Source: Oligoflexia bacterium (lineage in GTDB: Bacteria > Bdellovibrionota > Bacteriovoracia > Bacteriovoracales > Bacteriovoracaceae). Taken from it: 64,000 bases of DNA. The stretch is from NCBI GenBank assembly GCA_015231955.1, contig JADGAN010000024.1, forward strand, positions 1 through 64,000, given 5' to 3'. Shown one piece after another: positions 1 through 64,000 of the stretch; within the stretch, counting starts at the first letter, position 1; every line of letters begins with the position of its first letter. The position numbers were made by a program, and so were the translations under genes. The notes beneath the pieces are model-generated. The model ran no database searches, was not told where the DNA came from, and saw nothing but the letters and a program-made list of their open reading frames with translations.

Positions 1-159
1 GGTTAATTTCTCGACCGTCATGCCATCAATTCCAGGACATCCTTTATTCTTAATGACACTTTTAAGTGCGAATCTTAAATTCTTTGACTCTAAAACCTCC
101 TCTAGTAAATTGTTTGGTAAACTCGGGAGTTTGGGTTGTTGTCTCGCTACTCCATGCAT
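1..159 (-). CDS. ltrA: Group II intron reverse transcriptase/maturase, N-terminal fragment
   Basis: Fifty-three codons are visible from ATG at 159, preceded by GGGAGGGAACT as ribosome binding site. The protein shows the classic maturase N-terminus: a helix of the LLEEVLESKNLRFALKSV type followed by NKGCPGIDGMTVEKL, the RT-0/RT-1 region seen in LtrA-like intron-encoded proteins. The reverse transcriptase core, X and endonuclease domains lie outside the window. The family splices its host intron RNA and copies it into new DNA sites. Identification is firm. Whether the full protein is intact is unknown. Confidence 0.85.
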   Translation of the reverse strand, partial: MHGVARQQPKLPSLPNNLLEEVLESKNLRFALKSVIKNKGCPGIDGMTVEKLT

Positions 160-650
160 AGTTCCCTCCCTATGGGATCCAAGAGTTTCACTCTTAATTC
201 CCTTAGTATAGGTGTCTGATGTTTTCTGCTTTTCACACTTCATAAGAAACCAATCCTACTAACCTCTCCACATTGTTTGGACCTTCACAGAACTATTCTG
301 CTACTACGTCCTCTGCTGACTTCTTATTCACGATAGCGGCCCTTGCAGGCAACCCGGTCAGTAATGATCTGACAGCAAATAAGATCTCCCGGGGTAAGAG
401 TAATAACCTTCAATGCACAACTGCCAGAGTATACGTTTTCGGTCTTTGATGGATATGGACTTCGCTATGGTTCGCCAGCTCGTCCGACCTACCCGCCTCA
501 AATCTGGTTTCTGTACGTCAGCTCGCATCTTTGATCCGCGCTTCTTTCAGACCCTGTCTCACGACAACGCCCTTGCGCTTCACTATCCTTCACCTCCATC
601 AGGTTGGATTGGGACTTTCACCCTCAAATTATTACCCATGCCCGGCACAC
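1..650 (-). mobile_element. Group II intron, 5' part (runs off left edge)
   Basis: On the minus strand the sequence from 650 begins GTGTGCCGGGCATG, a good match to the GUGYG 5' end of group II introns. It is followed by a GAGGGTGAAAGTCCC-type segment usual near the start of domain I. About 490 bases of structured-looking non-coding sequence then lead into a maturase reading frame starting at 159, which is the normal order. The intron continues outside the window, so its 3' end and splice-site pairing cannot be checked. The 5' exon on the minus strand ends just after a short hairpin (659-669), the kind of site class C introns favour, but class assignment is a guess. Open frames on the plus strand here are artefacts of the RNA structure. 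Confidence 0.8.
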
Positions 651-658
651 GAACTAAA

Positions 659-669
659 CGCCTTCGGCG
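659..669 (-). other. Short hairpin at the intron 5' exon junction
   Basis: CGCC-GAA-GGCG on the minus strand forms a 4-bp stem ending ten bases before the intron 5' end at 650. Class C group II introns insert just downstream of hairpins, often terminators, so this may be the target motif. The stem is short and not followed by a T-run. Confidence 0.3.
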
Positions 670-902
670 CGGATTCCTTACTTCGAAAGTTTTGCGTACA
701 AGCTAAACATAACAGGGCATTTGCCGGTGCTATCATATTCCGCTAAACATTTAACTCCTGCCTTTAAAAAAAACACCATCAAAACACTGGGTCGAACTAA
801 TAATTGCAAGTCTATTGGGTTTTCTATTAACAATCCTCTTTAGCGTCTCCTAAATAAGCACTTTATTAATATTGATTTGCTTTCATAGCAAAGGAGATGA
901 TC

Positions 903-1549
903 ATGGGTGTTTTTCATGACAGATTATTAGAAGAACTTGAACTGAGAGGATTTAGTAATAACACTAAAACTGCTTACGTGTATGGAGTAAGGGAATTTAT
1001 AAATTTTCATCAAAAATCACCAGATAAGCTAGGTCTTTCTGATATAAAAGGATACCAATATTTTCTAATAAAAACAAAGAAGATGAATCCGAAGTCTGTT
1101 AATCAGCAGACAGCGGCCATCACTTTTTTTTATAGAAATGTTTTGAATAGAGCTTGGCCTGCTAAGACAATTCCACGAATAAAATGCCAACTAAGAATCC
1201 CCGTTATGCTTACGCTAGATGAGATACAAAAAGTATTAAATACGGCCTCTAATATAAAGCACAAAGCTTTGCTCATGACAATGTACTCATCTGGGCTTCG
1301 TGTTAGTGAGGTATTGAATTTAAAGCACTTTGATATCGATAGCAAAAGGATGGTTATCAACATAAAAAATGGGAAAGGAGGAAAAGATCGTCAAGCGATC
1401 CTCTCTCCATATCTTCTAGATTGCTTAAGAGAATATTGAAAAAAAACAAAGAGGATAAATCTATTTGGTTATTTTCTTCGTCACATAAAGCGCCTGAAAG
1501 TAACAATGGAAGTGATATCTATGGAACGATAAAAATTATACTATACTGA
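903..1549 (+). pseudogene. Tyrosine recombinase/integrase, frameshifted and truncated
   Basis: The intact part encodes about 178 residues with an N-terminal SAM-like DNA-binding domain and the beginning of the catalytic domain, including the SGLRVSEVL box with the first catalytic Arg and a GKGGKDR segment with the catalytic Lys. ATG at 903 is preferred because AAGGAG (891-896) lies six bases upstream. The frame stops at TGA 1437-1439. Moving by one base at a TG plus eight-A run restores the expected continuation (LREY-W-KKNKEDKSIWLF) up to a stop at 1547-1549. The HxxR box and nucleophilic Tyr are still missing after that, so the gene is dead. It resembles the integrases carried by IS and integron-like elements and fits the mobile debris at this edge. 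Confidence 0.8.
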
Positions 1550-2425
1550 TTTTTGCAAAAAAAAAATAATCAACATGATATCGATCGGTTATCAATCGAT
1601 GAATCAGTGTTTTGTCTGTTTTATAGGGTACGAGTAAATATTACTTAGGGGCCGAACAAAAAAAATTCTAGCAACAATGTTTTATCAAATGCTCACTGTT
1701 AAAGTAAGAAAAAGAGGAGGCAGGATGGAACCTAGAGCAGTAAAGAAAAGAGCAAAGCCTCACAAGCGATTAACTCAACCTAGGGAGGAATGGAAAAGAA
1801 ATCTCAATGCTTAAGTTAGCGCCATTGATACGATAAATAATATTGTAGATTTTCTGGAATATTTCATAAGAAAACTAGAGATATCTAGGGATAGTCGGTG
1901 ATCATTACATAAGAACGTTTTGGTGAGTTGATTTTAATAGTGGTACCGATACTTACTTACAGAATGGGATATTCTAAAAAACTATTTCAAGTACAGGATA
2001 ACTTCTTCATTGTCAGAGGGGGTAAACAACGTGATTAAGGTTATAAAATGGTGTGTGCTTACAGCTTTAGGAATATGGAGTATTCCAATCCAAAAATTCT
2101 ACAAATTTGTGGCCTTCTCAACTCAAAATTCATCAAAAGTTCAACAGATTTTGCTGTAATAAGAAATCAAATGATTGCACAAATTTGACATAGACCAATA
2201 TTCATGACCAACATTCATGGCATAAATAGTTGGCATAAATATTTTTACAAAAATGTTCTAATTAGATCCCTCTTCTTTATAACACTTTGAAAATAAGAAA
2301 AAAATAAGAAAAAATCAATGTGTAATCCTTGACTATGATCTATAATCATTTTTTCTGTTTGTGAATTCAGAAAATTATGAAAATAAAAATTCCATTTTAT
2401 TAATTTTTGCAGAGGAGATTTTTTA
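1550..2425. other. Intergenic stretch, no convincing gene
   Basis: About 880 bases of AT-rich sequence. A 29-codon frame at 1725-1814 has a good ribosome binding site (GAGGAGG) but is Lys/Arg-rich, short and unrecognised, and may be the remnant of a broken gene. A small inverted repeat, GGAATA/TATTCC with a 5-base loop, lies at 2070-2086. A perfect TATAAT at 2341-2346, upstream of the next gene, has no good -35 partner at the right distance. Confidence 0.5.
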
Positions 2426-3061
2426 ATGAAAACGTTTAAATTAGGTGCATCTTTACTATTATTGAGCATGCTTTTCTTTTTAGGTATTTCTCAAAGCTCG
2501 TATGCTACAACAACAGCGGATGTTTTGGCGGCGATTGCTGCGCAAAATGTAAAGGCAGCAGCCACTGACTTAGGGAAATTAGTAGCAAGCGCTTCTTTAG
2601 CAACTGAAGAATCTGGAATGTCCGACGCAGAAATAGCGGAGGCAAATAAATCTTTGGCCGCCCTAAAAACAAAAACCGCGCAAGTAATCCAGGAGCTTTC
2701 TGCAAAAATAGATTCCTATGTTAAAGGAGTTGATGGACTACCTCCAGTTCCGCTTATTAGCGATGCAATGGCAATTAGTAATCAAAAGAAAATTAGGACA
2801 TCTATGGTAAGTTTGAGCAATTTAATTGTAAGCAGTAAAGACGGTGAAATTTCTATCTCTGATTTAATCAAGAATAAAAATGAGGAAAAGATTTTATATG
2901 AAGCCTTTCGCATCTATAATGAGAGATTTATAAGAATGCACAATATGGCATTCTTTCATGCCAAAGCGACCAAGGTAATTCCTCCACAAGTTGATTTTGA
3001 ATTTGACTTTAATCATGCTGTTACCCCTTCTGCCTCTACTTGTGAATCTACTCCTCAATAA
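2426..3061 (+). CDS. Secreted protein of unknown function
   Basis: The 211-residue product starts with a clear Sec signal peptide: Lys near the N-terminus, a Leu-rich core and a likely cleavage after SYA at about residue 27. The mature part is Ala- and Ser-rich and probably mostly helical, with a Pro-rich LPPVP stretch in the middle and two acidic segments near the end. I recognise no domain. GAGGAG nine to ten bases before ATG supports the start. It stands alone between mobile debris and a long non-coding stretch, so the context gives no function. Confidence 0.75.
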   Translation: MKTFKLGASLLLLSMLFFLGISQSSYATTTADVLAAIAAQNVKAAATDLGKLVASASLATEESGMSDAEIAEANKSLAALKTKTAQVIQELSAKIDSYVKGVDGLPPVPLISDAMAISNQKKIRTSMVSLSNLIVSSKDGEISISDLIKNKNEEKILYEAFRIYNERFIRMHNMAFFHAKATKVIPPQVDFEFDFNHAVTPSASTCESTPQ

Positions 3062-3746
3062 AAAGACTGAAAACGAGATTTAAAAGCGGCCGATTGACTA
3101 AGTTGAGAGGACACTACCAGTTATCCTGTTTCTAAAAAAATTAATTTTTGCCTAAAGGTACGGGCTAGTTTTGAGGTCATTTTGTTCGTCATAAATTAGA
3201 GATTGCAATATGACGAACCTTCCATTATTAGGAAGCCTCACCCTTTTAATGTCATTAATAGAATATGTAAAATATCCAACTAATAAAGATAAGGATCTAC
3301 TTGGTGCTGAAAATCGCCAACAACAATTGGATTCTTCATTAACACATGAAAACCCAATTATCTGAAAATATTGAAGAGACTTAAATTATAGCACAAAAAA
3401 GTAACCTTTTGATAAAATAAGATTGGTGGATCGTTAAACACAGAACCAGTACCTGCTGGTGGACGACAGGCCTCGGGGAAATCAGAATAACGGCAGAATC
3501 CTTAATCGGATTCAGTGTATAGAAGAAACTAACGAGCTCTAGGTTTAAGTGAAATCCAAAAGTTCCAAGCGAGTACGCCACAGCGACGAGATTAGCACGT
3601 CACCATAGGAGAGATACCAAAGTGAGTCCTCAGCACCACAGGTTGGAAGGGGAAAATAATTTCTCTCCGTTTTTTTGATGGAATTTTAGTTGGCAAATTT
3701 AGTATGAGTAAATGTCTATAATTTCAAAATTCAGATTAATTTCAAC
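3062..3746. other. Intergenic region carrying one arm of an inverted repeat
   Basis: About 690 bases with no convincing gene. Its main content is the repeat arm at 3547-3665. A TATAAT hexamer at 3717-3722 lies upstream of the next gene, but the only TTGACA-like element (TTGGCA, 3690-3695) is 21 bases away, too far for a normal promoter, so I do not call one. Confidence 0.45.
3547..3665 (-). repeat. Diverged inverted repeat, left arm
   Basis: Read on the minus strand, this segment aligns with 8534-8655 on the plus strand. Shared blocks include AAATTATT, CCTTCCAAC, CTCACTTT, TGTGGCGT and CTCGCTT, with small gaps and an estimated two thirds or more of positions matching by eye. The two arms face each other across the secreted-protein and pseudopilin genes. 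The repeat could be a remnant of a mobile element or a conserved structured RNA. Confidence 0.6.
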
Positions 3747-3752
3747 TTGCTA

Positions 3753-4478
3753 ATGAAAAAATGTTTGAAAGTATTCTCTTTTGTGCTTACTATCATATAT
3801 ATGGATAAGTTTCTAACAAATTTTCACATCGTAGTAATGGCCATCATTAATTTGCTTGCAATAAATTGTTTTGAAGCATATGCAGGAAGAATATTACATA
3901 CTCCCTCCACTGAGCTTACGACTATGCATGGAGGATCTAATGGTACTTTGTCGTGTAACGGTGCCGATATGCTCCCCGGGCCACACTACGGCCCAGCAAA
4001 TGGCGTTCGCTTAGTAAGTCATCATTACTCAGTCGTTTTAAGAAACCTCTCTAACATTGCCCAAACAGTTTCCTTGAGTGTGTCCCAGGGAACATCAGTT
4101 TATAGCTCTAACAGTGGTGGCTTTGCCAATCCCATTCCCGTCGTCAACGGCCCTACCTATGGGGTAAGTAGTGATACTCCTCTTTATGTCAATCAAGTCA
4201 TTGGTCCTACCTCGCAATTAATTTTAGAAGTGACCAGTCAATGTTCAAGTAGCGCCTGTATTCTCTTTCCTCTTGAGGCAAAGCTTGCTTGTAACACGCA
4301 GACGGAACAGATCTGCCTTGGTCAAACTACAAACATGGGGTTTATTATCGATATTAAGGAAGATAGAGGAGCTCTCTCTGGTTACATTTTAGCGTCCACA
4401 CAGCGTTGTTTTGGATATGTTGATCACTACTTATCTCAACCTCCAGTTCATCCTATCAATGGAGGAAGAGCTTTTTAG
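3753..4478 (+). CDS. Secreted Cys-rich protein, paralogue 1
   Basis: The product has about 241 residues with a long hydrophobic N-terminal region that ends in an AYA-like cleavage site near residue 44. The mature part contains HGGSNGT, SCNGADML, several Cys including a C-x8-C-x8-C type cluster, then KEDRGALSGY, GYVDHYLS and a C-terminal INGGRAF. The same blocks occur in order in the next gene, so the two are tandem duplicates. ATG 3753 lacks a clear Shine-Dalgarno, and a start further in would give a more normal signal peptide, so the start is uncertain. Neighbouring pseudopilin genes suggest a surface or pilus-associated substrate. That is inference. Confidence 0.7.
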   Translation: MKKCLKVFSFVLTIIYMDKFLTNFHIVVMAIINLLAINCFEAYAGRILHTPSTELTTMHGGSNGTLSCNGADMLPGPHYGPANGVRLVSHHYSVVLRNLSNIAQTVSLSVSQGTSVYSSNSGGFANPIPVVNGPTYGVSSDTPLYVNQVIGPTSQLILEVTSQCSSSACILFPLEAKLACNTQTEQICLGQTTNMGFIIDIKEDRGALSGYILASTQRCFGYVDHYLSQPPVHPINGGRAF

Positions 4479-4516
4479 CTTCGGTTTTGATTAGTAATTG
4501 GTAGGGAGGAAAAAAG

Positions 4517-5194
4517 ATGTACTGCAAATACAAGATAAAAACTTTTCTCTTTCTTATCCTATTGACTCATCTTTTTTGTCTTCAGGCCTATGCCGCTCGT
4601 TCCATGCTGTTACCTCCTATAGGATTTAAAAGTGTTCATGGTGGGAAACAAGGAACACATAGTTGCATAAGTGCCGATATGTTAAAAGCAGATTTGTATG
4701 GTGAGGGTACCGTAGCGTTCGTTTACCATCTCTATATTTTGTCCTTGAAAAATATCTATTCCAAAGATCAACATGTGAGTGTAACTGTTGAAAAAGACTC
4801 TTTTGCACAAGTATTTATTTCTAATAGTAGCAATCCCTCCTATGTAGATTTAGCTAATCCCAAAGAGATCAAATTGACCTCGGATCAAAATTTCATTGAA
4901 TTTAAAAAAACTATTCCAGCGAACGGACATAATACTGTTGCGATTCATGCAAGATGTGATAACGCTGGTTGTGCTATTGGTCCCTTGAATGTGGTTCAGA
5001 GCTGTTGTTCAGGTACGCCAGCACAAGTATGCATAATGGAGGCTTCGAGTTTAAATTTAAAAATCACCGTTGATGAAGATGAGGGGGCCATTCTTGGGTA
5101 TGTTTATACTATGGCCCACAGAGCGGCCGGCTACGTGGATCACCCCCTCTCAGTCTTACCCACTCTAAATATCAATGGAGGGCGGCCATTTTAA
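4517..5194 (+). CDS. Secreted Cys-rich protein, paralogue 2
   Basis: The 225-residue product has a typical signal peptide (KIKTFLFLILLTHLFCLQAYA, cleaved near residue 27) and a good ribosome binding site (GGGAGGAAAAAAG). It shares with the preceding protein HGG-x-x-GT, SC-x-x-ADML, the clustered Cys residues, VDEDEGAILGY, GYVDHPLS and the C-terminal INGGRPF. The conserved ends and variable middle suggest a common fold with diverging surface. The stop codon overlaps the proposed ATT start of the next gene, so the two are likely translated together. No known family is recognised. Confidence 0.75.
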   Translation: MYCKYKIKTFLFLILLTHLFCLQAYAARSMLLPPIGFKSVHGGKQGTHSCISADMLKADLYGEGTVAFVYHLYILSLKNIYSKDQHVSVTVEKDSFAQVFISNSSNPSYVDLANPKEIKLTSDQNFIEFKKTIPANGHNTVAIHARCDNAGCAIGPLNVVQSCCSGTPAQVCIMEASSLNLKITVDEDEGAILGYVYTMAHRAAGYVDHPLSVLPTLNINGGRPF

Positions 5195-5700
5195 AACCTA
5201 GCTCTTTTTTCTCCAAAAGATATTTTGTATTTACCATCTCTGGATTTACGCTTCTAGAGATGACGATTTCTTTAGGGTTAATGGCCGTCACTCTATTCTT
5301 GATTTTTCAATTGGGATTTATGTTTAAACGTAGTATCAGTAAAGTTGAAAAAACCTCTTTTGCAGAAAAATATTTAGCGGCCCAAGCACTAACACTAACC
5401 CAAGCTAATTTTTTATTTTTGCAGCAAATTTGCGATGAGGCCAAAGCTTATAACTACAAATGCGATAACGATATTCGCCCGGATCCCTCTCAATACTTGG
5501 GAAAAGGAGCATTTCTCTATCGTTGGATCAAAATAAACAATCTTAGTGAGTATTGTATTGATATTGAAAACTTTGAACTTAAGGCCAATGAGAATTACTT
5601 GGATATAAAATTACGCCTCCTTTCCCGTCGAATCTCCCAGGGAGGAAAAACTTCTGATGCTGATGAAAATAGATTTGTAACTTTCAGGAAAGGACGATGA
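5188..5700 (+). CDS. Pseudopilin-like protein, probable ATT start
   Basis: The frame includes the type IV prepilin motif SGFTLLEMTISLGLMAV, with the Gly before Phe and the Glu at position 5 that prepilin peptidase substrates need. The first ATG (5260) falls after this Glu and would destroy the signal. Upstream there is no in-frame ATG, GTG or TTG. ATT at 5188 lies five bases after GGAGGG (5177-5182) and overlaps the preceding stop, so it is the best start and gives about 170 residues with an 18-20 residue leader. The rest is a hydrophobic helix and a small domain with a few Cys. It is followed directly by two more pilin-like genes. Confidence 0.7.
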   Translation: MLKPSSFFSKRYFVFTISGFTLLEMTISLGLMAVTLFLIFQLGFMFKRSISKVEKTSFAEKYLAAQALTLTQANFLFLQQICDEAKAYNYKCDNDIRPDPSQYLGKGAFLYRWIKINNLSEYCIDIENFELKANENYLDIKLRLLSRRISQGGKTSDADENRFVTFRKGR

Positions 5701-7019
5701 AACGAAAATCACAAGGTTTTACTTTTCTAGAGACTATCGTTGTCTTAGGTATCCTGAGCTTGTTTATCTATGGTTTTACAAAGTACATGTCCATGCCCTC
5801 TAAGACTGTTGCAACCATCGAAGACAATTTAGATCGTATTCGCGATGCAGGTTTAATGGAACACTATTTAAGTAATATTGCATTAAGTACAACCATGCGC
5901 TTTTTTCATTTTGATAGCAAAGGAAATCCAGTCCGTGCGCTTCGACCTTTACCAGAAATGTGTGCTAACTTAAGCTTTGACAGCGAATGTCAGCAAGACA
6001 CGGCCATTTTATATACTAAATATAGGAGTAGTTCTCCCTCACTTTCCATCATTTGCAGAATCGCCCCAATTCCTGGAGTAGATGATAAAGCTTATTATGT
6101 TATCGATCTTAGCAATAGTCGCTATGGAAATGGTGTCATGCAAGCTGGAGGGCTGAGTGTCGAGGTTACCCATGCCTTAGGTGCGAGCTTCATTCCTGAA
6201 GGGAAAGTGTTCACCAATAGCAATAGCATTTTGGCCTTGTTGACTACTCCCAATGCCTATTTATTTAATATCAAAAATGTGCCTATACAATTTCACCCTA
6301 CTCAAGATGCAACAAGTGAAACCTTTTCTGGTAACCCGGAATTTACTTTCGATTGCTACAATAGACTGCAAGTTCAATCGATCGATGCTTTGGGACAAAG
6401 AAGGTTCAATGTTAGTAACTTATATAAAGTCGAATTGGTTCCACTCTTCATTAGCGAACTGGCCCCAGACAATCCACCAATTACCATTGATTTTAGTGCA
6501 GAGATTTTAAACCCAACAGATTATCCGATAAGAGCTTTTAATGTTGAATTGGAAGTTTTTGGCAAAAGTAAAATTGGAGATAAAATGTTGTTGGGTATAA
6601 GCAAGTGCTCTTTTCAAAATGGAACCTTTCAATGCACGCCGCATGCTGATAACAATTTAATGATTCATAATGCAGTCTCATTACGAATAGACCAATCGTT
6701 TAAAATCCCTTTATTCGATGCTAGTGGGAATATGGAAAATGATAACAATTGGTATGAAATTATATCTAATACTCAAACTGCCACTTGTGCAAGTTTAACT
6801 CCTGAATGCATTACAGGGGCATTAGTGAGCACAAGCAAAATGGAGATAGCTCATCTTGCAAATATAGCAGAAACAGATAATCATCTACTGTCCAATAATT
6901 TTTCGATGATTAAGCAGAGAGAATTAGCAGGACTTCGCTTTCGCTACAAACAACAACAGAAGCAGCAAATGGGGCACATTAATCTCAAGGACGGTGAAAT
7001 GTATGTCTTCCTGCCTTAA
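5697..7019 (+). CDS. Prepilin-type N-terminal domain protein (large minor pseudopilin)
   Basis: The N-terminus KRKSQGFTFLETIVVLGILS carries a prepilin peptidase site (cleavage after QG) and the conserved Glu at mature position 5, followed by a hydrophobic helix. The remaining ~400 residues are far longer than a normal pilin and form a large extracytoplasmic domain with scattered Cys. This is typical of PilW/GspJ-like minor pilins that initiate or cap a pilus. The start ATG overlaps the preceding stop (ATGA), so the genes are coupled. The exact system (type IV pilus or type II secretion) cannot be decided because no assembly ATPase or platform gene is visible here. Confidence 0.75.
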   Translation: MKRKSQGFTFLETIVVLGILSLFIYGFTKYMSMPSKTVATIEDNLDRIRDAGLMEHYLSNIALSTTMRFFHFDSKGNPVRALRPLPEMCANLSFDSECQQDTAILYTKYRSSSPSLSIICRIAPIPGVDDKAYYVIDLSNSRYGNGVMQAGGLSVEVTHALGASFIPEGKVFTNSNSILALLTTPNAYLFNIKNVPIQFHPTQDATSETFSGNPEFTFDCYNRLQVQSIDALGQRRFNVSNLYKVELVPLFISELAPDNPPITIDFSAEILNPTDYPIRAFNVELEVFGKSKIGDKMLLGISKCSFQNGTFQCTPHADNNLMIHNAVSLRIDQSFKIPLFDASGNMENDNNWYEIISNTQTATCASLTPECITGALVSTSKMEIAHLANIAETDNHLLSNNFSMIKQRELAGLRFRYKQQQKQQMGHINLKDGEMYVFLP

Positions 7020-8397
7020 TGGCCAAAGTTTCATTTTTAGTGCATGGAAATCACAAAGAGGAACAATGATCTTGAATCTCTTTTTTATTTCCTTATTAGG
7101 AACTGTGACTTACATCGTGATGAATTACCATAAACTTATTATAAAAACCTCCAAACTTTCTGAAGAGAACATTACAGCACACTTAGAATTTCAATCTGCT
7201 ACAGAGACCGTCTATCTTGCATACATTCAGGCAAAGGTAAAATACTTAACCCAACTAAGCAGTTGTACCAACACCGTAAAACCTTTTTTAGAAGCATTAA
7301 ATACTGGACATGGTTGTGACCAAGATATTGCCGTTCAAATCTTTACCAGTGGAGATGAAGTTGAATATCCAAATGCAATGGCCATTATGGAAAAATTTTA
7401 TTATTACGATAGTGGATGCACCATTCACAAAGACAAGTCTGATTGTATGAGTCAGTCAAATAAAATGATTACCATCAACAAGAGCAATTATAAAGAGGGT
7501 TACTTAACGCCAATTCATGATTACCGCTACGATTTTTATATTTTGCAATCACTGCCAGACAAGGGCCAATTGGAATTCTTAGTTATTCTTACGCGTGATA
7601 AGAGCGATACTATCTTTGCAGAAACTAAAAAACGATTTTTTTCACTAGATGATAGTATGGAAACATCAGATGGTAATATGGAAACATCTGGCAGTGGCAT
7701 GGCCCATATGGACGCCGATGGTAAAGTGGTAAATAGCGCCCCTTCCCCTCTTGATCGATGCGGAGGCAAGCCTTGGGGTAAATTACTCTTATTTGATCCA
7801 TTAACATCAACATGTAATTCATTTTCCATGTTGGGGGGAGTGGACGGCCTTGCTTATTATAAAGGGAGATATTTTGGATTTCGTCCTAGTGATGGCCAAG
7901 TTTTTGATCTTTTGAGCACTTTTGCTCCAGGAAAAATTACGTTGGAAGAGGATGGAACCCTCGATGGAACTGGCGCCCTCAAAATATTTCCTTCTTACAG
8001 CAAGGCCTTATTATCTCATTCGCAGGATATTACCCTAATTGAGGATGATATTTATACTATTAGTAGTAACGGAGTCATCGGATTAATGGATCTCACTGCG
8101 GATGATGGGACGGGAAATAAAGGGGCCATCATCTCTATTTGTGACCTAGCTAAGCTGGGATGGATGCAAAATTATGATGGTATTTTGGCATTAGCAAAAA
8201 GTAGTAAGTTAGGTGATATCAGCAAAGTTGGGAACATTGCTACTTTTTATCTTAAAACGTCTAATGGAGATCTATTAAATGTCAACGTGGAGATCATTAG
8301 CGATACTGGAAACGGTCACTACAGTTGCACTGTGACCAAAGACAAAACCACCCAAGAAATTGAATTCAAGCGATCCTACGGATTTGATCGTGTCTAA
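7003..8397 (+). CDS. PilX-like minor pilin, extended
   Basis: About 464 residues from ATG 7003, with AAGGA eleven bases upstream; GTG 6994 is an alternative. The segment SQRGTMILNLFFISLLGTVT resembles the N-terminal anchor of PilX/GspK-type minor pilins, where RG is followed by a hydrophobic helix, but lacks the usual Glu. A near-repeat, METSDGN/METSGSG, sits in a flexible region around residues 212-227. Thereafter the protein looks globular and beta-rich with a few Cys. It overlaps the preceding gene and ends the pseudopilin operon. It is probably exported as part of the same surface appendage or adhesin complex. Confidence 0.6.
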   Translation: MSSCLNGQSFIFSAWKSQRGTMILNLFFISLLGTVTYIVMNYHKLIIKTSKLSEENITAHLEFQSATETVYLAYIQAKVKYLTQLSSCTNTVKPFLEALNTGHGCDQDIAVQIFTSGDEVEYPNAMAIMEKFYYYDSGCTIHKDKSDCMSQSNKMITINKSNYKEGYLTPIHDYRYDFYILQSLPDKGQLEFLVILTRDKSDTIFAETKKRFFSLDDSMETSDGNMETSGSGMAHMDADGKVVNSAPSPLDRCGGKPWGKLLLFDPLTSTCNSFSMLGGVDGLAYYKGRYFGFRPSDGQVFDLLSTFAPGKITLEEDGTLDGTGALKIFPSYSKALLSHSQDITLIEDDIYTISSNGVIGLMDLTADDGTGNKGAIISICDLAKLGWMQNYDGILALAKSSKLGDISKVGNIATFYLKTSNGDLLNVNVEIISDTGNGHYSCTVTKDKTTQEIEFKRSYGFDRV

Positions 8398-8533
8398 AGA
8401 TCCATGGCATTCAGTGCTATGCACTTGTGGTTTCGTACTTGCTAAAAATTTGCGATTGCGACAGTGATCAGGCCACATAAAATCACACGATGCTCTTAAA
8501 AACTTGCATCGTAACTTACATAAAAACAAACGA

Positions 8534-8655
8534 AGGAAAATTATTATCTCCTTCCAACGTTGTGGAGTCAGAGTCTCACTTTTTTATTCCTTCTATAGCG
8601 ACGATACTCAATCGTCATTGTGGCGTCCTCGCTTAGATATTCTGGCTTTCATTTT
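8534..8655 (+). repeat. Diverged inverted repeat, right arm
   Basis: This is the partner of 3547-3665 read in opposite orientation. It contains its own small inverted repeat, ACGAT-ACTCA-ATCGT, which may mark a structured RNA. Open frames through it in either arm are not conserved in sequence, so I do not consider it coding. Confidence 0.6.
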
Positions 8656-8695
8656 ATCTAAGTGGCCGTTGTTTTACGTTCCTTAATCCATGACA

Positions 8696-8713
8696 CTGAA
8701 CATGTATGTTCAG
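8696..8713. promoter_or_regulatory. Palindrome CTGAACAT-GT-ATGTTCAG
   Basis: Perfect 8-bp arms are separated by two bases. There is no T-run on either side, so it is not an obvious intrinsic terminator. It could be an operator or the end of a mobile element. It lies in the convergent gap before the ssnA-like gene. Confidence 0.35.
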
Positions 8714-8841
8714 GCTTGCCCCGGCGCTCATCGACTCTCTCTACCGAGTAGTAGGTGCTTTTATCAATTTTCATCAATGAATAATCAAGCATTTATAAAA
8801 TGCCACTGGAGATTTATTACCAATGAGTAAACTGTCCTTTT

Positions 8842-10254
8842 TTAGAAGCGGTTCCAGAGTTTATTGGCAACTTCGCGAGAGTGGGCCATGATGCTTTCGC
8901 TGTCGAGGCCTAGGAGCTCTTTGGATTTCATGACGATTTTTCCGTTAGCGATGGTGGTATCGACAGTGGATTCAGCAAGGCCAAAGATTAAATGGCCGGC
9001 AAAGTTGCTCTCGTCCATGGTTGTTGGAGGATCGTAATCGATTAAGACCACGTCAGCAGCTGCGCCTACTTTTAATTCGCCAAGAGGAGTGTTGGTCCAA
9101 AAGCGATTGGCAATTTGGCGGTTGTTGTTTATCAGCAGGTTGTAGGATTCGATAAAGGCCACATTGGGGTGTTTTTGAAAGAGGCGCTGAACCCATACGG
9201 CAGAGCGCAGCTCTTCTAGCATATTGACAGTCATAGCGTCTGTACCTAGTCCAACGAGAATGCCTTTCTCTAAAAGCTTAAGGGTGTTGGCCACACCAAC
9301 ACTATTATTCATATTGGACTGAGGGTTGTGAACGACAATGGTATCGCTTTTGCGTAGAAGATCCATCTCATGATCATTGAGATGGATGGCGTGGCCACAG
9401 ATAGTGGTAGGGCCTAAGATCCCGGCGCGCTCGAGGCGTTCCACTACACGGACGCCAAATTTCTTTTGGGTGATCTCTTGATCGGATAAATCTTCAGCAC
9501 AGTGGATGTGAAATCCACACTTATGATCGAGAGCGCGCGCCTGCTCCACTGCACTCTTAAGCGTCTTGTCTTCAATAGTAAAGGAGGCGTGCATGCCAAA
9601 GAGTGCTCGCAACTGATCACCCTCTTGGCCGCTTTGTACCCACTTCATAAAATCTAAATTTTCTTGGATGCCGTTCTGTGCAACCTTCTCCCCATCACGA
9701 TCGGAAAGCTCGTAACAGAGGGAGGCCCTAAGTCCACTCTCTTTAACCGCCTTAGCAATTTCGAAGAGCGAACCTTTGGCGGAGAAAGGACTAGCGTGGT
9801 GATCGATAAGTGTGGTTGTCCCTTTTTTGATAGCATCGATTAGTGCCACCATCGCACTTAAATAGTTATCCTCAGCGGATAGTTTGCGATCAAGTCGCCA
9901 CCATAGATTGGTTAAGACTTCACTGAAATTTTTTGAAGGGTCTGCTTTGATTAGGCCACGTGCAAAGCTACTGTAAAAGTGCATATGTGCATTGATAAAA
10001 CCTGGCATCACCACTTTGCCACTGGCATTTAAGATGGTTATTTGTGACCAGATTTCTGAATACTCTTGGCTTAAAAAATTACCCTCAAATAACTCTTTTT
10101 CTGGAATTATTTTTTGAACTTTTCCACACTCGATAATTAAAGCGTGATCGCGAAGAACTTTATTGTGTTCTCCTAAAGTGGCAATAGTGCCACCGCGAAT
10201 AATGATGGCCTCACTATTTTGCTTTTGCTCTTGCTTTTGCTGATTGCTCTTCAT
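8842..10254 (-). CDS. ssnA: Aminohydrolase of the SsnA type
   Basis: This is a 470-residue metal-dependent amidohydrolase. It shows the NAHMHFYS metal-binding box (about residue 89), a TTTLIDHHA strand, GFHIHCAED, CGHAIHLND and GLGTDAMTVN, the standard ligands of the TIM-barrel deaminase/chlorohydrolase family. The family hydrolyses ring C-N bonds. SsnA is genetically linked to xanthine dehydrogenase and yge genes in anaerobic purine degradation, although its exact reaction is not settled. The gene follows the dehydrogenase by six bases on the same strand. The first 14 residues are Lys/Gln-rich and probably disordered. Confidence 0.85.
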   Translation of the reverse strand: MKSNQQKQEQKQNSEAIIIRGGTIATLGEHNKVLRDHALIIECGKVQKIIPEKELFEGNFLSQEYSEIWSQITILNASGKVVMPGFINAHMHFYSSFARGLIKADPSKNFSEVLTNLWWRLDRKLSAEDNYLSAMVALIDAIKKGTTTLIDHHASPFSAKGSLFEIAKAVKESGLRASLCYELSDRDGEKVAQNGIQENLDFMKWVQSGQEGDQLRALFGMHASFTIEDKTLKSAVEQARALDHKCGFHIHCAEDLSDQEITQKKFGVRVVERLERAGILGPTTICGHAIHLNDHEMDLLRKSDTIVVHNPQSNMNNSVGVANTLKLLEKGILVGLGTDAMTVNMLEELRSAVWVQRLFQKHPNVAFIESYNLLINNNRQIANRFWTNTPLGELKVGAAADVVLIDYDPPTTMDESNFAGHLIFGLAESTVDTTIANGKIVMKSKELLGLDSESIMAHSREVANKLWNRF

Positions 10255-10260
10255 AACGAT

Positions 10261-12864
10261 CTACACTCCTTCTTTTCTTTTGATGGGGATTTTAAAGTGA
10301 CGCTTTTTCTCAAATAAGGAGAGTGCGGTGGCCACAGCTGCCGCTGTCGGAACCATACCAATTTCCCCCACACCTTTGGCACCATGAGGCCCAAACTTAT
10401 CGGGAACCTCGATGGGAATAACGGTTACTGGAGGCATATCTTTTGCTTTTAAGACGCCACACTTTTGTAACCTGGTGAAGAGTGGTTTGCCATCTTTATA
10501 GGGAAAATCTTCTGTCAGTGCATACCCAAGGCCCATATGCACGGAGCCTTCAATTTGTCCTTCAAATAAGACGGGATTGATCACTTTGCCTGCATCTTGA
10601 GCAACATAGATATGCTCAATCTCTCCTTGATCATTTAACACGACCACTTGTGTAGAGTAGCTATAGGAGTAGTGAGTGACAATTTTTTGTCCCGGTTTTT
10701 CATAACCAGGCTTGGTTGTCCAATCACAAATCCACTCTCCGTCGTACGCTTTACCGACAAGCTCAGAAAGCTTATGACTCATTAAATCCTCTTTTAAATT
10801 TTTAGCGGCCACAATCACCGCATGGCCCACTAGCGATGTGGCCCTTGAAGAAGTGGTCATTCCACAAACAACCTCATTTTCTGTATCGACACAAATCTCC
10901 AGGTCCAAATCGTGATGAGACATTTTTAATTCATCATAAAGGAATTGCATCGCCATGGTGTGCACCCCTTGTCCCATCTCCGTCCATCCATGATGAATGG
11001 TAATTTTACGTGGGCCACTTACGACCAAGCGAGCACGCCCAATATCGGGCATAGCATTTCCAACACCACAATTTTTAATTCCACAGGCAATCCCTGCATA
11101 CTTGGCGGCCTTAAATTTATCTTTTAAGGCCAGCATAGTCTCACGTAGTCCTACGCTGTGGTCAAGCGTTTGCCCTGTGGTAAAGAGACTGCCATTAACG
11201 ATGGCATTGTTATAGCGAAAATCGAAACGATCAAAACCCCCTTGTGCACAAAGATCATCCACACACCCTTCCATCGCAAACACGGCCTGATTGACACCAA
11301 AGCCCCTCATCGCCCCACAAGGAACGTTATTGGTATAGACAGCTTTAGCAATCACATCAATCACTGGAACCACATAAGCGCCCCCTGCATGTCCAGCGGC
11401 ACGCTCTAAAATTTTCATTCCCACCGAAGCGTAAGCACCACTATCACCAATAATAAAGGCCTGTAAAAAGGTGATCATCCCACTCTTGTCACAACCTAGT
11501 TCATACTCTAAGCGAATAGGGTGTCGTTTTGGATGCATCACCATCGACTCTTCTCTTGTGAGCGCCACACGCACTGGCACACCAAGGAGATGAGCGGCAA
11601 GTGCTGCATGTCCTTGTACCGTTAAGTCCTCTTTGCCTCCAAAGCCACCGCCATTTTGCACTTGAATCACACGCACATGATCGAGTGGTAACCCTAAAAT
11701 TTTTGCCACCTGTTTACGATCTTCATAAGCGCCTTGCCCTTGAGAATAGAGCAGCACTCCTTGTTTGCCATCACACATGGTTGCTGGAAGTGAAAGGCAG
11801 CACTCTGTCTCTAAAAAGGCGTGTTCAATTCTTTGGGTTTGATAAGTGCCTTTGCTAATGTAAGCAGAGTTTTTTCGAGCGGCCTCGAGATCGCCTCGCT
11901 TAAATTTACTTACAGAGAGCAAGTTCCCATTTGCTTGCAGTTTTGGGGCGGCATCGGTAATCGCAAAATCGGGATCGGTCACCGCTTGCAACACCTCATA
12001 ATCGATTTTAATAGCGGCAACAGCAGCACGCGCCTCCTCTTCACTCCTTGCTACCACTTGCGCGAGTACATCACCAGTATAGCGAGTGGTCTCTCCCTCG
12101 GAAACCATCAAGGGCCAATCTTGTAAAATTAAACCAATGTAACGATCTCCGGCCGCGGGAATATCTTTAGCGGTAAAGACCCTTACCACACCCGGAAGTT
12201 TTTCTGCCTCTCGCACATCGATCTTTTTTACTACGGCACGAGGATGGTCGCTAAACTTTAGCGCTCCAAAGTGCATATTCTCCACCTGTAAATCGCCAAC
12301 GAAAGGACGAAACCCAAGCGCCGTCTCTTGCGCCGAATATTTGGGGAGGAACGATCCCGTTTTACCGTCGCTCTTTTCCGCAAGTTTGCTTGGTAACTTC
12401 TCTTCCCCTCTTAAAATTTTAGCGGCATACTCGATCGCTTCAAAAATTTTAAGATAACCGGTACAACGGCAGTAGTGTTTATTGACGGCCGCTACAATCT
12501 CTTCTCTGGTGGGGTGCAAATTTTTTCCAAGCAAACTAGCAGCACTAATCACGATCCCGGGAATACAAAAACCACACTGAATCCCACCCTTTTCAACGAA
12601 AGCAAAGGATATGACCTCTTGAATGTTTTTCGGAAGTCCCTCTGTGGTCACCACTTTTTTTCCTAAAATCCGCTTCATTGGCGTTACACAAGAGAGTGTG
12701 GGTTTACCATCGATCTCTACCGTACAACTTCCACAATACGCTTGCCCAGAACACCCTTCCTTGGGGGAAGTGATGTGCTGATCTCCACGCAAATACTTTA
12801 ATAACATCCGCTCGGGATCACCTGAGTATTCAACCTCTTTACCATTCAAGTGAAACTTAATCAT
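10261..12864 (-). CDS. xdh: Molybdenum-dependent xanthine dehydrogenase-like hydroxylase
   Basis: One 867-residue chain carries an N-terminal [2Fe-2S] part, with the plant-type set CSGQAYCGSC plus a later Cys, then CGFC and CRC, and a long molybdopterin-binding part. The latter includes GGGFGGKED, GAMRGFG and a C-terminal GAKGVGEIGM box holding the catalytic Glu. No FAD domain is present on the chain, and no FAD subunit gene is in the window. This layout matches the xanthine dehydrogenases linked to selenium metabolism and to ygeW/ygeY/ssnA. It should interconvert urate, xanthine and hypoxanthine, with electrons passed to a ferredoxin or a separate flavoprotein. The Mo site may need a sulfur or selenium ligand. 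Confidence 0.85.
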   Translation of the reverse strand: MIKFHLNGKEVEYSGDPERMLLKYLRGDQHITSPKEGCSGQAYCGSCTVEIDGKPTLSCVTPMKRILGKKVVTTEGLPKNIQEVISFAFVEKGGIQCGFCIPGIVISAASLLGKNLHPTREEIVAAVNKHYCRCTGYLKIFEAIEYAAKILRGEEKLPSKLAEKSDGKTGSFLPKYSAQETALGFRPFVGDLQVENMHFGALKFSDHPRAVVKKIDVREAEKLPGVVRVFTAKDIPAAGDRYIGLILQDWPLMVSEGETTRYTGDVLAQVVARSEEEARAAVAAIKIDYEVLQAVTDPDFAITDAAPKLQANGNLLSVSKFKRGDLEAARKNSAYISKGTYQTQRIEHAFLETECCLSLPATMCDGKQGVLLYSQGQGAYEDRKQVAKILGLPLDHVRVIQVQNGGGFGGKEDLTVQGHAALAAHLLGVPVRVALTREESMVMHPKRHPIRLEYELGCDKSGMITFLQAFIIGDSGAYASVGMKILERAAGHAGGAYVVPVIDVIAKAVYTNNVPCGAMRGFGVNQAVFAMEGCVDDLCAQGGFDRFDFRYNNAIVNGSLFTTGQTLDHSVGLRETMLALKDKFKAAKYAGIACGIKNCGVGNAMPDIGRARLVVSGPRKITIHHGWTEMGQGVHTMAMQFLYDELKMSHHDLDLEICVDTENEVVCGMTTSSRATSLVGHAVIVAAKNLKEDLMSHKLSELVGKAYDGEWICDWTTKPGYEKPGQKIVTHYSYSYSTQVVVLNDQGEIEHIYVAQDAGKVINPVLFEGQIEGSVHMGLGYALTEDFPYKDGKPLFTRLQKCGVLKAKDMPPVTVIPIEVPDKFGPHGAKGVGEIGMVPTAAAVATALSLFEKKRHFKIPIKRKEGV

Positions 12865-12890
12865 ATCCTTTTTCCTTCGTCTAAAAATTC

Positions 12891-14099
12891 TTACGCTTTT
12901 TTAATCTTTGCAATCTCTCGTGGAAGATTGGCATAAAATCCCGTTGCAATCACTAAATCGTCGACCTTCACGCGATCGCGAGTGGAGTGGGCATCCTCTT
13001 CGGTCGCAGGGCCAAAACCAATCGTAGGAATTTTAAGTCTTCCCATACTAAAGACACCATTGGTGCTAAAGACCCAGCGACTGATCTCTGGATCGCGTCC
13101 CAAGGCATCTTGTGCACTTCTCTTGCCCGCTTGCACTAGTGGGTGCTCTTCTGGGAGAACCCAAGTGGGAAAATATTTTTCTGTTTCCAAAATTTTTCCC
13201 GTCCAAGAAGGAGCATCGTACTTTAAGATCTCTACTCTCATATGCTCTTTATTAAAACTTGGAAGCTCTTCAATTTGTCTTACCGCCAAGGCCTTATCTT
13301 CGCCATGGGTAAGCCTGCGATCGATGTGAATGCGGCAAAGATCGGGAACAGCGCAAAGGCTTGGGGTCTCACAAGAGATGTGAGAAACAGCGCAAGTGCC
13401 CTTTCCAAGGAAAGCATCATCTTGAAGACGGTCGTTTAATTTTTCAATATCGTTAACCAACTTTGCCATTCTATAAACAGCATTGTGTCCACGATCAGGA
13501 GCAGAGCCGTGGCAGGAGACACCTTTGGCCACAACATTGATCTCCATTCTACCGCGATGGCCACGGTAAATTTTTAAATTGGTGGCCTCACCCATGCACA
13601 CGAAATCCACATTTTTGATGGAGTGTTCGAGAGCGTATTGGAGACCAAGACCGTCGCAATCCTCTTCTTGAACGGAGCCAACAACAAAAATGGTGACTTT
13701 ATCGAGATCCACGCCTAGATCACGAAACAAGGCCGCCCCATAAACTTGCGGAACGGTTCCGTTGTGGTTATCTGAAGCGCCACGCCCGTAAATATAACCA
13801 TCTTCAACTTTTCCCACGTGTGGATCGAAACTCCAGCTTTCACGAGAGCCGATATCTACAGTGTCGATGTGTGAATCAAAAACGATTCGCACCGGACCGT
13901 GACCAATTTGTCCAATGACGTTGCCGTAATCATCCGTCCACACTTTGTCGTATTTTAATCGCTTCATCTCTTCCACAATTCGATGAGCAACCTCTTTTTC
14001 TTGGCAGCTAATGCCAGGAATGCGAATCAATTCGCGCATAAAAGTTACACAATCATTGCGATACTTCTCGGCCTTCTTTACAATGTCCGTACTGTTCAT
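12891..14099 (-). CDS. ygeY: YgeY-type M20 family metallohydrolase
   Basis: The 402-residue protein has all M20 metal ligands: DSHIDTV, GRGASDN, VQEEDCDG with the catalytic Glu pair, MGEATN and a C-terminal DAHSTRDR. A lid/dimerisation domain sits in the middle. YgeY proteins are hydrolases always found with ygeW and ssnA in purine clusters, and they cleave amide bonds in ring-opened intermediates. The gene lies between ygeW and the xanthine dehydrogenase on the same strand with short gaps, which supports a single transcript. Confidence 0.85.
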   Translation of the reverse strand: MNSTDIVKKAEKYRNDCVTFMRELIRIPGISCQEKEVAHRIVEEMKRLKYDKVWTDDYGNVIGQIGHGPVRIVFDSHIDTVDIGSRESWSFDPHVGKVEDGYIYGRGASDNHNGTVPQVYGAALFRDLGVDLDKVTIFVVGSVQEEDCDGLGLQYALEHSIKNVDFVCMGEATNLKIYRGHRGRMEINVVAKGVSCHGSAPDRGHNAVYRMAKLVNDIEKLNDRLQDDAFLGKGTCAVSHISCETPSLCAVPDLCRIHIDRRLTHGEDKALAVRQIEELPSFNKEHMRVEILKYDAPSWTGKILETEKYFPTWVLPEEHPLVQAGKRSAQDALGRDPEISRWVFSTNGVFSMGRLKIPTIGFGPATEEDAHSTRDRVKVDDLVIATGFYANLPREIAKIKKA

Positions 14100-14134
14100 A
14101 ATTCAATAACTCCTTATTAATATCTAATATCATT

Positions 14135-15331
14135 CTAATAGCGAACTCTTTTAGTAGCATTGCTTTCAAGCTCTTTTAAAACTTTAAAGGGATTCTTATA
14201 CTTACTTGCCATAATCATCGCTGCAATCACGAAAGGCTTATAACCGGCCTCTTTGTAGGTCTCAATTCTATAGCGCTCAAACACGCTAGCAGCAACTTCA
14301 CCCTCATCACAAGAAACACCCGTGATATCTGCAGGCAAACAGTGCATATAGAGTGCCGAACCTTTCTTGGTTAACTTCATCTTTGCTTCATCACACTCCC
14401 AATTTTTAAAGCGAGCATTTTGCGCCAAACAATCTTTCTCTAAGGACTTAAGGGCCGCGTGATCATTTGCTCTTAGTAGTTGTGTGCGTTTTTCCATTAC
14501 CGCATAAGGTGCCCAGCTCTTAGGATAAACAATGTCTGCATCTTTGAAGGCCTCTTCCATCGAGTGCACCACTTCAAATTTACCACCGGAGGCAGCAGCA
14601 TTTTTCTTAGCAACCTCAAGGCAATCTGGAATCAAGTTATAACCTTCTGGATAAGCAAGTGATACCTCCATTCCCAATCGACTCATCAGACCAATAATCC
14701 CTTGAGGAACCGAGAGTGGTTTTCCATAGCTTGGAGAGTAGGCCCAAGTCATAGCAATTTTCTTTCCTTTTAATTTATCCAGACCGCCGAAGTAGCTTTT
14801 AAGGTGAGCAAGGTCGGCCATGGATTGCGTTGGGTGATCGATATCGCACTGTAAGTTCACCACTGTTGGACGCTGATTTAAAACGCCTTTCTCATAACCT
14901 TCATCCAAAGCTTCGCCCACTTCTCGCATATAGGTATTGCCAGCGCCAAGAAAAATATCATCACGAATACCCACAACTTCTGTTAAAAAGGAGATCATGT
15001 TGGCGGTTTCGCGAACGGTTTCACCATGAGCGATTTGTGATTTGCCTTCATCAAGATCTTGAATCGCAAGACCAAGAAGATTACAAGCGGAAGAGAACGA
15101 AAAGCGTGTTCTGGTGGAGTTATCTCTAAAGTTGGAAACTGCGATACCGGAACCAAACACCCGAGTCGAGATGTTTTGGGAGTGTAGGTACTTTAGCGCC
15201 TCTGTAACTTTCAATACTGCGACAATTTCGTCCCAAGACTTTTCCCAAGTTAAAAGAAAATCTTTTCCATAAAGATTGGTTTTTAGTTTTTCTGAACCGG
15301 CAAGAATTTGTTTTAGATCTACATCTTTCAT
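14135..15331 (-). CDS. ygeW: YgeW-type carbamoyltransferase
   Basis: This 398-residue protein is a member of the aspartate/ornithine carbamoyltransferase superfamily. It has the carbamoyl phosphate motif FRDNSTRTRF, the HPTQSMADL box and HCLPA near the end. YgeW is a distinct knotted branch whose natural substrate is not firmly known. In urate-degrading anaerobes it is proposed to transfer the carbamoyl group of a ureido intermediate to phosphate, so that energy can be recovered by a carbamate kinase. No carbamate kinase is in the window. It is the first gene of the minus-strand operon. Confidence 0.85.
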   Translation of the reverse strand: MKDVDLKQILAGSEKLKTNLYGKDFLLTWEKSWDEIVAVLKVTEALKYLHSQNISTRVFGSGIAVSNFRDNSTRTRFSFSSACNLLGLAIQDLDEGKSQIAHGETVRETANMISFLTEVVGIRDDIFLGAGNTYMREVGEALDEGYEKGVLNQRPTVVNLQCDIDHPTQSMADLAHLKSYFGGLDKLKGKKIAMTWAYSPSYGKPLSVPQGIIGLMSRLGMEVSLAYPEGYNLIPDCLEVAKKNAAASGGKFEVVHSMEEAFKDADIVYPKSWAPYAVMEKRTQLLRANDHAALKSLEKDCLAQNARFKNWECDEAKMKLTKKGSALYMHCLPADITGVSCDEGEVAASVFERYRIETYKEAGYKPFVIAAMIMASKYKNPFKVLKELESNATKRVRY

Positions 15332-15595
15332 GCGTTTTACTCCATGTAAATTAGGTAATAAAAAATTGGATAAAAAAGATCATATCTAGTCATTAAATCT
15401 TTAAGTCTTTAGTCTTGCTAAATGAAATTAAAAAGGATTAATATGCCTACTCCGGTAAATTTACAAGCAATCCCTGAAATAAATTTTTAAGAACCATTTT
15501 TTATTTCCTAAGATTGCAGATTTTGAATATCATTTATTTTGTGTCCCTATCTTTTACGATACTGCCAACCCCGATAAAAAACAAGGAGCGCTCCT
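15332..15595. promoter_or_regulatory. Divergent promoter region of the purine cluster
   Basis: These 264 bases separate ygeW (-) and the threonine synthase-like gene (+), so promoters for both transcripts must lie here. The sequence is AT-rich. I see no canonical -35/-10 pair that I would defend. Confidence 0.4.
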
Positions 15596-15596
15596 T
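15583..15596 (+). promoter_or_regulatory. Shine-Dalgarno inside a perfect palindrome
   Basis: AAGGAGCGCTCCTT is a perfect 14-base palindrome that contains the ribosome binding site and reaches the first base of the TTG start codon. As RNA it could fold into a 5-bp stem with a GCGC loop that hides the Shine-Dalgarno. As DNA it could be a small operator. Either would affect translation or transcription of the threonine synthase-like gene. Confidence 0.4.
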
Positions 15597-16816
15597 TGAA
15601 TTCCAATCTTAACCACTTTACCTTTCAATATGTTTGTAGTGATTGTGCAAAAACGTTTGAAATAGATCCTAAACTGATGGTTTGCCCAAGCTGTACTCTT
15701 CAGCAAGAAAAAAACCAACCGTTACGAGGCATCTTAGAGGTTCTACTCACACCGACTGCAGGCAGCAGCACCACACTCGACAAACTGGATAATAATGATC
15801 TACTAAATTTCTTACCTGTCGAGAAGTCTTTTTTTCCTGCAATACCTGTAGGAAATACTCCACTCTGGAAACCAACTAATCTGCGAAATCGTTTGGGCCT
15901 AAAAAATCTCTTTATCAAAGATGACACATGCAATCCCACAGCATCCTTCAAAGATCGCGCCTCCTTCTTAGTGGCGGCATTTGCAACGAAACATCAGCTT
16001 AAAAATATTGTCCTCGCCTCCACTGGAAACGCAGCATCCTCCATGGCCGGCATTGGTGCAGCGGCCGGAATCAAGGTGACCATCTTCCTTCCGAAAACTG
16101 CCCCTATCGCAAAAATTGTGCAATCACTACAATACGGAGCAAACGTCATCACCGTCGATGGCAACTACGATAACGCCTACGACTTATCGCTCGAATACTC
16201 TTCCACACGTGGAGGTTTTTCTCGCAATACTGCTTACAACCCTCTCACTATCGAAGGGAAAAAGAGTGTCTCTTTGGAAATTGCACGCGATCTACAGAGT
16301 GCTCCCGATTACGTTTACGTGCCAACCGGTGACGGTGTCATCTTGGCCGGCGTCTATAAGGGATTTCGTGATCTCTACGATTTAAAATTGATCTCCAAAG
16401 TTCCTACCATTATTGCGGTACAATCCGAAGGAAGCGATGCTATTCACCGCGCTTTCAAGAGCGGCCACTTCACTGAGAAGGCGAGTAGCACTGTTGCCGA
16501 CTCCATCTGTGTCGATATCCCTCGCAATGGATTTCATGCCGTGAAAAATCTAAAAAAATATGGTGGACAAACAATTGCAGTTAGTGACAATGATATCCTC
16601 TCAGCGCAACGGGAATTATCTTCGTCTACGGGACTGTTCACAGAACCTGCTGCTGCCACTGCGTTTGCAGGACTTTTGGCACACAAAGATCAAATCTCCA
16701 AAGATGCAAAAGTTGTCGTCTTAGTCACGGGACACGGACTCAAAGATACAGCATCCGCGCTTAAAATTGTTTCACCGCCAGCAAGGGCAATAAAGAACCT
16801 AGAAGAGCTTTTATAA
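15596..16816 (+). CDS. Threonine synthase-like PLP enzyme
   Basis: The 406-residue protein begins with a zinc ribbon (CSDC and CPSC) typical of one branch of threonine synthases. The PLP Lys lies in NPTASFKDRAS, and the phosphate-binding loop is ASTGNAASS. TTG at 15596 is the start, seven bases after AAGGAG. The stop is 18 bases before the next PLP gene. In related clusters this gene travels with ygeW, ygeY and ssnA, so a lyase or deaminase step on an amino acid made from purine carbon, rather than threonine biosynthesis, is plausible. No other threonine pathway gene is nearby. Confidence 0.75.
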   Translation: MNSNLNHFTFQYVCSDCAKTFEIDPKLMVCPSCTLQQEKNQPLRGILEVLLTPTAGSSTTLDKLDNNDLLNFLPVEKSFFPAIPVGNTPLWKPTNLRNRLGLKNLFIKDDTCNPTASFKDRASFLVAAFATKHQLKNIVLASTGNAASSMAGIGAAAGIKVTIFLPKTAPIAKIVQSLQYGANVITVDGNYDNAYDLSLEYSSTRGGFSRNTAYNPLTIEGKKSVSLEIARDLQSAPDYVYVPTGDGVILAGVYKGFRDLYDLKLISKVPTIIAVQSEGSDAIHRAFKSGHFTEKASSTVADSICVDIPRNGFHAVKNLKKYGGQTIAVSDNDILSAQRELSSSTGLFTEPAAATAFAGLLAHKDQISKDAKVVVLVTGHGLKDTASALKIVSPPARAIKNLEELL

Positions 16817-16834
16817 GATAACAGGAGTCAACTT

Positions 16835-18301
16835 ATGTTTAACTTAATCGATCTCACTTTGAACAAACAACAACGTAGTAAAAATGCGGCCTCTTGCCGG
16901 GAGAAGGGAATTATACTTCCCACTTACGAGCAAATGAAAGATCCGACCAAAATTCCCGACAAATATAAAAATGAGTTAAAGAATGTTGGCCTTTGGGATA
17001 TTCATCCGCGAAATCTTTTCCGTATCAGTTGGAAAAATGAACCTGTGGCCAAGGGCGGTGGTTTTGGCAAAGCAAATTACGTTGTTCTTCCACCGGAACT
17101 CACCGGATGTAAAGCAAGGATCATCGCTTTAGTTGGAAAATATTTTCCAACGGGTGCTCACAAAGTTGGCGCCAGCTACAGCTGTCTGGCCCCAAGATTA
17201 ATCACCGGACAATTTGATGTTGATAAAGAAAAAGTGGTCTGGCCTTCCACTGGTAACTACTGTCGTGGAGGCGCTTATGTGGCCGCACTCCTCTCGTGTG
17301 AATCGATTGCGATCCTCCCAGAAGGGATGTCCAAAGAGCGCTTTGAGTGGCTTAAGAAAGTTGCCGGCGAAATCATTGCAACACCTGGTTGTGAAAGTAA
17401 CGTTAAAGAGATTTTTGACAAGTGTTGGGAACTCAGAAACACTCGTACCAACATTCAAATCTATAACCAGTTCGAAGAGTTTGGAAATCCTCTTTGGCAC
17501 TACGAGGTAACAGGAAGTGTGGCCGAAGAGATTTTAGCAGAAGAGACCAAGGCCGGTCGCACCTTTAGGGGCGCCATTCTCTCCTCTGGTTCTGCAGGAA
17601 CCTTAGGCATGGCCTATCGGCTTAAAGAGAAATTCCCTGGCTCCAAACTTGCGGTAGCAGAAGCACTTCAATGCTCCACGCTCCTCGATAACGGTTTTGG
17701 TGATCATCGCATTGAAGGGATTGGCGATAAGCACGTTCCCTGGATTCACGATGTAAAAAACACCGATATGGTGATCGCCGTTGATGATGAGGTGCCAGTG
17801 CGCATGCTTCGTCTCTTTAATGAAAAGAAGGGACAAGAGTCGCTTAAAAAGTATGGCATCAGTGATGATCTTGCAAACAAGCTGAACCTGCTGGGAATTT
17901 CAGGCATGGGTAACGTCACGGCCGCTATTAAGTTTGCAAAATATTATGAGTTGACAGAAAAAGATGTCGTGATAACAATTTGTACCGACTCGATGGAACT
18001 TTACGGTTCACGCCTCGAAGAGCTACGCCAGGAGCGTGGTGAATACAAAGAGGCCAATGCAGAACGCGATATGCAGATGATTCAAGATATTGGTCGCGAT
18101 AGTATGCAAGAGCTCAGCTACTACGATAAGAAACGCGTGCACAACCTCAAATACTACACTTGGGTTGAACAGCAGCAACGTGATGTCAAAGAGCTCAATG
18201 CTCAATGGTACGACTGGAACAATTACTGGACACAAATCCCAACTCTCGGAAAGAAAGTTGATGAACTGATCAAGGAATTCAATGCTGAAATCGGACTCTA
18301 A
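16835..18301 (+). CDS. PLP-dependent beta-family enzyme of the purine cluster
   Basis: This 488-residue fold-type II PLP enzyme is related to cysteine synthase and diaminopropionate ammonia-lyase. The Lys is in GAHKVGASYS, the substrate loop in STGNYCRGG and the phosphate loop in SGSAGTLGMA. It is longer than cysteine synthases, with a charged N-terminal extension and a C-terminal Trp/Tyr-rich tail. The ribosome binding site is AACAGGAG. Its family is commonly found beside YgeW/SsnA genes and may replace YgeX (diaminopropionate ammonia-lyase), which is not present here. The reaction is therefore inferred, not shown. Confidence 0.75.
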   Translation: MFNLIDLTLNKQQRSKNAASCREKGIILPTYEQMKDPTKIPDKYKNELKNVGLWDIHPRNLFRISWKNEPVAKGGGFGKANYVVLPPELTGCKARIIALVGKYFPTGAHKVGASYSCLAPRLITGQFDVDKEKVVWPSTGNYCRGGAYVAALLSCESIAILPEGMSKERFEWLKKVAGEIIATPGCESNVKEIFDKCWELRNTRTNIQIYNQFEEFGNPLWHYEVTGSVAEEILAEETKAGRTFRGAILSSGSAGTLGMAYRLKEKFPGSKLAVAEALQCSTLLDNGFGDHRIEGIGDKHVPWIHDVKNTDMVIAVDDEVPVRMLRLFNEKKGQESLKKYGISDDLANKLNLLGISGMGNVTAAIKFAKYYELTEKDVVITICTDSMELYGSRLEELRQERGEYKEANAERDMQMIQDIGRDSMQELSYYDKKRVHNLKYYTWVEQQQRDVKELNAQWYDWNNYWTQIPTLGKKVDELIKEFNAEIGL

Positions 18302-19112
18302 AGTTAACACTAAGGTTAATATTCAAGAGATGATCGGCGCGATTGCCTCTGGCAAACTTCGCGCCGACCTTCACAATCACAGCCTCTATAGCGATGGCAA
18401 GAGCACTCCGGAGGAGATCGTCTTAAGCGCGATCGATAAAAGACTAGATGTCATCGGTATTAGCGATCATGCTCCGGTGGGATTTAAGGATGCACGCTGG
18501 AGCATTCGTCGTGAAAAGATCGATGAATATATCTATGTCTTGGGTGAGCTTAAAGAAAAATACAAAGATAAAATCACACTGCTTACTGGCCTCGAAGTCG
18601 ACTACTACAAAGATTGCGATGAGCACATCAAAGCACTTCGGCTTACGCGCTTTGATTACACCATCGGCTCCGTCCACTTCTTTAGCATTAAGAAAGCGGT
18701 TGGTGATTACTACGGCATCGACTCCTCACCCATCGAACTAGCGGCCGCAATCGTGCAAGCAAAGGGCGTTGTCCAAAATGTTTGCCAAGACTACTTCACC
18801 TACATAGTGAAGGCGGCAAAGAGTGGTTACTTTAGCTTTGTCGGCCACTTCGATCTCATCAAGAAGTACAATTTTGACAGCACCTATTTTGTTGAATCGG
18901 AAGAGTGGTATCAAACGATGTCGAAATTGGCGCTCGCTGAAATTGCCGCGGCCAACATTCCCATGGAGATCAACACCTCTGCTAGTCGCAAAGGGCATAA
19001 CGATTACTATCCCTCAAAATTCCTTGTCGAGGAGGCGCGCCGTTTAGGCATCACCCTCATCACCAACTCCGACTCTCATCACAAGGATGAAGTTGGATAC
19101 GGGCAAGGTTGA
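18282..19112 (+). CDS. PHP-family metallohydrolase
   Basis: The 276-residue protein has the metal-binding motifs of PHP phosphoesterases: DLHNHSLYSDG, ISDHAPVG, GLEVDYY, GSVHFF, VGHFDLIKK and a C-terminal NSDSHH. It is closest in layout to HisJ-type histidinol-phosphate phosphatases. It overlaps the preceding gene by 20 bases, so the two are translationally coupled and it likely acts in the same pathway. No histidine biosynthesis gene is visible. A hydrolytic role on an imidazole or formimino intermediate of purine breakdown is an attractive guess because those compounds resemble histidine catabolites. Confidence 0.75.
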   Translation: MLKSDSKVNTKVNIQEMIGAIASGKLRADLHNHSLYSDGKSTPEEIVLSAIDKRLDVIGISDHAPVGFKDARWSIRREKIDEYIYVLGELKEKYKDKITLLTGLEVDYYKDCDEHIKALRLTRFDYTIGSVHFFSIKKAVGDYYGIDSSPIELAAAIVQAKGVVQNVCQDYFTYIVKAAKSGYFSFVGHFDLIKKYNFDSTYFVESEEWYQTMSKLALAEIAAANIPMEINTSASRKGHNDYYPSKFLVEEARRLGITLITNSDSHHKDEVGYGQG

Positions 19113-19135
19113 CTTAGCTCTTCCCTACTTCTTTC

Positions 19136-20140
19136 CTACTTTTTCCGCCTAGGCAAATAGTGGATCAGTAGTTCTATGGCATGATAGGAATCCATCGGTT
19201 TTTCTTTTTCTTTTTCAGATCCGGTGGTCAACTGTTTTGAAATTTGCAACAAGAGCTGACTCGCTTGCAAGCTAAGCTCCTCACTTGTGTCCTTGATGGT
19301 ACTGATAGCGCGATCTAGATCCTCGAGAGAGGAACCATAGCGTTTTGAAAAGCTGCCATCGATCCAATGCTGCCACTTTTGTGGGTTTTGTCGAAAATAC
19401 TCCAATAAAACAGAGTTGATGGTTCCACTTTTTAAATCGGCCAAGGCCTCTTCTTCGCTGGCACCACTGGTAGAAAAATCCAAGATATCATCCGTTAGCT
19501 GAAAAATTCGGCCCAAAGTGATTCCAAACTTACGGCAAAGCTCACGGGATTCGAAAGAGGAGTTCGATAAAATGGCCGGAACCAGGCAACTCCAAGAGAT
19601 CATGCTCGCTGTTTTTTTTGAAATAATCTCTAAAATCCAATCGAACGAAGGCGGAGCAGAAGCAAAGAGAGTGTTGGTTTGTAGCTGCATCCACTCTCCA
19701 CAACTAAGATCTTGAATGACGAAAGAGAGTTCTCTTAGGATCTCCATATTTCCTTGCAGGCACATATCACGAATGACCTTTGCCAAGAGATAGTCCCCGC
19801 TTAAAATTGCCTTTTTATTGGAGCTTACAATATTGATGGAAGGGCGCCCTCTTCTTGAGGATGCATTGTCGATGACATCGTCATGACATAAGCTCGCCAC
19901 ATGCACATACTCTATTGCTTTAGCAAAGGGCAGTAATTCACTCATGGGAAGCGAAAAGATATCCCCCATCAGGAAGAGAAGCATGGGACGGAAGCGCTTC
20001 CCTCCAAGCAGAACTGTTTGATTGAGCAGCGATGTGATCTCATCATACTCCGTTTCGGAGGGGATCGATAGATCTAGATCACTTAAAGCTCCGCTAATGT
20101 GCGAAGGGAGACAATGTAAAGGTGATAACTCTTTTAGCAT
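19136..20140 (-). CDS. Polyprenyl diphosphate synthase
   Basis: The 334-residue all-alpha prenyltransferase has GGKRFRP near the N-terminus, the first Asp-rich motif DDVID (about residue 92) and the second, DDILD, near residue 218. The family condenses isopentenyl diphosphate with allylic diphosphates to give chains for quinones or carotenoids. A Lys/Glu-rich tail follows the core. It converges on the PHP gene with only 23 bases between stops, so it belongs to a different transcript. Chain length cannot be read from the sequence with confidence. Confidence 0.85.
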   Translation of the reverse strand: MLKELSPLHCLPSHISGALSDLDLSIPSETEYDEITSLLNQTVLLGGKRFRPMLLFLMGDIFSLPMSELLPFAKAIEYVHVASLCHDDVIDNASSRRGRPSINIVSSNKKAILSGDYLLAKVIRDMCLQGNMEILRELSFVIQDLSCGEWMQLQTNTLFASAPPSFDWILEIISKKTASMISWSCLVPAILSNSSFESRELCRKFGITLGRIFQLTDDILDFSTSGASEEEALADLKSGTINSVLLEYFRQNPQKWQHWIDGSFSKRYGSSLEDLDRAISTIKDTSEELSLQASQLLLQISKQLTTGSEKEKEKPMDSYHAIELLIHYLPRRKK

Positions 20141-20422
20141 ATTTTCAATGACCCTCGGACAGCAACAGGAGGCCTTAGTAATTCCATCTTCAGCAGATGA
20201 GGAGGTAGGTTAATGTGACGCTCATGAAAAGTAAATAGGATGGTAGGAGTTTTTAGATGATAAGGGCCCTACGGAAAACCTGACAAAAAAAATCCCATAA
20301 GTTCAAGACAATATTCTCAAGGAAAAAAACTCTTCCTTAGTTTATAATCAATTTAATGGCGCTTATTTTAAGACAAAATTCAAGCAGTCTATCGCATTAC
20401 TTTGAAAGGAACTAAGGAACTT

Positions 20423-21934
20423 ATGATGAATAGAATTCTCATTATCGACGACGAAGAGATGCTCCGAAAAAGATTAAAGCAACTATTTGAACTAGAGGGG
20501 TACGAAGTCTTTACTGCAGGAGATGGCCCCAGTGGCCTTAAAGTGATGGAAACAGAAAAACCTCAAGTGGTTATATTAGATGTCAAAATGCCAGGCATGG
20601 ATGGGGTTGAAGTCTTAAAAAAGATTAAAGAGATGTCCAAAGGCACGGAAGTCATTATGGTGACTGGTCACGCTTCCATGGAGACGGTGATTGAGATCTT
20701 AAGATTGGGTGCCTTTGACTATGTTCAAAAGCCGGTCACTTTCGAAGAACTAGAAATCATCGTGAAAAGAGCAATTCAAAAGCAGCAACTAGAGAAAGAG
20801 TTAGTAGAGGTTCAGATCAAGCATAATCTGATTCTAGAGAGTGAAAATAGGTATCGAAAGCTCTTTGATAACTTTTTGGATGGAGTGCTCATCATCAATA
20901 TTGAAGAGAATAAGTATATTTATGCCAATAGTGCCATCTGCGAGATGCTAGGCCACAGCTCTAATGAATTTCTAGAAATGGATATCATGACCATCTATCC
21001 TGAAGCTGATCGTGAAAATATCCATAAAGAGTTAATCTTGATCGGAAACGATAATAAAAAAATCGTAGAAAATATTACTTGCGTGACCAAAAAGACCTCG
21101 ACCATCATCGCCGACATTCACTCCAAAAAAATCGAGATCAATGGCAAACCATTCTTGCTGAACATCATCAAAGACATCACTCTACGCAAAATGCTGGAGC
21201 GTGAAAAAGAGGAGATGCAAAAACAAATTATGATCTCCTCTAGGCTCTCTTCCTTGGGTGAAATGGCATCCGGCATTGCTCATGAAATCAATAACCCACT
21301 CTATATTATCAATTTAAATCTAGAGGGCCTTGAAAGCAGCTTTCTTAAATTGGGCCTCGATCAGAATAAAGAGCTAAGCGAAGCTTGTAAGGCCATCACA
21401 GACTCCACTGCGCGCATATCCGCCATAGTCCATGGTTTAAGAAACTACACTCACTTTGATGAATCTGTATATCAACTGGCCATCAATGAAGTTATCACCG
21501 CTAGCGTCTCCATCCTTAAATCCATGTACGCCAAAGATTTGGTCTACTTTGATATAAAGTTGGATGACTCCTCTCCAAGCATCATGGGAAATTGGGGACT
21601 AGTCCAACAAGTATTGATTAATTTTTTCTCCAATGCCAAATACGCGATGAAGACGCTCCCACAAGGGAAAATAACGGTCACCACTCAAGCTGTGATGGAT
21701 TTGGTCATTGTTACCATCGCTGATCACGGGTGTGGCATTTCGAAGGAGAACCTTCCTAAAATTTTTGATCCTTTTTTCACCACCAAACCGATGGGTGAAG
21801 GCAGTGGTATTGGGCTCAATATGATTAATACCATCATCCGTAGGATGCATGGGCAGATCAAAGTTGATTCAAAAGTTGGTAGTGGTACGACCTTTACCAT
21901 AACCTTTCACTCTTATGATAAAGTTAAATGTTAA
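20423..21934 (+). CDS. Hybrid REC-PAS histidine kinase
   Basis: About 503 residues. The receiver domain lies at 1-120 with Asp in LDVKMPGMDG (about residue 53), followed by a short coiled linker, a PAS domain (about 145-260) and HisKA with the phosphorylated His in GIAHEINNPL. The ATPase domain has NFFSNAKYAM, DHGCGIS and GEGSGIGL. There is no transmembrane segment, so it is a cytoplasmic sensor. ATG 20423 or 20426 is used, with AAGGA just upstream. It is a close paralogue of the protein encoded at 30457-32025, which has lost most of this receiver domain. The gene converges on the next with four bases between stops. Confidence 0.85.
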   Translation: MMNRILIIDDEEMLRKRLKQLFELEGYEVFTAGDGPSGLKVMETEKPQVVILDVKMPGMDGVEVLKKIKEMSKGTEVIMVTGHASMETVIEILRLGAFDYVQKPVTFEELEIIVKRAIQKQQLEKELVEVQIKHNLILESENRYRKLFDNFLDGVLIINIEENKYIYANSAICEMLGHSSNEFLEMDIMTIYPEADRENIHKELILIGNDNKKIVENITCVTKKTSTIIADIHSKKIEINGKPFLLNIIKDITLRKMLEREKEEMQKQIMISSRLSSLGEMASGIAHEINNPLYIINLNLEGLESSFLKLGLDQNKELSEACKAITDSTARISAIVHGLRNYTHFDESVYQLAINEVITASVSILKSMYAKDLVYFDIKLDDSSPSIMGNWGLVQQVLINFFSNAKYAMKTLPQGKITVTTQAVMDLVIVTIADHGCGISKENLPKIFDPFFTTKPMGEGSGIGLNMINTIIRRMHGQIKVDSKVGSGTTFTITFHSYDKVKC

Positions 21935-21938
21935 ATCC

Positions 21939-23213
21939 TTAGCTCTTGCACTTGCAATTGCACTTGCAATTGCAATCCAGCAATTCTCGTTCTATACAGA
22001 GAGATATTCCCATAAGCACAGCTGTATATTGAGTATTTTGCATACTGAGTAAGGTAATTTGTAATAATGTTATAGAAGAGTGTTCTCCGGTTTTGATTTT
22101 TTTCAAAGACGCCGTAGATGTGTTTATCATATCCAAAATCTCTTTTGATAATTCCGCCAAAGAGCACTCCACTCCAAACTTCTTTAAATTGCCCATAAAG
22201 GCCTCATCGACTTTGATTGGACTATTTAGCAAACGAGCTGTCTGTCCATTCATCTGATTAATGTTCAGAGCACTATCCACCATGAAAATCACCATAGGCA
22301 GTGTTGCCAACAGTTCGTCTGCAAAGTTAGCAACGTTTTGTGCTAGCATTTGCTGTGTATGAATAATGATTTTATTGTCACTGGTTATTTTAGCAATAAT
22401 TTCACCAGCAAGCTCATTTTCTCGAGCACGATAGAACAACATTTTTTTTGCCGCTAACTTTTCCAATGCTTTTTCTATATTCACCAACACCTCTTCCAGG
22501 TCGAACGGTTTTTTCAAAAAATTCATTGCCCCATTTCGTAAGGCCAAAATGGCATCGCTCTCATCCCCATGTCCAGTAAGGACGATGGATTCAAAATCGC
22601 TAGAAAGGGTACGCATCTCAGCGATTGCCTGCAATCCACTCATCTTGGGCATTTTAATATCAATCACCACCACATCGATCTTCTTGCTTTTAAAAAGCTC
22701 CACTGCAGCAGCACCATCTGCTGCTACAAGAATATTCCAATCTTCTTTTTCTTTCCGTAAAAAATGGGACAAATAGTGTCTTGCATCTTCTTCGTCATCA
22801 ACAATCGCGATATTGGGCCTAAACACAAATTTTATTTTATCCGCAATTTTTTCAATGGCACGCCCCAGAGCAATTTTAAGTTGTGCTAAATCGATAGGTT
22901 TCTTTAAGTAATCGATCGCCCCCTCTTGAATTGCAGCAATTGCAAGTGCCGTATCTCCAAAGGCCGTGACCAGAATGGTTTGAATATCGGGGATCATGTC
23001 TTGCGCTTTTTTCATGATTTCAATGCCGGTTATTCCTGGCATTTTATAATCGGTGATTAAGATATCTGGCATTTCCTTCTTTATTAGCAACAGACCATCT
23101 TCTCCATTTTCTGCGACTATCACTATAAACCCTTCCGCTTGGACAAATTTTGCCAGATAATCCAATGCAACTTTATCATCCTCTATAATTAACACTTTTA
23201 AATTTTTCATCAA
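21939..23213 (-). CDS. Tandem receiver-domain protein with PAS-like tail
   Basis: The 424-residue protein has two REC domains (about 1-125 and 135-260), both with the phospho-acceptor Asp (ITDYKMP and VIDIKMP) and the KPxD loop. A helical linker and a PAS-like domain follow. There is no DNA-binding or output enzyme domain. It ends in an odd Cys/Lys alternation, CNCKCNCKCKS, created by a short tandem DNA repeat. It is the last gene of a minus-strand run of three sensor genes, with 26 bases between it and the kinase upstream, suggesting a phosphorelay hub. Confidence 0.8.
   Translation of the reverse strand: MMKNLKVLIIEDDKVALDYLAKFVQAEGFIVIVAENGEDGLLLIKKEMPDILITDYKMPGITGIEIMKKAQDMIPDIQTILVTAFGDTALAIAAIQEGAIDYLKKPIDLAQLKIALGRAIEKIADKIKFVFRPNIAIVDDEEDARHYLSHFLRKEKEDWNILVAADGAAAVELFKSKKIDVVVIDIKMPKMSGLQAIAEMRTLSSDFESIVLTGHGDESDAILALRNGAMNFLKKPFDLEEVLVNIEKALEKLAAKKMLFYRARENELAGEIIAKITSDNKIIIHTQQMLAQNVANFADELLATLPMVIFMVDSALNINQMNGQTARLLNSPIKVDEAFMGNLKKFGVECSLAELSKEILDMINTSTASLKKIKTGEHSSITLLQITLLSMQNTQYTAVLMGISLCIERELLDCNCKCNCKCKS
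21947..21978. repeat. Short tandem repeat at the end of the tandem receiver gene
   Basis: A 12-base unit of the TTGCACTTGCAA type is repeated about two and a half times. It encodes the terminal Cys-Asn-Cys-Lys residues of the preceding feature on the minus strand. Slippage here would change the number of Cys residues in whole units of four codons. Confidence 0.6.
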
Positions 23214-23239
23214 TCTTCACTCCTTTCTTTATTACAAGA

Positions 23240-24532
23240 TTACAAGCAAATGGGTAGACTAATCGTAAAACACGACCCTTCCTGTAGTTTTGTTTTTAAA
23301 GTGATCGTTCCCCGATGATTTTCAATGATTTTTTTTGAAATCGATAAACCAAGCCCAGTCCCTTTGCCAGGCGCTTTGGTGGTAAAAAAGGGATCAAAGA
23401 TCTTTCTTGCGACCTCTTCAGGTATGCCTCCAGCATTATCGATAACCTCCAAGACCACCAATTTTCCCTCTAGTGGCGATTCCTTCTCCTCTATGAGATA
23501 GGTCTTTATCTCTATTTTCGCTTCTTCTCCCTTCATGTTAGCTGTTTCAAAAGCATCCTTGGCATTGTTAATCAGGTTAATAATCACTTGCTCAATCTGC
23601 ACAGGATCAAGCAACACAGTAGGTAGGTTACTGCCAAGCTGACTGGACAACTCAATATCGTGCGCCTTCAGTTGCTGGTAGAAGAATTTACAGGTGGTTT
23701 GTACCACTTCATTGATATCTTTTTTTTCCATAAAGGTGCCAGCGCGTCTGGTGAAAATCCTCATGTGCTCAATAATTTCAGACATCCTATCAATTTGCTT
23801 TTTAACATCGATTAGCCCGCTTTTAAGTTCGTCCTCCTTCAATCGATTCTTTTTTATATCCATCTCCAGAGATTGGGCGATCATTCTAATCACATTTAAT
23901 GGCTGCTTGATTTCATGAGCTATGCCCGCCGTCAGCTCTCCGAGTGCACTCATTTTTTCCGCTTGAAAGAGATTAATCGTTGCCTCTTTTAGATTTTCTT
24001 TGATCTCATCTTCAATTTTCTTCCTATCAGAGATATCTCTAGCGCACAGTATGCCTTGCATCTTATTTTTTTCTAGTTGCATAATTAAGTAGGAACATAG
24101 CGCATGAATTTTGGTTCCTGTCTTACTGATAAAAGTAATTTCAAGATGATTAATGCTCCCAAACCCGATATTTAAAAAGGTCTTGATATATTGAGCACCA
24201 CTTAGAATGAAATCTATTTTTTTTCCAACAATCTCCTCTTCCCGATACTCCAGTAACGTCAAGACTGCTGCATTAACAACTTCAATAGTGCCATCCGCTT
24301 GCAACACAAAAAGCATCTCCATGATAGAGCCTAGGATATTTTCCACATACGCCTTTTTTTCTACCAGCTCCTGGTTTTTGCGTTCCATATCCTCCATAAG
24401 GCTTAAGTAGATGCGTTGACCTGATTCTAATTCCATATTCTTGCGTTCTAAATCCTCCACAATATTGAGGTAAGCTCGCCGTAGATCTATAATCTCTTGT
24501 TCTTGTTCTTGTAATTTTTTATTTTCCTTCAT
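23240..24532 (-). CDS. Cytoplasmic PAS histidine kinase
   Basis: The 430-residue protein has an N-terminal coiled coil with repeated (D/E)LERKN heptads, a PAS domain (about 60-175), HisKA with [11 protein letters not shown] and an ATPase domain with [17 protein letters not shown] and GKGTGLGL. No membrane segment is present. The coiled coil suggests dimerisation or docking to partner proteins of the same cluster. It is followed closely by the tandem receiver protein, its likely partner. ATG is preceded by a weak ribosome binding site, possibly ATAAGGATTATT further upstream. Confidence 0.85.
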
Positions 24533-24550
24533 CGATAATAATCCTTATTA

Positions 24551-26164
24551 TTATGACTCTTTATCACTTAAGGGGAATTGAACTTTGACTTCAAACCACT
24601 GCCCCTCCTCACTGGCCACTTCAATCTTTCCTCTGTGACTTTCAATAATTCCATAGCTAATCGATAAACCTAGCCCCGTCGCCTTCCCCACCTCTTTAGT
24701 GGTAAAAAAGGGATCAAGTATTTTCTTTTGTATCTCCTTAGATACTCCTATCCCATTATCCTTAAAGCTAACGATGACTTGCTTGCTTACTGGATCATGA
24801 AGCGTTGAAATTTCAATGATTTTTTTAAACCCACAATTGCTCCCTGCTTTGCTGTCTAGAGAGTCTTTAGCATTACTCAGAAAATTGATCCAGACTTGTT
24901 CAATCTGATAGGGTTCTCCTTTGACCACCGGTAAATTAGGAGCAAAATTTTTTTTCACCTCTATTTCATGAAGTCGCAACTGTTCCCCCAGAAGCGTAAG
25001 CGCTAATTCAATCGTTTCATGTAAATTTACTTCAATGAATTTTAGCGCCTCTTGCCGAGCAAAGGTGCGAATGTGATGGATGATCTTCTCCATCCTTTTT
25101 ACAGAAGATTGAATATCTTTAATCCCTAATTCTAGATCTTCGCTGGTCAAGATTCCTTTTTGATGGAGTTTTTTAAAGGTTTCTGCGACTAGTGCTATCC
25201 CTCCCAGTGGCTGGTTTATTTCATGCGCCAGCCCTGCTGACATTTCACCTAAAGTTGCCAGTTTTGAGGTTTGAAAAAGCTGACTTTGAGTTTTATCAAG
25301 TTCCCTGGTTCTTTCTAAAAATCTTCTCTCCAGCTCCTCGTTCATCTTTGAAATAATTCCCTTAGAAATCTCCAACTCTCTACTTCTAAAGAGGCGCATC
25401 TTGCGTAAGTTGATCCTTTCAATAGTTTTGTTTACCGAAAACGTCAACTCTTCTAAATTGATGGGTTTGGCGATATAATCACTAGCACCTGCACGAATAG
25501 CTGCAATGGCCAGATCCGCACTTGAATGCCCTGTGACCATGATTGCTTCAATATCTGAGCAAAAACTTTTTGCTTGCTTTAGAACCTCGATACCAGTCAA
25601 CTTACCTAAATTAACATCTGTCACCATCAAATCAATTTTATTATTTTTAATAATATTCAAACCTTCTTCACCATCAGTGGCAGCAAAAACCTCATACTTT
25701 TCACCTTGAAAAAAGGATTGTAACAGCTTGGCAAGTTCCGGTTCATCATCAATGATCAACAAGGTGTTTTGCTGATTTTCCTCCTCATTTTCAATCAATT
25801 TCTCCAGCGCACGTCCAATCGATACCACAATATCAGATGATTTAAATGGCTTTTCAATGTAATCAATGGCCCCCTTTCTTAAGGCTTGCACTGCAATTTC
25901 CATCGTTCCACTGCCGGTAATAATAATTACTTCACATTTTGGCGTTGCCTCTTTAATCGTGGTTAACACATCCAGCCCATTGATATCGGGAAGACCTACA
26001 TCCAGTAAAACAATATCAAAACTATTCCCCTTTATGAGTTGCAAAGCTTTTTCACCCGTATACGCGACAAAGGTTGTTAAATAATTTCGTTTAAGTTCTT
26101 TTTCCAAATAGTCACAAATGATAACATCATCATCAACAATCAAAACCTTTTTTTTCTTATACAT
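24551..26164 (-). CDS. Histidine kinase with two N-terminal receiver domains
   Basis: About 537 residues: REC1 (Asp in LLDVGLPD), REC2 (Asp in VTDVNLGK), a coiled linker, HisKA with GLAHEINQPLGG and an ATPase domain with NFLSNAKDSL, DNGIGVS and GKATGLGL. ATG 26164 is preferred over the upstream GTG because AGGTGG lies at the right distance. There is no membrane segment. Two receivers before a kinase suggest that the kinase output is set by phosphotransfer from other kinases in this neighbourhood. It heads the minus-strand sensor operon. Confidence 0.85.
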   Translation of the reverse strand: MYKKKKVLIVDDDVIICDYLEKELKRNYLTTFVAYTGEKALQLIKGNSFDIVLLDVGLPDINGLDVLTTIKEATPKCEVIIITGSGTMEIAVQALRKGAIDYIEKPFKSSDIVVSIGRALEKLIENEEENQQNTLLIIDDEPELAKLLQSFFQGEKYEVFAATDGEEGLNIIKNNKIDLMVTDVNLGKLTGIEVLKQAKSFCSDIEAIMVTGHSSADLAIAAIRAGASDYIAKPINLEELTFSVNKTIERINLRKMRLFRSRELEISKGIISKMNEELERRFLERTRELDKTQSQLFQTSKLATLGEMSAGLAHEINQPLGGIALVAETFKKLHQKGILTSEDLELGIKDIQSSVKRMEKIIHHIRTFARQEALKFIEVNLHETIELALTLLGEQLRLHEIEVKKNFAPNLPVVKGEPYQIEQVWINFLSNAKDSLDSKAGSNCGFKKIIEISTLHDPVSKQVIVSFKDNGIGVSKEIQKKILDPFFTTKEVGKATGLGLSISYGIIESHRGKIEVASEEGQWFEVKVQFPLSDKES

Positions 26165-26360
26165 ACAATCCACCTATACGCTTTAGAGCTAGCAAAATAG
26201 TCCTTAGTAGATCTTATCGTAATCCCCCATAAAATAGTGTAGGAAAAAATTATTATAAAAATAAAGTATCCGCTTGAAAGAACCGATACCCCTCTAGCAA
26301 GAGATGCTCTTTTGCTATGCCTAACTTGTAAAAAGGATAGTCAGGAAAGGATCGCCTTTT

Positions 26361-27014
26361 ATGAATGAATCTGAAGAAAAGCTTATCGAATTGTATGAAA
26401 TCTTATCCCTTTTAAGGCATGAGATGAAACAACCCTTAAATGCCATATCCTTGATCGGTCAAACCATCAGCAGAGATATTGAAAAAGATCGACTTAAAGT
26501 TAATGAACTCCAAGATTCCGTAAAAATAGTGCTTACCCAGGTCAATAAATTGTCCGCAATGGTTAATCACACACGCTCTTTCCTCCCAGAACCTCCTAAA
26601 AATGCTCTTGTGAGCTTAAATTTAAATGAAGTCATTGAAGCTGCTACAAAAGTTTGCTCTCCGTCTCAAATTATCAAAGAGTTAGATAGCAACTTGCCGC
26701 TTATCCAAGGAGATGCTTTTCGTTTAGAAATGGCAGTGAGAAATCTTCTTATACTGGCAACCCAAAGTTTGAAAACGACCCCTGATAAAAAAATTGTACT
26801 TAAAACCTCTAAAATCGATAACCATCAACTCAGTCTCTCGATTTCTGGTAGCTCAGAGGCCATGGTAAAAGATGCAGTAAAGAGTTCTTTCGATCTTTTT
26901 TTTACTATGGGTCTTACTCTGGCCGTCTCAAAAAAAATCATGAATGAACATAAAGGAATCTTTGAATCAGAAAATCAAGAAACAGCTTTTGTGATAAAAT
27001 TCCCTTATTTATAG
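26361..27014 (+). CDS. Degenerate histidine kinase-like protein
   Basis: The 217-residue protein has a recognisable HisKA helix (LLRHEMKQPLNAISLIGQTI) with its His retained, followed by a worn ATPase domain. The N box reads RNLLILATQSL, without the key Asn, and the DxGxG and GxGxGL motifs are absent, although the C-terminal LTLAVSKKIMNEHKG strand is still alignable. ATP binding is therefore unlikely. It could serve as a dimer partner or phosphotransfer (Hpt-like) protein. It is followed at 20 bases by a HAMP protein, forming a likely pair. Confidence 0.7.
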   Translation: MNESEEKLIELYEILSLLRHEMKQPLNAISLIGQTISRDIEKDRLKVNELQDSVKIVLTQVNKLSAMVNHTRSFLPEPPKNALVSLNLNEVIEAATKVCSPSQIIKELDSNLPLIQGDAFRLEMAVRNLLILATQSLKTTPDKKIVLKTSKIDNHQLSLSISGSSEAMVKDAVKSSFDLFFTMGLTLAVSKKIMNEHKGIFESENQETAFVIKFPYL

Positions 27015-27033
27015 ACCTACGAGGAGTGGAGTG

Positions 27034-28179
27034 ATGAAGCTACTTTTAACCATGAAAACATGGTCTTCCCAGATCTCTTTAACGTTCAAGTTGTATTCAA
27101 TCATCGCCGTGTTCGTGTCTGTTATTATAGTGATGATCGCTATAAATAAATTTGGAGTAGATACCTTATCAGGATTTAGGGGATATCTAACGGCCTTGCA
27201 TCAGTGGTCCATGGCGCATAAAGAGGCCATCTATTACTTAAATAAATATCACACCAGTCGTAATGAACAATACTTACAGCTCTTCCATAAAAAACTTAAG
27301 CTTCATTTGGGATATAAAACATTCCGTTTGGAAATAGTCAAAAAAGACCCCGATTTGCAGGTGGCCTACATCGGTTTAAGTGCAGGGCAAAGCTCTCCAG
27401 AAGATTTTAAAGATATGGTCAATCTCTTCAGGCGCTTTCATAATGTACATTATATTGAAATGCTTTTGGCAATTTGGGCCCAAGGGGATGAGGAGATTGC
27501 TCAATTGGAAATCTTAGGCCACCATTTGCAGCAAGTGCATGAAAGGCATAGCGAGAAGGAGCACTCCATTTTCGATGAGATTTCAAAAGTCAATGACAAG
27601 CTAATTACTTTAGAAAATCGCTTCGAAGTTGTCATCGATGAGGCATCCCGCTGGACCACCTCCTTGCTCTGGAAAATAACTTTGTTTTGTTTTATTATGG
27701 GTGGCCTTTTGGGCACCTTATTAATTTACCTGATTGCGAGAAGTCTTACCACGCGAATCACCTCGCTTACCCAGGCCATGGAGAAAGTGGCAAAAGGTGA
27801 CTTAAACACCATCTGTAACGATAAAACTAAAGATGAAATTGGCAACCTATCCCGCTGCTTCAATCAAATGACAGAGGACTTAAAGCTTGCCACTCAAAAC
27901 GAAAAGGAGCTGGCGGTCACTTTAGCAACGATTGAAAGCGAAAAGAAAAAAAATCTAGAGTTGCAAGCACTCAATCAGCAATTAGAGGCAAAGGAACAGG
28001 GACTCTTCACCTCCTCTGAAGCGCTTAAAAACAAAATGGTAGAGCTGGAACGATTTAACAAAATTATGATTGGCCGAGAACTCGATATCATTGCACTCAA
28101 AGAAGAGATCAATGCTTTACTACTTAGACTGGATGAGCCTCTGAAATATGCAGGAAGAACCAATAATCTTTCGAAATAA
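27034..28179 (+). CDS. Membrane HAMP-domain sensor without kinase domain
   Basis: About 381 residues: an N-terminal transmembrane helix (about 18-40), a periplasmic helical domain of roughly 170 residues, a second membrane helix (about 210-235) with a Gly-rich GGLLGTLLIYLIA stretch, a HAMP domain (SLTTRITSLTQAMEKVAKGD) and a long coiled coil. No kinase, methyl-accepting or cyclase output follows. ATG 27034 has GAGGAGTGGAG upstream. It probably signals by direct contact with the kinase-like protein encoded just before it. Confidence 0.75.
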   Translation: MKLLLTMKTWSSQISLTFKLYSIIAVFVSVIIVMIAINKFGVDTLSGFRGYLTALHQWSMAHKEAIYYLNKYHTSRNEQYLQLFHKKLKLHLGYKTFRLEIVKKDPDLQVAYIGLSAGQSSPEDFKDMVNLFRRFHNVHYIEMLLAIWAQGDEEIAQLEILGHHLQQVHERHSEKEHSIFDEISKVNDKLITLENRFEVVIDEASRWTTSLLWKITLFCFIMGGLLGTLLIYLIARSLTTRITSLTQAMEKVAKGDLNTICNDKTKDEIGNLSRCFNQMTEDLKLATQNEKELAVTLATIESEKKKNLELQALNQQLEAKEQGLFTSSEALKNKMVELERFNKIMIGRELDIIALKEEINALLLRLDEPLKYAGRTNNLSK

Positions 28180-28213
28180 TTGAGGCCTCAATCCAGGCCT
28201 CAATCGAGGCCTG
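28179..28213. terminator. Nested palindromes in a convergent gap, possible terminator
   Basis: ATTGAGGCCTCAAT (28179-28192) is a perfect palindrome. CAGGCCTC-AATC-GAGGCCTG (28194-28213) forms a perfect 8-bp stem with a 4-base loop. Both share the GAGGCCT core. They fill the gap between convergent genes, where a two-way terminator is expected, but no long T-run follows, so this is not a textbook intrinsic terminator. Confidence 0.5.
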
Positions 28214-28220
28214 CCCTCTG

Positions 28221-30464
28221 CTATTTTGCAATTTTAAGTTGCACCAACTCCTCTTGAATCGCCTCCCTGGATTGCACCACCAAATCCATGGACTCCTTGA
28301 TTGCGTGGCACTCTTTCATCAGTTTATCTCGTTCACTTAAAACTTTACTGAATTCTTGCTCAAGCTCTTTATTTTGTCTTTGCAATAAGCTTATTTGCTC
28401 TTCGCTTTCGGAAACTAGGCGCTTAGATTGAGCTAATAAATTGGAGGACTCTTGCTCTTTTTTTGCAACTTCCACTTTTAATTGATCCAGTTCCCAGGTG
28501 GCCGCTGCGCGAATCTGTGTCATTTCATCTTTGGCCTTGTTCTTTTGTTCTTCTAACTTTAAGAGTTCACTACTGAGCAATTTTTTCTTCTCTTCCACTT
28601 CTTTCTTGAAATTTTCTTCTAGGGTCGTCTTCATCAGGATCATATCTTGCTTGGTTTTGTTCACTTCTGCTTCGGCCTCTTTGATCATTTGTTCTCTTTC
28701 CCGCTGCAGCTGTTGTTGTTGCTCCGTTTTTCTGCTCTCAAATTCGCTCTTCATGCTCTCTAACTCTTTTTTGAATTGCTCTTGTTCTTTTTGTGCAAGC
28801 TCTTTTTCCTGCATAAGCGCACAATTTATTCTTTCAATCTCCTTGCGATTTTCTTCGGTAAGTATCTTTTTCTTTTCTTCTAATTCGTTAAGCAACTTTC
28901 TCTCTTTTTCTTGCATCTCTTGTTCAAAATCCTCTAGCTGCTGCTTCATCTGTGCACGCATCGCCTCTCGTTCCTTGGGCACGGAGGTCTCCAGTTCTAC
29001 GATTTTGTTACGAAGTTCAGTGGTAGAGGAGAGCATCTGCTGCTGTTTTTGATCGAGATCTTGATTCTGCTCTTTTAGTTTTTTGTTAATTAATTTAAGA
29101 TTTTCTAGAGTTGTAAGCAAATTTTGTATACGTTCTAAGCTACCAGCACTCCCCTTGACAAGACTTTTTTCGGAGAGACGCTTGCGATAACTCTCCATAA
29201 CACCATCGATCTCTTCTTTGAGCTGTTTGCTAGGGCATGGCTTCTGAAAATATTTATTAATATTTCCTGCATTCATGGCCGCGATCACTTTGTCATGCTC
29301 TTGATGCCCTGTTAAAAGTATAATTGGCATGTAGGCATCTATGTTTCTAATCTCTTTGGCAAATTCCAGGCCAGACTTGACGGGCATCTTGTTATCGGTG
29401 ACCACTGTCCCAATATCATTTTGGTGTTTTTTAAACTCTGCAACCCCTTGATCGGCATTTTCGGCAATATAGACGGTATAAGCACTAGACAAATTACGAG
29501 CAATAGCTGTTCTTATCTCCACCTCGTCATCGACGACTAAAATAGATTTTTTTCCTGCAACACTTTTTTGTTCTTGCGCTATCGTTAACATGGGATCATC
29601 TGCTGGTACTGCGCTAATCGATACCTCAATATCATCCAACATTTTCTTGATACTATTTTTTTGTTTCAAGGCCTCTTGATAATTGCTTTTGAATTGATCA
29701 ACTTCATTTTGCATTTTTTTCTTTTCTTCAGCAGCAATTCTTTCTTGATCACTAAATTTCGAGTGCATTTCTTGATAAGATTTATTAAGACTATTTTTCT
29801 CTTGCTCTAGTTCCTCTAAGTGTTTTTTAAATTGTAAACGTTCAGCATCTTTGTTTTTTAAATCATCAATGGTGCTGCTTAAGGTCGCAACCTCCTCTTT
29901 ATATTTTTTACTACCATCAACAACCTTCTTGATTTGATCAATGCACTCTTTCTTTATATCCTCTACCGCGGCCAATTGAATTTCCGACTGCTGCTTTAAT
30001 TTTTCTGCTTGCTTGGCCTTCTCAATAATGGTTCCCAATTTTCTGTAAGCGGCATCGTGTTCTTCAGTAGAAAAAGCGTTGCCACCAAGATTGCCTATGA
30101 CTTTACTGTGAATGGTTCGTTTTAAGCTATTGTAATCGAGTGGCTTTCTAAAATAATTGTGGGCCTGACCACTATTGAGTGATTCCAAGATGGTTTCAAT
30201 GTTTGTAAAATCTGTCGAAGTCACCAATCTTAACACGTTTGGATGTCTTTCTTGCAATTGATCAAAGAGTTTAAGAAAAGGAGTATCCACAAGTTCGCAA
30301 CTGACAAGAACAACATTGGGAAGAAAATCCTCTACCAGCTTAAGCAACTCCTTTCCGCTCCTTTCTGCCTGTACATAAAACTCATCATCCAAAGCGAGCT
30401 TGATGTTTTCTAAAAAATTTTCATCATGATCAATCACCAGTAATTTTACAAAATTTTTAGTCAT
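28221..30464 (-). CDS. Two-receiver protein with very long coiled coils
   Basis: The 747-residue protein has a degenerate REC at 1-125 (the acceptor position reads VVLVSCEL, Ser instead of Asp), a coiled coil (about 140-300), an intact second REC (about 310-430, Asp in VVTDNKMP) and a second, Glu/Lys/Gln-rich coiled coil to the end. This resembles the coiled-coil response regulators of the FrzS/scaffold kind, which localise in the cell rather than bind DNA. It starts inside the end of the upstream kinase gene (8-base overlap). The long rod next to a magnetosome cluster makes a localisation role plausible. That is inference. Confidence 0.8.
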   Translation of the reverse strand: MTKNFVKLLVIDHDENFLENIKLALDDEFYVQAERSGKELLKLVEDFLPNVVLVSCELVDTPFLKLFDQLQERHPNVLRLVTSTDFTNIETILESLNSGQAHNYFRKPLDYNSLKRTIHSKVIGNLGGNAFSTEEHDAAYRKLGTIIEKAKQAEKLKQQSEIQLAAVEDIKKECIDQIKKVVDGSKKYKEEVATLSSTIDDLKNKDAERLQFKKHLEELEQEKNSLNKSYQEMHSKFSDQERIAAEEKKKMQNEVDQFKSNYQEALKQKNSIKKMLDDIEVSISAVPADDPMLTIAQEQKSVAGKKSILVVDDEVEIRTAIARNLSSAYTVYIAENADQGVAEFKKHQNDIGTVVTDNKMPVKSGLEFAKEIRNIDAYMPIILLTGHQEHDKVIAAMNAGNINKYFQKPCPSKQLKEEIDGVMESYRKRLSEKSLVKGSAGSLERIQNLLTTLENLKLINKKLKEQNQDLDQKQQQMLSSTTELRNKIVELETSVPKEREAMRAQMKQQLEDFEQEMQEKERKLLNELEEKKKILTEENRKEIERINCALMQEKELAQKEQEQFKKELESMKSEFESRKTEQQQQLQREREQMIKEAEAEVNKTKQDMILMKTTLEENFKKEVEEKKKLLSSELLKLEEQKNKAKDEMTQIRAAATWELDQLKVEVAKKEQESSNLLAQSKRLVSESEEQISLLQRQNKELEQEFSKVLSERDKLMKECHAIKESMDLVVQSREAIQEELVQLKIAK

Positions 30465-32025
30465 GAGACATCTCCATATTGATTTGCAATGAGTCCAAGC
30501 ATTGATATAACTCTTTTTTTGAAAAAGGCTTTTGCAGGCAAATATCCGCAGGGGAATCTATATTAAAATTTCTTGCATTTTTGTAAACCTCAAAATCCAC
30601 TCCAGTCATAAAGACCACTTTACTCTGATTCAAAAGCTTCATCGAATGAGCACATTTGATAAATTCTATCCCATTCATAATCGGCATCATAATATCTGTA
30701 ATAATAATATCAAATTTTTTGGCCTGTATTTTCAAGAGTGCTTGCTTCCCATTTTCTGCTACCTCAACCATAGCGCCAGTTGCGTTTAAGTAGAGAGAGA
30801 TGAGATTGCGAATATTGGGTTCATCATCAACAATCAATATTGTATTGTTTTGTTGTTTGACGACTCCAGCATCACTGCTTGCCTTCTCTTGTTCTAAGAC
30901 CAGGACTCGCTCAAAAGTGGGAAAAGTAAGAGTAAAAGTTGTGCCCTTGCCAACTTTGGAATCAACATGGATATGGCCACGCATTTTTTTTATAATGGAA
31001 GCCACTAAATTTAGTCCAATTCCACTGCCTTCTCCCACCGGCTTGGTTGTAAAGAAGGGATCAAAAATATTGGGTATTTTCTCTTCAGGAATACCACACC
31101 CTTCATCCACAATCGTAACACGAACCAAATCCAGAACCGCTGTAGTGCTGACTTTAATGACACCTTGAGGAAGAGCTTTCATAGCATATTTGGCATTGGA
31201 GAAAAAATTAATCATCATTTGTTGGGCGAGTCCCCAATTGCCCATAAGCATGGGAGAGTTCGCGGCCAAATTTAATTCAAAAGTAATCAAATCTTTTGAG
31301 TACATCGATTTCAACAAACCAATACTTGTGGTTATGACCTCATTGATATTCAATTGACCAAAAGATTCATCAAAATGGGTATAGCTTTTCAACCCTTTGA
31401 CGATCTTTGATATCCGCTCCGTGGAATTACTGATGGCCGTAAAAATTTGCCTTAGATTCTCATTATTCTCCAAGTGCATCCTAGCAAGCTCACTTTCCCA
31501 ATTTTCTAAATGTAAATTGATGATATACAGAGGATTGTTGATCTCATGGGCAATGCCAGAGGCCATTTCTCCCAGCAAAGAGAGCCGGGAAGAGATAGCA
31601 ACTTTTCTTTGCATCTCTTCCTTCTCCCGTTCCAATAGTTTCCGAAAAGTGATATCTCTGAAAATATAGAGAAGGAATTTTTTGCTATTGAAATCAATCT
31701 TCTTTGAATGGATATCAGCACTTATGGTAGTCGCATACTTTGTTATACAAGTGATGTCCTCTGTGATCTGTTGATCCTTCTCTTCTAAGCACATGATCTC
31801 TTCATCTATTTTTTTGTGCTCACTTTTCGGATAGATATCCATGATATCCATTGCATAAAATTCCTTGGGAGCGTAACCCAGCATAGTACAGATGGCACTA
31901 TTAGCATAAGCGTATCTCTTTTCCTCTAAATTTAAGATCAGAACTCCATCGAAAAAATGATCAAACAGTTGCTTTAAGCTTTTCAAGAGTTCTACTTCAT
32001 CATCAATAATAAAAATTTTATTCAT
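30457..32025 (-). CDS. PAS histidine kinase with C-terminal receiver; N-terminal receiver deleted
   Basis: The 522-residue protein starts with 21 residues that are the first strand and helix of a receiver domain (MNKIFIIDDEVELLKSLKQL), then jumps straight into PAS (DHFFDGVLILNLEEKRY). HisKA (His about 160 in GIAHEINNPL), an ATPase domain (NFFSNAKYAM, DEGCGIP, GEGSGIGL) and a C-terminal receiver (Asp in IITDIMMP) follow. The PAS-kinase part is very similar to the protein encoded at 20423-21934. The deletion joins short similar stretches, CTNTTTGA, in frame. The gene overlaps the next one. Confidence 0.85.
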   Translation of the reverse strand: MNKIFIIDDEVELLKSLKQLFDHFFDGVLILNLEEKRYAYANSAICTMLGYAPKEFYAMDIMDIYPKSEHKKIDEEIMCLEEKDQQITEDITCITKYATTISADIHSKKIDFNSKKFLLYIFRDITFRKLLEREKEEMQRKVAISSRLSLLGEMASGIAHEINNPLYIINLHLENWESELARMHLENNENLRQIFTAISNSTERISKIVKGLKSYTHFDESFGQLNINEVITTSIGLLKSMYSKDLITFELNLAANSPMLMGNWGLAQQMMINFFSNAKYAMKALPQGVIKVSTTAVLDLVRVTIVDEGCGIPEEKIPNIFDPFFTTKPVGEGSGIGLNLVASIIKKMRGHIHVDSKVGKGTTFTLTFPTFERVLVLEQEKASSDAGVVKQQNNTILIVDDEPNIRNLISLYLNATGAMVEVAENGKQALLKIQAKKFDIIITDIMMPIMNGIEFIKCAHSMKLLNQSKVVFMTGVDFEVYKNARNFNIDSPADICLQKPFSKKELYQCLDSLQINMEMSHD

Positions 32026-32157
32026 ATGTCATGCCTCTAGATGGTTTATCGTCAAGCTCGGAAAAATTATTTAATCAAAAGATAAAAAATATTTTAAGTA
32101 TGCAGATCAACCACCGATGAGAAGTGGTACCCTAGAACAGAAGATAAGGAGCCAACC

Positions 32158-33018
32158 ATTAGTACAATCATTGCCATTGGTGGTGCCAAAGGGGGAGTCG
32201 GAAAGACCATCCTGGCGGTAAACCTCGCCTTGGCGCTGACGGAGGCCAATCAAAGCGTGGTGCTGCTGGATGCAGATTTTGGTGGGGCCAATTGTCACAC
32301 CTTCATGGGAATGGTTGATCCCATAAAATCGCTGGAAGACTACTTTACTAAAAAGATCGAGTTTAGTGATCTGATTATCGATACTCCATATAAAAATTTG
32401 CGTTTGCTTTGTGGAGGAAATAATAAGATAGACTCTGAACAAATAAAAAGCCGGCCACTGCTCACAGAGATAAGAAAAATAGCTGCAAATTTTGTGATCA
32501 TAGATTTAGGAGCAGGTTTAAATGATGAAATGCTAGGCCTCTACAACTTGGCCGATGAGAAAATTATCATTGTCACTCCTCAACTCACTTCCCTGCAAAA
32601 CGCCTATAGCTTTCTCAAGGCCGCTTTTCAAAAAGAGGTCGAAAAGAGTCAGAATATGGCCTTGTGCCTACGCCACCTAGATAATAACCTTTGTCGTTTA
32701 GTTTATGCGGTTAGTGAGCTACCTTCATCCCATCGACTAAAAAATGAGCTGGAAACACTCGCCATAAAGCAGAAATTTTGGATTCTGGCGAATATGGTTT
32801 ACGATGAACACCATCTACTTTCCGTTTCTAAACTAAAAGAGTTAGTTAAAGATTACTTAAGCATTGACTCTGCTATGCTTGGTAAAATTCAGCACACACC
32901 AGAAATTCAAAATTCCTTGAGTATAATGATCCCTTTTGTTTTGCTAAATCCTCAATCAGGAAGTAGCAAGCAATTAAGAAAGATCGCCTTTAGCTTATTC
33001 GAGTATTCAAAGTCATAA
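32158..33018 (+). CDS. MinD/FlhG-type ATPase, probable ATT start
   Basis: The deviant Walker A box (GGAKGGVGKTILAVNLA) sits upstream of every ATG, GTG or TTG in frame. ATT at 32158 is the only reasonable start: AAGGAG (32146-32151) ends six bases before it. The resulting 286-residue protein contains the signature Lys, VVLLDADFGGANCHTFMG, FVIIDLGAGL and the NxxY/xxxD regions of the MinD-FlhG branch. Such ATPases position flagella, septa or other structures at the membrane. Lying just before FeoB and the cytoskeletal genes, it may position magnetosomes or flagella. The role is inferred. Confidence 0.75.
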   Translation: MSTIIAIGGAKGGVGKTILAVNLALALTEANQSVVLLDADFGGANCHTFMGMVDPIKSLEDYFTKKIEFSDLIIDTPYKNLRLLCGGNNKIDSEQIKSRPLLTEIRKIAANFVIIDLGAGLNDEMLGLYNLADEKIIIVTPQLTSLQNAYSFLKAAFQKEVEKSQNMALCLRHLDNNLCRLVYAVSELPSSHRLKNELETLAIKQKFWILANMVYDEHHLLSVSKLKELVKDYLSIDSAMLGKIQHTPEIQNSLSIMIPFVLLNPQSGSSKQLRKIAFSLFEYSKS

Positions 33019-33076
33019 AGTCATGTTAGCATCAAAAGTTGTTCCAATATAAAAAATGAAAATGAAGGAGGGAGTT

Positions 33077-33253
33077 ATGTTTTCATTAAAAATTGCAGGT
33101 GGAGTTGTGGGTTGTATTTTAGTTATTGCAGGTGGAGTTTATTTGGCCCGCAAAACAAAGTATGGATCAGAAATTGTAGGTTCTTTAAAGAATTTGGGAA
33201 ATCAAGTCAAGAGCGCCTTTAGTGAAGGTTATGCAGAAGCTGTAGAAAATTAA
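33077..33253 (+). CDS. Small Gly-rich membrane protein
   Basis: The 58-residue product has one hydrophobic segment (AGGVVGCILVIAGGVYLA) followed by a basic and then helical amphipathic tail. AAGGAGGG four bases before ATG 33077 supports this start over the earlier ATG. It resembles small magnetosome membrane proteins in size and Gly content but has no specific signature. The gene sits immediately before feoB. Confidence 0.6.
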   Translation: MFSLKIAGGVVGCILVIAGGVYLARKTKYGSEIVGSLKNLGNQVKSAFSEGYAEAVEN

Positions 33254-33282
33254 TCACGGCCCCCCTCTCATTAATCATCAAT

Positions 33283-35271
33283 ATGCCTGGAATTGCTATT
33301 GTTGGAAACATGTGTGTTGGCAAAAGTACCTTGTTTGCCAAGTTATGTGGAGTTAATACCAAAAGTGTTAACTATCCCGGAACCACTGGAACCATCACTG
33401 TTGGACATATGGGTGGTTCTAAGGGGCAGCTAGTAGTTGATACCCCAGGCACCAGTTCGATCTTTATGCACAATGAAGACGAACGAGTTTCTCGTGATTT
33501 TTTCCTCTCTTTTGATGACATCACAAAAATTAAAAACATTGGGGCCATTAAAAGTGGTGCTTTTGTAGCGCTTTTTGTGGCCGATGCTAAAAACTTAAAA
33601 CGCTCTCTGGCCTTGGCAATTCAATATGCAGAGTATGATGTTCCCATGCTCCTCAATGTTAACATGGTCGATGAGGCCGATAGCCGTGGGATCAGCACTG
33701 ACTATCAACTGCTTTCAGAGATTTTAGGGATCGATGTTTGCTACTCCGTGGCCACCGAGGGGAAGGGCGTGCGGGATATAAAAAGTAAGCTGACCTCACC
33801 GCGTACACCAAACAAACTCATCCAATACCCTGCCAAGGTAGAGGAGTTCATTCGTCTCACTCAAAAACTTTTTGCCAACCTAGGGCACACTATCTCGAGA
33901 GGGGTGATCATCTTGCTTTTGGCCCAAGATAAGAGTGCAAGCAAGTATGTGGCAAAAACTTTCGGGGAAGAGGTCTTAGAACAAATTAATGGACTACGAG
34001 AAGAGTATGAACGAGGAGAGTGTACTCCCTTTGCCATTCTCATAACCAACCTCTTTCATAAAAAAGCAGACGAGATTGTTTCCCGGGTACAGCGAAAAGA
34101 GGAGTCTGCAAAAAATTTGTATGGGGATAAATTTGGCCGTTGGTGTATGCAACTCACCACAGGAATTCCCATCGCCCTGATGATCATTTACTGCATGTAC
34201 CTTTTTGTGGGCGTCTTTGCGGCGACGTTCTTAGTGGACACCATTAGCGGAACTTTTTTTACAGGAATATTGTATCCTCTTTGCCAACAGCTGGTCTCCT
34301 TCATTCCCAATGCCTTTATCAGGGATATGATGATCGATGAGAATTTTGGCTTTATTCCAACGGGCATTTTTTTAGCGTTTGGTCTCGTGTTGCCGGTGTT
34401 GTTTTGTTTTTACATCTTTTTTAGTATCCTGGAAGATTCAGGATACCTACCACGCCTCTCCTTTCTCTTAGACAAAGTTTTTCACAAGATTGGCCTTAAT
34501 GGAAAAGGTGTTATGCCTCTTATTATGGGTTTTTCCTGTGTAACTATGGCCATGCTAACCATTCGAGTGCTCGATACCAAAAAAGAGAAGCAGATTGCCA
34601 CACTCCTTTTACTTTTAGGAATTCCTTGTGCCCCACTGTTTGGAATTATGTTTGTGATTTTAGGAAAGATGCCGATCGCCGCCACCTGGGTATTTTTTGC
34701 CATTGTTGCTTTCCAGGTATCCCTTGCCGGATATTTGGCCAACAAATTTTTAGTAGGCAAACGTTCTCCTCTGCTTCTGGAGATCACTCCGATGCGCTGG
34801 CCGCATCCGCTGCAGGTTTTAAAAAAATCGTTATGGAAAACCTACTCTTTTCTCAAAGAGGCCACTCCTATTTTTATTATGGCCTCAATTATCTTATTTC
34901 TCTTTGATCGTAGTGGTGGCCTTATCCTCCTGGAAAAAATTTTAAAACCCATTACGAACGATTTATTAGGATTACCTCTAGAAAGTGTGCAAGTTTTTAT
35001 TAAGGCAATCATTCGCAAGGAAAATGGCGCAAGTGAACTTCGCCATTTGAGTGAGGCCAGCGGAGGGGGGATCTATAGTAATCTACAACTCCTTGTAAAT
35101 ATGTTGGTGATGAGTGTACTCATTCCTTGCTTAAATACAGTTATTATTGTGGTAAAAGAGCGGGGAATTAAAGTAGCATTATCTTTATTGTGCATTATTA
35201 TCTCGTGGGCAATTCTATCGGGAAGTATCCTGAACCATGTTTGCAAACTATTGGGAGTGACATTTACTTAA
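33283..35271 (+). CDS. feoB: FeoB-type ferrous iron transporter, divergent gate
   Basis: The 662-residue protein has an N-terminal G domain (G1 GNMCVGKST, NYPGTTGT, G3 DTPG, G4 NMVDEAD), a helical linker, and eight or so membrane helices with the two Cys-containing gate segments GFSCVTMAML and GIPCAPLFGI. In usual FeoB the gates read like GFGCNVPA and PCGARLP, so this one has changed around the conserved Cys. FeoB drives Fe2+ import, and cluster-specific FeoB copies supply iron to magnetosomes. The gene is followed after one base by a DtxR-FeoA fusion. No clear Shine-Dalgarno precedes ATG. Confidence 0.9.
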   Translation: MPGIAIVGNMCVGKSTLFAKLCGVNTKSVNYPGTTGTITVGHMGGSKGQLVVDTPGTSSIFMHNEDERVSRDFFLSFDDITKIKNIGAIKSGAFVALFVADAKNLKRSLALAIQYAEYDVPMLLNVNMVDEADSRGISTDYQLLSEILGIDVCYSVATEGKGVRDIKSKLTSPRTPNKLIQYPAKVEEFIRLTQKLFANLGHTISRGVIILLLAQDKSASKYVAKTFGEEVLEQINGLREEYERGECTPFAILITNLFHKKADEIVSRVQRKEESAKNLYGDKFGRWCMQLTTGIPIALMIIYCMYLFVGVFAATFLVDTISGTFFTGILYPLCQQLVSFIPNAFIRDMMIDENFGFIPTGIFLAFGLVLPVLFCFYIFFSILEDSGYLPRLSFLLDKVFHKIGLNGKGVMPLIMGFSCVTMAMLTIRVLDTKKEKQIATLLLLLGIPCAPLFGIMFVILGKMPIAATWVFFAIVAFQVSLAGYLANKFLVGKRSPLLLEITPMRWPHPLQVLKKSLWKTYSFLKEATPIFIMASIILFLFDRSGGLILLEKILKPITNDLLGLPLESVQVFIKAIIRKENGASELRHLSEASGGGIYSNLQLLVNMLVMSVLIPCLNTVIIVVKERGIKVALSLLCIIISWAILSGSILNHVCKLLGVTFT

Positions 35272-35272
35272 A

Positions 35273-35938
35273 ATGAATATCAGCGAAAGACATGAAGAGA
35301 TCTTAGAGGCCATCTGGATTGCCTCCGAGAGAAAAGAGTTCTCAACAGAGTCGATAAAAAAAGAGTGTGTTATTGACTTTGTAGAGGTTGATCTATCACA
35401 AATAGAGTCGCACGGTTTTATTTTACGAGATCAGCATAAAATTCTCTTCTCCGCTCAAGGCAAAAAGTATGCAGAAAAAATTATTCGCAGGCAACGCTTG
35501 GCCAAAGTTTTACTAAGCTCCATCTTAAAAATCAGGAATGCTCAAATGGAAGAGCTTGCCTGTAAGATCGAACACACGTTGCTGCCTGAAGTAGAGGAGT
35601 CGATTTGTACACTTCTTGGCCATCCGGAAGTTTGTCCCAATGGAGAGTCGATTCCCCGAGGGAGATGCTGTGGAAATAAGGTCGAAAAGCTCGATAGAGT
35701 CATTCGCAGTTTAAAAGAGCTGGCCCCTGGAGAGTCTGGCAAAATTATTTATATAAAACCAGACAACCATGAACAACTTCATCGCTTGATCGCTTTTGGA
35801 CTAAACCCAGGAATTGTGATTGCAGTTCATATGAACTTTCCCGCTTTTTGTATCAAATTTGGCAATACCGAGTTGGTTTTAGACGCTGAAATTGCCGGCA
35901 ACATCTTTGTTTTGAAGTCCAGACCACTTGGGGAATGA
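35273..35938 (+). CDS. DtxR/MntR-type metalloregulator fused to FeoA domain
   Basis: The 221-residue protein has an N-terminal winged helix (about 1-60), a dimerisation and metal-binding domain with EHTLLPEVEESIC and LGHPEVCPNGESIPRG, typical for the IdeR/DtxR family, then a C-terminal SH3-like FeoA domain (about 145-220). A CC pair (GRCCGNK) occupies the linker. Regulators of this type repress iron uptake genes when Fe2+ binds. The FeoA part could also contact FeoB, encoded immediately upstream, making one protein a sensor and transporter partner. The ATG lies two bases after the feoB stop, so translation is coupled. Confidence 0.85.
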   Translation: MNISERHEEILEAIWIASERKEFSTESIKKECVIDFVEVDLSQIESHGFILRDQHKILFSAQGKKYAEKIIRRQRLAKVLLSSILKIRNAQMEELACKIEHTLLPEVEESICTLLGHPEVCPNGESIPRGRCCGNKVEKLDRVIRSLKELAPGESGKIIYIKPDNHEQLHRLIAFGLNPGIVIAVHMNFPAFCIKFGNTELVLDAEIAGNIFVLKSRPLGE

Positions 35939-36001
35939 TTCATTAATTCATTGCTCAAATCCTTGAAACTTTTTCTTAGACAAGATACACTTCCAATAAG
36001 A

Positions 36002-36092
36002 TGGGCACTATAAGGTGCAATAGGTATAATTCCGCAACGGTGGAATTCCATTTTTTATCCCTGATTCACAGAGATTCACAGAGGAACAGTTT
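36002..36092 (+). promoter_or_regulatory. Promoter and leader of the cytoskeletal operon
   Basis: A perfect -10 (TATAAT, 36025-36030) lies 17 bases from TGGGCA (36002-36007), a four-of-six match to -35. Just downstream is the perfect palindrome TGGAATTCCA (36041-36050), placed where a repressor would block the start. Two exact tandem copies of GATTCACAGA (36063-36082) follow, directly before the ribosome binding site. Nothing identifies the regulator. The iron regulator upstream is an obvious candidate, but the palindrome is not a known DtxR box. Confidence 0.5.
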
Positions 36093-37529
36093 ATGAGCAA
36101 AAAGGATAGTTGCAGTGATAAGAGCGGGAATTGTTTTGCAAGAGGTAGCTTCTCTCTTATAAAGGCCCTCGGCAAAGGTATCGGCAAATCGTGTGGCCTT
36201 GTGGAATCCATGACTAAAGGTGTTCGCTCCACTCCAAGCAAAATTGCTGGCATCAATCTTAGTAGCAAAAAAGTTACAGGGTTATTCACTGGAGGATTAA
36301 GAAAAAAGTTTGGGGTGAACAAATCGGAGGTAAAAACTCGCATTTCCTACCTCAAAGGCCAAATCAACGAATTATACCTGGAGATGGGAAAACTCGGCGC
36401 CCAAAATATTGATCCTGAAAAAAGTGTCTTCGATTCCAAGGAGGTGCAGGAACTAACACTGCAAATTGAAAATTATGAAAAAGAGGTAAACTCCCTCAAT
36501 AAATATTTGAACGAAATCGAAGAGCTGGAAAAGCAAAATATTCGATTATCAGATATCAATCTACAGGATAAAGATCAAGAACATTTAGAAGGAAGTGATC
36601 GAAAAATTCAATCAGCGATTGAAAGTTGTATTAAAAAATCAAAATTTCCTCTCAAATCGGATGCTCTTATTTTTCAAAAAATCCTTTATGATTTATTAGA
36701 TAAAGATGTAGACATCAGAAGGCTAGCGGTTGGCCAATTGGGAAAAATGGGACATAAGCAGTGTGCTGCTGTTTTAAAAGAGGTCTTGAAAATAAAAAAT
36801 GAACAGCTGCAGGCCGAAGTTATTAATGCCTTAATCCTACTCGAAGATCATGAACTCTTTAATCTTTGCAAAATCTTCATCAAGCACGACTATACGCCCC
36901 TACGTTCCGCCTGTGTACGCGGCTTATATAAAGTAGGCAAACAAGAGAGCATTCCTTACCTGGTCGCTACCCTTCAAGATGAAAACGCTGAAATCAGGAA
37001 CTCTTCTGCAATGTTTCTGGGTTGGTTAGATGCCAAGGTCGCAATCCCTTCCTTATTACAAGCAGCGCTGGATTTCGATAAAAGGGTTCGCTTAAGTGCT
37101 ATCTCCTCACTTGCAAATATTCGTGATGAAACCTCAGTGCTTCCTTTGGCCAGGCTTCTTAATACTGATGATAAAGAGATCAGGAAAAAGGTCACAAGCG
37201 CCATCTCTAAAATTATTGGTGATGATTTTAAATTTAAAAGCGATGCCAGCGAAGAAGAGCGATCACAGGAGATCACAGATTTTAAAGATTGGTATTTGAA
37301 AAAGAAGCATGGTATGCGAACGGCAGCACTTTCAGAAACGCTGGAGCTAACTCCAGCATCAGCAGTATTAGAAACCGCAGCAACTGCAACGACAGCAGAA
37401 ACAGCAGAGACGGCAGAGGCCGCAGGGATGACAGAAACAACACCTGCTCAAGATGAGGATACTATCTCGGATACAGCGGATACCAGCTCTGACAACAAAC
37501 CTAAAAAGAGATCAAACAAAAAGGCTTAA
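36093..37529 (+). CDS. HEAT-repeat protein with coiled coil and Thr/Ala-rich tail
   Basis: The 478-residue protein has a basic, Gly/Ser-rich N-terminal segment (about 1-75), a coiled coil (about 80-170), five or so HEAT-like helical repeats (about 190-385, for example YLVATLQDENAEIRNSSAMFL) and a low-complexity tail of AETAE-type repeats ending in a Lys-rich stretch. HEAT arrays bind proteins, so a scaffold role is likely. It is the first gene of a long plus-strand operon leading to the actin-like and mam genes. Coiled-coil proteins of this kind are known in the mad gene set of deep-branching magnetotactic bacteria, but I cannot assign a specific mad number. Confidence 0.75.
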   Translation: MSKKDSCSDKSGNCFARGSFSLIKALGKGIGKSCGLVESMTKGVRSTPSKIAGINLSSKKVTGLFTGGLRKKFGVNKSEVKTRISYLKGQINELYLEMGKLGAQNIDPEKSVFDSKEVQELTLQIENYEKEVNSLNKYLNEIEELEKQNIRLSDINLQDKDQEHLEGSDRKIQSAIESCIKKSKFPLKSDALIFQKILYDLLDKDVDIRRLAVGQLGKMGHKQCAAVLKEVLKIKNEQLQAEVINALILLEDHELFNLCKIFIKHDYTPLRSACVRGLYKVGKQESIPYLVATLQDENAEIRNSSAMFLGWLDAKVAIPSLLQAALDFDKRVRLSAISSLANIRDETSVLPLARLLNTDDKEIRKKVTSAISKIIGDDFKFKSDASEEERSQEITDFKDWYLKKKHGMRTAALSETLELTPASAVLETAATATTAETAETAEAAGMTETTPAQDEDTISDTADTSSDNKPKKRSNKKA

Positions 37530-37532
37530 TTT

Positions 37533-38609
37533 ATGGAAAAAAATACTCCAGTGACTGATCAACTTTTTCCTCTAAAAAAGCTTGTAGAGCACGTAAGAAG
37601 CGGTAAACCGCTTGCCGCCATTCGAGAAGATTATCAAGTGATTGCAAGTCGGTTACTAAACATTGCTAAGTTGGATCCATTGGAGAGCAGTGAACACCTC
37701 AGTGCGGCCATAGAAAAAATAAAAAAATCGCTAGAGGCAAGCGAAGTTGGAAGTGATGCCTTAGCACTGGAGCTCTCTACACTGGATGATTCCCTCCAGC
37801 AGCAAACCAACTTAGTGTTTGAAAAGTTGTTGCGAAATGAACTACGTGATGCAGAACAAGCTTCGAGCACCCCTTTTGAATTTATCCTCAAGCACTTCTC
37901 CTCACTAGGGGAGCATGAGGTGCAATGCTTAAAAGAGAAGGGCATCTTCAGTGAGCAAGATTTTCTTGGCAGTGACCCCTTGGAATTAGCAAGTCATCTC
38001 GGTGTTGCAACAAATATCGTCATGGAGTTGATGGCCTTTTTTGAGCAATACAATAAGGTCAAAGAGAATCTTGAACTCGCGGAAAAAGTTTTTAAAATTT
38101 ATCAGCTGAATTGTCAGTTAAACAGTGACATTGAGGCGCTAACTTCTGACAATAATATTTTGATAGAAAGCAACAAAAATTTACACCTTAAATATGATCA
38201 AATTCATCCGCTTTATACACAAAAAATCGAGGAGATGAAAAAGCTTCAAAACTTAGTGACCACTTCTCAAATTGAATGCAACCGCTTGGCCATGGAGATC
38301 AATTTTTTAAAAGATGAGCGCCATAAACTCTCTTTAGTGGCCGAAGAGAAGCATTTAATCTTGGGCAAACTTTTAAAACGCATCGATTCTCTTAAAAAGA
38401 GCTACGATTTTATCAAGGGAGAAACCATTTTTTCTGAAGACATGTTACTCCATTTAGAATCGTTGATGGAAGATGCCTTAAGTTATGGTCAAGTTTTTGG
38501 CGAAAAACTAGAGAACACCAAAGAGTCATTGGAAACGCTTTTTTCTGAACTAAATGAGACAATCAAAAAAGGAAAAACGATCTTTTATAAGGAATTAAAA
38601 CAAATTTAA
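37533..38609 (+). CDS. Coiled-coil protein of the magnetosome cytoskeletal operon
   Basis: The 358-residue protein has a helical N-terminal domain, a helix-hairpin-helix-like segment (EKGIFSEQDFLGSDPLELAS, about 140-175) and then coiled coil from about 180 to the end with regular Leu/Ile heptads. There is no membrane segment or catalytic motif. It starts three bases after the preceding stop. Three coiled-coil genes in a row (this and the next two) between a HEAT scaffold and ParA suggest building blocks of filaments or linkers for the magnetosome chain. Confidence 0.7.
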   Translation: MEKNTPVTDQLFPLKKLVEHVRSGKPLAAIREDYQVIASRLLNIAKLDPLESSEHLSAAIEKIKKSLEASEVGSDALALELSTLDDSLQQQTNLVFEKLLRNELRDAEQASSTPFEFILKHFSSLGEHEVQCLKEKGIFSEQDFLGSDPLELASHLGVATNIVMELMAFFEQYNKVKENLELAEKVFKIYQLNCQLNSDIEALTSDNNILIESNKNLHLKYDQIHPLYTQKIEEMKKLQNLVTTSQIECNRLAMEINFLKDERHKLSLVAEEKHLILGKLLKRIDSLKKSYDFIKGETIFSEDMLLHLESLMEDALSYGQVFGEKLENTKESLETLFSELNETIKKGKTIFYKELKQI

Positions 38610-38627
38610 GCATGAGGTAGGTTACTG

Positions 38628-39206
38628 GTGGAAAATTTAGACAAGACAATCGATATTAATAGTCTCAAGATTAAGACTTATGAGCATATTGATAAGAGTA
38701 AAATCACGGAACAGCTGGAGAAAATATCCAAGCTACGCTTGTCCGATTTTTTGGATGCCAAGGAAAGTGACTTCAAAAGCAATATCAATGAGATGTTCTC
38801 AACGATAAAATACCTGGATTCAACGCTTCGTAGTATGATTGAACTCAATTCTACGCTTAAAAATGAGGCCCAAGAACATCAACGTCAAATCAAAAAACTT
38901 GAGAGTAGCAATAAAGAGATCAAAGAGAAGTTACTTTTTCATGAGAACAGCACGCCAGTTTTAAATGACCTTGAATATAAGTTGGATCTAGCACTAGAAG
39001 ATCGGGAGAAGTTTAAAGAGTTTGCAAAGCAAGCTGGCGAACACAATCAAAAGTTGCAACAAAATATCGAAACCCTAGAAATTTTACTCGAGAGAGCAGA
39101 AGAAGAGTTGCGAGATACACGAAGAGAAAAAGAGATCATTTCACAAGAGCTCCATCAAGCAAAAGAGGCCTTAACAGATATTTATACTCACATTCAGAAA
39201 GGGTAA
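38628..39206 (+). CDS. Coiled-coil protein
   Basis: The 192-residue acidic protein is almost entirely helical, with two predicted coiled-coil stretches (about 70-105 and 125-190). GTG 38628 is the start, after GAGGT. No domain is recognised. Its place in an unbroken series of cytoskeletal genes suggests a structural partner for the neighbouring coiled-coil proteins. Confidence 0.7.
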   Translation: MENLDKTIDINSLKIKTYEHIDKSKITEQLEKISKLRLSDFLDAKESDFKSNINEMFSTIKYLDSTLRSMIELNSTLKNEAQEHQRQIKKLESSNKEIKEKLLFHENSTPVLNDLEYKLDLALEDREKFKEFAKQAGEHNQKLQQNIETLEILLERAEEELRDTRREKEIISQELHQAKEALTDIYTHIQKG

Positions 39207-39217
39207 GGGACCTACAA

Positions 39218-39985
39218 GTGAAAAACACATCATCGACGATAAAGAAACAACTGCTTAGTAGTTGGGATCAGATGAAAGTCAAGTACCCCGTGGTTGTTGA
39301 TAAAAGTGCAGTGAAAGGTGATACTGTCAAAGAAGAATTTTTACAGTATATTGATGGGCTAAGGAGTGTAGGGGAGATTAGTCAATACCTCACATTAGAC
39401 GCAAGTGAGGCGCACCTGGTTTTTTCTAACCTCTTGGCGATAAAAGCAATTCGCTTCATTGACCATTATGAAAGGTTAACTTTGCTAAATCGCCAAAATG
39501 CTGAGCTTAAAAACAACCAGGCCTTCTTAGCTGAAGAGAATAATAAATTAAAAGGCGAAAAGTATTACTTAAGTAGGCAAATCGAGAGTAAGCAAAAAGA
39601 GATGCTCACGATTGCAGAGGTGATGCCATCGCTGCAAGAACGCTTGCAGGAGTTTAATCGTGAAATCGACACCCTTAAGAGCAATTCTACCGAACTATGG
39701 GATTATAATTCCGATCTTTTAGGTCTGGTTAAAGATATGAGTATTAAGGAAAAACAAATCAATGAAATTTTCATTGAGATCGAAGCTGCTCTCCCCAAAC
39801 TCATAAAAAAGAAAAAAAGAATGTCTGAGCTTTTAAGTAAGGCCGATGAACGAGTTAATGATATTGATGTAAAAAATATCAAAATCAAAAGATTACTCTC
39901 TCTTTATCATGAGTCTGTGGAAGAGGTGCGTGATTATCTCTTTGATGCAAAGACTCATCTTAATTATTTTAAAAATGATATGTAG
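39218..39985 (+). CDS. Coiled-coil protein with DUF4388-like N-terminus
   Basis: The 255-residue protein begins with a small helical domain (EEFLQYIDGLRSVGEIS followed by a winged-helix-like segment) that resembles the DUF4388/PATAN tail domain used for protein contacts in sensory and motility scaffolds. The rest is coiled coil with charged heptads. GTG 39218 is the start. It may link sensory proteins to the filament genes that follow. The DUF4388 resemblance is by eye only. Confidence 0.65.
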   Translation: MKNTSSTIKKQLLSSWDQMKVKYPVVVDKSAVKGDTVKEEFLQYIDGLRSVGEISQYLTLDASEAHLVFSNLLAIKAIRFIDHYERLTLLNRQNAELKNNQAFLAEENNKLKGEKYYLSRQIESKQKEMLTIAEVMPSLQERLQEFNREIDTLKSNSTELWDYNSDLLGLVKDMSIKEKQINEIFIEIEAALPKLIKKKKRMSELLSKADERVNDIDVKNIKIKRLLSLYHESVEEVRDYLFDAKTHLNYFKNDM

Positions 39986-40003
39986 AAAGGGAGATAAGGA
40001 CTT

Positions 40004-41038
40004 ATGTTGGAATCGTGCTATACCATGCCCCTAAAAGAGTTTTGTGAAATTTTCACTCTATCCGCATTAGAGGTGCACCATTTTTTCCAGGAAAATAACG
40101 TAGAGTTAGAAAGGATTGGTAGTCTCATCCGCATCACCCCTGAAAATTTCGAGCTAATGCTTCAAGCAAGGAGCCTAGGAAAAACTAAGCTAGTGATTAC
40201 TTCTTCCTGTGTTAAAGGAGGTGTTGGTAAAACCACACTCACCAACTGCTTGTCTGCGAAAATCTCCACCTATGGCCATAAAACTTTAATGATTGACCTG
40301 GATCAACAGGCCAACCTCACGTCCAGCTTTGGCGTTGACTCTTCCATGGGAGTGTATCCGACTATCCTGGATGCTTATCGTGGCCATTTTCAAGGAAAAA
40401 AGATTTCAATCCAAGATATTGTTATCAACATCACCTCTCACCTTGCGATCATCCCTGCTAATTTAGAAATGGCATCACTAGATGCAGAATTTTCTGGAAA
40501 AACAGAAAATGTGGGAAAATTTTTCAAGAAATTATTACAACCTATTCGTGATCAATTCGATATCATTTGGTTTGATTGCCCTCCTGCACTCACTAAAATA
40601 ACCAGCGCGGCCCAGGCCGCCTCAGACTTAGTGGTGATTCCCATTAACACCGATAAATTTTCTCTCGATGGATTGGATCTAACCATCGATAGTATCGTTA
40701 CTTTACATAAAAATTTTGACGTTAATCCTGAAGTGAAAATTGTCATCAACAAATTTGATTCCAGGCAAAAGTTAGGCTTCCAAATTCTTTCTCTGGTCTC
40801 CCAAGGAGAGTACAAAGAGTACCTCTCCAATACTTTTATTCCCGTTTCCAAGCAAATGGATAACTGTATCGCCTCTAAAAGCAACATATGGGATCCTCAC
40901 TTTAAAGGATCGGCCCAAGATGGTTTGATGGAGTTGGCACAAGAGATCATTGGGATCGATAAATGGTTTACGGAGACACCATACCTACCGCAACCTAAAA
41001 CCACGCTCGATCATTTTACTGGAGTTACGCATGTCTAA
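40004..41038 (+). CDS. ParA/Soj-type ATPase with N-terminal helix-turn-helix-like domain
   Basis: The 344-residue protein begins with about 60 residues resembling the small DNA-binding domain found on many ParA proteins. The ATPase follows, with deviant Walker A (CVKGGVGKTTL including the signature Lys), the A' motif MIDLDQQANLT, and Walker B IIWFDCPPAL. ParA proteins form gradients on the nucleoid or membrane to move cargo. No canonical parB or parS is seen, but a small protein follows with 8 bases overlap. Magnetosome positioning is a likely cargo, by analogy to other ParA-type organelle systems such as those for carboxysomes. Confidence 0.8.
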   Translation: MLESCYTMPLKEFCEIFTLSALEVHHFFQENNVELERIGSLIRITPENFELMLQARSLGKTKLVITSSCVKGGVGKTTLTNCLSAKISTYGHKTLMIDLDQQANLTSSFGVDSSMGVYPTILDAYRGHFQGKKISIQDIVINITSHLAIIPANLEMASLDAEFSGKTENVGKFFKKLLQPIRDQFDIIWFDCPPALTKITSAAQAASDLVVIPINTDKFSLDGLDLTIDSIVTLHKNFDVNPEVKIVINKFDSRQKLGFQILSLVSQGEYKEYLSNTFIPVSKQMDNCIASKSNIWDPHFKGSAQDGLMELAQEIIGIDKWFTETPYLPQPKTTLDHFTGVTHV

Positions 41039-41333
41039 GTCTAAACCAAGAGTGAAAGGCATCTCAGGATTACTTCAAAGTCAAAAGGCACACAAATTCA
41101 AAGACACCTCTTTTCTCTGGTGTGAACGGAACCCAAGAGCAGATCCCATTACTACGACTACCACTAGCACTGCCACTGCCACTACCACCATCACCGCCAC
41201 CCCGATCGCGGAGGAAATACTGAAGATAAGTGATGAGGATGAAAGCGCACTCACTAAAACGCTGGAACTGAGTTGGAGTAAAATCGGAGCAAAATTACAA
41301 CAAAAGAAAATGTCCAACCTAAAGCTTGATTAA
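41031..41333 (+). CDS. Small protein, possible ParA partner
   Basis: The 100-residue protein starts MSKSKPRVKGISGLLQ, recalling the basic, Gly/Leu-containing N-terminal peptide by which ParB and ParB-like partners stimulate ParA. A Thr/Ala-rich linker encoded by a triplet-type repeat (41148-41205) joins it to a helical C-terminus. ATG 41031 overlaps the ParA stop. The peptide similarity is short, so partner function is a hypothesis. Confidence 0.55.
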   Translation: MSKSKPRVKGISGLLQSQKAHKFKDTSFLWCERNPRADPITTTTTSTATATTTITATPIAEEILKISDEDESALTKTLELSWSKIGAKLQQKKMSNLKLD

Positions 41334-41350
41334 AGACGAAGATAAAGACA

Positions 41351-43159
41351 ATGAAAAAAAAATTTCCGATTACGCTTGAGACCTTTGCTCCCAATAAAGT
41401 GGCCCTATACCAGCAGCTCTATTCCGATATAGGAATGATGAATCACTATTACGATATTTTACCAGAGGAACTAGTTAAAGATCTGGCAAACGATCTCAAG
41501 CTACTGCTAGATCACGACATCTCTAGCTATTTTAAAATTATTTTTTATAATCCTCTGAATGAACAGGATATCTATTTAGAAAAATCCTATCTCATCGCTG
41601 ACTCTTTGAAAAAGGGTAACACTTATGAACAAATAAAATATGATCTCCCGCGACCGTATGAGTTCGACATCTTCACCGGTTTTTCAGAAGCTTTTCTGGC
41701 CTTTGCGGAAGAGCACCAGAATAGCATCTTAAAAAAGATGAACTTTAAGTGGTTTAAAATGACCGAGGCATTACCCGGATTAGAAGAGATAGGCAAAATA
41801 GAAAATACAGAAGAAGCAAAAGAAGCAAAAGAAACAAAGGAAACAAAGAAAGCAAATACTCTTCCAATGATAGCACCAACAGCAGTTGTGCCCCCCTCTT
41901 TTACTTTAAAAACCCCTCTCACAATTGCTTCCTACGCCAATAGCGATTCACGAAAGTTGATTGATGAGTTTGTTGCGATATCCTTAAAGCAAGCTTTAAC
42001 TCCAATCCTCTGGACGCATTCGGAAGGGCTAAAAATCATTGGGGAGAGTTATTCCAGTCAATATATTTTTAATGATGAACTTTTCACCAGAGTTTTTTTA
42101 TCACCCTTTGATGTCTTAAAGCACATCAAAAATGCACGAAAACAAAACGTCTCTTATATCCTGGAAGATTTTCACTACTACCTCTCCCGAGATAACCTTT
42201 CTGGCGCAGAATTCACCGAGTTCATTTCGCTCATCAAATCGATGCAAAGCGATCTAAAAAGCTGCAATAGTTTTCTCACCATTTTAGCACCCCACTTAGA
42301 CCTGCCTCCAGAGATTGCACCAATCTTTGAAACGATCAAAAATAGCAGCGGGAAAAAAAAGTTTCACTACTTGGACAAATACGGAACCGACCTTACAAAA
42401 TTGGTTTTAGAACAAAAGATCAGACCGATTGTAGGACGAGAAGCCGAGATTACCGAGTGTCTTAAAATTATTTCTAAATTGGAAACCAACAACCCTTTAC
42501 TGGTAGGCCAATCGGGAGTGGGTAAAACTGCCATTGTAGAAGGATTAGCGGCCACTCTCATTAACAATAAAATCTCTCCACTGTGGTCACAAAAGAGGAT
42601 CATCTCCTTAAACTTGAATTTGATGATCTCTGGAACAAAATACCGAGGAGAATTTGAAAACCGCTTAGAAGGTTTGCTCGACGAGGTTAAAGATAATGAT
42701 AAAAACATCATCATCTTTATCGATGAAATTCACACACTGTTAGGAATGGGTAGAACGGAAGGCTCTATGGGCGCAGAAAATGTGCTGAAACCAGCTTTGG
42801 CCAGAGGAGAGTTTCCCTGTATTGGTGCCACTACTAGTGAAGAGCACGATAACTATATTAGGCCAGATAAAGCGCTTTCGCGCAGGTTTCAAATTGTCCA
42901 GGTGAGTGAACCCGATACAGAATACACATTGAAAATTCTCAGAGGGATTAAAAATATCTATGAAGGGCACCACCAGGTGGAGATTTCAGAGCAGGCCTTA
43001 ATCAAGTGCGTGGAGATCTCTGCTCAACTACTGAAAGGGCAATATTTTCCTGGCAAGGCAATTAAAGTTATGGATAACGCTTGCGCCTCTGCCTCCATCA
43101 TTGGACAAAAGGTGGTGACACCAGAATTTGTCATAAGCGAGTTTACTAAAAAGATGTAG
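41351..43159 (+). CDS. AAA+ protein: Ycf46-like N-domain joined to ClpA/B-like ATPase
   Basis: The 602-residue protein has a helical start, an acidic Glu/Ala/Lys/Thr repeat linker (about 150-170), then a segment (about 210-330) like the degenerate AAA domain at the front of Ycf46-type proteins (YILEDFHYYLS, TILAPHLDLPPEI). The last part (about 345-600) is a single Clp/Hsp100-type AAA+ module with REAEITECL, Walker A VGQSGVGKTA, Walker B IIIFIDEIH, sensor GATTSEEH and Arg finger ALSRRFQ. There is no second ATPase or ClpP-binding loop. It could remodel or disassemble the neighbouring actin or coiled-coil filaments. Confidence 0.75.
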   Translation: MKKKFPITLETFAPNKVALYQQLYSDIGMMNHYYDILPEELVKDLANDLKLLLDHDISSYFKIIFYNPLNEQDIYLEKSYLIADSLKKGNTYEQIKYDLPRPYEFDIFTGFSEAFLAFAEEHQNSILKKMNFKWFKMTEALPGLEEIGKIENTEEAKEAKETKETKKANTLPMIAPTAVVPPSFTLKTPLTIASYANSDSRKLIDEFVAISLKQALTPILWTHSEGLKIIGESYSSQYIFNDELFTRVFLSPFDVLKHIKNARKQNVSYILEDFHYYLSRDNLSGAEFTEFISLIKSMQSDLKSCNSFLTILAPHLDLPPEIAPIFETIKNSSGKKKFHYLDKYGTDLTKLVLEQKIRPIVGREAEITECLKIISKLETNNPLLVGQSGVGKTAIVEGLAATLINNKISPLWSQKRIISLNLNLMISGTKYRGEFENRLEGLLDEVKDNDKNIIIFIDEIHTLLGMGRTEGSMGAENVLKPALARGEFPCIGATTSEEHDNYIRPDKALSRRFQIVQVSEPDTEYTLKILRGIKNIYEGHHQVEISEQALIKCVEISAQLLKGQYFPGKAIKVMDNACASASIIGQKVVTPEFVISEFTKKM

Positions 43160-43209
43160 ATGATAATTTTATATAGTGTAAAATAAAATAGATAAAAGAG
43201 GAATAAGAC

Positions 43210-44421
43210 GTGAATGATTTAACACATGCTACCCCTATTGGCTGCGAACTAGGAACATCGGCATCAAAATTTTGCTGTGACGATACCTTGGTCATCTTCT
43301 CTTCCGTGGTTGGTGACTCCCTCACTGAAAAGATGGAAGAAAGTTGGCGACTAATGAATCGCTCGAAAGATTCTAGGTGGGCGAGAAATCTCGCTATTTT
43401 TGACGATTCAAGAAATTCCTGGCGGTACGTAGGGGCCATGACGAGAAACTCTGAGCGAGTCAATTGGTTTACAGATCAAGGGCTCATTAGAGACCATGAG
43501 GATGCTTTTTTAGCAACCAAAGCGGGTTTGTTTTTACTAGCACAGGAGATGGAAACGCAAAATAAACCCATCAAACAAATCTGTATTGGTTTTGGCATTA
43601 CGGTTCGTCATGGAGAGAATGTCATTGAAAATTTTTTCTCCTTCATGAAGGATAAATTGATTGTTCGAGAAGGAAAAAAATTTTTAACCATTAAGGCAAA
43701 AAATGTGGCCTTAAATCAGATCAAGGAGATTGAAGTAGAGCTGGTCTTTTCGGTGATGCAATACCAGGCCTATGGCGCCTATATGAGCTTACTTTTTAGT
43801 AAATATAATATGAATATTTACAATACCTATATTGTCGATATTGGCCATGGAACTTGGATTAAGTTACCCATTATTGAAAATGAGGCAGAGATCAACTTAT
43901 CAGACTCCTTTACCGAAGGTGTGCACACTATTACTAAAAATATTTCCAAAGTTATTTTCGAATCCAGTGCTCAAAAATTTAAGATTCCCGAACAAAGGAT
44001 AATGGAGCGGCTGCCCTCAAAAGATTATAAACTAGAGGTTCCGGGAGTGGGAGTTTACGATTTTACAAAATATTTGCAGCATGAAAGTCAACTCATGGCC
44101 AGAAGTATTGTCCAACGCATCTCCAATGACATGTCCTTGTTGTCGCAAAAAGGGCATACTGTCGACTATTTTTTAATTATTGGTGGTGGAGCTCATCTGC
44201 TGACAGAGACCATTCGCAGTGAAATCGGAAAATTTTTTGAGTGGCCGGAAGAGGTGTTAACGCAAAAAATAATAGACGCGAACACCCTAGGCGTGGATCC
44301 AAGGTACATCAATTGTGTAGGGCTCATGCTTTTGGCCAGAGACCAAATAGCTCTTGAAATGAATCAAGAGGTCGATCCGGTTTACTGTATTAAAACTATT
44401 ATCCAAGATACGGCCCAATAG
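43210..44421 (+). CDS. Actin-like ATPase 1 (ParM-like)
   Basis: The 403-residue protein fits the actin fold. A phosphate-1 loop, GCELGTSASKF, has Glu in place of the usual Asp. A phosphate-2 loop, YIVDIGHGTW, and an adenosine motif, FLIIGGGAHLL, follow. It is nearer to plasmid ParM/Alp-type than to MamK or MreB. GTG 43210 follows AAGAGG. It is followed by a small helical gene, as parR follows parM in plasmid systems. It probably forms filaments in the magnetosome chain. The Glu change may slow hydrolysis. Confidence 0.75.
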   Translation: MNDLTHATPIGCELGTSASKFCCDDTLVIFSSVVGDSLTEKMEESWRLMNRSKDSRWARNLAIFDDSRNSWRYVGAMTRNSERVNWFTDQGLIRDHEDAFLATKAGLFLLAQEMETQNKPIKQICIGFGITVRHGENVIENFFSFMKDKLIVREGKKFLTIKAKNVALNQIKEIEVELVFSVMQYQAYGAYMSLLFSKYNMNIYNTYIVDIGHGTWIKLPIIENEAEINLSDSFTEGVHTITKNISKVIFESSAQKFKIPEQRIMERLPSKDYKLEVPGVGVYDFTKYLQHESQLMARSIVQRISNDMSLLSQKGHTVDYFLIIGGGAHLLTETIRSEIGKFFEWPEEVLTQKIIDANTLGVDPRYINCVGLMLLARDQIALEMNQEVDPVYCIKTIIQDTAQ

Positions 44422-44441
44422 GGGTGTTGCAAGGGGAAAAC

Positions 44442-44966
44442 ATGGAAGGATTGTATTATCTTGTTGTCGACCAGGAATTGAAAGGACTTCTTGAAAAAGT
44501 TGCTACTCATCATCCAGAGGCCTCTAAAGGAGTTTTAAAACTTATTCTTAAAATGTACTTAAAGCTTGCAGACAAAAGTAAGCGCAAAGGCAAAGATCCT
44601 TTGATTGCATTCCAAAATTTAGTCGAGAGCGTAATGGGAGAGAAACCCTGTGAAACCACCAGGGAGAAAATCGAATATTTAGATACAATTTTAGAAGAAA
44701 AAGATCCTAAAAATTCCTCTTCTCATTATAGCAATTCCTCCGTTGTTGAAGATATCAAAGAAATAAAGTCCTTAATCAAAGAGATCAGAGGGTTCTCTCG
44801 TTTGGGAAGTGCACAACAACTGGTTGAGAATTTTAGGCCCACTGGCCCCTCAGAACTGATTGAACTGCAGCAGAACAATAGTAGTGATCACCCCCCTGAA
44901 CCTAAGAAAAAGAAAAATTTCAAAGATATCAGAAGAGATAAAATGAATAAAGTCGTCAAATTTTAG
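44442..44966 (+). CDS. Small helical protein, possible filament adaptor
   Basis: About 174 residues from ATG 44442 (AAGGGG upstream). The N-terminal half is helical and basic. A Ser-rich acidic linker follows, then a C-terminal Pro/Lys-rich tail with a KKKK cluster. No known domain is recognised. Its position between two actin-like genes, like parR after parM, makes an adaptor role worth testing, but there is no sequence similarity to ParR that I can see. Confidence 0.6.
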   Translation: MEGLYYLVVDQELKGLLEKVATHHPEASKGVLKLILKMYLKLADKSKRKGKDPLIAFQNLVESVMGEKPCETTREKIEYLDTILEEKDPKNSSSHYSNSSVVEDIKEIKSLIKEIRGFSRLGSAQQLVENFRPTGPSELIELQQNNSSDHPPEPKKKKNFKDIRRDKMNKVVKF

Positions 44967-44969
44967 TGT

Positions 44970-46004
44970 ATGAAAAAAATTTTCATTGATCCAGGTGAGT
45001 TTTATATCAAAGTGTTGGTGCTCGATTATGTGGATAGTTGGCAATTCTATGGACGAACTTTTTTTCCTGCACTGACGTGTGCATCTAAAAAAAACGAACG
45101 CCACCCACAGCAAATATATTACGAAAACAATAACCTGCTTTATCAAATTGGTTATGATTGTTCTGAGATAAATTTCAATCAAGCTTTTGTTGATTATAAC
45201 CATAGCTATGATCACGTGCCGACTAGCAAAATTGGCCCTGAGAGTGGAAAATTATTTATCAATAAGAGTCTTTTTGACTTTGCCTCTGACCAGGAAGAGG
45301 TAGCATTGTCGATTGTGGTCGACTCTCCTGCAAAGTTGCAACTTTTTAAAGAGATCGTTAATAACATTCAAAACGATAGGCCTTACGAGATTAAGGCCTA
45401 TCGTGAACTTGATCAGCGAATGATTAGCAAAAGCATTAAGTTAACGACGAGCTTTGCCCTGGCCAGCGATGCCGCTTGTGCCTTAGTCAAGAAAAAATTT
45501 GAGAGTTATAGTCATGCTTTAGTGGTGGACATTGGTCACAGCAGCAGCAAAATCTACACCATTCATTCCCAAGAGGGTGTGCGCTTATTTGGACAACTTG
45601 AAATAGGAATGCATTGTTATTACAAAAAAATCATCGACTTATTACAAGAGAAGGGAATTGAACAGATCGATTATTTTTGGTTGATAAAGCAGCTGGAGCT
45701 TGGACTAGGAAACATTGAAATTCCTGATCATAAAAATGTTTATACGTTCGATCTCTCTTTAATAATTGATAACATCCGATGGGATTTCAATAAAAATTTC
45801 AACAAAGAAATTACCGATACCATTAAATCCTATTTTACACAACTGGCCTTTGCTGTTGATTCCATTTTCATCATGGGTGGAGGAGCTGTTTTTAATGGTG
45901 ATCTCCTCTGCGCATCGCTGGTGAATAGTGGGTATAATCTGCATAACATTTACATTGAAAAGTCACCGATGTACAATATCTTATTGGGGACTTGCTACTA
46001 CTAA
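44970..46004 (+). CDS. Actin-like ATPase 2
   Basis: The 344-residue protein has actin-fold nucleotide motifs: IDPGEFYIKV (phosphate 1, Asp kept), ALVVDIGHSSSKIY (phosphate 2) and FIMGGGAVFNG (adenosine). Sequence between the motifs differs greatly from the previous actin-like protein, so it is a separate lineage and not a recent duplicate. It begins three bases after the preceding stop. Filament formation is expected. The cargo is presumably the magnetosome chain. Confidence 0.75.
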   Translation: MKKIFIDPGEFYIKVLVLDYVDSWQFYGRTFFPALTCASKKNERHPQQIYYENNNLLYQIGYDCSEINFNQAFVDYNHSYDHVPTSKIGPESGKLFINKSLFDFASDQEEVALSIVVDSPAKLQLFKEIVNNIQNDRPYEIKAYRELDQRMISKSIKLTTSFALASDAACALVKKKFESYSHALVVDIGHSSSKIYTIHSQEGVRLFGQLEIGMHCYYKKIIDLLQEKGIEQIDYFWLIKQLELGLGNIEIPDHKNVYTFDLSLIIDNIRWDFNKNFNKEITDTIKSYFTQLAFAVDSIFIMGGGAVFNGDLLCASLVNSGYNLHNIYIEKSPMYNILLGTCYY

Positions 46005-46022
46005 CTGAACATAAGGAAGTTT

Positions 46023-46355
46023 ATGGAGTGTTCTGATTATTTAACTGAAGGTAACAAGTGCTTATCTAATTTTGCGGTCTATGTTGGAAAATTTTTTGGA
46101 ATGGTGGTCTACCAAAGCAAGAAATTGAATCTTTCTTTGCAAGAGGGCATCACCCAGATACGCCTAGATGAGTTCACAGGAAAATTAAGTTGTGTCAAAA
46201 AATTGCTTCCCTCAGGAAAGCGCCAGTTATTGAACGAGGCGTCTCCTGATCGTGATTTTTATGCTCATTTCGGAAAAGATCTTATTGAACTTTCAAAAGC
46301 AAATTTAAAAAGTGAAAACATAACGATCATTGATGTTTCAAAATACAAACTGTAA
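46023..46355 (+). CDS. Small protein of unknown function
   Basis: The 110-residue product has mixed composition, no signal peptide or membrane helix and a few Cys at the N-terminus. A ribosome binding site (ATAAGGAAGTTT) and operon position support that it is real. No family is recognised. It lies between two actin-like genes and could be another accessory factor. Confidence 0.6.
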   Translation: MECSDYLTEGNKCLSNFAVYVGKFFGMVVYQSKKLNLSLQEGITQIRLDEFTGKLSCVKKLLPSGKRQLLNEASPDRDFYAHFGKDLIELSKANLKSENITIIDVSKYKL

Positions 46356-46389
46356 AAAATTTATCCAAAATTAATCCAGGAGGGATTTT

Positions 46390-47604
46390 ATGGCAGATAA
46401 AAGTGACGAAGGACTTCTAAAAAGATTACTCAATTCCAATAGTGAAATAGAGCACGAACGCGAGCGCACTCACGAAAGCATTCATGAGCACACCTATGCA
46501 AATCCCAATTCTCCTCCTCCGACCCCTCCCGTGGGCGAAAGCGACTATTTACATCAAAAAGTTGGCGATCTAAAAGATGCCGCAAAACATTTAGACAATA
46601 ATAGAGAGTTAAATATCTCTAAAAAAGCTGTCGGTGTGGATGTTGGAACCAGTCGAATTGTCAGTGCTAGAATTGGTGGCGATTACAAAGAGATAACCCA
46701 ATCGGAGCTAAATGCTTTTTTTATGTTGCCCTTTTCTACAATCTCTCAGGATTTATTGACGAAAAATAAGATGAACTATGTCAAAACCAAAGACAACCTC
46801 GCCGTCTATGGGATTCATGGGCAAGTTTTCGCAAACATGTTTAATGGAGAATTATTGCGTCCCATGAAAGATGGCCTACTAAAATCAGAAGAACCTAATG
46901 CGGTTCATATGATTAAAGAGATCATTTCTTTAGTCGTTAACAAACCAGAAGAACTAGGTTCTAAGCTATGTTTTTCCATTCCTGCGCCTCGCTTGGGTTC
47001 AGAGAGTGATCTTATTTTTCATGAGGCCATCTTAAAAAAATATTTTGTGGCCGCCGGATATAACGCAATTTCTATCAATGAAGGATTGGCAGTAGTTTTA
47101 TCGGAGCTTGCACATGACAATTATACCGGCATCGGTATAAGTATGGGGGCAGGAATGTGCAATATCTGTTTCTCTTTCATGTCTGTGCCCATTATTGTTT
47201 TTGGTCTACACCAAGGTGGCGACCTCATCGATCAAAATGTTGCCCGCGTGGTTAACGAGTCGGCAACCAGAGTGAGAGTGATCAAAGAAGAGTCTTTGGA
47301 TTTAGGTAAATCTCCCAAAAACAATCTGGAGCAGGCGCTGCATATCTATTATGATGACTTAATCTCTAGGCTAGTTAATGCGCTTGCAAGCACCTTTTCC
47401 AAGACTGAAAATTTACCCAAACTTGCTAAACCAATTCCATTAGTCTTAGGCGGAGGCACCTGTGTGCCTGCTGGATTTAAAGTTAAGTTTGATAAGATGC
47501 TAAGACAAGTTGAATTGCCCATTGAGATTTCGGAAACCAAACTCGCCGCTGATCCTCTACGGGCCACAGCAAGAGGTGCACTTGTATGTGCTGGAGCAGA
47601 ATAA
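46390..47604 (+). CDS. Actin-like ATPase 3 (MamK/Mad28-like group)
   Basis: The 404-residue protein has a His/Glu-rich, probably disordered N-terminal extension (about 1-80), then actin-fold motifs VGVDVGTSRIVSAR (phosphate 1), GIGISMGAGMCN (phosphate 2) and PLVLGGGTCVP (adenosine). In phosphate 2 the Asp that normally positions the metal and attacking water is Ser. The ribosome binding site CAGGAGGG is strong. It is the most MreB/MamK-like of the three actin homologues. In deltaproteobacterial magnetotactic bacteria a second actin-like protein, Mad28, accompanies MamK. I cannot tell which of them this matches. Confidence 0.75.
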   Translation: MADKSDEGLLKRLLNSNSEIEHERERTHESIHEHTYANPNSPPPTPPVGESDYLHQKVGDLKDAAKHLDNNRELNISKKAVGVDVGTSRIVSARIGGDYKEITQSELNAFFMLPFSTISQDLLTKNKMNYVKTKDNLAVYGIHGQVFANMFNGELLRPMKDGLLKSEEPNAVHMIKEIISLVVNKPEELGSKLCFSIPAPRLGSESDLIFHEAILKKYFVAAGYNAISINEGLAVVLSELAHDNYTGIGISMGAGMCNICFSFMSVPIIVFGLHQGGDLIDQNVARVVNESATRVRVIKEESLDLGKSPKNNLEQALHIYYDDLISRLVNALASTFSKTENLPKLAKPIPLVLGGGTCVPAGFKVKFDKMLRQVELPIEISETKLAADPLRATARGALVCAGAE

Positions 47605-47617
47605 AAAAAGGAGTCGT

Positions 47618-47932
47618 ATGATGAAATATTTACAAGAAGAGAGAAGAAAACATTTTAGATGGAGTGTTCCTTTTTCCGCCTTTGAATACAAGGGAAAACT
47701 CTTCGATGTTTTAAATATTTCAGCGCAAGGCCTTTTGGTGAAGAATGAAAAAGATCATGATGAAGATCTGTGTGCCGAGTTATTGTCTAGTAAAAACTTT
47801 GCCTTTAACTTAGTGGATAAATCCTCTAACAGTAAACTACTTTTAAATGGCAACGTGGTTAGAGTTATAAAAAAAGATACCTCTATCATGAGCTTTGCAA
47901 TTCAATTTTCACCTATCAATTCTGTACTGTAA
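47618..47932 (+). CDS. PilZ domain protein
   Basis: The 104-residue single-domain protein carries both c-di-GMP contact motifs of PilZ: RKHFR (RxxxR) near residue 12 and NISAQGLL (NxSxxG) near residue 35. ATG 47618 follows AAAAAAGGAG. It ends the actin-like gene run. PilZ proteins translate c-di-GMP level into motor or envelope changes, so it may tie magnetosome or flagellar behaviour to that signal. No diguanylate cyclase is in the window. Confidence 0.8.
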   Translation: MMKYLQEERRKHFRWSVPFSAFEYKGKLFDVLNISAQGLLVKNEKDHDEDLCAELLSSKNFAFNLVDKSSNSKLLLNGNVVRVIKKDTSIMSFAIQFSPINSVL

Positions 47933-47967
47933 TTAAAACTTAAAACAATTATCATCTTTAATTTCAG

Positions 47968-47996
47968 TTGACTCTCTTTTGTTGATGAATTAAAAA
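47968..47996 (+). promoter_or_regulatory. Putative promoter before the mamI-mamA-mamQ genes
   Basis: TTGACT (five of six) is separated by 17 bases from TAAAAA (four of six). The position, in the only sizeable gap between the PilZ gene and the mam genes, is right for a secondary promoter. The -10 is weak. Confidence 0.35.
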
Positions 47997-48061
47997 TTGT
48001 ATTTAAATTAATTTATTTGAAAAAGTGTTTTAAATTCATTATAAATTTACAAAGAGATGAT

Positions 48062-48487
48062 GTGAAAAAAAAGTCTCCCTTATCTGAGCTTTATTTTCAA
48101 GATGTTGTAAAGTCTAAGTATAGCTTGATGTTGCTCATAGTTCTGGCAGTTTTCATCATACTTGGTCTTTTAAAAGAGTATGATCTTCGAGTAAGTAAGT
48201 CGGTTATAACTGGGACAGAGCAAGTTTTAAAACCAAAATTGGTGCAACAGACAAGTGTGACTATGAACCCTCAGCGATTTGATAAATTCAACAATGTAAA
48301 AAAAGCCACCTCGTTCACAATAGTTGACTCCATGATGGGTGGAAGCAGTGTCTGTGCCTGTCCTTTATGCAAAATAATTTTTATACATAATGATAGTTGT
48401 GAAGAGAGATGCCCTCACTGCCATAAACGTTTGATGGATGCAATTTATGCAGGTGGGATTCCTTCTTATGTTGCGAATAAAAAATAA
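48062..48487 (+). CDS. Membrane-anchored CxxC / CxxCH protein
   Basis: About 141 residues from GTG 48062 (TTG 48017 is possible). One transmembrane helix near the N-terminus (SLMLLIVLAVFIILGLL) leads to an outside domain ending in CACPLC, a 13-residue gap and CPHCH, then KRLMDA. The paired CxxC look like a zinc ribbon, while CPHCH also fits a c-type heme site. The layout matches two proteins encoded at 59786-60792. A metal or heme role in magnetosome redox chemistry is likely, but which cofactor is bound cannot be read from sequence. Confidence 0.65.
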   Translation: MKKKSPLSELYFQDVVKSKYSLMLLIVLAVFIILGLLKEYDLRVSKSVITGTEQVLKPKLVQQTSVTMNPQRFDKFNNVKKATSFTIVDSMMGGSSVCACPLCKIIFIHNDSCEERCPHCHKRLMDAIYAGGIPSYVANKK

Positions 48488-48510
48488 AGTAACAAACAAA
48501 GGTTATAGCA

Positions 48511-48864
48511 GTGCCAACAAAGAAAAATTTTCATTTGATTCTAGGGCTTACTTTTCTTTTTATAGGCCTTTATGGTGTTTATGATGAGATCTACAACGTT
48601 GTCGATTTTATCAAAGGGATTGTGCAACCAATCACATTGGCGGTTGGTGGATTTCTCTTATTCCTAGGCATGCAACGAGGTGAGGCGGGAGCAATTAAAA
48701 ATGCTTTACTAGGCGCTGGGACACTGATTTTGGTAGTAGGATTCTATGGGCTTTATGATGAGTGGTATGCCTTTAGTGACATGATGTTAGGTGTGTTGCC
48801 ACTCCTTTGTATTGCTTTTGGGGGATTATCATTAATTGCAGGAATTAATAAATTAAAAGCATAG
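48511..48864 (+). CDS. mamI: Double MamI-like membrane protein
   Basis: The 117-residue protein is an internal duplication. Each half is a two-helix hairpin with the pattern LxFxGLYGxYDE...F...V(Q)PxxLAxGG, for example LFIGLYGVYDEIYNV and LVVGFYGLYDEWYAF. MamI in magnetospirilla is a ~70-residue single hairpin with a similar GLxGL...WW...PLxL...G layout, and it is needed for the formation of magnetosome membrane invaginations. GTG 48511 is the start. The next gene holds a third copy. It is named MamI-like on pattern and context, not on alignment. Confidence 0.65.
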   Translation: MPTKKNFHLILGLTFLFIGLYGVYDEIYNVVDFIKGIVQPITLAVGGFLLFLGMQRGEAGAIKNALLGAGTLILVVGFYGLYDEWYAFSDMMLGVLPLLCIAFGGLSLIAGINKLKA

Positions 48865-48877
48865 GGGTGGCCACGAT

Positions 48878-49114
48878 ATGATGCAAGTAATTTTAGGACT
48901 TTTTTTATTGGCATTCGGACTATGGGGACTATTTGATTCTTGGAACTACGTCCTCGATTTTTTTAGTGGAGTTATGCCTTTGGCAATGATGGGCATTGGT
49001 GCATTTTCCATTGCTCTTTATTTCATTGATCCCAAAGTTATCAATAAACAAACGGATGATAAAGAAAATACAGACGATATAATAGAAGACGATAAGGAAA
49101 TGGAAGGTGCATGA
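48878..49114 (+). CDS. mamI: MamI-like membrane protein
   Basis: The 78-residue protein has two membrane helices in a hairpin (ILGLFLLAFGLWGLFDSWNY and LDFFSGVMPLAMMGIGAFSI) and a charged, acidic tail. Its size and pattern are the closest match in the window to MamI. Its stop overlaps the MamA start (ATGATGG), giving coupled translation with mamA, as in mam operons elsewhere where mamI and mamA are near each other. Confidence 0.7.
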   Translation: MMQVILGLFLLAFGLWGLFDSWNYVLDFFSGVMPLAMMGIGAFSIALYFIDPKVINKQTDDKENTDDIIEDDKEMEGA

Positions 49115-49806
49115 TGGAAAACACAGAAACTAAAAAGGCCACGACAAGTAGTTCTGAATTTGATTTTGATTTTATTTTTCACTCTATCCTTTTAATTATG
49201 GGGAACTTGTTTCACAAGTTACTTGCTCTCTATGAGAGCTTCTTTAATTTAAGTAAAAAGGATAAACATCAAATTTATACCAACTTGGCCACTAGCTATC
49301 GAAAAAAAGGAAATCTAGATAAGGCCATTGATGCGATCAAAAAGGCGATCAAAGAGGTGCCCAATAACGAAAATGAGAAATTGCTAAAGCATCTTGCGGA
49401 TCTATACCTTATGTCAGGTGCTTACGACAAAGCTAAACAGGCCTATCAAAACGTACTCAGTAATTATCCCAATAATAGTGACGCCATCATCAAATTGGCA
49501 GATCTCCACTTAAAAGAAAACGAGATCGAAGAAGCGCTAAAGCTCTATGAAAGTTTTCCACAGCAAGGGGCCAAAAAGCATGAAATTCTCTACAAATTGG
49601 GTGTGATCTACGACAAGAAGAGTGAAGTGGATTTGGCCATTGAAAAGATGAAAGAGGCGATTGAACTGAAACCAGATGAGATTAAGTATCATCAACATCT
49701 TGGCTTTATTTATGAATCTGCTGGCCGTCACGTCGACGCAGTTCCTCATTTCAAGAAAGCAATGGAATTAGAGTTTGGCCAAAAAAATAATGTCTTTGAT
49801 TTCTAA
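49111..49806 (+). CDS. mamA: MamA, TPR protein of the magnetosome surface
   Basis: The 231-residue protein has an amphipathic N-terminal region with FDFDFIFHSILL, then at least four tetratricopeptide repeats (IYTNLATSYRKKGNLDKAID, LADLYLMSGAYDKAKQAY and others) up to the end. MamA is a sequential TPR protein that self-assembles around magnetosomes and activates them. Context between mamI and mamQ supports the name over the many other TPR proteins. The N-terminal hydrophobic stretch may serve as a membrane anchor. Confidence 0.8.
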   Translation: MMENTETKKATTSSSEFDFDFIFHSILLIMGNLFHKLLALYESFFNLSKKDKHQIYTNLATSYRKKGNLDKAIDAIKKAIKEVPNNENEKLLKHLADLYLMSGAYDKAKQAYQNVLSNYPNNSDAIIKLADLHLKENEIEEALKLYESFPQQGAKKHEILYKLGVIYDKKSEVDLAIEKMKEAIELKPDEIKYHQHLGFIYESAGRHVDAVPHFKKAMELEFGQKNNVFDF

Positions 49807-49839
49807 ATCTAAAACTGTTCATGGGGAAGGGGAATAGCG

Positions 49840-50547
49840 ATGGAGATGGAGGGGCAAAAAACCAGTCATATCATCCAGCAAGTCTATGGTAGCAAAAAAA
49901 ATTTCAAAAATAGATTTTTAAATCAAATCAGAAAAGTTGGAAATTATTTTGCATCTATCAATTGGAATTATGGCCATATCAAGACAACGTTAATCGTTTT
50001 AATGATTGTGATCCCGACCTGGACCATAATGAGTGTCTACTACTATAATAAATTCACGGCGAACTATTACAATGTTTTAGCTTCAACCAGTAAAATGGAC
50101 ACTGTATTAGACCGGAGAAGAAACATCGCTGTCAATGTCTCAAAAATAGTTGCAGACTACTCTATCCATGAAAAGCAGCTGTTTGATACAGTCGTAGGCT
50201 CTCGAAAAGTTTTTTCCAATGATAAACTACAAGAGAATTTGACGGCCCTACAGCAAGATATGAAAAAAGCTCCCAGTGCCGATTTGGTTTCAAAACTCTT
50301 CGCGATTGCCGAACAGTACCCTGACTTAAAACTAAGTCAAAACTTTTTAAAGTTCACCGATGCCCTGGTTGAGATTGAAAAAAATTTGGCCGATGTACGT
50401 GCAGAACATAATGCCTACGTTAATGCCTATATGACATCCCTATCGGTTTTTCCTGGAAATTTTTTCAACATCTTTTTTGGGTTTAAACCTCACTCCTACT
50501 ATAAGGCCTCTGATGACGCAAAGAATTTTTGGAAAATCAATTACTGA
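49840..50547 (+). CDS. mamQ: MamQ, LemA-like membrane protein
   Basis: The 235-residue protein has a cytoplasmic N-terminal segment, one transmembrane helix (about 52-73, TTLIVLMIVIPTWTIMSVYYY) and an outer LemA-like helical domain. The domain has NVLASTSKMDTVLDRRRNIAVNVSKI and LTALQQD-type helices, corresponding to the LemA core. MamQ is essential for magnetosome membrane invagination. It follows mamA with 33 bases between and a GGGGAATAGCG ribosome binding site. The last 35 bases overlap the next gene. Confidence 0.85.
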   Translation: MEMEGQKTSHIIQQVYGSKKNFKNRFLNQIRKVGNYFASINWNYGHIKTTLIVLMIVIPTWTIMSVYYYNKFTANYYNVLASTSKMDTVLDRRRNIAVNVSKIVADYSIHEKQLFDTVVGSRKVFSNDKLQENLTALQQDMKKAPSADLVSKLFAIAEQYPDLKLSQNFLKFTDALVEIEKNLADVRAEHNAYVNAYMTSLSVFPGNFFNIFFGFKPHSYYKASDDAKNFWKINY

Positions 50548-51007
50548 ACTGCTTAATTTTTGTATAAGATGGTTTGTTCCCCTATTCATTTGCGCCTTCC
50601 TCGCCATTCTTGTCCTATTTTATTCTGATTATAACTTGGCCACAGGATCGGGGAATTTATGCATTATTCTTTTTTTGCTGGCAAATACCTACATCCCCGC
50701 CAAGCATTTAAGATTTGTGTATAACTTTAAGAATGTGGAAGAGACCTTTCAAACCCTTCTGGTCTACCATTGTATTATCAATATTGCCGCCTTCACCACG
50801 GCATGCGTTCACGCTTATTTAACCAATTGGGTGAATATCTGGCTAGAGATAACTTTAGTGCTGATGGGGTGGCTCACCTTTGGTGGTTTTCTACTAAAAT
50901 TTAACTACAATGCCACTATAAAAAAATGGATCTACTTCCTCCATAGCCAGCAAATTGTTTTTTACGTTATGCTCTTCTCCTTACTCAAAGGCCATTATGT
51001 TATTTAA
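50513..51007 (+). CDS. Four-helix membrane protein, putative b-type cytochrome
   Basis: About 164 residues with four to five membrane helices. His86 and His100 lie on one helix (VYHCIINIAAFTTACVHAYL, spacing 14), and His144 and His161 on the next. Such paired His at 13-17 spacing on neighbouring helices is how ferric reductase-type and related membrane cytochromes hold two b hemes. ATG 50513 overlaps the end of mamQ, so coupling to magnetosome genes is likely. It could move electrons across the magnetosome membrane for iron reduction or oxidation. Heme binding is inferred. Confidence 0.6.
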   Translation: MTQRIFGKSITELLNFCIRWFVPLFICAFLAILVLFYSDYNLATGSGNLCIILFLLANTYIPAKHLRFVYNFKNVEETFQTLLVYHCIINIAAFTTACVHAYLTNWVNIWLEITLVLMGWLTFGGFLLKFNYNATIKKWIYFLHSQQIVFYVMLFSLLKGHYVI

Positions 51008-52046
51008 ACTGCTCTTCTTATCATGCTTTCTCTGCATCCCCTCGATTTGCTTTAGTAAAACGCTTGATTTGCTTAACGTCTCCTACGATCCTACACGAGA
51101 ATTTTATAAAGAGTTTAATCGCGAATTCGAAAAATATTGGTCCTCCTCGAACAGTGCAGTTAAAATTCGACAATCCCATAGTGGTTCTGCTACCCAAGCA
51201 AGAGCAGTCATCTCGGGACTACAAGCAGACGTAGTAACGCTAGCACTGGCCTACGATATCGACATTATTGCAAAAGAGTCGCAACTACTTCCAAGCAATT
51301 GGCAACAACGCTTACCCAACAATAGTTCACCCTACACCTCCACTATTATTTTTTTAGTCCGCAAAGGAAACCCTAAAAATATTCACGATTGGAGTGATCT
51401 TATTAAATCCAATGTGGAAGTGATCATGCCCAATCCAAAAACATCGGGAGCTGCTCGCTGGAATTATCTTGCTGCATGGGGATACGCTCTCCAGTCGAAG
51501 CTTGCAGAGAAAAAATCAAACGCAGCAGCGGAAAAGTATGCCAAAGAGTTTGTGACCGCTTTAATTAAAAACATCCCAGTATTAGATACAGGAGCACGTG
51601 GTTCGACTACCACCTTTGTTAATCGCAATATCGGTGATGTCTTGATCACCTGGGAAAATGAAGCACTACTGGCCTTCCAACAGATGAGCAAGAGCAGCAG
51701 TGCTAGCAGTGCTCACTCGCAATTTGAAATCGTCATCCCCTCTTTAAGTATTTTGGCACGGCCGCCAGTGGCAGTGATCGACAAAATTGTTGATAAACGC
51801 AAAAGCAGAGAAATGGCAGAGGCCTATTTAAAATATTTATACACTCCAGTAGGGCAAAGGCTTGCGGCCAAACATTTTTTTCGTCCTGCTTTGCCTGAAC
51901 TTGTCGATAAAAAAGAGTTGGCAATTTTTCCTACACTGAAACTTTTTACATTGGAAGATTTTTTTGGTAGTTGGGAGAAAGCTCATAAAATCCATTTTGC
52001 CGACGGTGGAACCTTTGACCAGATTTACCGACCACATGCCCCCTAA
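50997..52046 (+). CDS. sbp: Sulfate-binding periplasmic protein
   Basis: About 349 residues with an 18-20 residue signal peptide, then a sequence that follows the Sbp/CysP family from end to end: LLNVSYDPTREFY, ADVVTLALAYDIDII, NPKTSGAARWNYLAAWGY, DTGARGSTTTFVNRNIGDV, WENEALLA and GGTFDQIY at the end. The family binds sulfate or thiosulfate in the periplasm. ATG 50997 overlaps the preceding stop by 11 bases, so this transporter is fused translationally to the mam transcript. Confidence 0.9.
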   Translation: MLFKLLFLSCFLCIPSICFSKTLDLLNVSYDPTREFYKEFNREFEKYWSSSNSAVKIRQSHSGSATQARAVISGLQADVVTLALAYDIDIIAKESQLLPSNWQQRLPNNSSPYTSTIIFLVRKGNPKNIHDWSDLIKSNVEVIMPNPKTSGAARWNYLAAWGYALQSKLAEKKSNAAAEKYAKEFVTALIKNIPVLDTGARGSTTTFVNRNIGDVLITWENEALLAFQQMSKSSSASSAHSQFEIVIPSLSILARPPVAVIDKIVDKRKSREMAEAYLKYLYTPVGQRLAAKHFFRPALPELVDKKELAIFPTLKLFTLEDFFGSWEKAHKIHFADGGTFDQIYRPHAP

Positions 52047-52905
52047 ATTTAGCTTTAAAATTAAATTTAAATTTAAATTTAAAGAATACAGTGTTATTCC
52101 AGGTTTTCCTTTAAGCTTTAGTTACTCCCTCATTTACCTTGCTCTATTTGTGATCTTGCCGCTCTTCGTGCTGATTGTAAAAGGGAGTGAACTGGGATTA
52201 AGTGGCCTACTCCGAGAGATCTTTGATCTAAGAACACTGCTCTCCTTTAAGCTCAGCTTATTGACGGCCCTGGTGGCAGCACTCACGAACGCTTGCTTTG
52301 GCACCATTGTGGCCTGGTTTTTAGTACGCACTCCCTTTCCAGGCAAAAAAATTTTTGATGCTTTAATTGATTTACCCTTGGCCCTACCTACTGCCGTTAG
52401 TGGCATTGTGCTTACGGTGATCTATGCTCCTAGTGGAGTCATTGGCAATTTTTTTCTAAAACATTTTCAAATAAAAATTGCCTTCACCCCTTTAGGGATT
52501 ATTGTGGCGATGATTTTTGTTGGCATACCTTTAGTGGTGCGAACAGTGGGGCCGGTACTAATGTCGATGGAAAGTGAATTGGAAGAGGTGGCGCTCTCTT
52601 TGGGTGCAAACAAGTGGCAAGTCTTTATCAAAGTTATTTTACCAACAATCTTTCCCTCTATTATAACTGGCTTTACCCTGGCCTTTGCTCGGGCGCTTGG
52701 AGAATTTGGAACCATTATTTTTATTGCGGGCAACATGCCGATGAAAACAGAAATCACCGCCTTGTTGGTTTATACCAAACTAGAGCAGCATGATGTTGCT
52801 AGCGCTACCGCCATTGCTTTAGGGATGTTACTCCTCTCTTTCTTGCTCTTACTACTTATTAACTTATTTCAATCGTGGACAAGCAAAAAAGTCACGGGGG
52901 TGTAG
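52036..52905 (+). CDS. cysT: Sulfate ABC transporter permease CysT
   Basis: About 289 residues with six membrane helices and the binding-protein-dependent permease loop (EEVALSLGANKWQVFIKVILP, then ALGEFG). ATG 52036 overlaps the end of sbp by 11 bases and is preferred over an upstream start that would overlap more. The start is followed by a run of KFKFKFK encoded by repeats of AAATTT (52055-52082). It forms the channel with CysW. Confidence 0.9.
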   Translation: MPPKFSFKIKFKFKFKEYSVIPGFPLSFSYSLIYLALFVILPLFVLIVKGSELGLSGLLREIFDLRTLLSFKLSLLTALVAALTNACFGTIVAWFLVRTPFPGKKIFDALIDLPLALPTAVSGIVLTVIYAPSGVIGNFFLKHFQIKIAFTPLGIIVAMIFVGIPLVVRTVGPVLMSMESELEEVALSLGANKWQVFIKVILPTIFPSIITGFTLAFARALGEFGTIIFIAGNMPMKTEITALLVYTKLEQHDVASATAIALGMLLLSFLLLLLINLFQSWTSKKVTGV

Positions 52906-53727
52906 ATGCCAATGAATACTCTCGCCTCTAAGGCCGCCAATGCAATGATCACACTTGTCGCCTTGTCGTTTATTTTCCTTTTTTTAATTCTCCCGATTCT
53001 TGTTATCCTTCAACAAGGATTTAGCGAGGGAGTAGTGGCCTGGTGGCAAAACATCAGCGATGAGGAAACGCTGTTGGCGCTACGTCTGACACTGACAGTG
53101 GCGGCCATTGCCGTACCTTTAAACCTGCTTTTTGGGATCATGATCGCCTGGACGATTGCTAAATTTCAATTTAGAGGGAGAGAGCTGCTCCTCACTTTGA
53201 TCGACCTACCCTTGGCCATTCCGCCTATCATTTCAGGACTGATGTACGTTTTATTATTTGGGATCTATGGATGGTTTGGGGCCTTCTTCAACAACTATGA
53301 TGTGCAAATTATTTATGCAGTTCCTGGCATTATCTTAGTGACGATTTTTGTAACTCTTCCTTATGTTGCAAGAGAGTTAATCCCTCTTTTAAGCAAACAA
53401 GGAACAGAAGAGGAGTTAGCGGCCATTAGCTTGGGTGCAAGCGGACTGCAAACCTTCTGGAGAGTAACCTTACCCAATGTGAAATGGGGAATCCTCCACG
53501 GAATTATTCTTTGTAATGCTAGGGCCATGGGAGAGTTTGGCGCAGTCGCGGTGGTGTCAGGGCATATTCGAGGAGAGACCAATACCTTACCACTCCATAT
53601 AGAAATTCTTTATAATGAATATAATTTTGTTGCCGCTTTTGCCATTAGTTCACTCTTTGTCAGTTTAGCAACAATCACCCTCCTACTTAAAGGAATGAGC
53701 AGTGAGCATCATAGTAAAAAACATTAG
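52906..53727 (+). CDS. cysW: Sulfate ABC transporter permease CysW
   Basis: The 273-residue protein has about six membrane helices and the EAA loop [22 protein letters not shown] followed by [18 protein letters not shown], the typical CysW signature. ATG 52906 directly follows the cysT stop. The pair CysT/CysW makes the membrane channel. Confidence 0.9.
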
Positions 53728-54688
53728 TAAAACTTTTGGAAATTTTAAAGCTCTAGATGCAATTCATTTTCAATTACCTGCTAACAATCTGATTGCTCTC
53801 TTAGGACCTTCTGGTTGCGGAAAAACCACTCTACTGCGAATTATTGCCGGACTAGAACAGGCCGATCATGGTGAGGTCAGTTTTCAAAACGCCGACCTCC
53901 TTGCTTTTCCCGCTAACAAACGCCAGATCGGTCTGGTTTTTCAGCATTATGCTTTGTTTAAGCATATGACCGTCTTTGATAATATTGCCTTTGGGTTAAA
54001 GGTAAAACCTAAAAAATATCGGCCCTCTCATCAAGAGATCTCCAAAAAAGTTCATGAGCTTTTGAAGCTAATTAAGCTTGAAAATCTCGCCGATCGTTAT
54101 CCGCGCGGTCTCTCTGGAGGTCAATGCCAAAGGGTGGCCTTAGCAAGAGCACTGGCGATTGAACCGAGGTTATTGCTGCTTGATGAACCTTTTGGCGCTT
54201 TAGATGCTAAAGTTCGTGCAGAAATGAGACGCTGGTTAAGAAATTTACACGACACTTTAAAGGTCACCAGCATTTTTGTAACTCATGATCAAGAAGAGGC
54301 GTTGGAAGTTGCTGACATCATCATTATCATGAATCAAGGACGGATTGAACAAATCGGAACACCCGATGAAGTTTTTCATCACCCCGCCAACGAATTTGTG
54401 ATGAGCTTTCTTGGAGAGGTTAATGTCTTTCACGGTAGAAGAGATGAGAATCATCCTAAATTAATGATTCGTCCCCATCAGCTAAAAATTGAGCACGCCA
54501 AAAATAAATCCAGTCTACAGGCACGGGCCATAAGAGTCATTACCGCAGGCCCCTTTGTGAGAGTAGAGTTGCTTGATGAGAATGATCACAATAGCAAACG
54601 CATTCAAGTGCAGATGACCCATGAGCAGTATCGCAGTAATCCGGTCTTACCTAACTCCCTGGTCTACTTGTCTCCCAAAGATCAATAG
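53702..54688 (+). CDS. cysA: Sulfate ABC transporter ATPase CysA
   Basis: The 328-residue protein has Walker [11 protein letters not shown] loop VFQHYALF, signature [15 protein letters not shown], Walker [13 protein letters not shown] and switch His (VTHDQEEA), then a TOBE-like regulatory domain with [13 protein letters not shown] 53702 overlaps cysW by 26 bases. With Sbp, CysT and CysW it completes a sulfate uptake system. The stop overlaps the convergent TauE gene by 7 bases. Confidence 0.9.
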
Positions 54689-55488
54689 GCAGCGAGTGAA
54701 CTTAGTAGTAACCGTAAGGCCACAAAGAGTAATCCAAAGGCCAAGATCTTACGAATAAGTGTACCAGAGACTTGTCCTGATAGCTCGGCCCCAATGCGAG
54801 CACCCACAATAGATCCCAATGCAACAGGCATCATAAAATCCACCTGCACATTGCCTAGGTATAAAAACATCAGTGTGCCCAGAAAAGAGGAGAAGCAGAG
54901 AATGAAGTGGGATGTGCCTAGGGCAATATGCACCGGTATCTTTAAACCTAAAATGAGGAAAGGGACGTGAATGATGCCACCACCAACGCCAAAAAGATTG
55001 GAAAGAAATCCAATGAGTAGGGTTCCAATAAATCCCAAAGGTAAGTTAACGGAATAAGAGTGATCCTCTGCTCCTTCTCCCTCACCCTCTGCGCTTCCAG
55101 CTTTCTCTATGACCGAAGCTTTTTCCCTCTTAAAGTAGAGTGAGTAGGCCACAAACAACAACATTATCGCCAAGCAGAGTGCAAAAAAGGAGTGGGTATA
55201 ACGTTGAACAATGAGAGGACCAATGAGAGCGCCTGGGATGGTGGCCAAAGACAATTTTTTTGCTAATTCAAAATCCATCTTTTTCTGAAAATAGTATACA
55301 GTGGCCCCGGCCAAGGTATTAAAAAAGATAATGCCAATAGAAGTTCCGATAGCATCTTGGGGAATAAAATGAAAGACCAGCATGAAAAAGGGAACATGAA
55401 TAAATCCTCCCCCTACTCCCAGCATGGTGCCAAAGGTGCCTACTAATAATCCAAATAAAAAAAGGAAAAAAAATTGTAATAAAAACAT
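54682..55488 (-). CDS. tauE: TauE/SafE family transporter
   Basis: The 268-residue protein has seven to eight membrane helices in two inverted-symmetry halves, each opening with the same motif, [11 protein letters not shown] (about residue 25) and [11 protein letters not shown] (about residue 172). An acidic EGEGEGAED loop joins the halves. The family exports organosulfur anions or sulfite. TauE is a known gene of deltaproteobacterial magnetosome clusters, and its domain is the C-terminal part of MamO in magnetospirilla. Here MamO lacks it, so this may be the separated half. It closes the minus-strand mam operon. Confidence 0.85.
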
Positions 55489-55500
55489 GATAAGCGAACT

Positions 55501-55782
55501 CTATTTTACAGCAACTTCTTCTAAGGAGATGCAATTATTAAGGCACATTTTAAGACAATTCCCACAGCCAACACATTGCTCTTTATCCACAATGCAATGA
55601 CCACCGGGAAAAGATTTCTTGTACGCAATAACTTTTTTACGGCAATTCAGATAACAATTTCTGCAACCCAAACATTTTCTAGCATCAATGTGTGCTTTCT
55701 TTCTCTTTTTAATTGCATTAGGAGCGGGTGTCTTCTGTGTTGCTGGTGTTGTTGGTGTCGTTGATGTTGTCTCGTTGTTCAA
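55501..55782 (-). CDS. Ferredoxin-like protein, Mad6-type candidate
   Basis: The 93-residue product has a Thr/Pro-rich start and two [4Fe-4S] motifs, CLGCRNCYLNC and CVGCGNCLKMC, with an extra Cys shortly after. TTG 55782 lies inside the end of the preceding gene (65-base overlap). No good ribosome binding site is seen, so the true start may be later. Deltaproteobacterial magnetosome clusters contain Mad6, a ferredoxin-like protein needed for magnetite formation, next to tauE as here. The assignment rests on domain and context. Confidence 0.7.
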   Translation of the reverse strand: MNNETTSTTPTTPATQKTPAPNAIKKRKKAHIDARKCLGCRNCYLNCRKKVIAYKKSFPGGHCIVDKEQCVGCGNCLKMCLNNCISLEEVAVK

Positions 55783-56182
55783 TTTCTTTGCTCTCTGTGT
55801 TTTCTTTAGCTGGTTCTTCGAAAACTTCTTCAGATTTTTCTTGGGGGGCCACTTCTGGTGATTTTTCTCTTTGGTTCATCTCGTTTTCAATTTCGATCAA
55901 ATCCTGTAAAGTTTTTTGAATTTTTTCAATCTTGAGTACGATCCCTTTTAAATTTCCATCACCCAAAGCATCGTTTTGCTGAAGATGTGAGAGTACATTT
56001 TCTCCTAACTCTTGATACAGGTGATGGAGATCATCCTGCATACGCTGCTTAATGCTTCTCTCCTCTTTAGAGTCATCCTTTCCCATAAAATCTGAATAGA
56101 TTTCTCCTGTTATCTTTTCCACCTCGTGAAAAGTTTTTCCGGCGAACTTTGCCATTTCTTTTAACATTTTGTTGACTTCCAT
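55718..56182 (-). CDS. Coiled-coil acidic protein
   Basis: The 154-residue protein has a helical region with likely coiled coil (about 30-110) and an acidic, Asn/Glu/Thr-rich disordered tail. AAGGAG just before ATG supports the start. No known family. Acidic tails are typical of magnetosome proteins that interact with mineral surfaces, but this is only a compositional remark. Its tail DNA overlaps the ferredoxin gene in another frame. Confidence 0.6.
   Translation of the reverse strand: MEVNKMLKEMAKFAGKTFHEVEKITGEIYSDFMGKDDSKEERSIKQRMQDDLHHLYQELGENVLSHLQQNDALGDGNLKGIVLKIEKIQKTLQDLIEIENEMNQREKSPEVAPQEKSEEVFEEPAKENTESKEIEQRDNINDTNNTSNTEDTRS
55735..55778. repeat. Low-complexity ACA/AAC-type repeat coding in two frames
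   Basis: Imperfect GTTGGTGTT-type triplet repeats lie in the overlap of the coiled-coil gene and the ferredoxin gene. One frame gives an Asn/Thr-rich tail, the other a Thr/Pro-rich N-terminus. A change in repeat number would alter both proteins at once. Confidence 0.5.
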
Positions 56183-56207
56183 GGCACTCCTTACTTTCTT
56201 TCTTTAT

Positions 56208-56456
56208 CTATGATTGCAAGACCTTGTCTACTCTATCTATTATTGATTTACAAGAATTGCAATACCAAACCTCTTTTTTTGTTTTACACATTACAACACC
56301 TGCAATCAAAAAAAGAATTCCTAAAATAATTCCCGCTACAGAAAGAGAGAGTAAAACACCAAGGACTACAAAGAGAATACTAACACTTTTATTATAGCGA
56401 AGCACCTGTGTGATTTCCATCTGGCCATTACAGAGATGGCATTGAATGCTCTCCAT
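56208..56456 (-). CDS. LITAF-like zinc-ribbon membrane protein
   Basis: The 82-residue protein has CHLC near the N-terminus, a 25-residue hydrophobic stretch (SILFVVLGVLLSLSVAGIIL) and CNSC near the C-terminus. The CxxC-hydrophobic-CxxC layout is that of LITAF-type domains, in which the hydrophobic part dips into one face of the membrane and both CxxC join in a zinc site. GGGGGGG acts as ribosome binding site. It belongs to the magnetosome transcript by position. Confidence 0.6.
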   Translation of the reverse strand: MESIQCHLCNGQMEITQVLRYNKSVSILFVVLGVLLSLSVAGIILGILFLIAGVVMCKTKKEVWYCNSCKSIIDRVDKVLQS

Positions 56457-56482
56457 ACTTAAATATCCCCCCCGATAAAGAG

Positions 56483-56752
56483 TTATGGTTGTTCAGAATC
56501 GTGTACACCTTTCATTAGGCCAATAGCTCCACCGACAACTCCTGCGACTTTGGTAATTAAAAGTGCTGGAACAACCACCTCCATTAGCGAGGCAGCAGCA
56601 ATGGCACCAAAAATTCCTGTCAACACGCCAACTCCTGCACCAAGCGTAGTCTTCGTTCCTACTTTGACGACTGTGACTGCAGCTTTCTTTGGATTGCTTG
56701 TTCTCTTTTGAGTTGATCCAAGGGTATCGGTATTAATGTCTGCTGTTTGCAT
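56483..56752 (-). CDS. Gly-rich two-helix membrane protein 1
   Basis: The 89-residue protein has a polar, basic N-terminal third and two closely spaced hydrophobic helices rich in Gly and Ala (TLGAGVGVLTGIFGAIAAAS and LLITKVAGVVGGAIGL). The composition resembles MamC/MamD-type magnetosome proteins, which have similar Gly-rich hairpins and control crystal size, but no specific motif is shared. It overlaps the next gene by 20 bases and has a good GGAGGG site. Confidence 0.6.
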   Translation of the reverse strand: MQTADINTDTLGSTQKRTSNPKKAAVTVVKVGTKTTLGAGVGVLTGIFGAIAAASLMEVVVPALLITKVAGVVGGAIGLMKGVHDSEQP

Positions 56753-57089
56753 TGGTTCCCTCCAATTTTATTGTTTGTTTGCTTTTAAAAAAACCAACAG
56801 TGGCACCTAAGACACCGGCCGCGATTTTAATTGCGCCTACACCGGCAATGGTACCTACACCTAAGACGGGAGCGGCCGCGACCGCTAAAGTTGCACCCAG
56901 CACACCGGTGCCACCATAAAGTGCACATTTTACCACTTGATCATCAGTCTTTTTGGATTTTGATAAGACTTTATTTTTTGCAAGCGGTTTTTTCTTTTGT
57001 TTTTTATTAACTTCAGCAATATGCCTTAAGTGCATCTTACATAATTCTGGACTATACCCTTTAAACTCACAATCATCACAAATACTCAT
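56733..57089 (-). CDS. Gly-rich two-helix membrane protein 2 with Cys/His N-terminus
   Basis: The 118-residue protein starts with CDDC, a further Cys and CKMH (four potential metal ligands), then a very Lys-rich segment and a Gly/Ala-rich double helix (ALYGGTGVLGATLAVAAAPV, KIAAGVLGATVGFF). The hydrophobic part is like that of the preceding protein. The N-terminal Cys/His set suggests a small metal site on the cytoplasmic side. GGAGGGAGGATTTGC precedes ATG. Confidence 0.6.
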   Translation of the reverse strand: MSICDDCEFKGYSPELCKMHLRHIAEVNKKQKKKPLAKNKVLSKSKKTDDQVVKCALYGGTGVLGATLAVAAAPVLGVGTIAGVGAIKIAAGVLGATVGFFKSKQTIKLEGTNANSRH

Positions 57090-57117
57090 GCAAATCCTCC
57101 CTCCCTCTTTGCAAAGA

Positions 57118-58596
57118 TCACTGAATCAGAAATAAAAGGATAACATAGATTGTTGAAATTAATAAATGAAAATACATAAGTGGCAATCCAATTTTTGAAT
57201 AATTGATCAAATTAAGTACACAAGAAGAGTTATTTTTGTGAAATTTTTCAGAGAGCGTACATGCAATTGGACCTGCAGTTGCCACCCCTAAAGTACCACA
57301 AGATCCAGCACAAATTCCCAGTGAAAGCGCCCAAATCGCAAAGTGCTCTATCGATAGCGACTCGATATTTAAACTAATAAACATCGGAATAAGAATGGTG
57401 GTGGCCGATCCTGCACCAAAGAACATGGTGATCAAGCAAGCAAACCACATCAAGAGTAAGCATTTAATAAAGGGATTACCAAAGGCCAGAAAAGAAATTC
57501 CCGACAATGCAGTTTTCAAAAGACCTGAAGATTGAATTCCTCCAATCAAGACAAAAAGTAGGATAAAGAAAACCACATCTCTGTAATGAATTTTCTTGAT
57601 AATTGTCTCTTTATCCATTTTGCAAAAGATAAAAAGAACAAAACTAGCAATCAGGGCCAAAAGTCCTGGATCAAAAGTGGTAAAGGCAAATAAAATAATT
57701 AAGCTTAGTAACACTAATACTGAAAGCATAAGAGTAAAACTGTGCTTGATTTTTGTGTTTGCAAAAGAGATATCGGAAGTCGGCATATGTGGCGCTTGAG
57801 TTTCTCTGAAGTCCACTTTATTGTAAAAGTAGAGAAACATGACTCCTAAATTAACCAGGCAGATCGGCATTAAATATTTAATAAAGAGCAGGTAGGGGAT
57901 GTTGAGTTCTGTCGAGATAAGCATGTTGGGAAAATCTCCCGTCATCGAGGAAGTTCCCCCAAGGTTGGAAGCAATAATTTCTCCTATTAAAAAGGGAGTG
58001 CTCTTTAATTTCAGAGCATCACTCATACGTAGTGTTAACGGAATGATTAGCAACATCGCCATCAAGCTATTGACCATAAAAGCACAAACATAGGATATTA
58101 AGCAAAGGATCAAGAATAGCGCAAAATGATTATTTCCAAACTTTAGTATCAACTTGCTGCCCAGGAATTCAAAGCATTTGGTTTCGGCAATAATGGTAGA
58201 GATCACACTCATTCCAAATACTAAGGAGATGGTGCTGATGTTGATTTTTAGAAAGGCCTCACTAATACTATAAAATCCAAAAAATTTTCCAAAGAGGAGG
58301 ATAGCAAGACTCCCTAAAAAAACAATCACAACTCTCTGAGACATACTTCGGTATAAACAAAAAAAGACCAACAATAATATTTTTAACGAGATAATTTGCG
58401 CTACAACACTTTTAAAGGTTTCTGTGTTTACAGGAGGGATGGGTAGAGAGTGTTTTTGGTAATAGAGAGAACTAATACACCAAGCAAAAAGAGCAGCAAA
58501 TGCAAAAAAAAATAAAAGAGGATCTTTTTTAGGATTGGTATTAAAATTGGAAAAATTTTTTAAATTGGCAAAAGCACTTTCCATCATAAGCAGCAT
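57118..58596 (-). CDS. mamN: MamN-type ion transporter (ArsB/CitM superfamily)
   Basis: The 492-residue protein has about twelve membrane helices and shows conserved segments of the ArsB/NhaD-like ion transporter superfamily: NSLMAMLLIIPLTLRMS, GGTSSMTGDFPNMLI and FFGAGSATTILIPMF. MamN of magnetospirilla belongs here and is proposed to export protons released during magnetite formation. The start overlaps the CDF gene stop by 13 bases, and mamM-mamN order is common in mam operons. ATG 58587 is an alternative start. Confidence 0.75.
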   Translation of the reverse strand: MLLMMESAFANLKNFSNFNTNPKKDPLLFFFAFAALFAWCISSLYYQKHSLPIPPVNTETFKSVVAQIISLKILLLVFFCLYRSMSQRVVIVFLGSLAILLFGKFFGFYSISEAFLKINISTISLVFGMSVISTIIAETKCFEFLGSKLILKFGNNHFALFLILCLISYVCAFMVNSLMAMLLIIPLTLRMSDALKLKSTPFLIGEIIASNLGGTSSMTGDFPNMLISTELNIPYLLFIKYLMPICLVNLGVMFLYFYNKVDFRETQAPHMPTSDISFANTKIKHSFTLMLSVLVLLSLIILFAFTTFDPGLLALIASFVLFIFCKMDKETIIKKIHYRDVVFFILLFVLIGGIQSSGLLKTALSGISFLAFGNPFIKCLLLMWFACLITMFFGAGSATTILIPMFISLNIESLSIEHFAIWALSLGICAGSCGTLGVATAGPIACTLSEKFHKNNSSCVLNLINYSKIGLPLMYFHLLISTIYVILLFLIQ

Positions 58597-59459
58597 TCCA
58601 CATCAACGGAGGAGATAAGGGGATTTAATTCTAAAATTTTTTCTCTGATTGTATTCGCGATAGCACAAAAATTTTCAGCAGTCTCATTTTCATTGGCCTT
58701 GATCGCGACTTTAACAAAGATAGATCGACCAGCAGCACAAGCTGTCACATTTTTTAATTCAAAGAGAGAATTGGCAGGTAAAAACTCTTTAATGCCATTT
58801 TTGATTTTAAGCAGCTGTGCTTTGGGAATTGACTTATCCATTAAAAGTCCAATCGCTTCCAAGAAAAGCCGCCCACAATTCAAAGTGATTACCAACATAA
58901 TCCCTATCGCTACAATACTATCAGCACTTTCTAAAATCCCTAAGCGGCTGATAAGAACGCCGACGATCACCTCTATTGCAATTAAACTATCGGCCCTTTT
59001 GATCCACGAGGTAGGAATACTTTTGCCTTCGGGAATATTTTGGGCAACACACTTCAAATAGCTACAGATGAACTCATTGGCAACAACACCTAGTAGTGCT
59101 GCGGCGATCGTGGTGTATTCTGGCAGGCCAGAGACTGGAGCATAGAGCATCTTTTCCAAAGAGAAGAGAATAAAGGCCATGGCCCCCGCTGCACTAAGAC
59201 CGTTGACAAAGACAGCGGTGACAAATTCAATTTTTCCATGTCCATAAGGGTGATTAGCATCAGCAGGTCTACTTGAAAATTTTCTGCTAATTACAATGGA
59301 AAAGTAGCTTATCATATTCACAGTTGAGGCGGTAGCATCCGCCAATAATCCTTTGGAATTCCCAAAAAACCCTACAAAATATTTAAAAAACAAGATAACC
59401 AACATTCCCCAATGCGAGAAATTTTCGGCCCTTTTTTGTTGTAAATTTTTATCATTCAC
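58584..59459 (-). CDS. MamB/MamM-type cation diffusion facilitator with altered metal site
   Basis: The 291-residue protein has six membrane helices and a C-terminal cytoplasmic domain. It follows the CDF layout with PADANHPYGHGKIE before TM3. In TM2 the metal motif reads ADATASTVN: Asp41 is kept, but the position of the usual His/Asp is Ala44 and the following Asp is Asn48. In TM5 the motif reads SWIKRADS, with Ile153 instead of His/Asp and Asp157 kept. Two of four site-A ligands are therefore missing. MamB/MamM normally bring iron into magnetosomes and scaffold other proteins. This copy may be mainly structural or bind metal differently. Confidence 0.8.
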   Translation of the reverse strand: MNDKNLQQKRAENFSHWGMLVILFFKYFVGFFGNSKGLLADATASTVNMISYFSIVISRKFSSRPADANHPYGHGKIEFVTAVFVNGLSAAGAMAFILFSLEKMLYAPVSGLPEYTTIAAALLGVVANEFICSYLKCVAQNIPEGKSIPTSWIKRADSLIAIEVIVGVLISRLGILESADSIVAIGIMLVITLNCGRLFLEAIGLLMDKSIPKAQLLKIKNGIKEFLPANSLFELKNVTACAAGRSIFVKVAIKANENETAENFCAIANTIREKILELNPLISSVDVECCL

Positions 59460-59494
59460 TTCTTAACTCGCTTACTTACTACTTATTCATTTAT

Positions 59495-59770
59495 TTATTT
59501 GCTAACTGACTTGCTTGTCCGTTGTTTAGCACCCAATTTAATTTTCAGATCTTTAATCTCTCTAGCAAGGCGTCTATGCCGGTTGAGAGAATTCACCGTC
59601 GACCAAACATAGCCAATAACATAAAAAAGCAACAAGAGAGAAATCAAGCGTGCTTCAATCGGATTTCCAACAAACACTTGCAACTTTACCGGACTAGAGT
59701 TTTGAATAATGAAAATAGTTCCGAGTATCGTCAGTACAATGATAGATATTGGCTTAATCATAATTTTCAT
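59495..59770 (-). CDS. mamL: MamL-like small membrane protein (LapA/DUF1049-like)
   Basis: The 91-residue protein has two membrane helices (IIVLTILGTIFIIQNSSPV and LISLLLLFYVIGYVWSTV) and a strongly basic amphipathic tail (NRHRRLAREIKDLKIKLGAK). The short QNSSPVKLQVFVG loop is typical of the LapA-type fold. MamL of magnetospirilla has the same layout and is essential for membrane invagination, with its positive tail proposed to bend the membrane. It precedes the CDF gene. The name is given on layout and context. Confidence 0.65.
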   Translation of the reverse strand: MKIMIKPISIIVLTILGTIFIIQNSSPVKLQVFVGNPIEARLISLLLLFYVIGYVWSTVNSLNRHRRLAREIKDLKIKLGAKQRTSKSVSK

Positions 59771-59785
59771 CTTCCTTTCAAACTT

Positions 59786-60349
59786 TCAAAATCCATTTTT
59801 ATAGAATTGCATAATATTTTTACAATAAGGACAGACCGGTGCACCCTGGTTATTCCATAAAGGGGCATCAATGCTCCCACAAACGGGACAAATGTAGCCA
59901 GTTCCAAAGGAAGAGAGAGCACTTAATTCTGAATTTTCCAGATGAACCATTTTAGCATTGTGATCGTGAGGGCAGGGGATAGTCGTCTCCTGGCCACAAC
60001 TCGGACAGCGGAAAACATTTTTTTGAGTGGTTTTTTCCATGGGAACATTACATCTTGAACAGAGAGGAAGATACCCTGCACTCTCTCCTGGACAGTAGGC
60101 CTTGGTTAACTTTGTCAAAAGTGGTTTAACCCTATATTCACTGTTAGTCAGATCTTGATGGACCTTCAGGGTCTTCGCCACTCGTATATCTGTCTTTAAT
60201 TTTTCAGTAATACTATCAACTTGATCAACTTTTATTTTATTTTTATTAGCACTAAAAATCAAAGCAACCACTGAGCTTATAACAATAAATGCTATTACTA
60301 CAATTACAGTGGAGTTGACGTTATTGTTCTTACTATTCTCTACATTCAT
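59786..60349 (-). CDS. Membrane-anchored double zinc-ribbon protein
   Basis: The 187-residue protein has one N-terminal membrane helix (VIVVIAFIVISSVVALIFS) and then two CxxC-CxxC units: CSRC with CPSC, and CPVC with CPYC, separated by a segment CPHDHNAKMVHL rich in potential ligands. The second unit (YICPVCGSIDAPLWNNQGAP followed by CPYC) is clearly related to the single unit in the next gene. Zinc or iron (rubredoxin-like) binding is expected outside the cytoplasm. There is no known name. It sits between mamO-like and mamL-like genes. Confidence 0.7.
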   Translation of the reverse strand: MNVENSKNNNVNSTVIVVIAFIVISSVVALIFSANKNKIKVDQVDSITEKLKTDIRVAKTLKVHQDLTNSEYRVKPLLTKLTKAYCPGESAGYLPLCSRCNVPMEKTTQKNVFRCPSCGQETTIPCPHDHNAKMVHLENSELSALSSFGTGYICPVCGSIDAPLWNNQGAPVCPYCKNIMQFYKNGF

Positions 60350-60354
60350 TATAA

Positions 60355-60792
60355 TTATTTCAAAGTTGGACAGTTATTGTTGGCACAAATTTGTACCGCT
60401 TCATTCGCATCCAATCGATTGATATTCATTAATCCACCACACTCACTACAGTGAGGAGTTCCATTTTGATCAAAGTTTGGTAGCGCTGTATGCCCGCATT
60501 GAGAACAAACATATTGTCCGCCGGCAATAAATTGTCCTTGCACTTGATTGGTTTGTGGCAATTGCAACTGCTGTTGTTGCACTCCCATTACTTGCTGCCC
60601 TTGTGCGGGGGAAGGAGTCACCTGCGTTGGCCTTAAGTTGCCTGCAAGCGCCATCTGTCCGGCCTGTAACATGGTGGTTTTGAAATCTGGTCTAGGGTTT
60701 ATTTTGAAATAAACAAAAGTCGTTCCCACTGCTACCGATGCAATTAAGAGAATTGTATGGAGCACTTGTTTTTTATCTCTATCAAAATCCAT
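60355..60792 (-). CDS. Membrane-anchored zinc-ribbon protein
   Basis: About 145 residues from ATG 60792 (AAAGGAT eight bases upstream, inside the end of the MamO-like gene). One membrane helix (TILLIASVAVGTTFVYF), a Gln/Pro-rich linker and a C-terminal unit YVCSQCGHTALPNF...CSECGGLM followed by CANNNC. The unit matches the second zinc ribbon of the neighbouring gene product in spacing and residues. Six Cys in total could bind one metal or two. Function is unknown. It is probably part of the MamE/MamO complex by gene order. Confidence 0.7.
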   Translation of the reverse strand: MDFDRDKKQVLHTILLIASVAVGTTFVYFKINPRPDFKTTMLQAGQMALAGNLRPTQVTPSPAQGQQVMGVQQQQLQLPQTNQVQGQFIAGGQYVCSQCGHTALPNFDQNGTPHCSECGGLMNINRLDANEAVQICANNNCPTLK

Positions 60793-61669
60793 TGAGATAT
60801 CCTTTGATAAACCTTTTGGTGTTGTTAATAGGAATCGCAAAACCTATGCCAGAAAAAGCAGCATTTTCGGAATAAATAGCGGCATTGATCCCTATCACTT
60901 CGCCGTCAATATTCACTAATGGCCCACCATTATTTCCTTGATTGATAATTGCATCCGTTTGCACAAGTTCCTTGAATGTATTGCCTTCAATTCTGATTTT
61001 TTTACGATTGCTACTGATGATTCCAGAAGTCACCGTTTCGGCAAAACCAAAAGGACTGCCAATGGCGTAGACGATATCTCCAATTTGGGTCATGGTAGAG
61101 TCCCCCAGTGGACAAGAAAAAAGATTGGAAACTCCTTTAACCTGTAGTAGGGCCAAATTTAATTTGTCATCCACTTTCAAAATTTCCGCCTCAAAAACAT
61201 TGGGTTTTCTGCGGAAAAGTTTAACTTCAATTTTATTAGAAGGAATAGCATCTACTGTAGTTAAAATCACGCCTCTACCATCGACGACAATACCTGTGCT
61301 GGTAATTTTATTGCCCTCTTTATAAGGATCAAGCAATTTAATCGCACTATTACCTTGAGGTTTTAGAACTTCATTTTGATAACAGACAACTGTAACCACA
61401 CAAGGACGGATGCGTTTGATCACATCTTTGATGGCGCTCATTTGCTTGCGCTCTTGCGGTGGTTGTGGCGCTGGTGGAAGCCCCGCCAAAGGTGCAAGAG
61501 GAGAGTTGACCGCAATAGTTCCTGGTTGACTATTACTCAAGGAGGCCCTTCTCTCTCCGGGTGATTTACTCCCCTTCGAACTCTTTACATGATGAGTGTA
61601 GATCCCTAAAAGAACCAACACGAGCGCGAAGATACTAATAGCAATAATTAAATTTCTATTCTTACTCAT
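60782..61669 (-). CDS. mamO: MamO-like pseudoprotease
   Basis: The 295-residue protein has an N-terminal membrane anchor (about 8-24), a Pro-rich linker and a trypsin-like domain of the HtrA type. All three catalytic residues are replaced: Asp140 for His (VILTTVDAI), Asn171 for Asp (KLNLALLQV) and Asn247 for Ser (INQGNNGGP), while the surrounding fold motifs are intact. MamO in magnetospirilla is likewise an inactive protease that binds metal and promotes mineral formation. Here the TauE-like C-terminal domain of MamO is absent and a separate tauE gene is in the cluster. The start overlaps the MamE-like stop. Confidence 0.8.
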   Translation of the reverse strand: MSKNRNLIIAISIFALVLVLLGIYTHHVKSSKGSKSPGERRASLSNSQPGTIAVNSPLAPLAGLPPAPQPPQERKQMSAIKDVIKRIRPCVVTVVCYQNEVLKPQGNSAIKLLDPYKEGNKITSTGIVVDGRGVILTTVDAIPSNKIEVKLFRRKPNVFEAEILKVDDKLNLALLQVKGVSNLFSCPLGDSTMTQIGDIVYAIGSPFGFAETVTSGIISSNRKKIRIEGNTFKELVQTDAIINQGNNGGPLVNIDGEVIGINAAIYSENAAFSGIGFAIPINNTKRFIKGYLNGF

Positions 61670-62820
61670 TTTTTTCTTTTCATCATCGTAGTATACATCC
61701 CAATGAGAGTCGCAATAATAATCAAGAGTATAATCATGTACAAAATCATACGATCAGCTGGCAGTCGATAATTATTTCTTTGTTTCTCTTTAAAATAATC
61801 CTTAAGAGTGTCAGCGTTACTGGGTTCATTAACACTGGCATTGGCATTGGCATTGGCGGTAAGAGCAACGTTAACCAGTGCTCCAGGCTTTTTTCTTACA
61901 ATATCGTGGCATTTGGTACAAACCCCCATATCAGGATGAGGGATAGGTTCTTGTGGCGTCACCGGAGTTTTAAAAGCAATGTAGTGACATTTGGTACAAT
62001 CTCCTAGGAACGGATGGGGAACTGGTCGAGTTAAATTAATCGTCTCCATTTCTCGGACTGCGGCCGCTGCTACTTGAGTTCCTCCCACATGCTTAATACT
62101 GGCATCAATAAATTTTTGAACCCTATCGATAGGAATGGCAAAGCCCAGCCCATTAGAAGTTGCATCGAGAGAAAAAATTGCAGTGGTAATTCCAATCACT
62201 TCCCCTTGCAAATTAATCATAGCACCACCGGAGTTTCCTTGATTAATGCTCGCATTGGTTTGAATCATATCTTTATAAACGGTTCCGCCAATGGTAACAG
62301 TTCTCTCCCTTTTGCTAATAATCCCACGAGTGACGGTGTGATTATACCCATAAGGATTGCCAATCACAAAAAGCGGATCCCCAACCTCCGTTTGCAATAA
62401 AAATGATGGAGCTGCAAGCGGGGCGGGCGATAATCGCTCCGTCTGTACTCCGCTAATCTGTAGCAAGGCCAAATCATCAACATCACTGACTCTTATTAGC
62501 GTTGCTGGAAAATAGTTAACTGCTCCTTTGGACAAGATTCCCACTTCGATGGTATTAAAGCCAGAAACGACATGGGCATTGGTGATAATGTATCCCAAAC
62601 GATTAATCGTTATTCCAGAACCAATTTTTTCTAGAGGTGTATCGTTATTATAAGCTTTAACATTCACCACCGAATGGCGAACTTTCGAGATGGCACTTTT
62701 TTGCTTGGCCTGGATTTCAGACAAGGAATTGGCAGCAAAAGTACAAGTGGTAGCTGCAACTATTGCTACCGTGATCATTGCAAGAATTAGAGAGTTGAGC
62801 AAGGTTTTCATTAAACTCAT
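61666..62820 (-). CDS. mamE: MamE-like serine protease with two magnetochrome motifs, no PDZ
   Basis: The 384-residue protein has an N-terminal anchor or signal (about 5-30) and an HtrA/trypsin domain with intact triad: His83 (ITNAHVV), Asp116 (VDDLALLQI) and Ser197 (GNSGGA). Two magnetochrome units follow, PHPFLGDCTKCH and PHPDMGVCTKCH. An Ala/Asn-repeat linker and a C-terminal membrane helix (about 358-377) complete it. MamE localises and cleaves magnetosome proteins and its magnetochromes tune iron redox state. Usual MamE carries PDZ domains after the magnetochromes. Here those are missing and the gene encoded immediately upstream supplies two. The start overlaps that gene's stop (TAATG). 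Confidence 0.9.
   Translation of the reverse strand: MSLMKTLLNSLILAMITVAIVAATTCTFAANSLSEIQAKQKSAISKVRHSVVNVKAYNNDTPLEKIGSGITINRLGYIITNAHVVSGFNTIEVGILSKGAVNYFPATLIRVSDVDDLALLQISGVQTERLSPAPLAAPSFLLQTEVGDPLFVIGNPYGYNHTVTRGIISKRERTVTIGGTVYKDMIQTNASINQGNSGGAMINLQGEVIGITTAIFSLDATSNGLGFAIPIDRVQKFIDASIKHVGGTQVAAAAVREMETINLTRPVPHPFLGDCTKCHYIAFKTPVTPQEPIPHPDMGVCTKCHDIVRKKPGALVNVALTANANANASVNEPSNADTLKDYFKEKQRNNYRLPADRMILYMIILLIIIATLIGMYTTMMKRKK
61837..61860. repeat. GGCATT hexamer repeat inside mamE-like gene
   Basis: Three perfect copies of GGCATT followed by GGCGGT encode the ANANANA part of the linker between magnetochromes and the C-terminal membrane helix. The hexamer unit keeps the reading frame if copies are gained or lost, so linker length can vary. 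Confidence 0.6.
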
Positions 62821-64000
62821 TAATTAGCACGTATTAATTTGCTACCAAGGTACATGGTAATCATATTGTTGGTCGTTCCAAAAACACCTGAATAAACATC
62901 AATATTTTGTTCCGTCACCATGGCCATGGTGTCTTGATCAATGTTGCCAGCGATAATGACTCCTACCCCTTTATCAATCAAAAGCTGTGATACCATAAAT
63001 TTTTTATTATTGGGATCCACTTTTCCCATGGCCGGATTGCTTATGGCCTCGAAAGTGCGATTATTGGGATTATAAATAATAAAGTAAGGAGCATCTTCGA
63101 GTGTGCTATAAATTTGTCCAAATAAATTATCGGTATAGGAAGCAATGGCGATATCCTTGTAAACAAAAGGCCGTGCATCTTTTTGCATGGCCACTTGATA
63201 GATTGCTCCTTTAGATCCCCCCTTACCAGTCATAGGATCGGCAGGTGCCGGTACTGAGATATAAAGGTGTTTGCCATCGCGAAGAACATCGAGAAGCGCA
63301 CCACTCGCATCGCTGGTGGCATCGGTAAATGCTTGCAGCCCAGTGATTGCTTTCCCATTAATTCCGATAATCACGTCGCCAACCATAATTCCTATCTTAG
63401 TGGCCGGTGGTCGATTAAGTGCGGCCACAACCATGCCCTTGCTATTTTCAGGAAGGCCCATTTCTTGTGCTTCTGCAGGATTCATCGGTTCGAGATCCAT
63501 ACCCACCCAAGAGGCCTCTGTCTCTACAGCAGCGTCAGGCAACACGGGAGGTTGCTTATTCATGACGGGTACACTCGATAAAGTTACCTCTGTTACCATA
63601 GTCTGACCTTGGCGGACAATGGAAACCATTACCATATCTCCAACCTTCATTTTGGATAAAATCTTCTCTGCATCGTGAATGTTTCTGACGTTATGACGAT
63701 CAATCTCTGTGATCACATCCCCTTGTTGAAAATTGGCGAGCGCTGCGGGAGAGTTACTCTCTACATTGCTAACGATAGCACCTTTGGTGCTGGCCAAAGC
63801 AAACTGCTTTTGCATCAAAGTATCAATGTCTTGTAAACCTAACCCCATCCATCCCAATTGATCTTGCATTGCTGCCCTCGTACGCGCCACTTGTGTAAAG
63901 GGGTCTTGATAGATCAGATTGAGTGCGATCTTTTTTTGCTTGCGAATGGCGCGAACTTTATAGCGAGTTCCTTGGGTCAAGTGTGCCTCTGCCTCTTGAA
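62820..64000 (-). CDS. Double PDZ and dinitrogenase iron-molybdenum cofactor-type protein, 5' end outside window
   Basis: The frame is open to the window edge, so the protein is longer than the 393 residues seen. After a basic helical segment come PDZ1 (WMGLGLQDI, GAIVSNVESNSPAALANFQQ) and PDZ2 (WVGMDLEPMN, GMVVAALNRPPATKIGIMVG). The final ~120 residues (from KDIAIASYTDNLFGQ, through VSQLLIDKGVGVIIAGNI, to YSGVFGTTNNMITMY) are a NifX/NafY-like domain of the DiNase family, which binds FeMo-cofactor or other iron-sulfur clusters. It precedes mamE with overlapping stop and start. It may deliver iron or clusters to MamE, or act as its substrate-recognition part. Confidence 0.8.
   Translation of the reverse strand, partial: QEAEAHLTQGTRYKVRAIRKQKKIALNLIYQDPFTQVARTRAAMQDQLGWMGLGLQDIDTLMQKQFALASTKGAIVSNVESNSPAALANFQQGDVITEIDRHNVRNIHDAEKILSKMKVGDMVMVSIVRQGQTMVTEVTLSSVPVMNKQPPVLPDAAVETEASWVGMDLEPMNPAEAQEMGLPENSKGMVVAALNRPPATKIGIMVGDVIIGINGKAITGLQAFTDATSDASGALLDVLRDGKHLYISVPAPADPMTGKGGSKGAIYQVAMQKDARPFVYKDIAIASYTDNLFGQIYSTLEDAPYFIIYNPNNRTFEAISNPAMGKVDPNNKKFMVSQLLIDKGVGVIIAGNIDQDTMAMVTEQNIDVYSGVFGTTNNMITMYLGSKLIRAN

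Follow-up and report, generated by a model that had tools for sequence, protein, structure and literature searches.

MamK has been regarded as the actin that universally marks and drives magnetosome chains. The locus described here raises the question of what a gene run encoding three actin-like proteins, none of them MamK, does within a set of magnetosome genes. It lies in a window of 64,000 nucleotides from an Oligoflexia bacterium, a relative of the predatory Bdellovibrio (contig JADGAN010000024.1; class Bacteriovoracia, phylum Bdellovibrionota). All genes of the block (36093–47932) are located on the plus strand and form one tight run, in which adjacent genes, HEAT through third actin, are separated by gaps of 2–50 bp or show short overlaps, and the likely PilZ start at 47618 is found 14 bp past the end of the third actin gene. 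A promoter scan of the sequence gave no signal above that of shuffled sequences. The earlier note had described a single plus-strand run of scaffolds, a ParA with its partner, an AAA+ protein, three actins and a PilZ domain, and this description is borne out by the domains and coordinates. The features of the block and its surroundings are as follows:

28221–30464, minus strand: two receiver domains and a long coiled coil, probable signalling partner (PF00072, 2.5e-28)
32158–33018, plus strand: ParA1, MinD/ParA ATPase; start probably the ATT at 32158, which follows AAGGAG and keeps the Walker A motif
33283–35938, plus strand: iron genes Mad17 (FeoB-type) and Mad30 (DtxR-FeoA), assigned by Pfam; adjoin the block
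36093–37529, plus strand: Mad23, HEAT-repeat/coiled-coil scaffold (PF13646, 1.6e-25)
37533–38609, plus strand: Mad24-like coiled-coil protein (CC1); placed after Mad23, weak profile matches (4e-5 and 3.5e-5)
38628–39206, plus strand: Mad25-like coiled-coil protein (CC2); profile matches of 1.9e-12 and 6e-16 to the colinear gene
39218–39985, plus strand: Mad26-like coiled-coil protein (CC3); colinear place, weak profile matches (3e-5 and 2e-5)
40004–41038, plus strand: ParA2, ParA-type ATPase with an N-terminal extension (PF13614, 6e-39)
41031–41333, plus strand: small partner of ParA2, overlapping its end; probable start moved to 41031
41351–43159, plus strand: Mad27-like AAA+ protein with N-terminal domain, middle region and ClpB/ClpC domain-1-class ATPase (PF17871, TIGR03346)
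43210–44421, plus strand: Act1, ParM-class actin-like protein (PF21522, 1.2e-7; model match to ParM, Ta0583 and CorM)
44424–44966, plus strand: small conserved protein between Act1 and Act2, with a basic conserved C-terminal tail
44970–46004, plus strand: Act2, ParM-class actin-like protein by model match to ParM, a fast-evolving paralogue of Act1 found in the same genomes
46023–46355, plus strand: small conserved protein after Act2, with homologues in other block genomes
46390–47604, plus strand: Act3, identified as Mad28, volactin-like actin (PF25216 Volactin, 5.9e-71)
47618–47932, plus strand: PilZ-like protein (PF07238, 7.8e-4, a weak match just under the Pfam cut-off); probable start at 47618 after a good ribosome-binding site
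48017–50547, plus strand: start of a mam cluster, with a Zn-ribbon membrane protein, small membrane proteins, MamA (NF040959, 2.3e-47) and MamQ (NF040966, 2.4e-19)

The block is preceded by the ParA, FeoB and DtxR-FeoA genes and followed by MamA and MamQ, while the minus strand of the window carries MamB/M-type, MamN and MamE genes, including one MamE with a magnetochrome domain. Further along the contig, beyond the window, a MamP-like protein and MamB are encoded. In combination, these mam genes identify the window as a magnetosome island. The Mad17/Mad30 pair likewise occurs near the block or near mam genes in several genomes. Ten other genomes carry the block as well, either complete or with its main parts, and it is therefore not a chance arrangement.

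The known half of the block

About half of the block is already known: Mad23–Mad26, Mad27 with an extra N-terminal domain, and Mad28. The Mad names were given via two MamK-bearing Desulfobacterota magnetosome clusters (G743 and G398, both with the gene order Mad23-24-25-26-Mad28) and published gene descriptions, the RS-1 sequences themselves lying outside the comparison. The Mad23 family profile matched the HEAT genes of these clusters at 5.5e-96 and 6e-89, with gene order preserved, and Act3 shares 46% identity with the actin that follows Mad23–26 there. Read alongside the published genes of RS-1 and FSS-1 (PMC12748827, PMC7951924), these matches identify the HEAT protein as Mad23, CC1–3 as Mad24–26 and Act3 as Mad28, with position as the main basis for Mad24 and Mad26.

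Act3 agrees with Mad28 in sequence family, motif and gene order. Its phosphate-2 motif reads S-x-G-x-G (ISMGAGM), the replacement of D-x-G-x-G reported for Mad28 (PMC10653835); the same motif is found in non-magnetosome relatives and is hence not specific. Used as a search query, Act3 mostly retrieved members of a volactin-like family that is widespread in Desulfobacterota lacking magnetochrome genes, and Act3 alone was rejected as a magnetosome marker on these grounds. In the source genome, a MAG (5.6 Mb, 95% complete), the block's own gene is the only volactin-family gene above the cut-off.

A role of the Mad23–Mad28 set in chain organisation was shown in 2025 in Solidesulfovibrio magneticus strain RS-1, where Mad23, Mad25 and Mad26 assemble subchains and Mad28 puts these on the concave side (PMC12748827). 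Assuming that function follows homology, Mad23–26 would link magnetosomes in the present organism as well, and Mad28 would place the chain. The window shares with the RS-1 Mad23–Mad26/Mad28 module the HEAT and coiled-coil proteins, Mad28, their order and the location in a magnetosome island. However, RS-1 has MamK and the window does not, and the window inserts two more actins and two small proteins and encodes a Mad27 with an additional N-terminal domain.

The ATPase part of this AAA+ protein belongs to the ClpB/ClpC domain-1 class (PF17871, 5e-18; TIGR03346, 6e-93). G398 encodes the two parts separately, the N-terminal domain in a 128-aa gene directly after Mad26 and the ATPase in a 518-aa gene near Mad28 (family profile match 8e-108). 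The window protein thus reads as Mad27 with an added domain, its identity with the published Mad27 being one that we infer from size and position. The N-terminal region was present in 6/6 Act1 genomes searched, in none of 36 other members of the class and, distantly, in one MamK-bearing genome. Four family members matched bacterial HORMA (PF18138) over the same region at 8e-7, 0.003, 0.007 and 0.011, all below the curated cut-off, and the search of PDB profiles gave no match. The similarity is consistent but sub-threshold, and a HORMA identity is tentative. For the AAA+ protein as a whole, the disassembly role raised as a possibility in the earlier note is hypothetical.

Fold and neighbours of Act1 and Act2

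The earlier note had assigned an actin fold to all three proteins, which holds for Act3 and Act1 by their family matches, in the latter case together with the model, and for Act2 by its model. It had further called the three mutually divergent. This is correct for Act3, to which Act1 and Act2 show no detectable relation, whereas Act1 and Act2 are distantly paralogous (HMM 1.6e-7, hhalign P=90). Searched against PDB sequences, the profiles of Act1 and Act2 returned no actin, and by sequence Act2 stays below threshold (0.027), so that the actin relation of the two to solved structures comes from fold comparison only. The Act2 model (pLDDT 82, pTM 0.82) has ParM as its best PDB match (Foldseek E 1.9e-14), and the Act1 model, of moderate pLDDT (76), matches ParM, Ta0583 and CorM (E 1.8e-12). 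For both models these three folds come before MreB, with TM values of about 0.5–0.67 and 11–16% identity. Judged by their models, Act1 and Act2 are actin-superfamily proteins of the ParM class.

Both proteins keep the phosphate-2 Asp (DIGHGT and DIGHSS, respectively), by which they differ from Mad28, as well as the GGG adenosine motif. In the phosphate-1 motif of Act1, Glu replaces Asp, and ATPase activity is therefore not assured. An identity as Mad28 was rejected on the basis of the phosphate-2 Asp and the lack of a detectable relation to Act3. MamK was likewise rejected: against NF040964, Act3 scored 20.4 bits, Act1 and Act2 gave no match at 0.01, and the rest of the genome returned only MreB. 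Act1 and Act2 resemble MamK as genes for putative filament proteins of the actin superfamily inside a magnetosome island; their folds, however, point to the ParM class.

The small protein encoded at 44424 is found between Act1 and Act2 in 11/11 Act1 genomes. It matched no Pfam family and no PDB family, and a ribbon-helix-helix identity, possible by eye, is without support from the profiles of either. The 46023 protein has homologues after Act2 in G084, G085, G086, G003 and G818, and a C-terminal match in others. Neither actin nor either small protein has a counterpart in the two Desulfobacterota clusters.

The structural matches raise the question of whether Act1, Act2 and the small proteins form a DNA segregation system of the ParMRC type that has settled in the island and has nothing to do with chains. 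ParM is among the closest solved folds, and a ParA is encoded in the same run. Still, unlike ParM, CorM and Ta0583, their best solved-structure matches, Act1 and Act2 lie in a magnetosome operon; the small protein has no ParR family match, and a centromere-like array is absent, the only repeat being a 10-bp unit of 2.1 copies before the HEAT gene. Moreover, no relatives of Act1 were found in plasmids, phages or viral contigs, which led us to reject a plasmid or phage origin, and Act1 is strictly linked to magnetosome genes. A segregation system of this kind is accordingly considered very improbable.

Distribution and the absence of MamK

Act1 was detected in 8/369 genomes of the phylum. MamB was present in seven of these eight and in no other of the 369, and the eighth (G084, 84% complete), without MamB, has mamE, mamN and mamB/M-type genes. 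At the level of the class, the same 5/129 genomes carry both Act1 and Act2; all five hold an island MamB/M-type gene, and a sixth genome (G134) gave a weak CDF match only. In UBA10199 Act1 was found in two of 46 genomes: G002, which is nXX_bin1, a MAG reported as magnetotactic (PMC7602337), and G818, where it adjoins Mad17/Mad30-type genes. The carriers comprise three families of the phylum, UBA10199 and G003. The raw hypergeometric value for the overlap of Act1 and MamB is 5e-14, far too optimistic since the genomes are related, and the co-occurrence counts overstate the number of independent events, given the limited range of lineages that carry Act1 and an island that moves as one piece. 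Rather than mostly in genomes without mam genes, the outcome that the earlier note had named as speaking against a magnetosome function, the block was found in the opposite setting.

In three genomes from distant families (G182, G352 and G353) the uninterrupted order is Mad23-24-25-26-Mad27-receiver protein-Act1-small protein-Act2. In G182 and G353, Mad28-PilZ-ParA1 form a second group on the same contig, and in G003 Act1-small protein-Act2 are on a different contig from Mad23–27-Mad28. Across lineages Act1 shows 64–66% identity, compared with 39–62% for MamB and 28–41% for MamQ; it is the most conserved island protein compared, above Mad28, and Act2 is among the least conserved. Trees of Act1, Act2, the AAA+ protein, HEAT and MamB recover the same well-supported groups where resolved. 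The agreement of the actin trees with those of the island genes indicates that the actins travel with the island. Based on position and co-occurrence, the link of Act1 and Act2 to magnetosomes is strong, and the reading of the block as a magnetosome cytoskeletal module in the earlier note is supported.

MamK was tested with NF040964 at a cut-off of 400 bits. Of the seven Act1 genomes searched (G182, G352, G353 and G818 were outside the search), G084 gave no match, and the matches checked in the other six were MreB. Conversely, Act1 was found in 0/16 MamK-bearing Desulfobacterota, identified by strong MamK matches within a 395-genome sample of that group. This mutual exclusion is confounded with phylogeny, the comparison group being Desulfobacterota only. 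The earlier note had taken the three actins for an elaborate chain system. That the block is a magnetosome module stands; it consists mostly, however, of the known Mad23–28, one of the actins is Mad28, and MamK is absent. Given this absence, replacement of MamK is more likely than simple elaboration, and we infer that the replacement is provided by Act1 and Act2. What is new is the presence of two unreported actins within a known chain module where MamK is missing.

On balance, the block is probably the chain-organisation module of a MamK-less magnetotactic lineage, in which Act1 and Act2 supply the filament job of MamK and act with Mad23–28. Act1 and Act2 would polymerise along the chain, distributing it and, when the cell divides, partitioning it between the daughters. 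Act1, whose sequence has hardly changed, would be the likely main filament subunit, and the fast-evolving Act2 its partner or regulator; the 44424 protein may tether the filament to the scaffold. Mad27 with its added domain would probably remodel the assemblies, and the receiver-domain coiled-coil proteins may connect them to the neighbouring two-component cluster and, with the adjacent histidine kinases, regulate them. The complete version of this scheme can be put forward only tentatively: a two-actin ParM-class filament with its own tether would replace MamK in magnetotactic Bdellovibrionota and UBA10199, an AAA+ protein to which a HORMA-like domain is fused would remodel the filament, and coiled-coil proteins with receiver domains would control it.

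The available part of Bergot et al. 2026 (PMC13200544) describes magnetotactic Bdellovibrionota without mamK that carry mad17, 23, 25 and 27–30, with two-component clusters nearby. The present window agrees with those clusters in the kind of organism, the island, the absence of mamK, the mad set and the nearby two-component cluster. Within that part of the paper Mad28 is the sole actin named, and it is suggested as the MamK substitute; a figure also marks unnamed genes specific to magnetotactic Bdellovibrionota, among which Act1 and Act2 may be found.

Mad28 could accordingly perform the MamK job alone, with Act1 and Act2 serving another magnetotaxis task, for instance a link between the chain and either the two-component array or chemosensing. 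This arrangement, proposed for Mad28 by Bergot et al., is possible but doubtful. Mad28 accompanies the block, and elsewhere it assembles into filaments and gives partial rescue of mamK mutants (PMC10653835, PMC12713370). Signalling genes are also close at hand: several genomes have histidine-kinase clusters beside the block, a receiver/coiled-coil homologue immediately precedes Act1 in G182, G352, G353 and G002 and ParA2 in G085, and in G081 the C-terminal continuation of an Act1 paralogue matches the receiver/coiled-coil protein, an apparent fusion in which Pfam calls no receiver domain. However, Desulfobacterota keep MamK beside Mad28, and in RS-1 the two differ in job (PMC12748827). Act1 and Act2 are placed directly within the Mad23–27 operon, only in examined lineages without MamK, and Act1 surpasses Mad28 in conservation.

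Alternatively, the module may be an ancestral, deep-branching chain apparatus that was widespread across magnetotactic phyla and disappeared where MamK took its place, rather than an innovation of the lineages that carry it here. The occurrence of Act1 in several Bdellovibrionota families and UBA10199, with trees that agree with those of the island genes, is consistent with such a history; its absence from all 16 MamK-bearing Desulfobacterota sampled argues against it. We regard this origin as rather unlikely, but it is compatible with the preferred reading, in which Act1 and Act2 supply the MamK filament.

A literature search found no paper joining magnetosomes with ParM-like actins. As far as the available text of Bergot et al. 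goes, the question of the MamK substitute was left open, and Act1 and Act2 are two specific, so far unnamed candidates. Their distribution in the sets searched fits that of the missing chain-positioning filament, which makes them good candidates, and if the assignment is true a different actin class would have taken over the same organelle-positioning job.

ParA and PilZ genes

The ParA encoded at 40004 had been counted as part of the system in the earlier note. It does not belong to the widely conserved core: clear orthologues of ParA2 (74–78%) were found only in G084 and G085, the two closest genomes, where the small partner stays beside it. ParA1 is linked more consistently, a homologue being found after, or fused to, the PilZ protein behind Mad28 in G081, G085, G086, G182, G353 and G003. 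The PilZ-like gene adjoins Mad28 in most block genomes, and in three of them (G081, G086 and G003) it is fused to the ParA1 homologue.

ParA1 start and PilZ fusions

The first ATG, GTG or TTG codon of the MinD/ParA ATPase ParA1 falls downstream of its Walker A motif, and its 5' region (window 32146-32230) carries AAGGAG followed by ATT at window 32158. From the sequence, this suggests that ParA1 is translated from a rare ATT start. In other genomes, PilZ and ParA1 form a single protein:

L064:4201-5382, PilZ-ParA1 fusion
L073:5497-6675, PilZ-ParA1 fusion
L024:8687-9874, PilZ-ParA1 fusion

Because the two are joined in one protein, a c-di-GMP-linked ParA/MinD positioning factor is hinted at.

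Kinase/receiver clusters and neighbouring features

window 20402-32025, series of histidine kinases and receiver proteins, adjoining the magnetosome island
L064:12883-14934, 684-aa protein of genome G081, Act1-like actin followed by a part resembling the window's receiver/coiled-coil protein
window 280-568, minus strand, group II intron domain matches (RF01998, RF02001)

Comparable kinase clusters, with up to 55% identity, lie next to the block in the Act1 genomes G352, G353 and G003, and such clusters are likewise reported by Bergot et al. (PMC13200544). The 684-aa G081 protein is encoded ~13 kb away from the block.

HORMA-like gene and Mad28-like actins in other genomes

L172:5104-5490, HORMA-like domain as a free-standing 128-aa gene, Desulfobacterota genome G398

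This gene is flanked by Mad26 and a STAS-like gene, the latter adjoining Mad28. Volactin-family (Mad28-like) actins were frequent in Desulfobacterota and occurred also in one Blastocatellia MAG, mostly without magnetochrome matches (loci L004-L023, L025-L027). The UBA10199 genome nXX_bin1 encodes four actins in a single run (L006:3534-12421), namely Act1, Act2 and two Mad28-like proteins.
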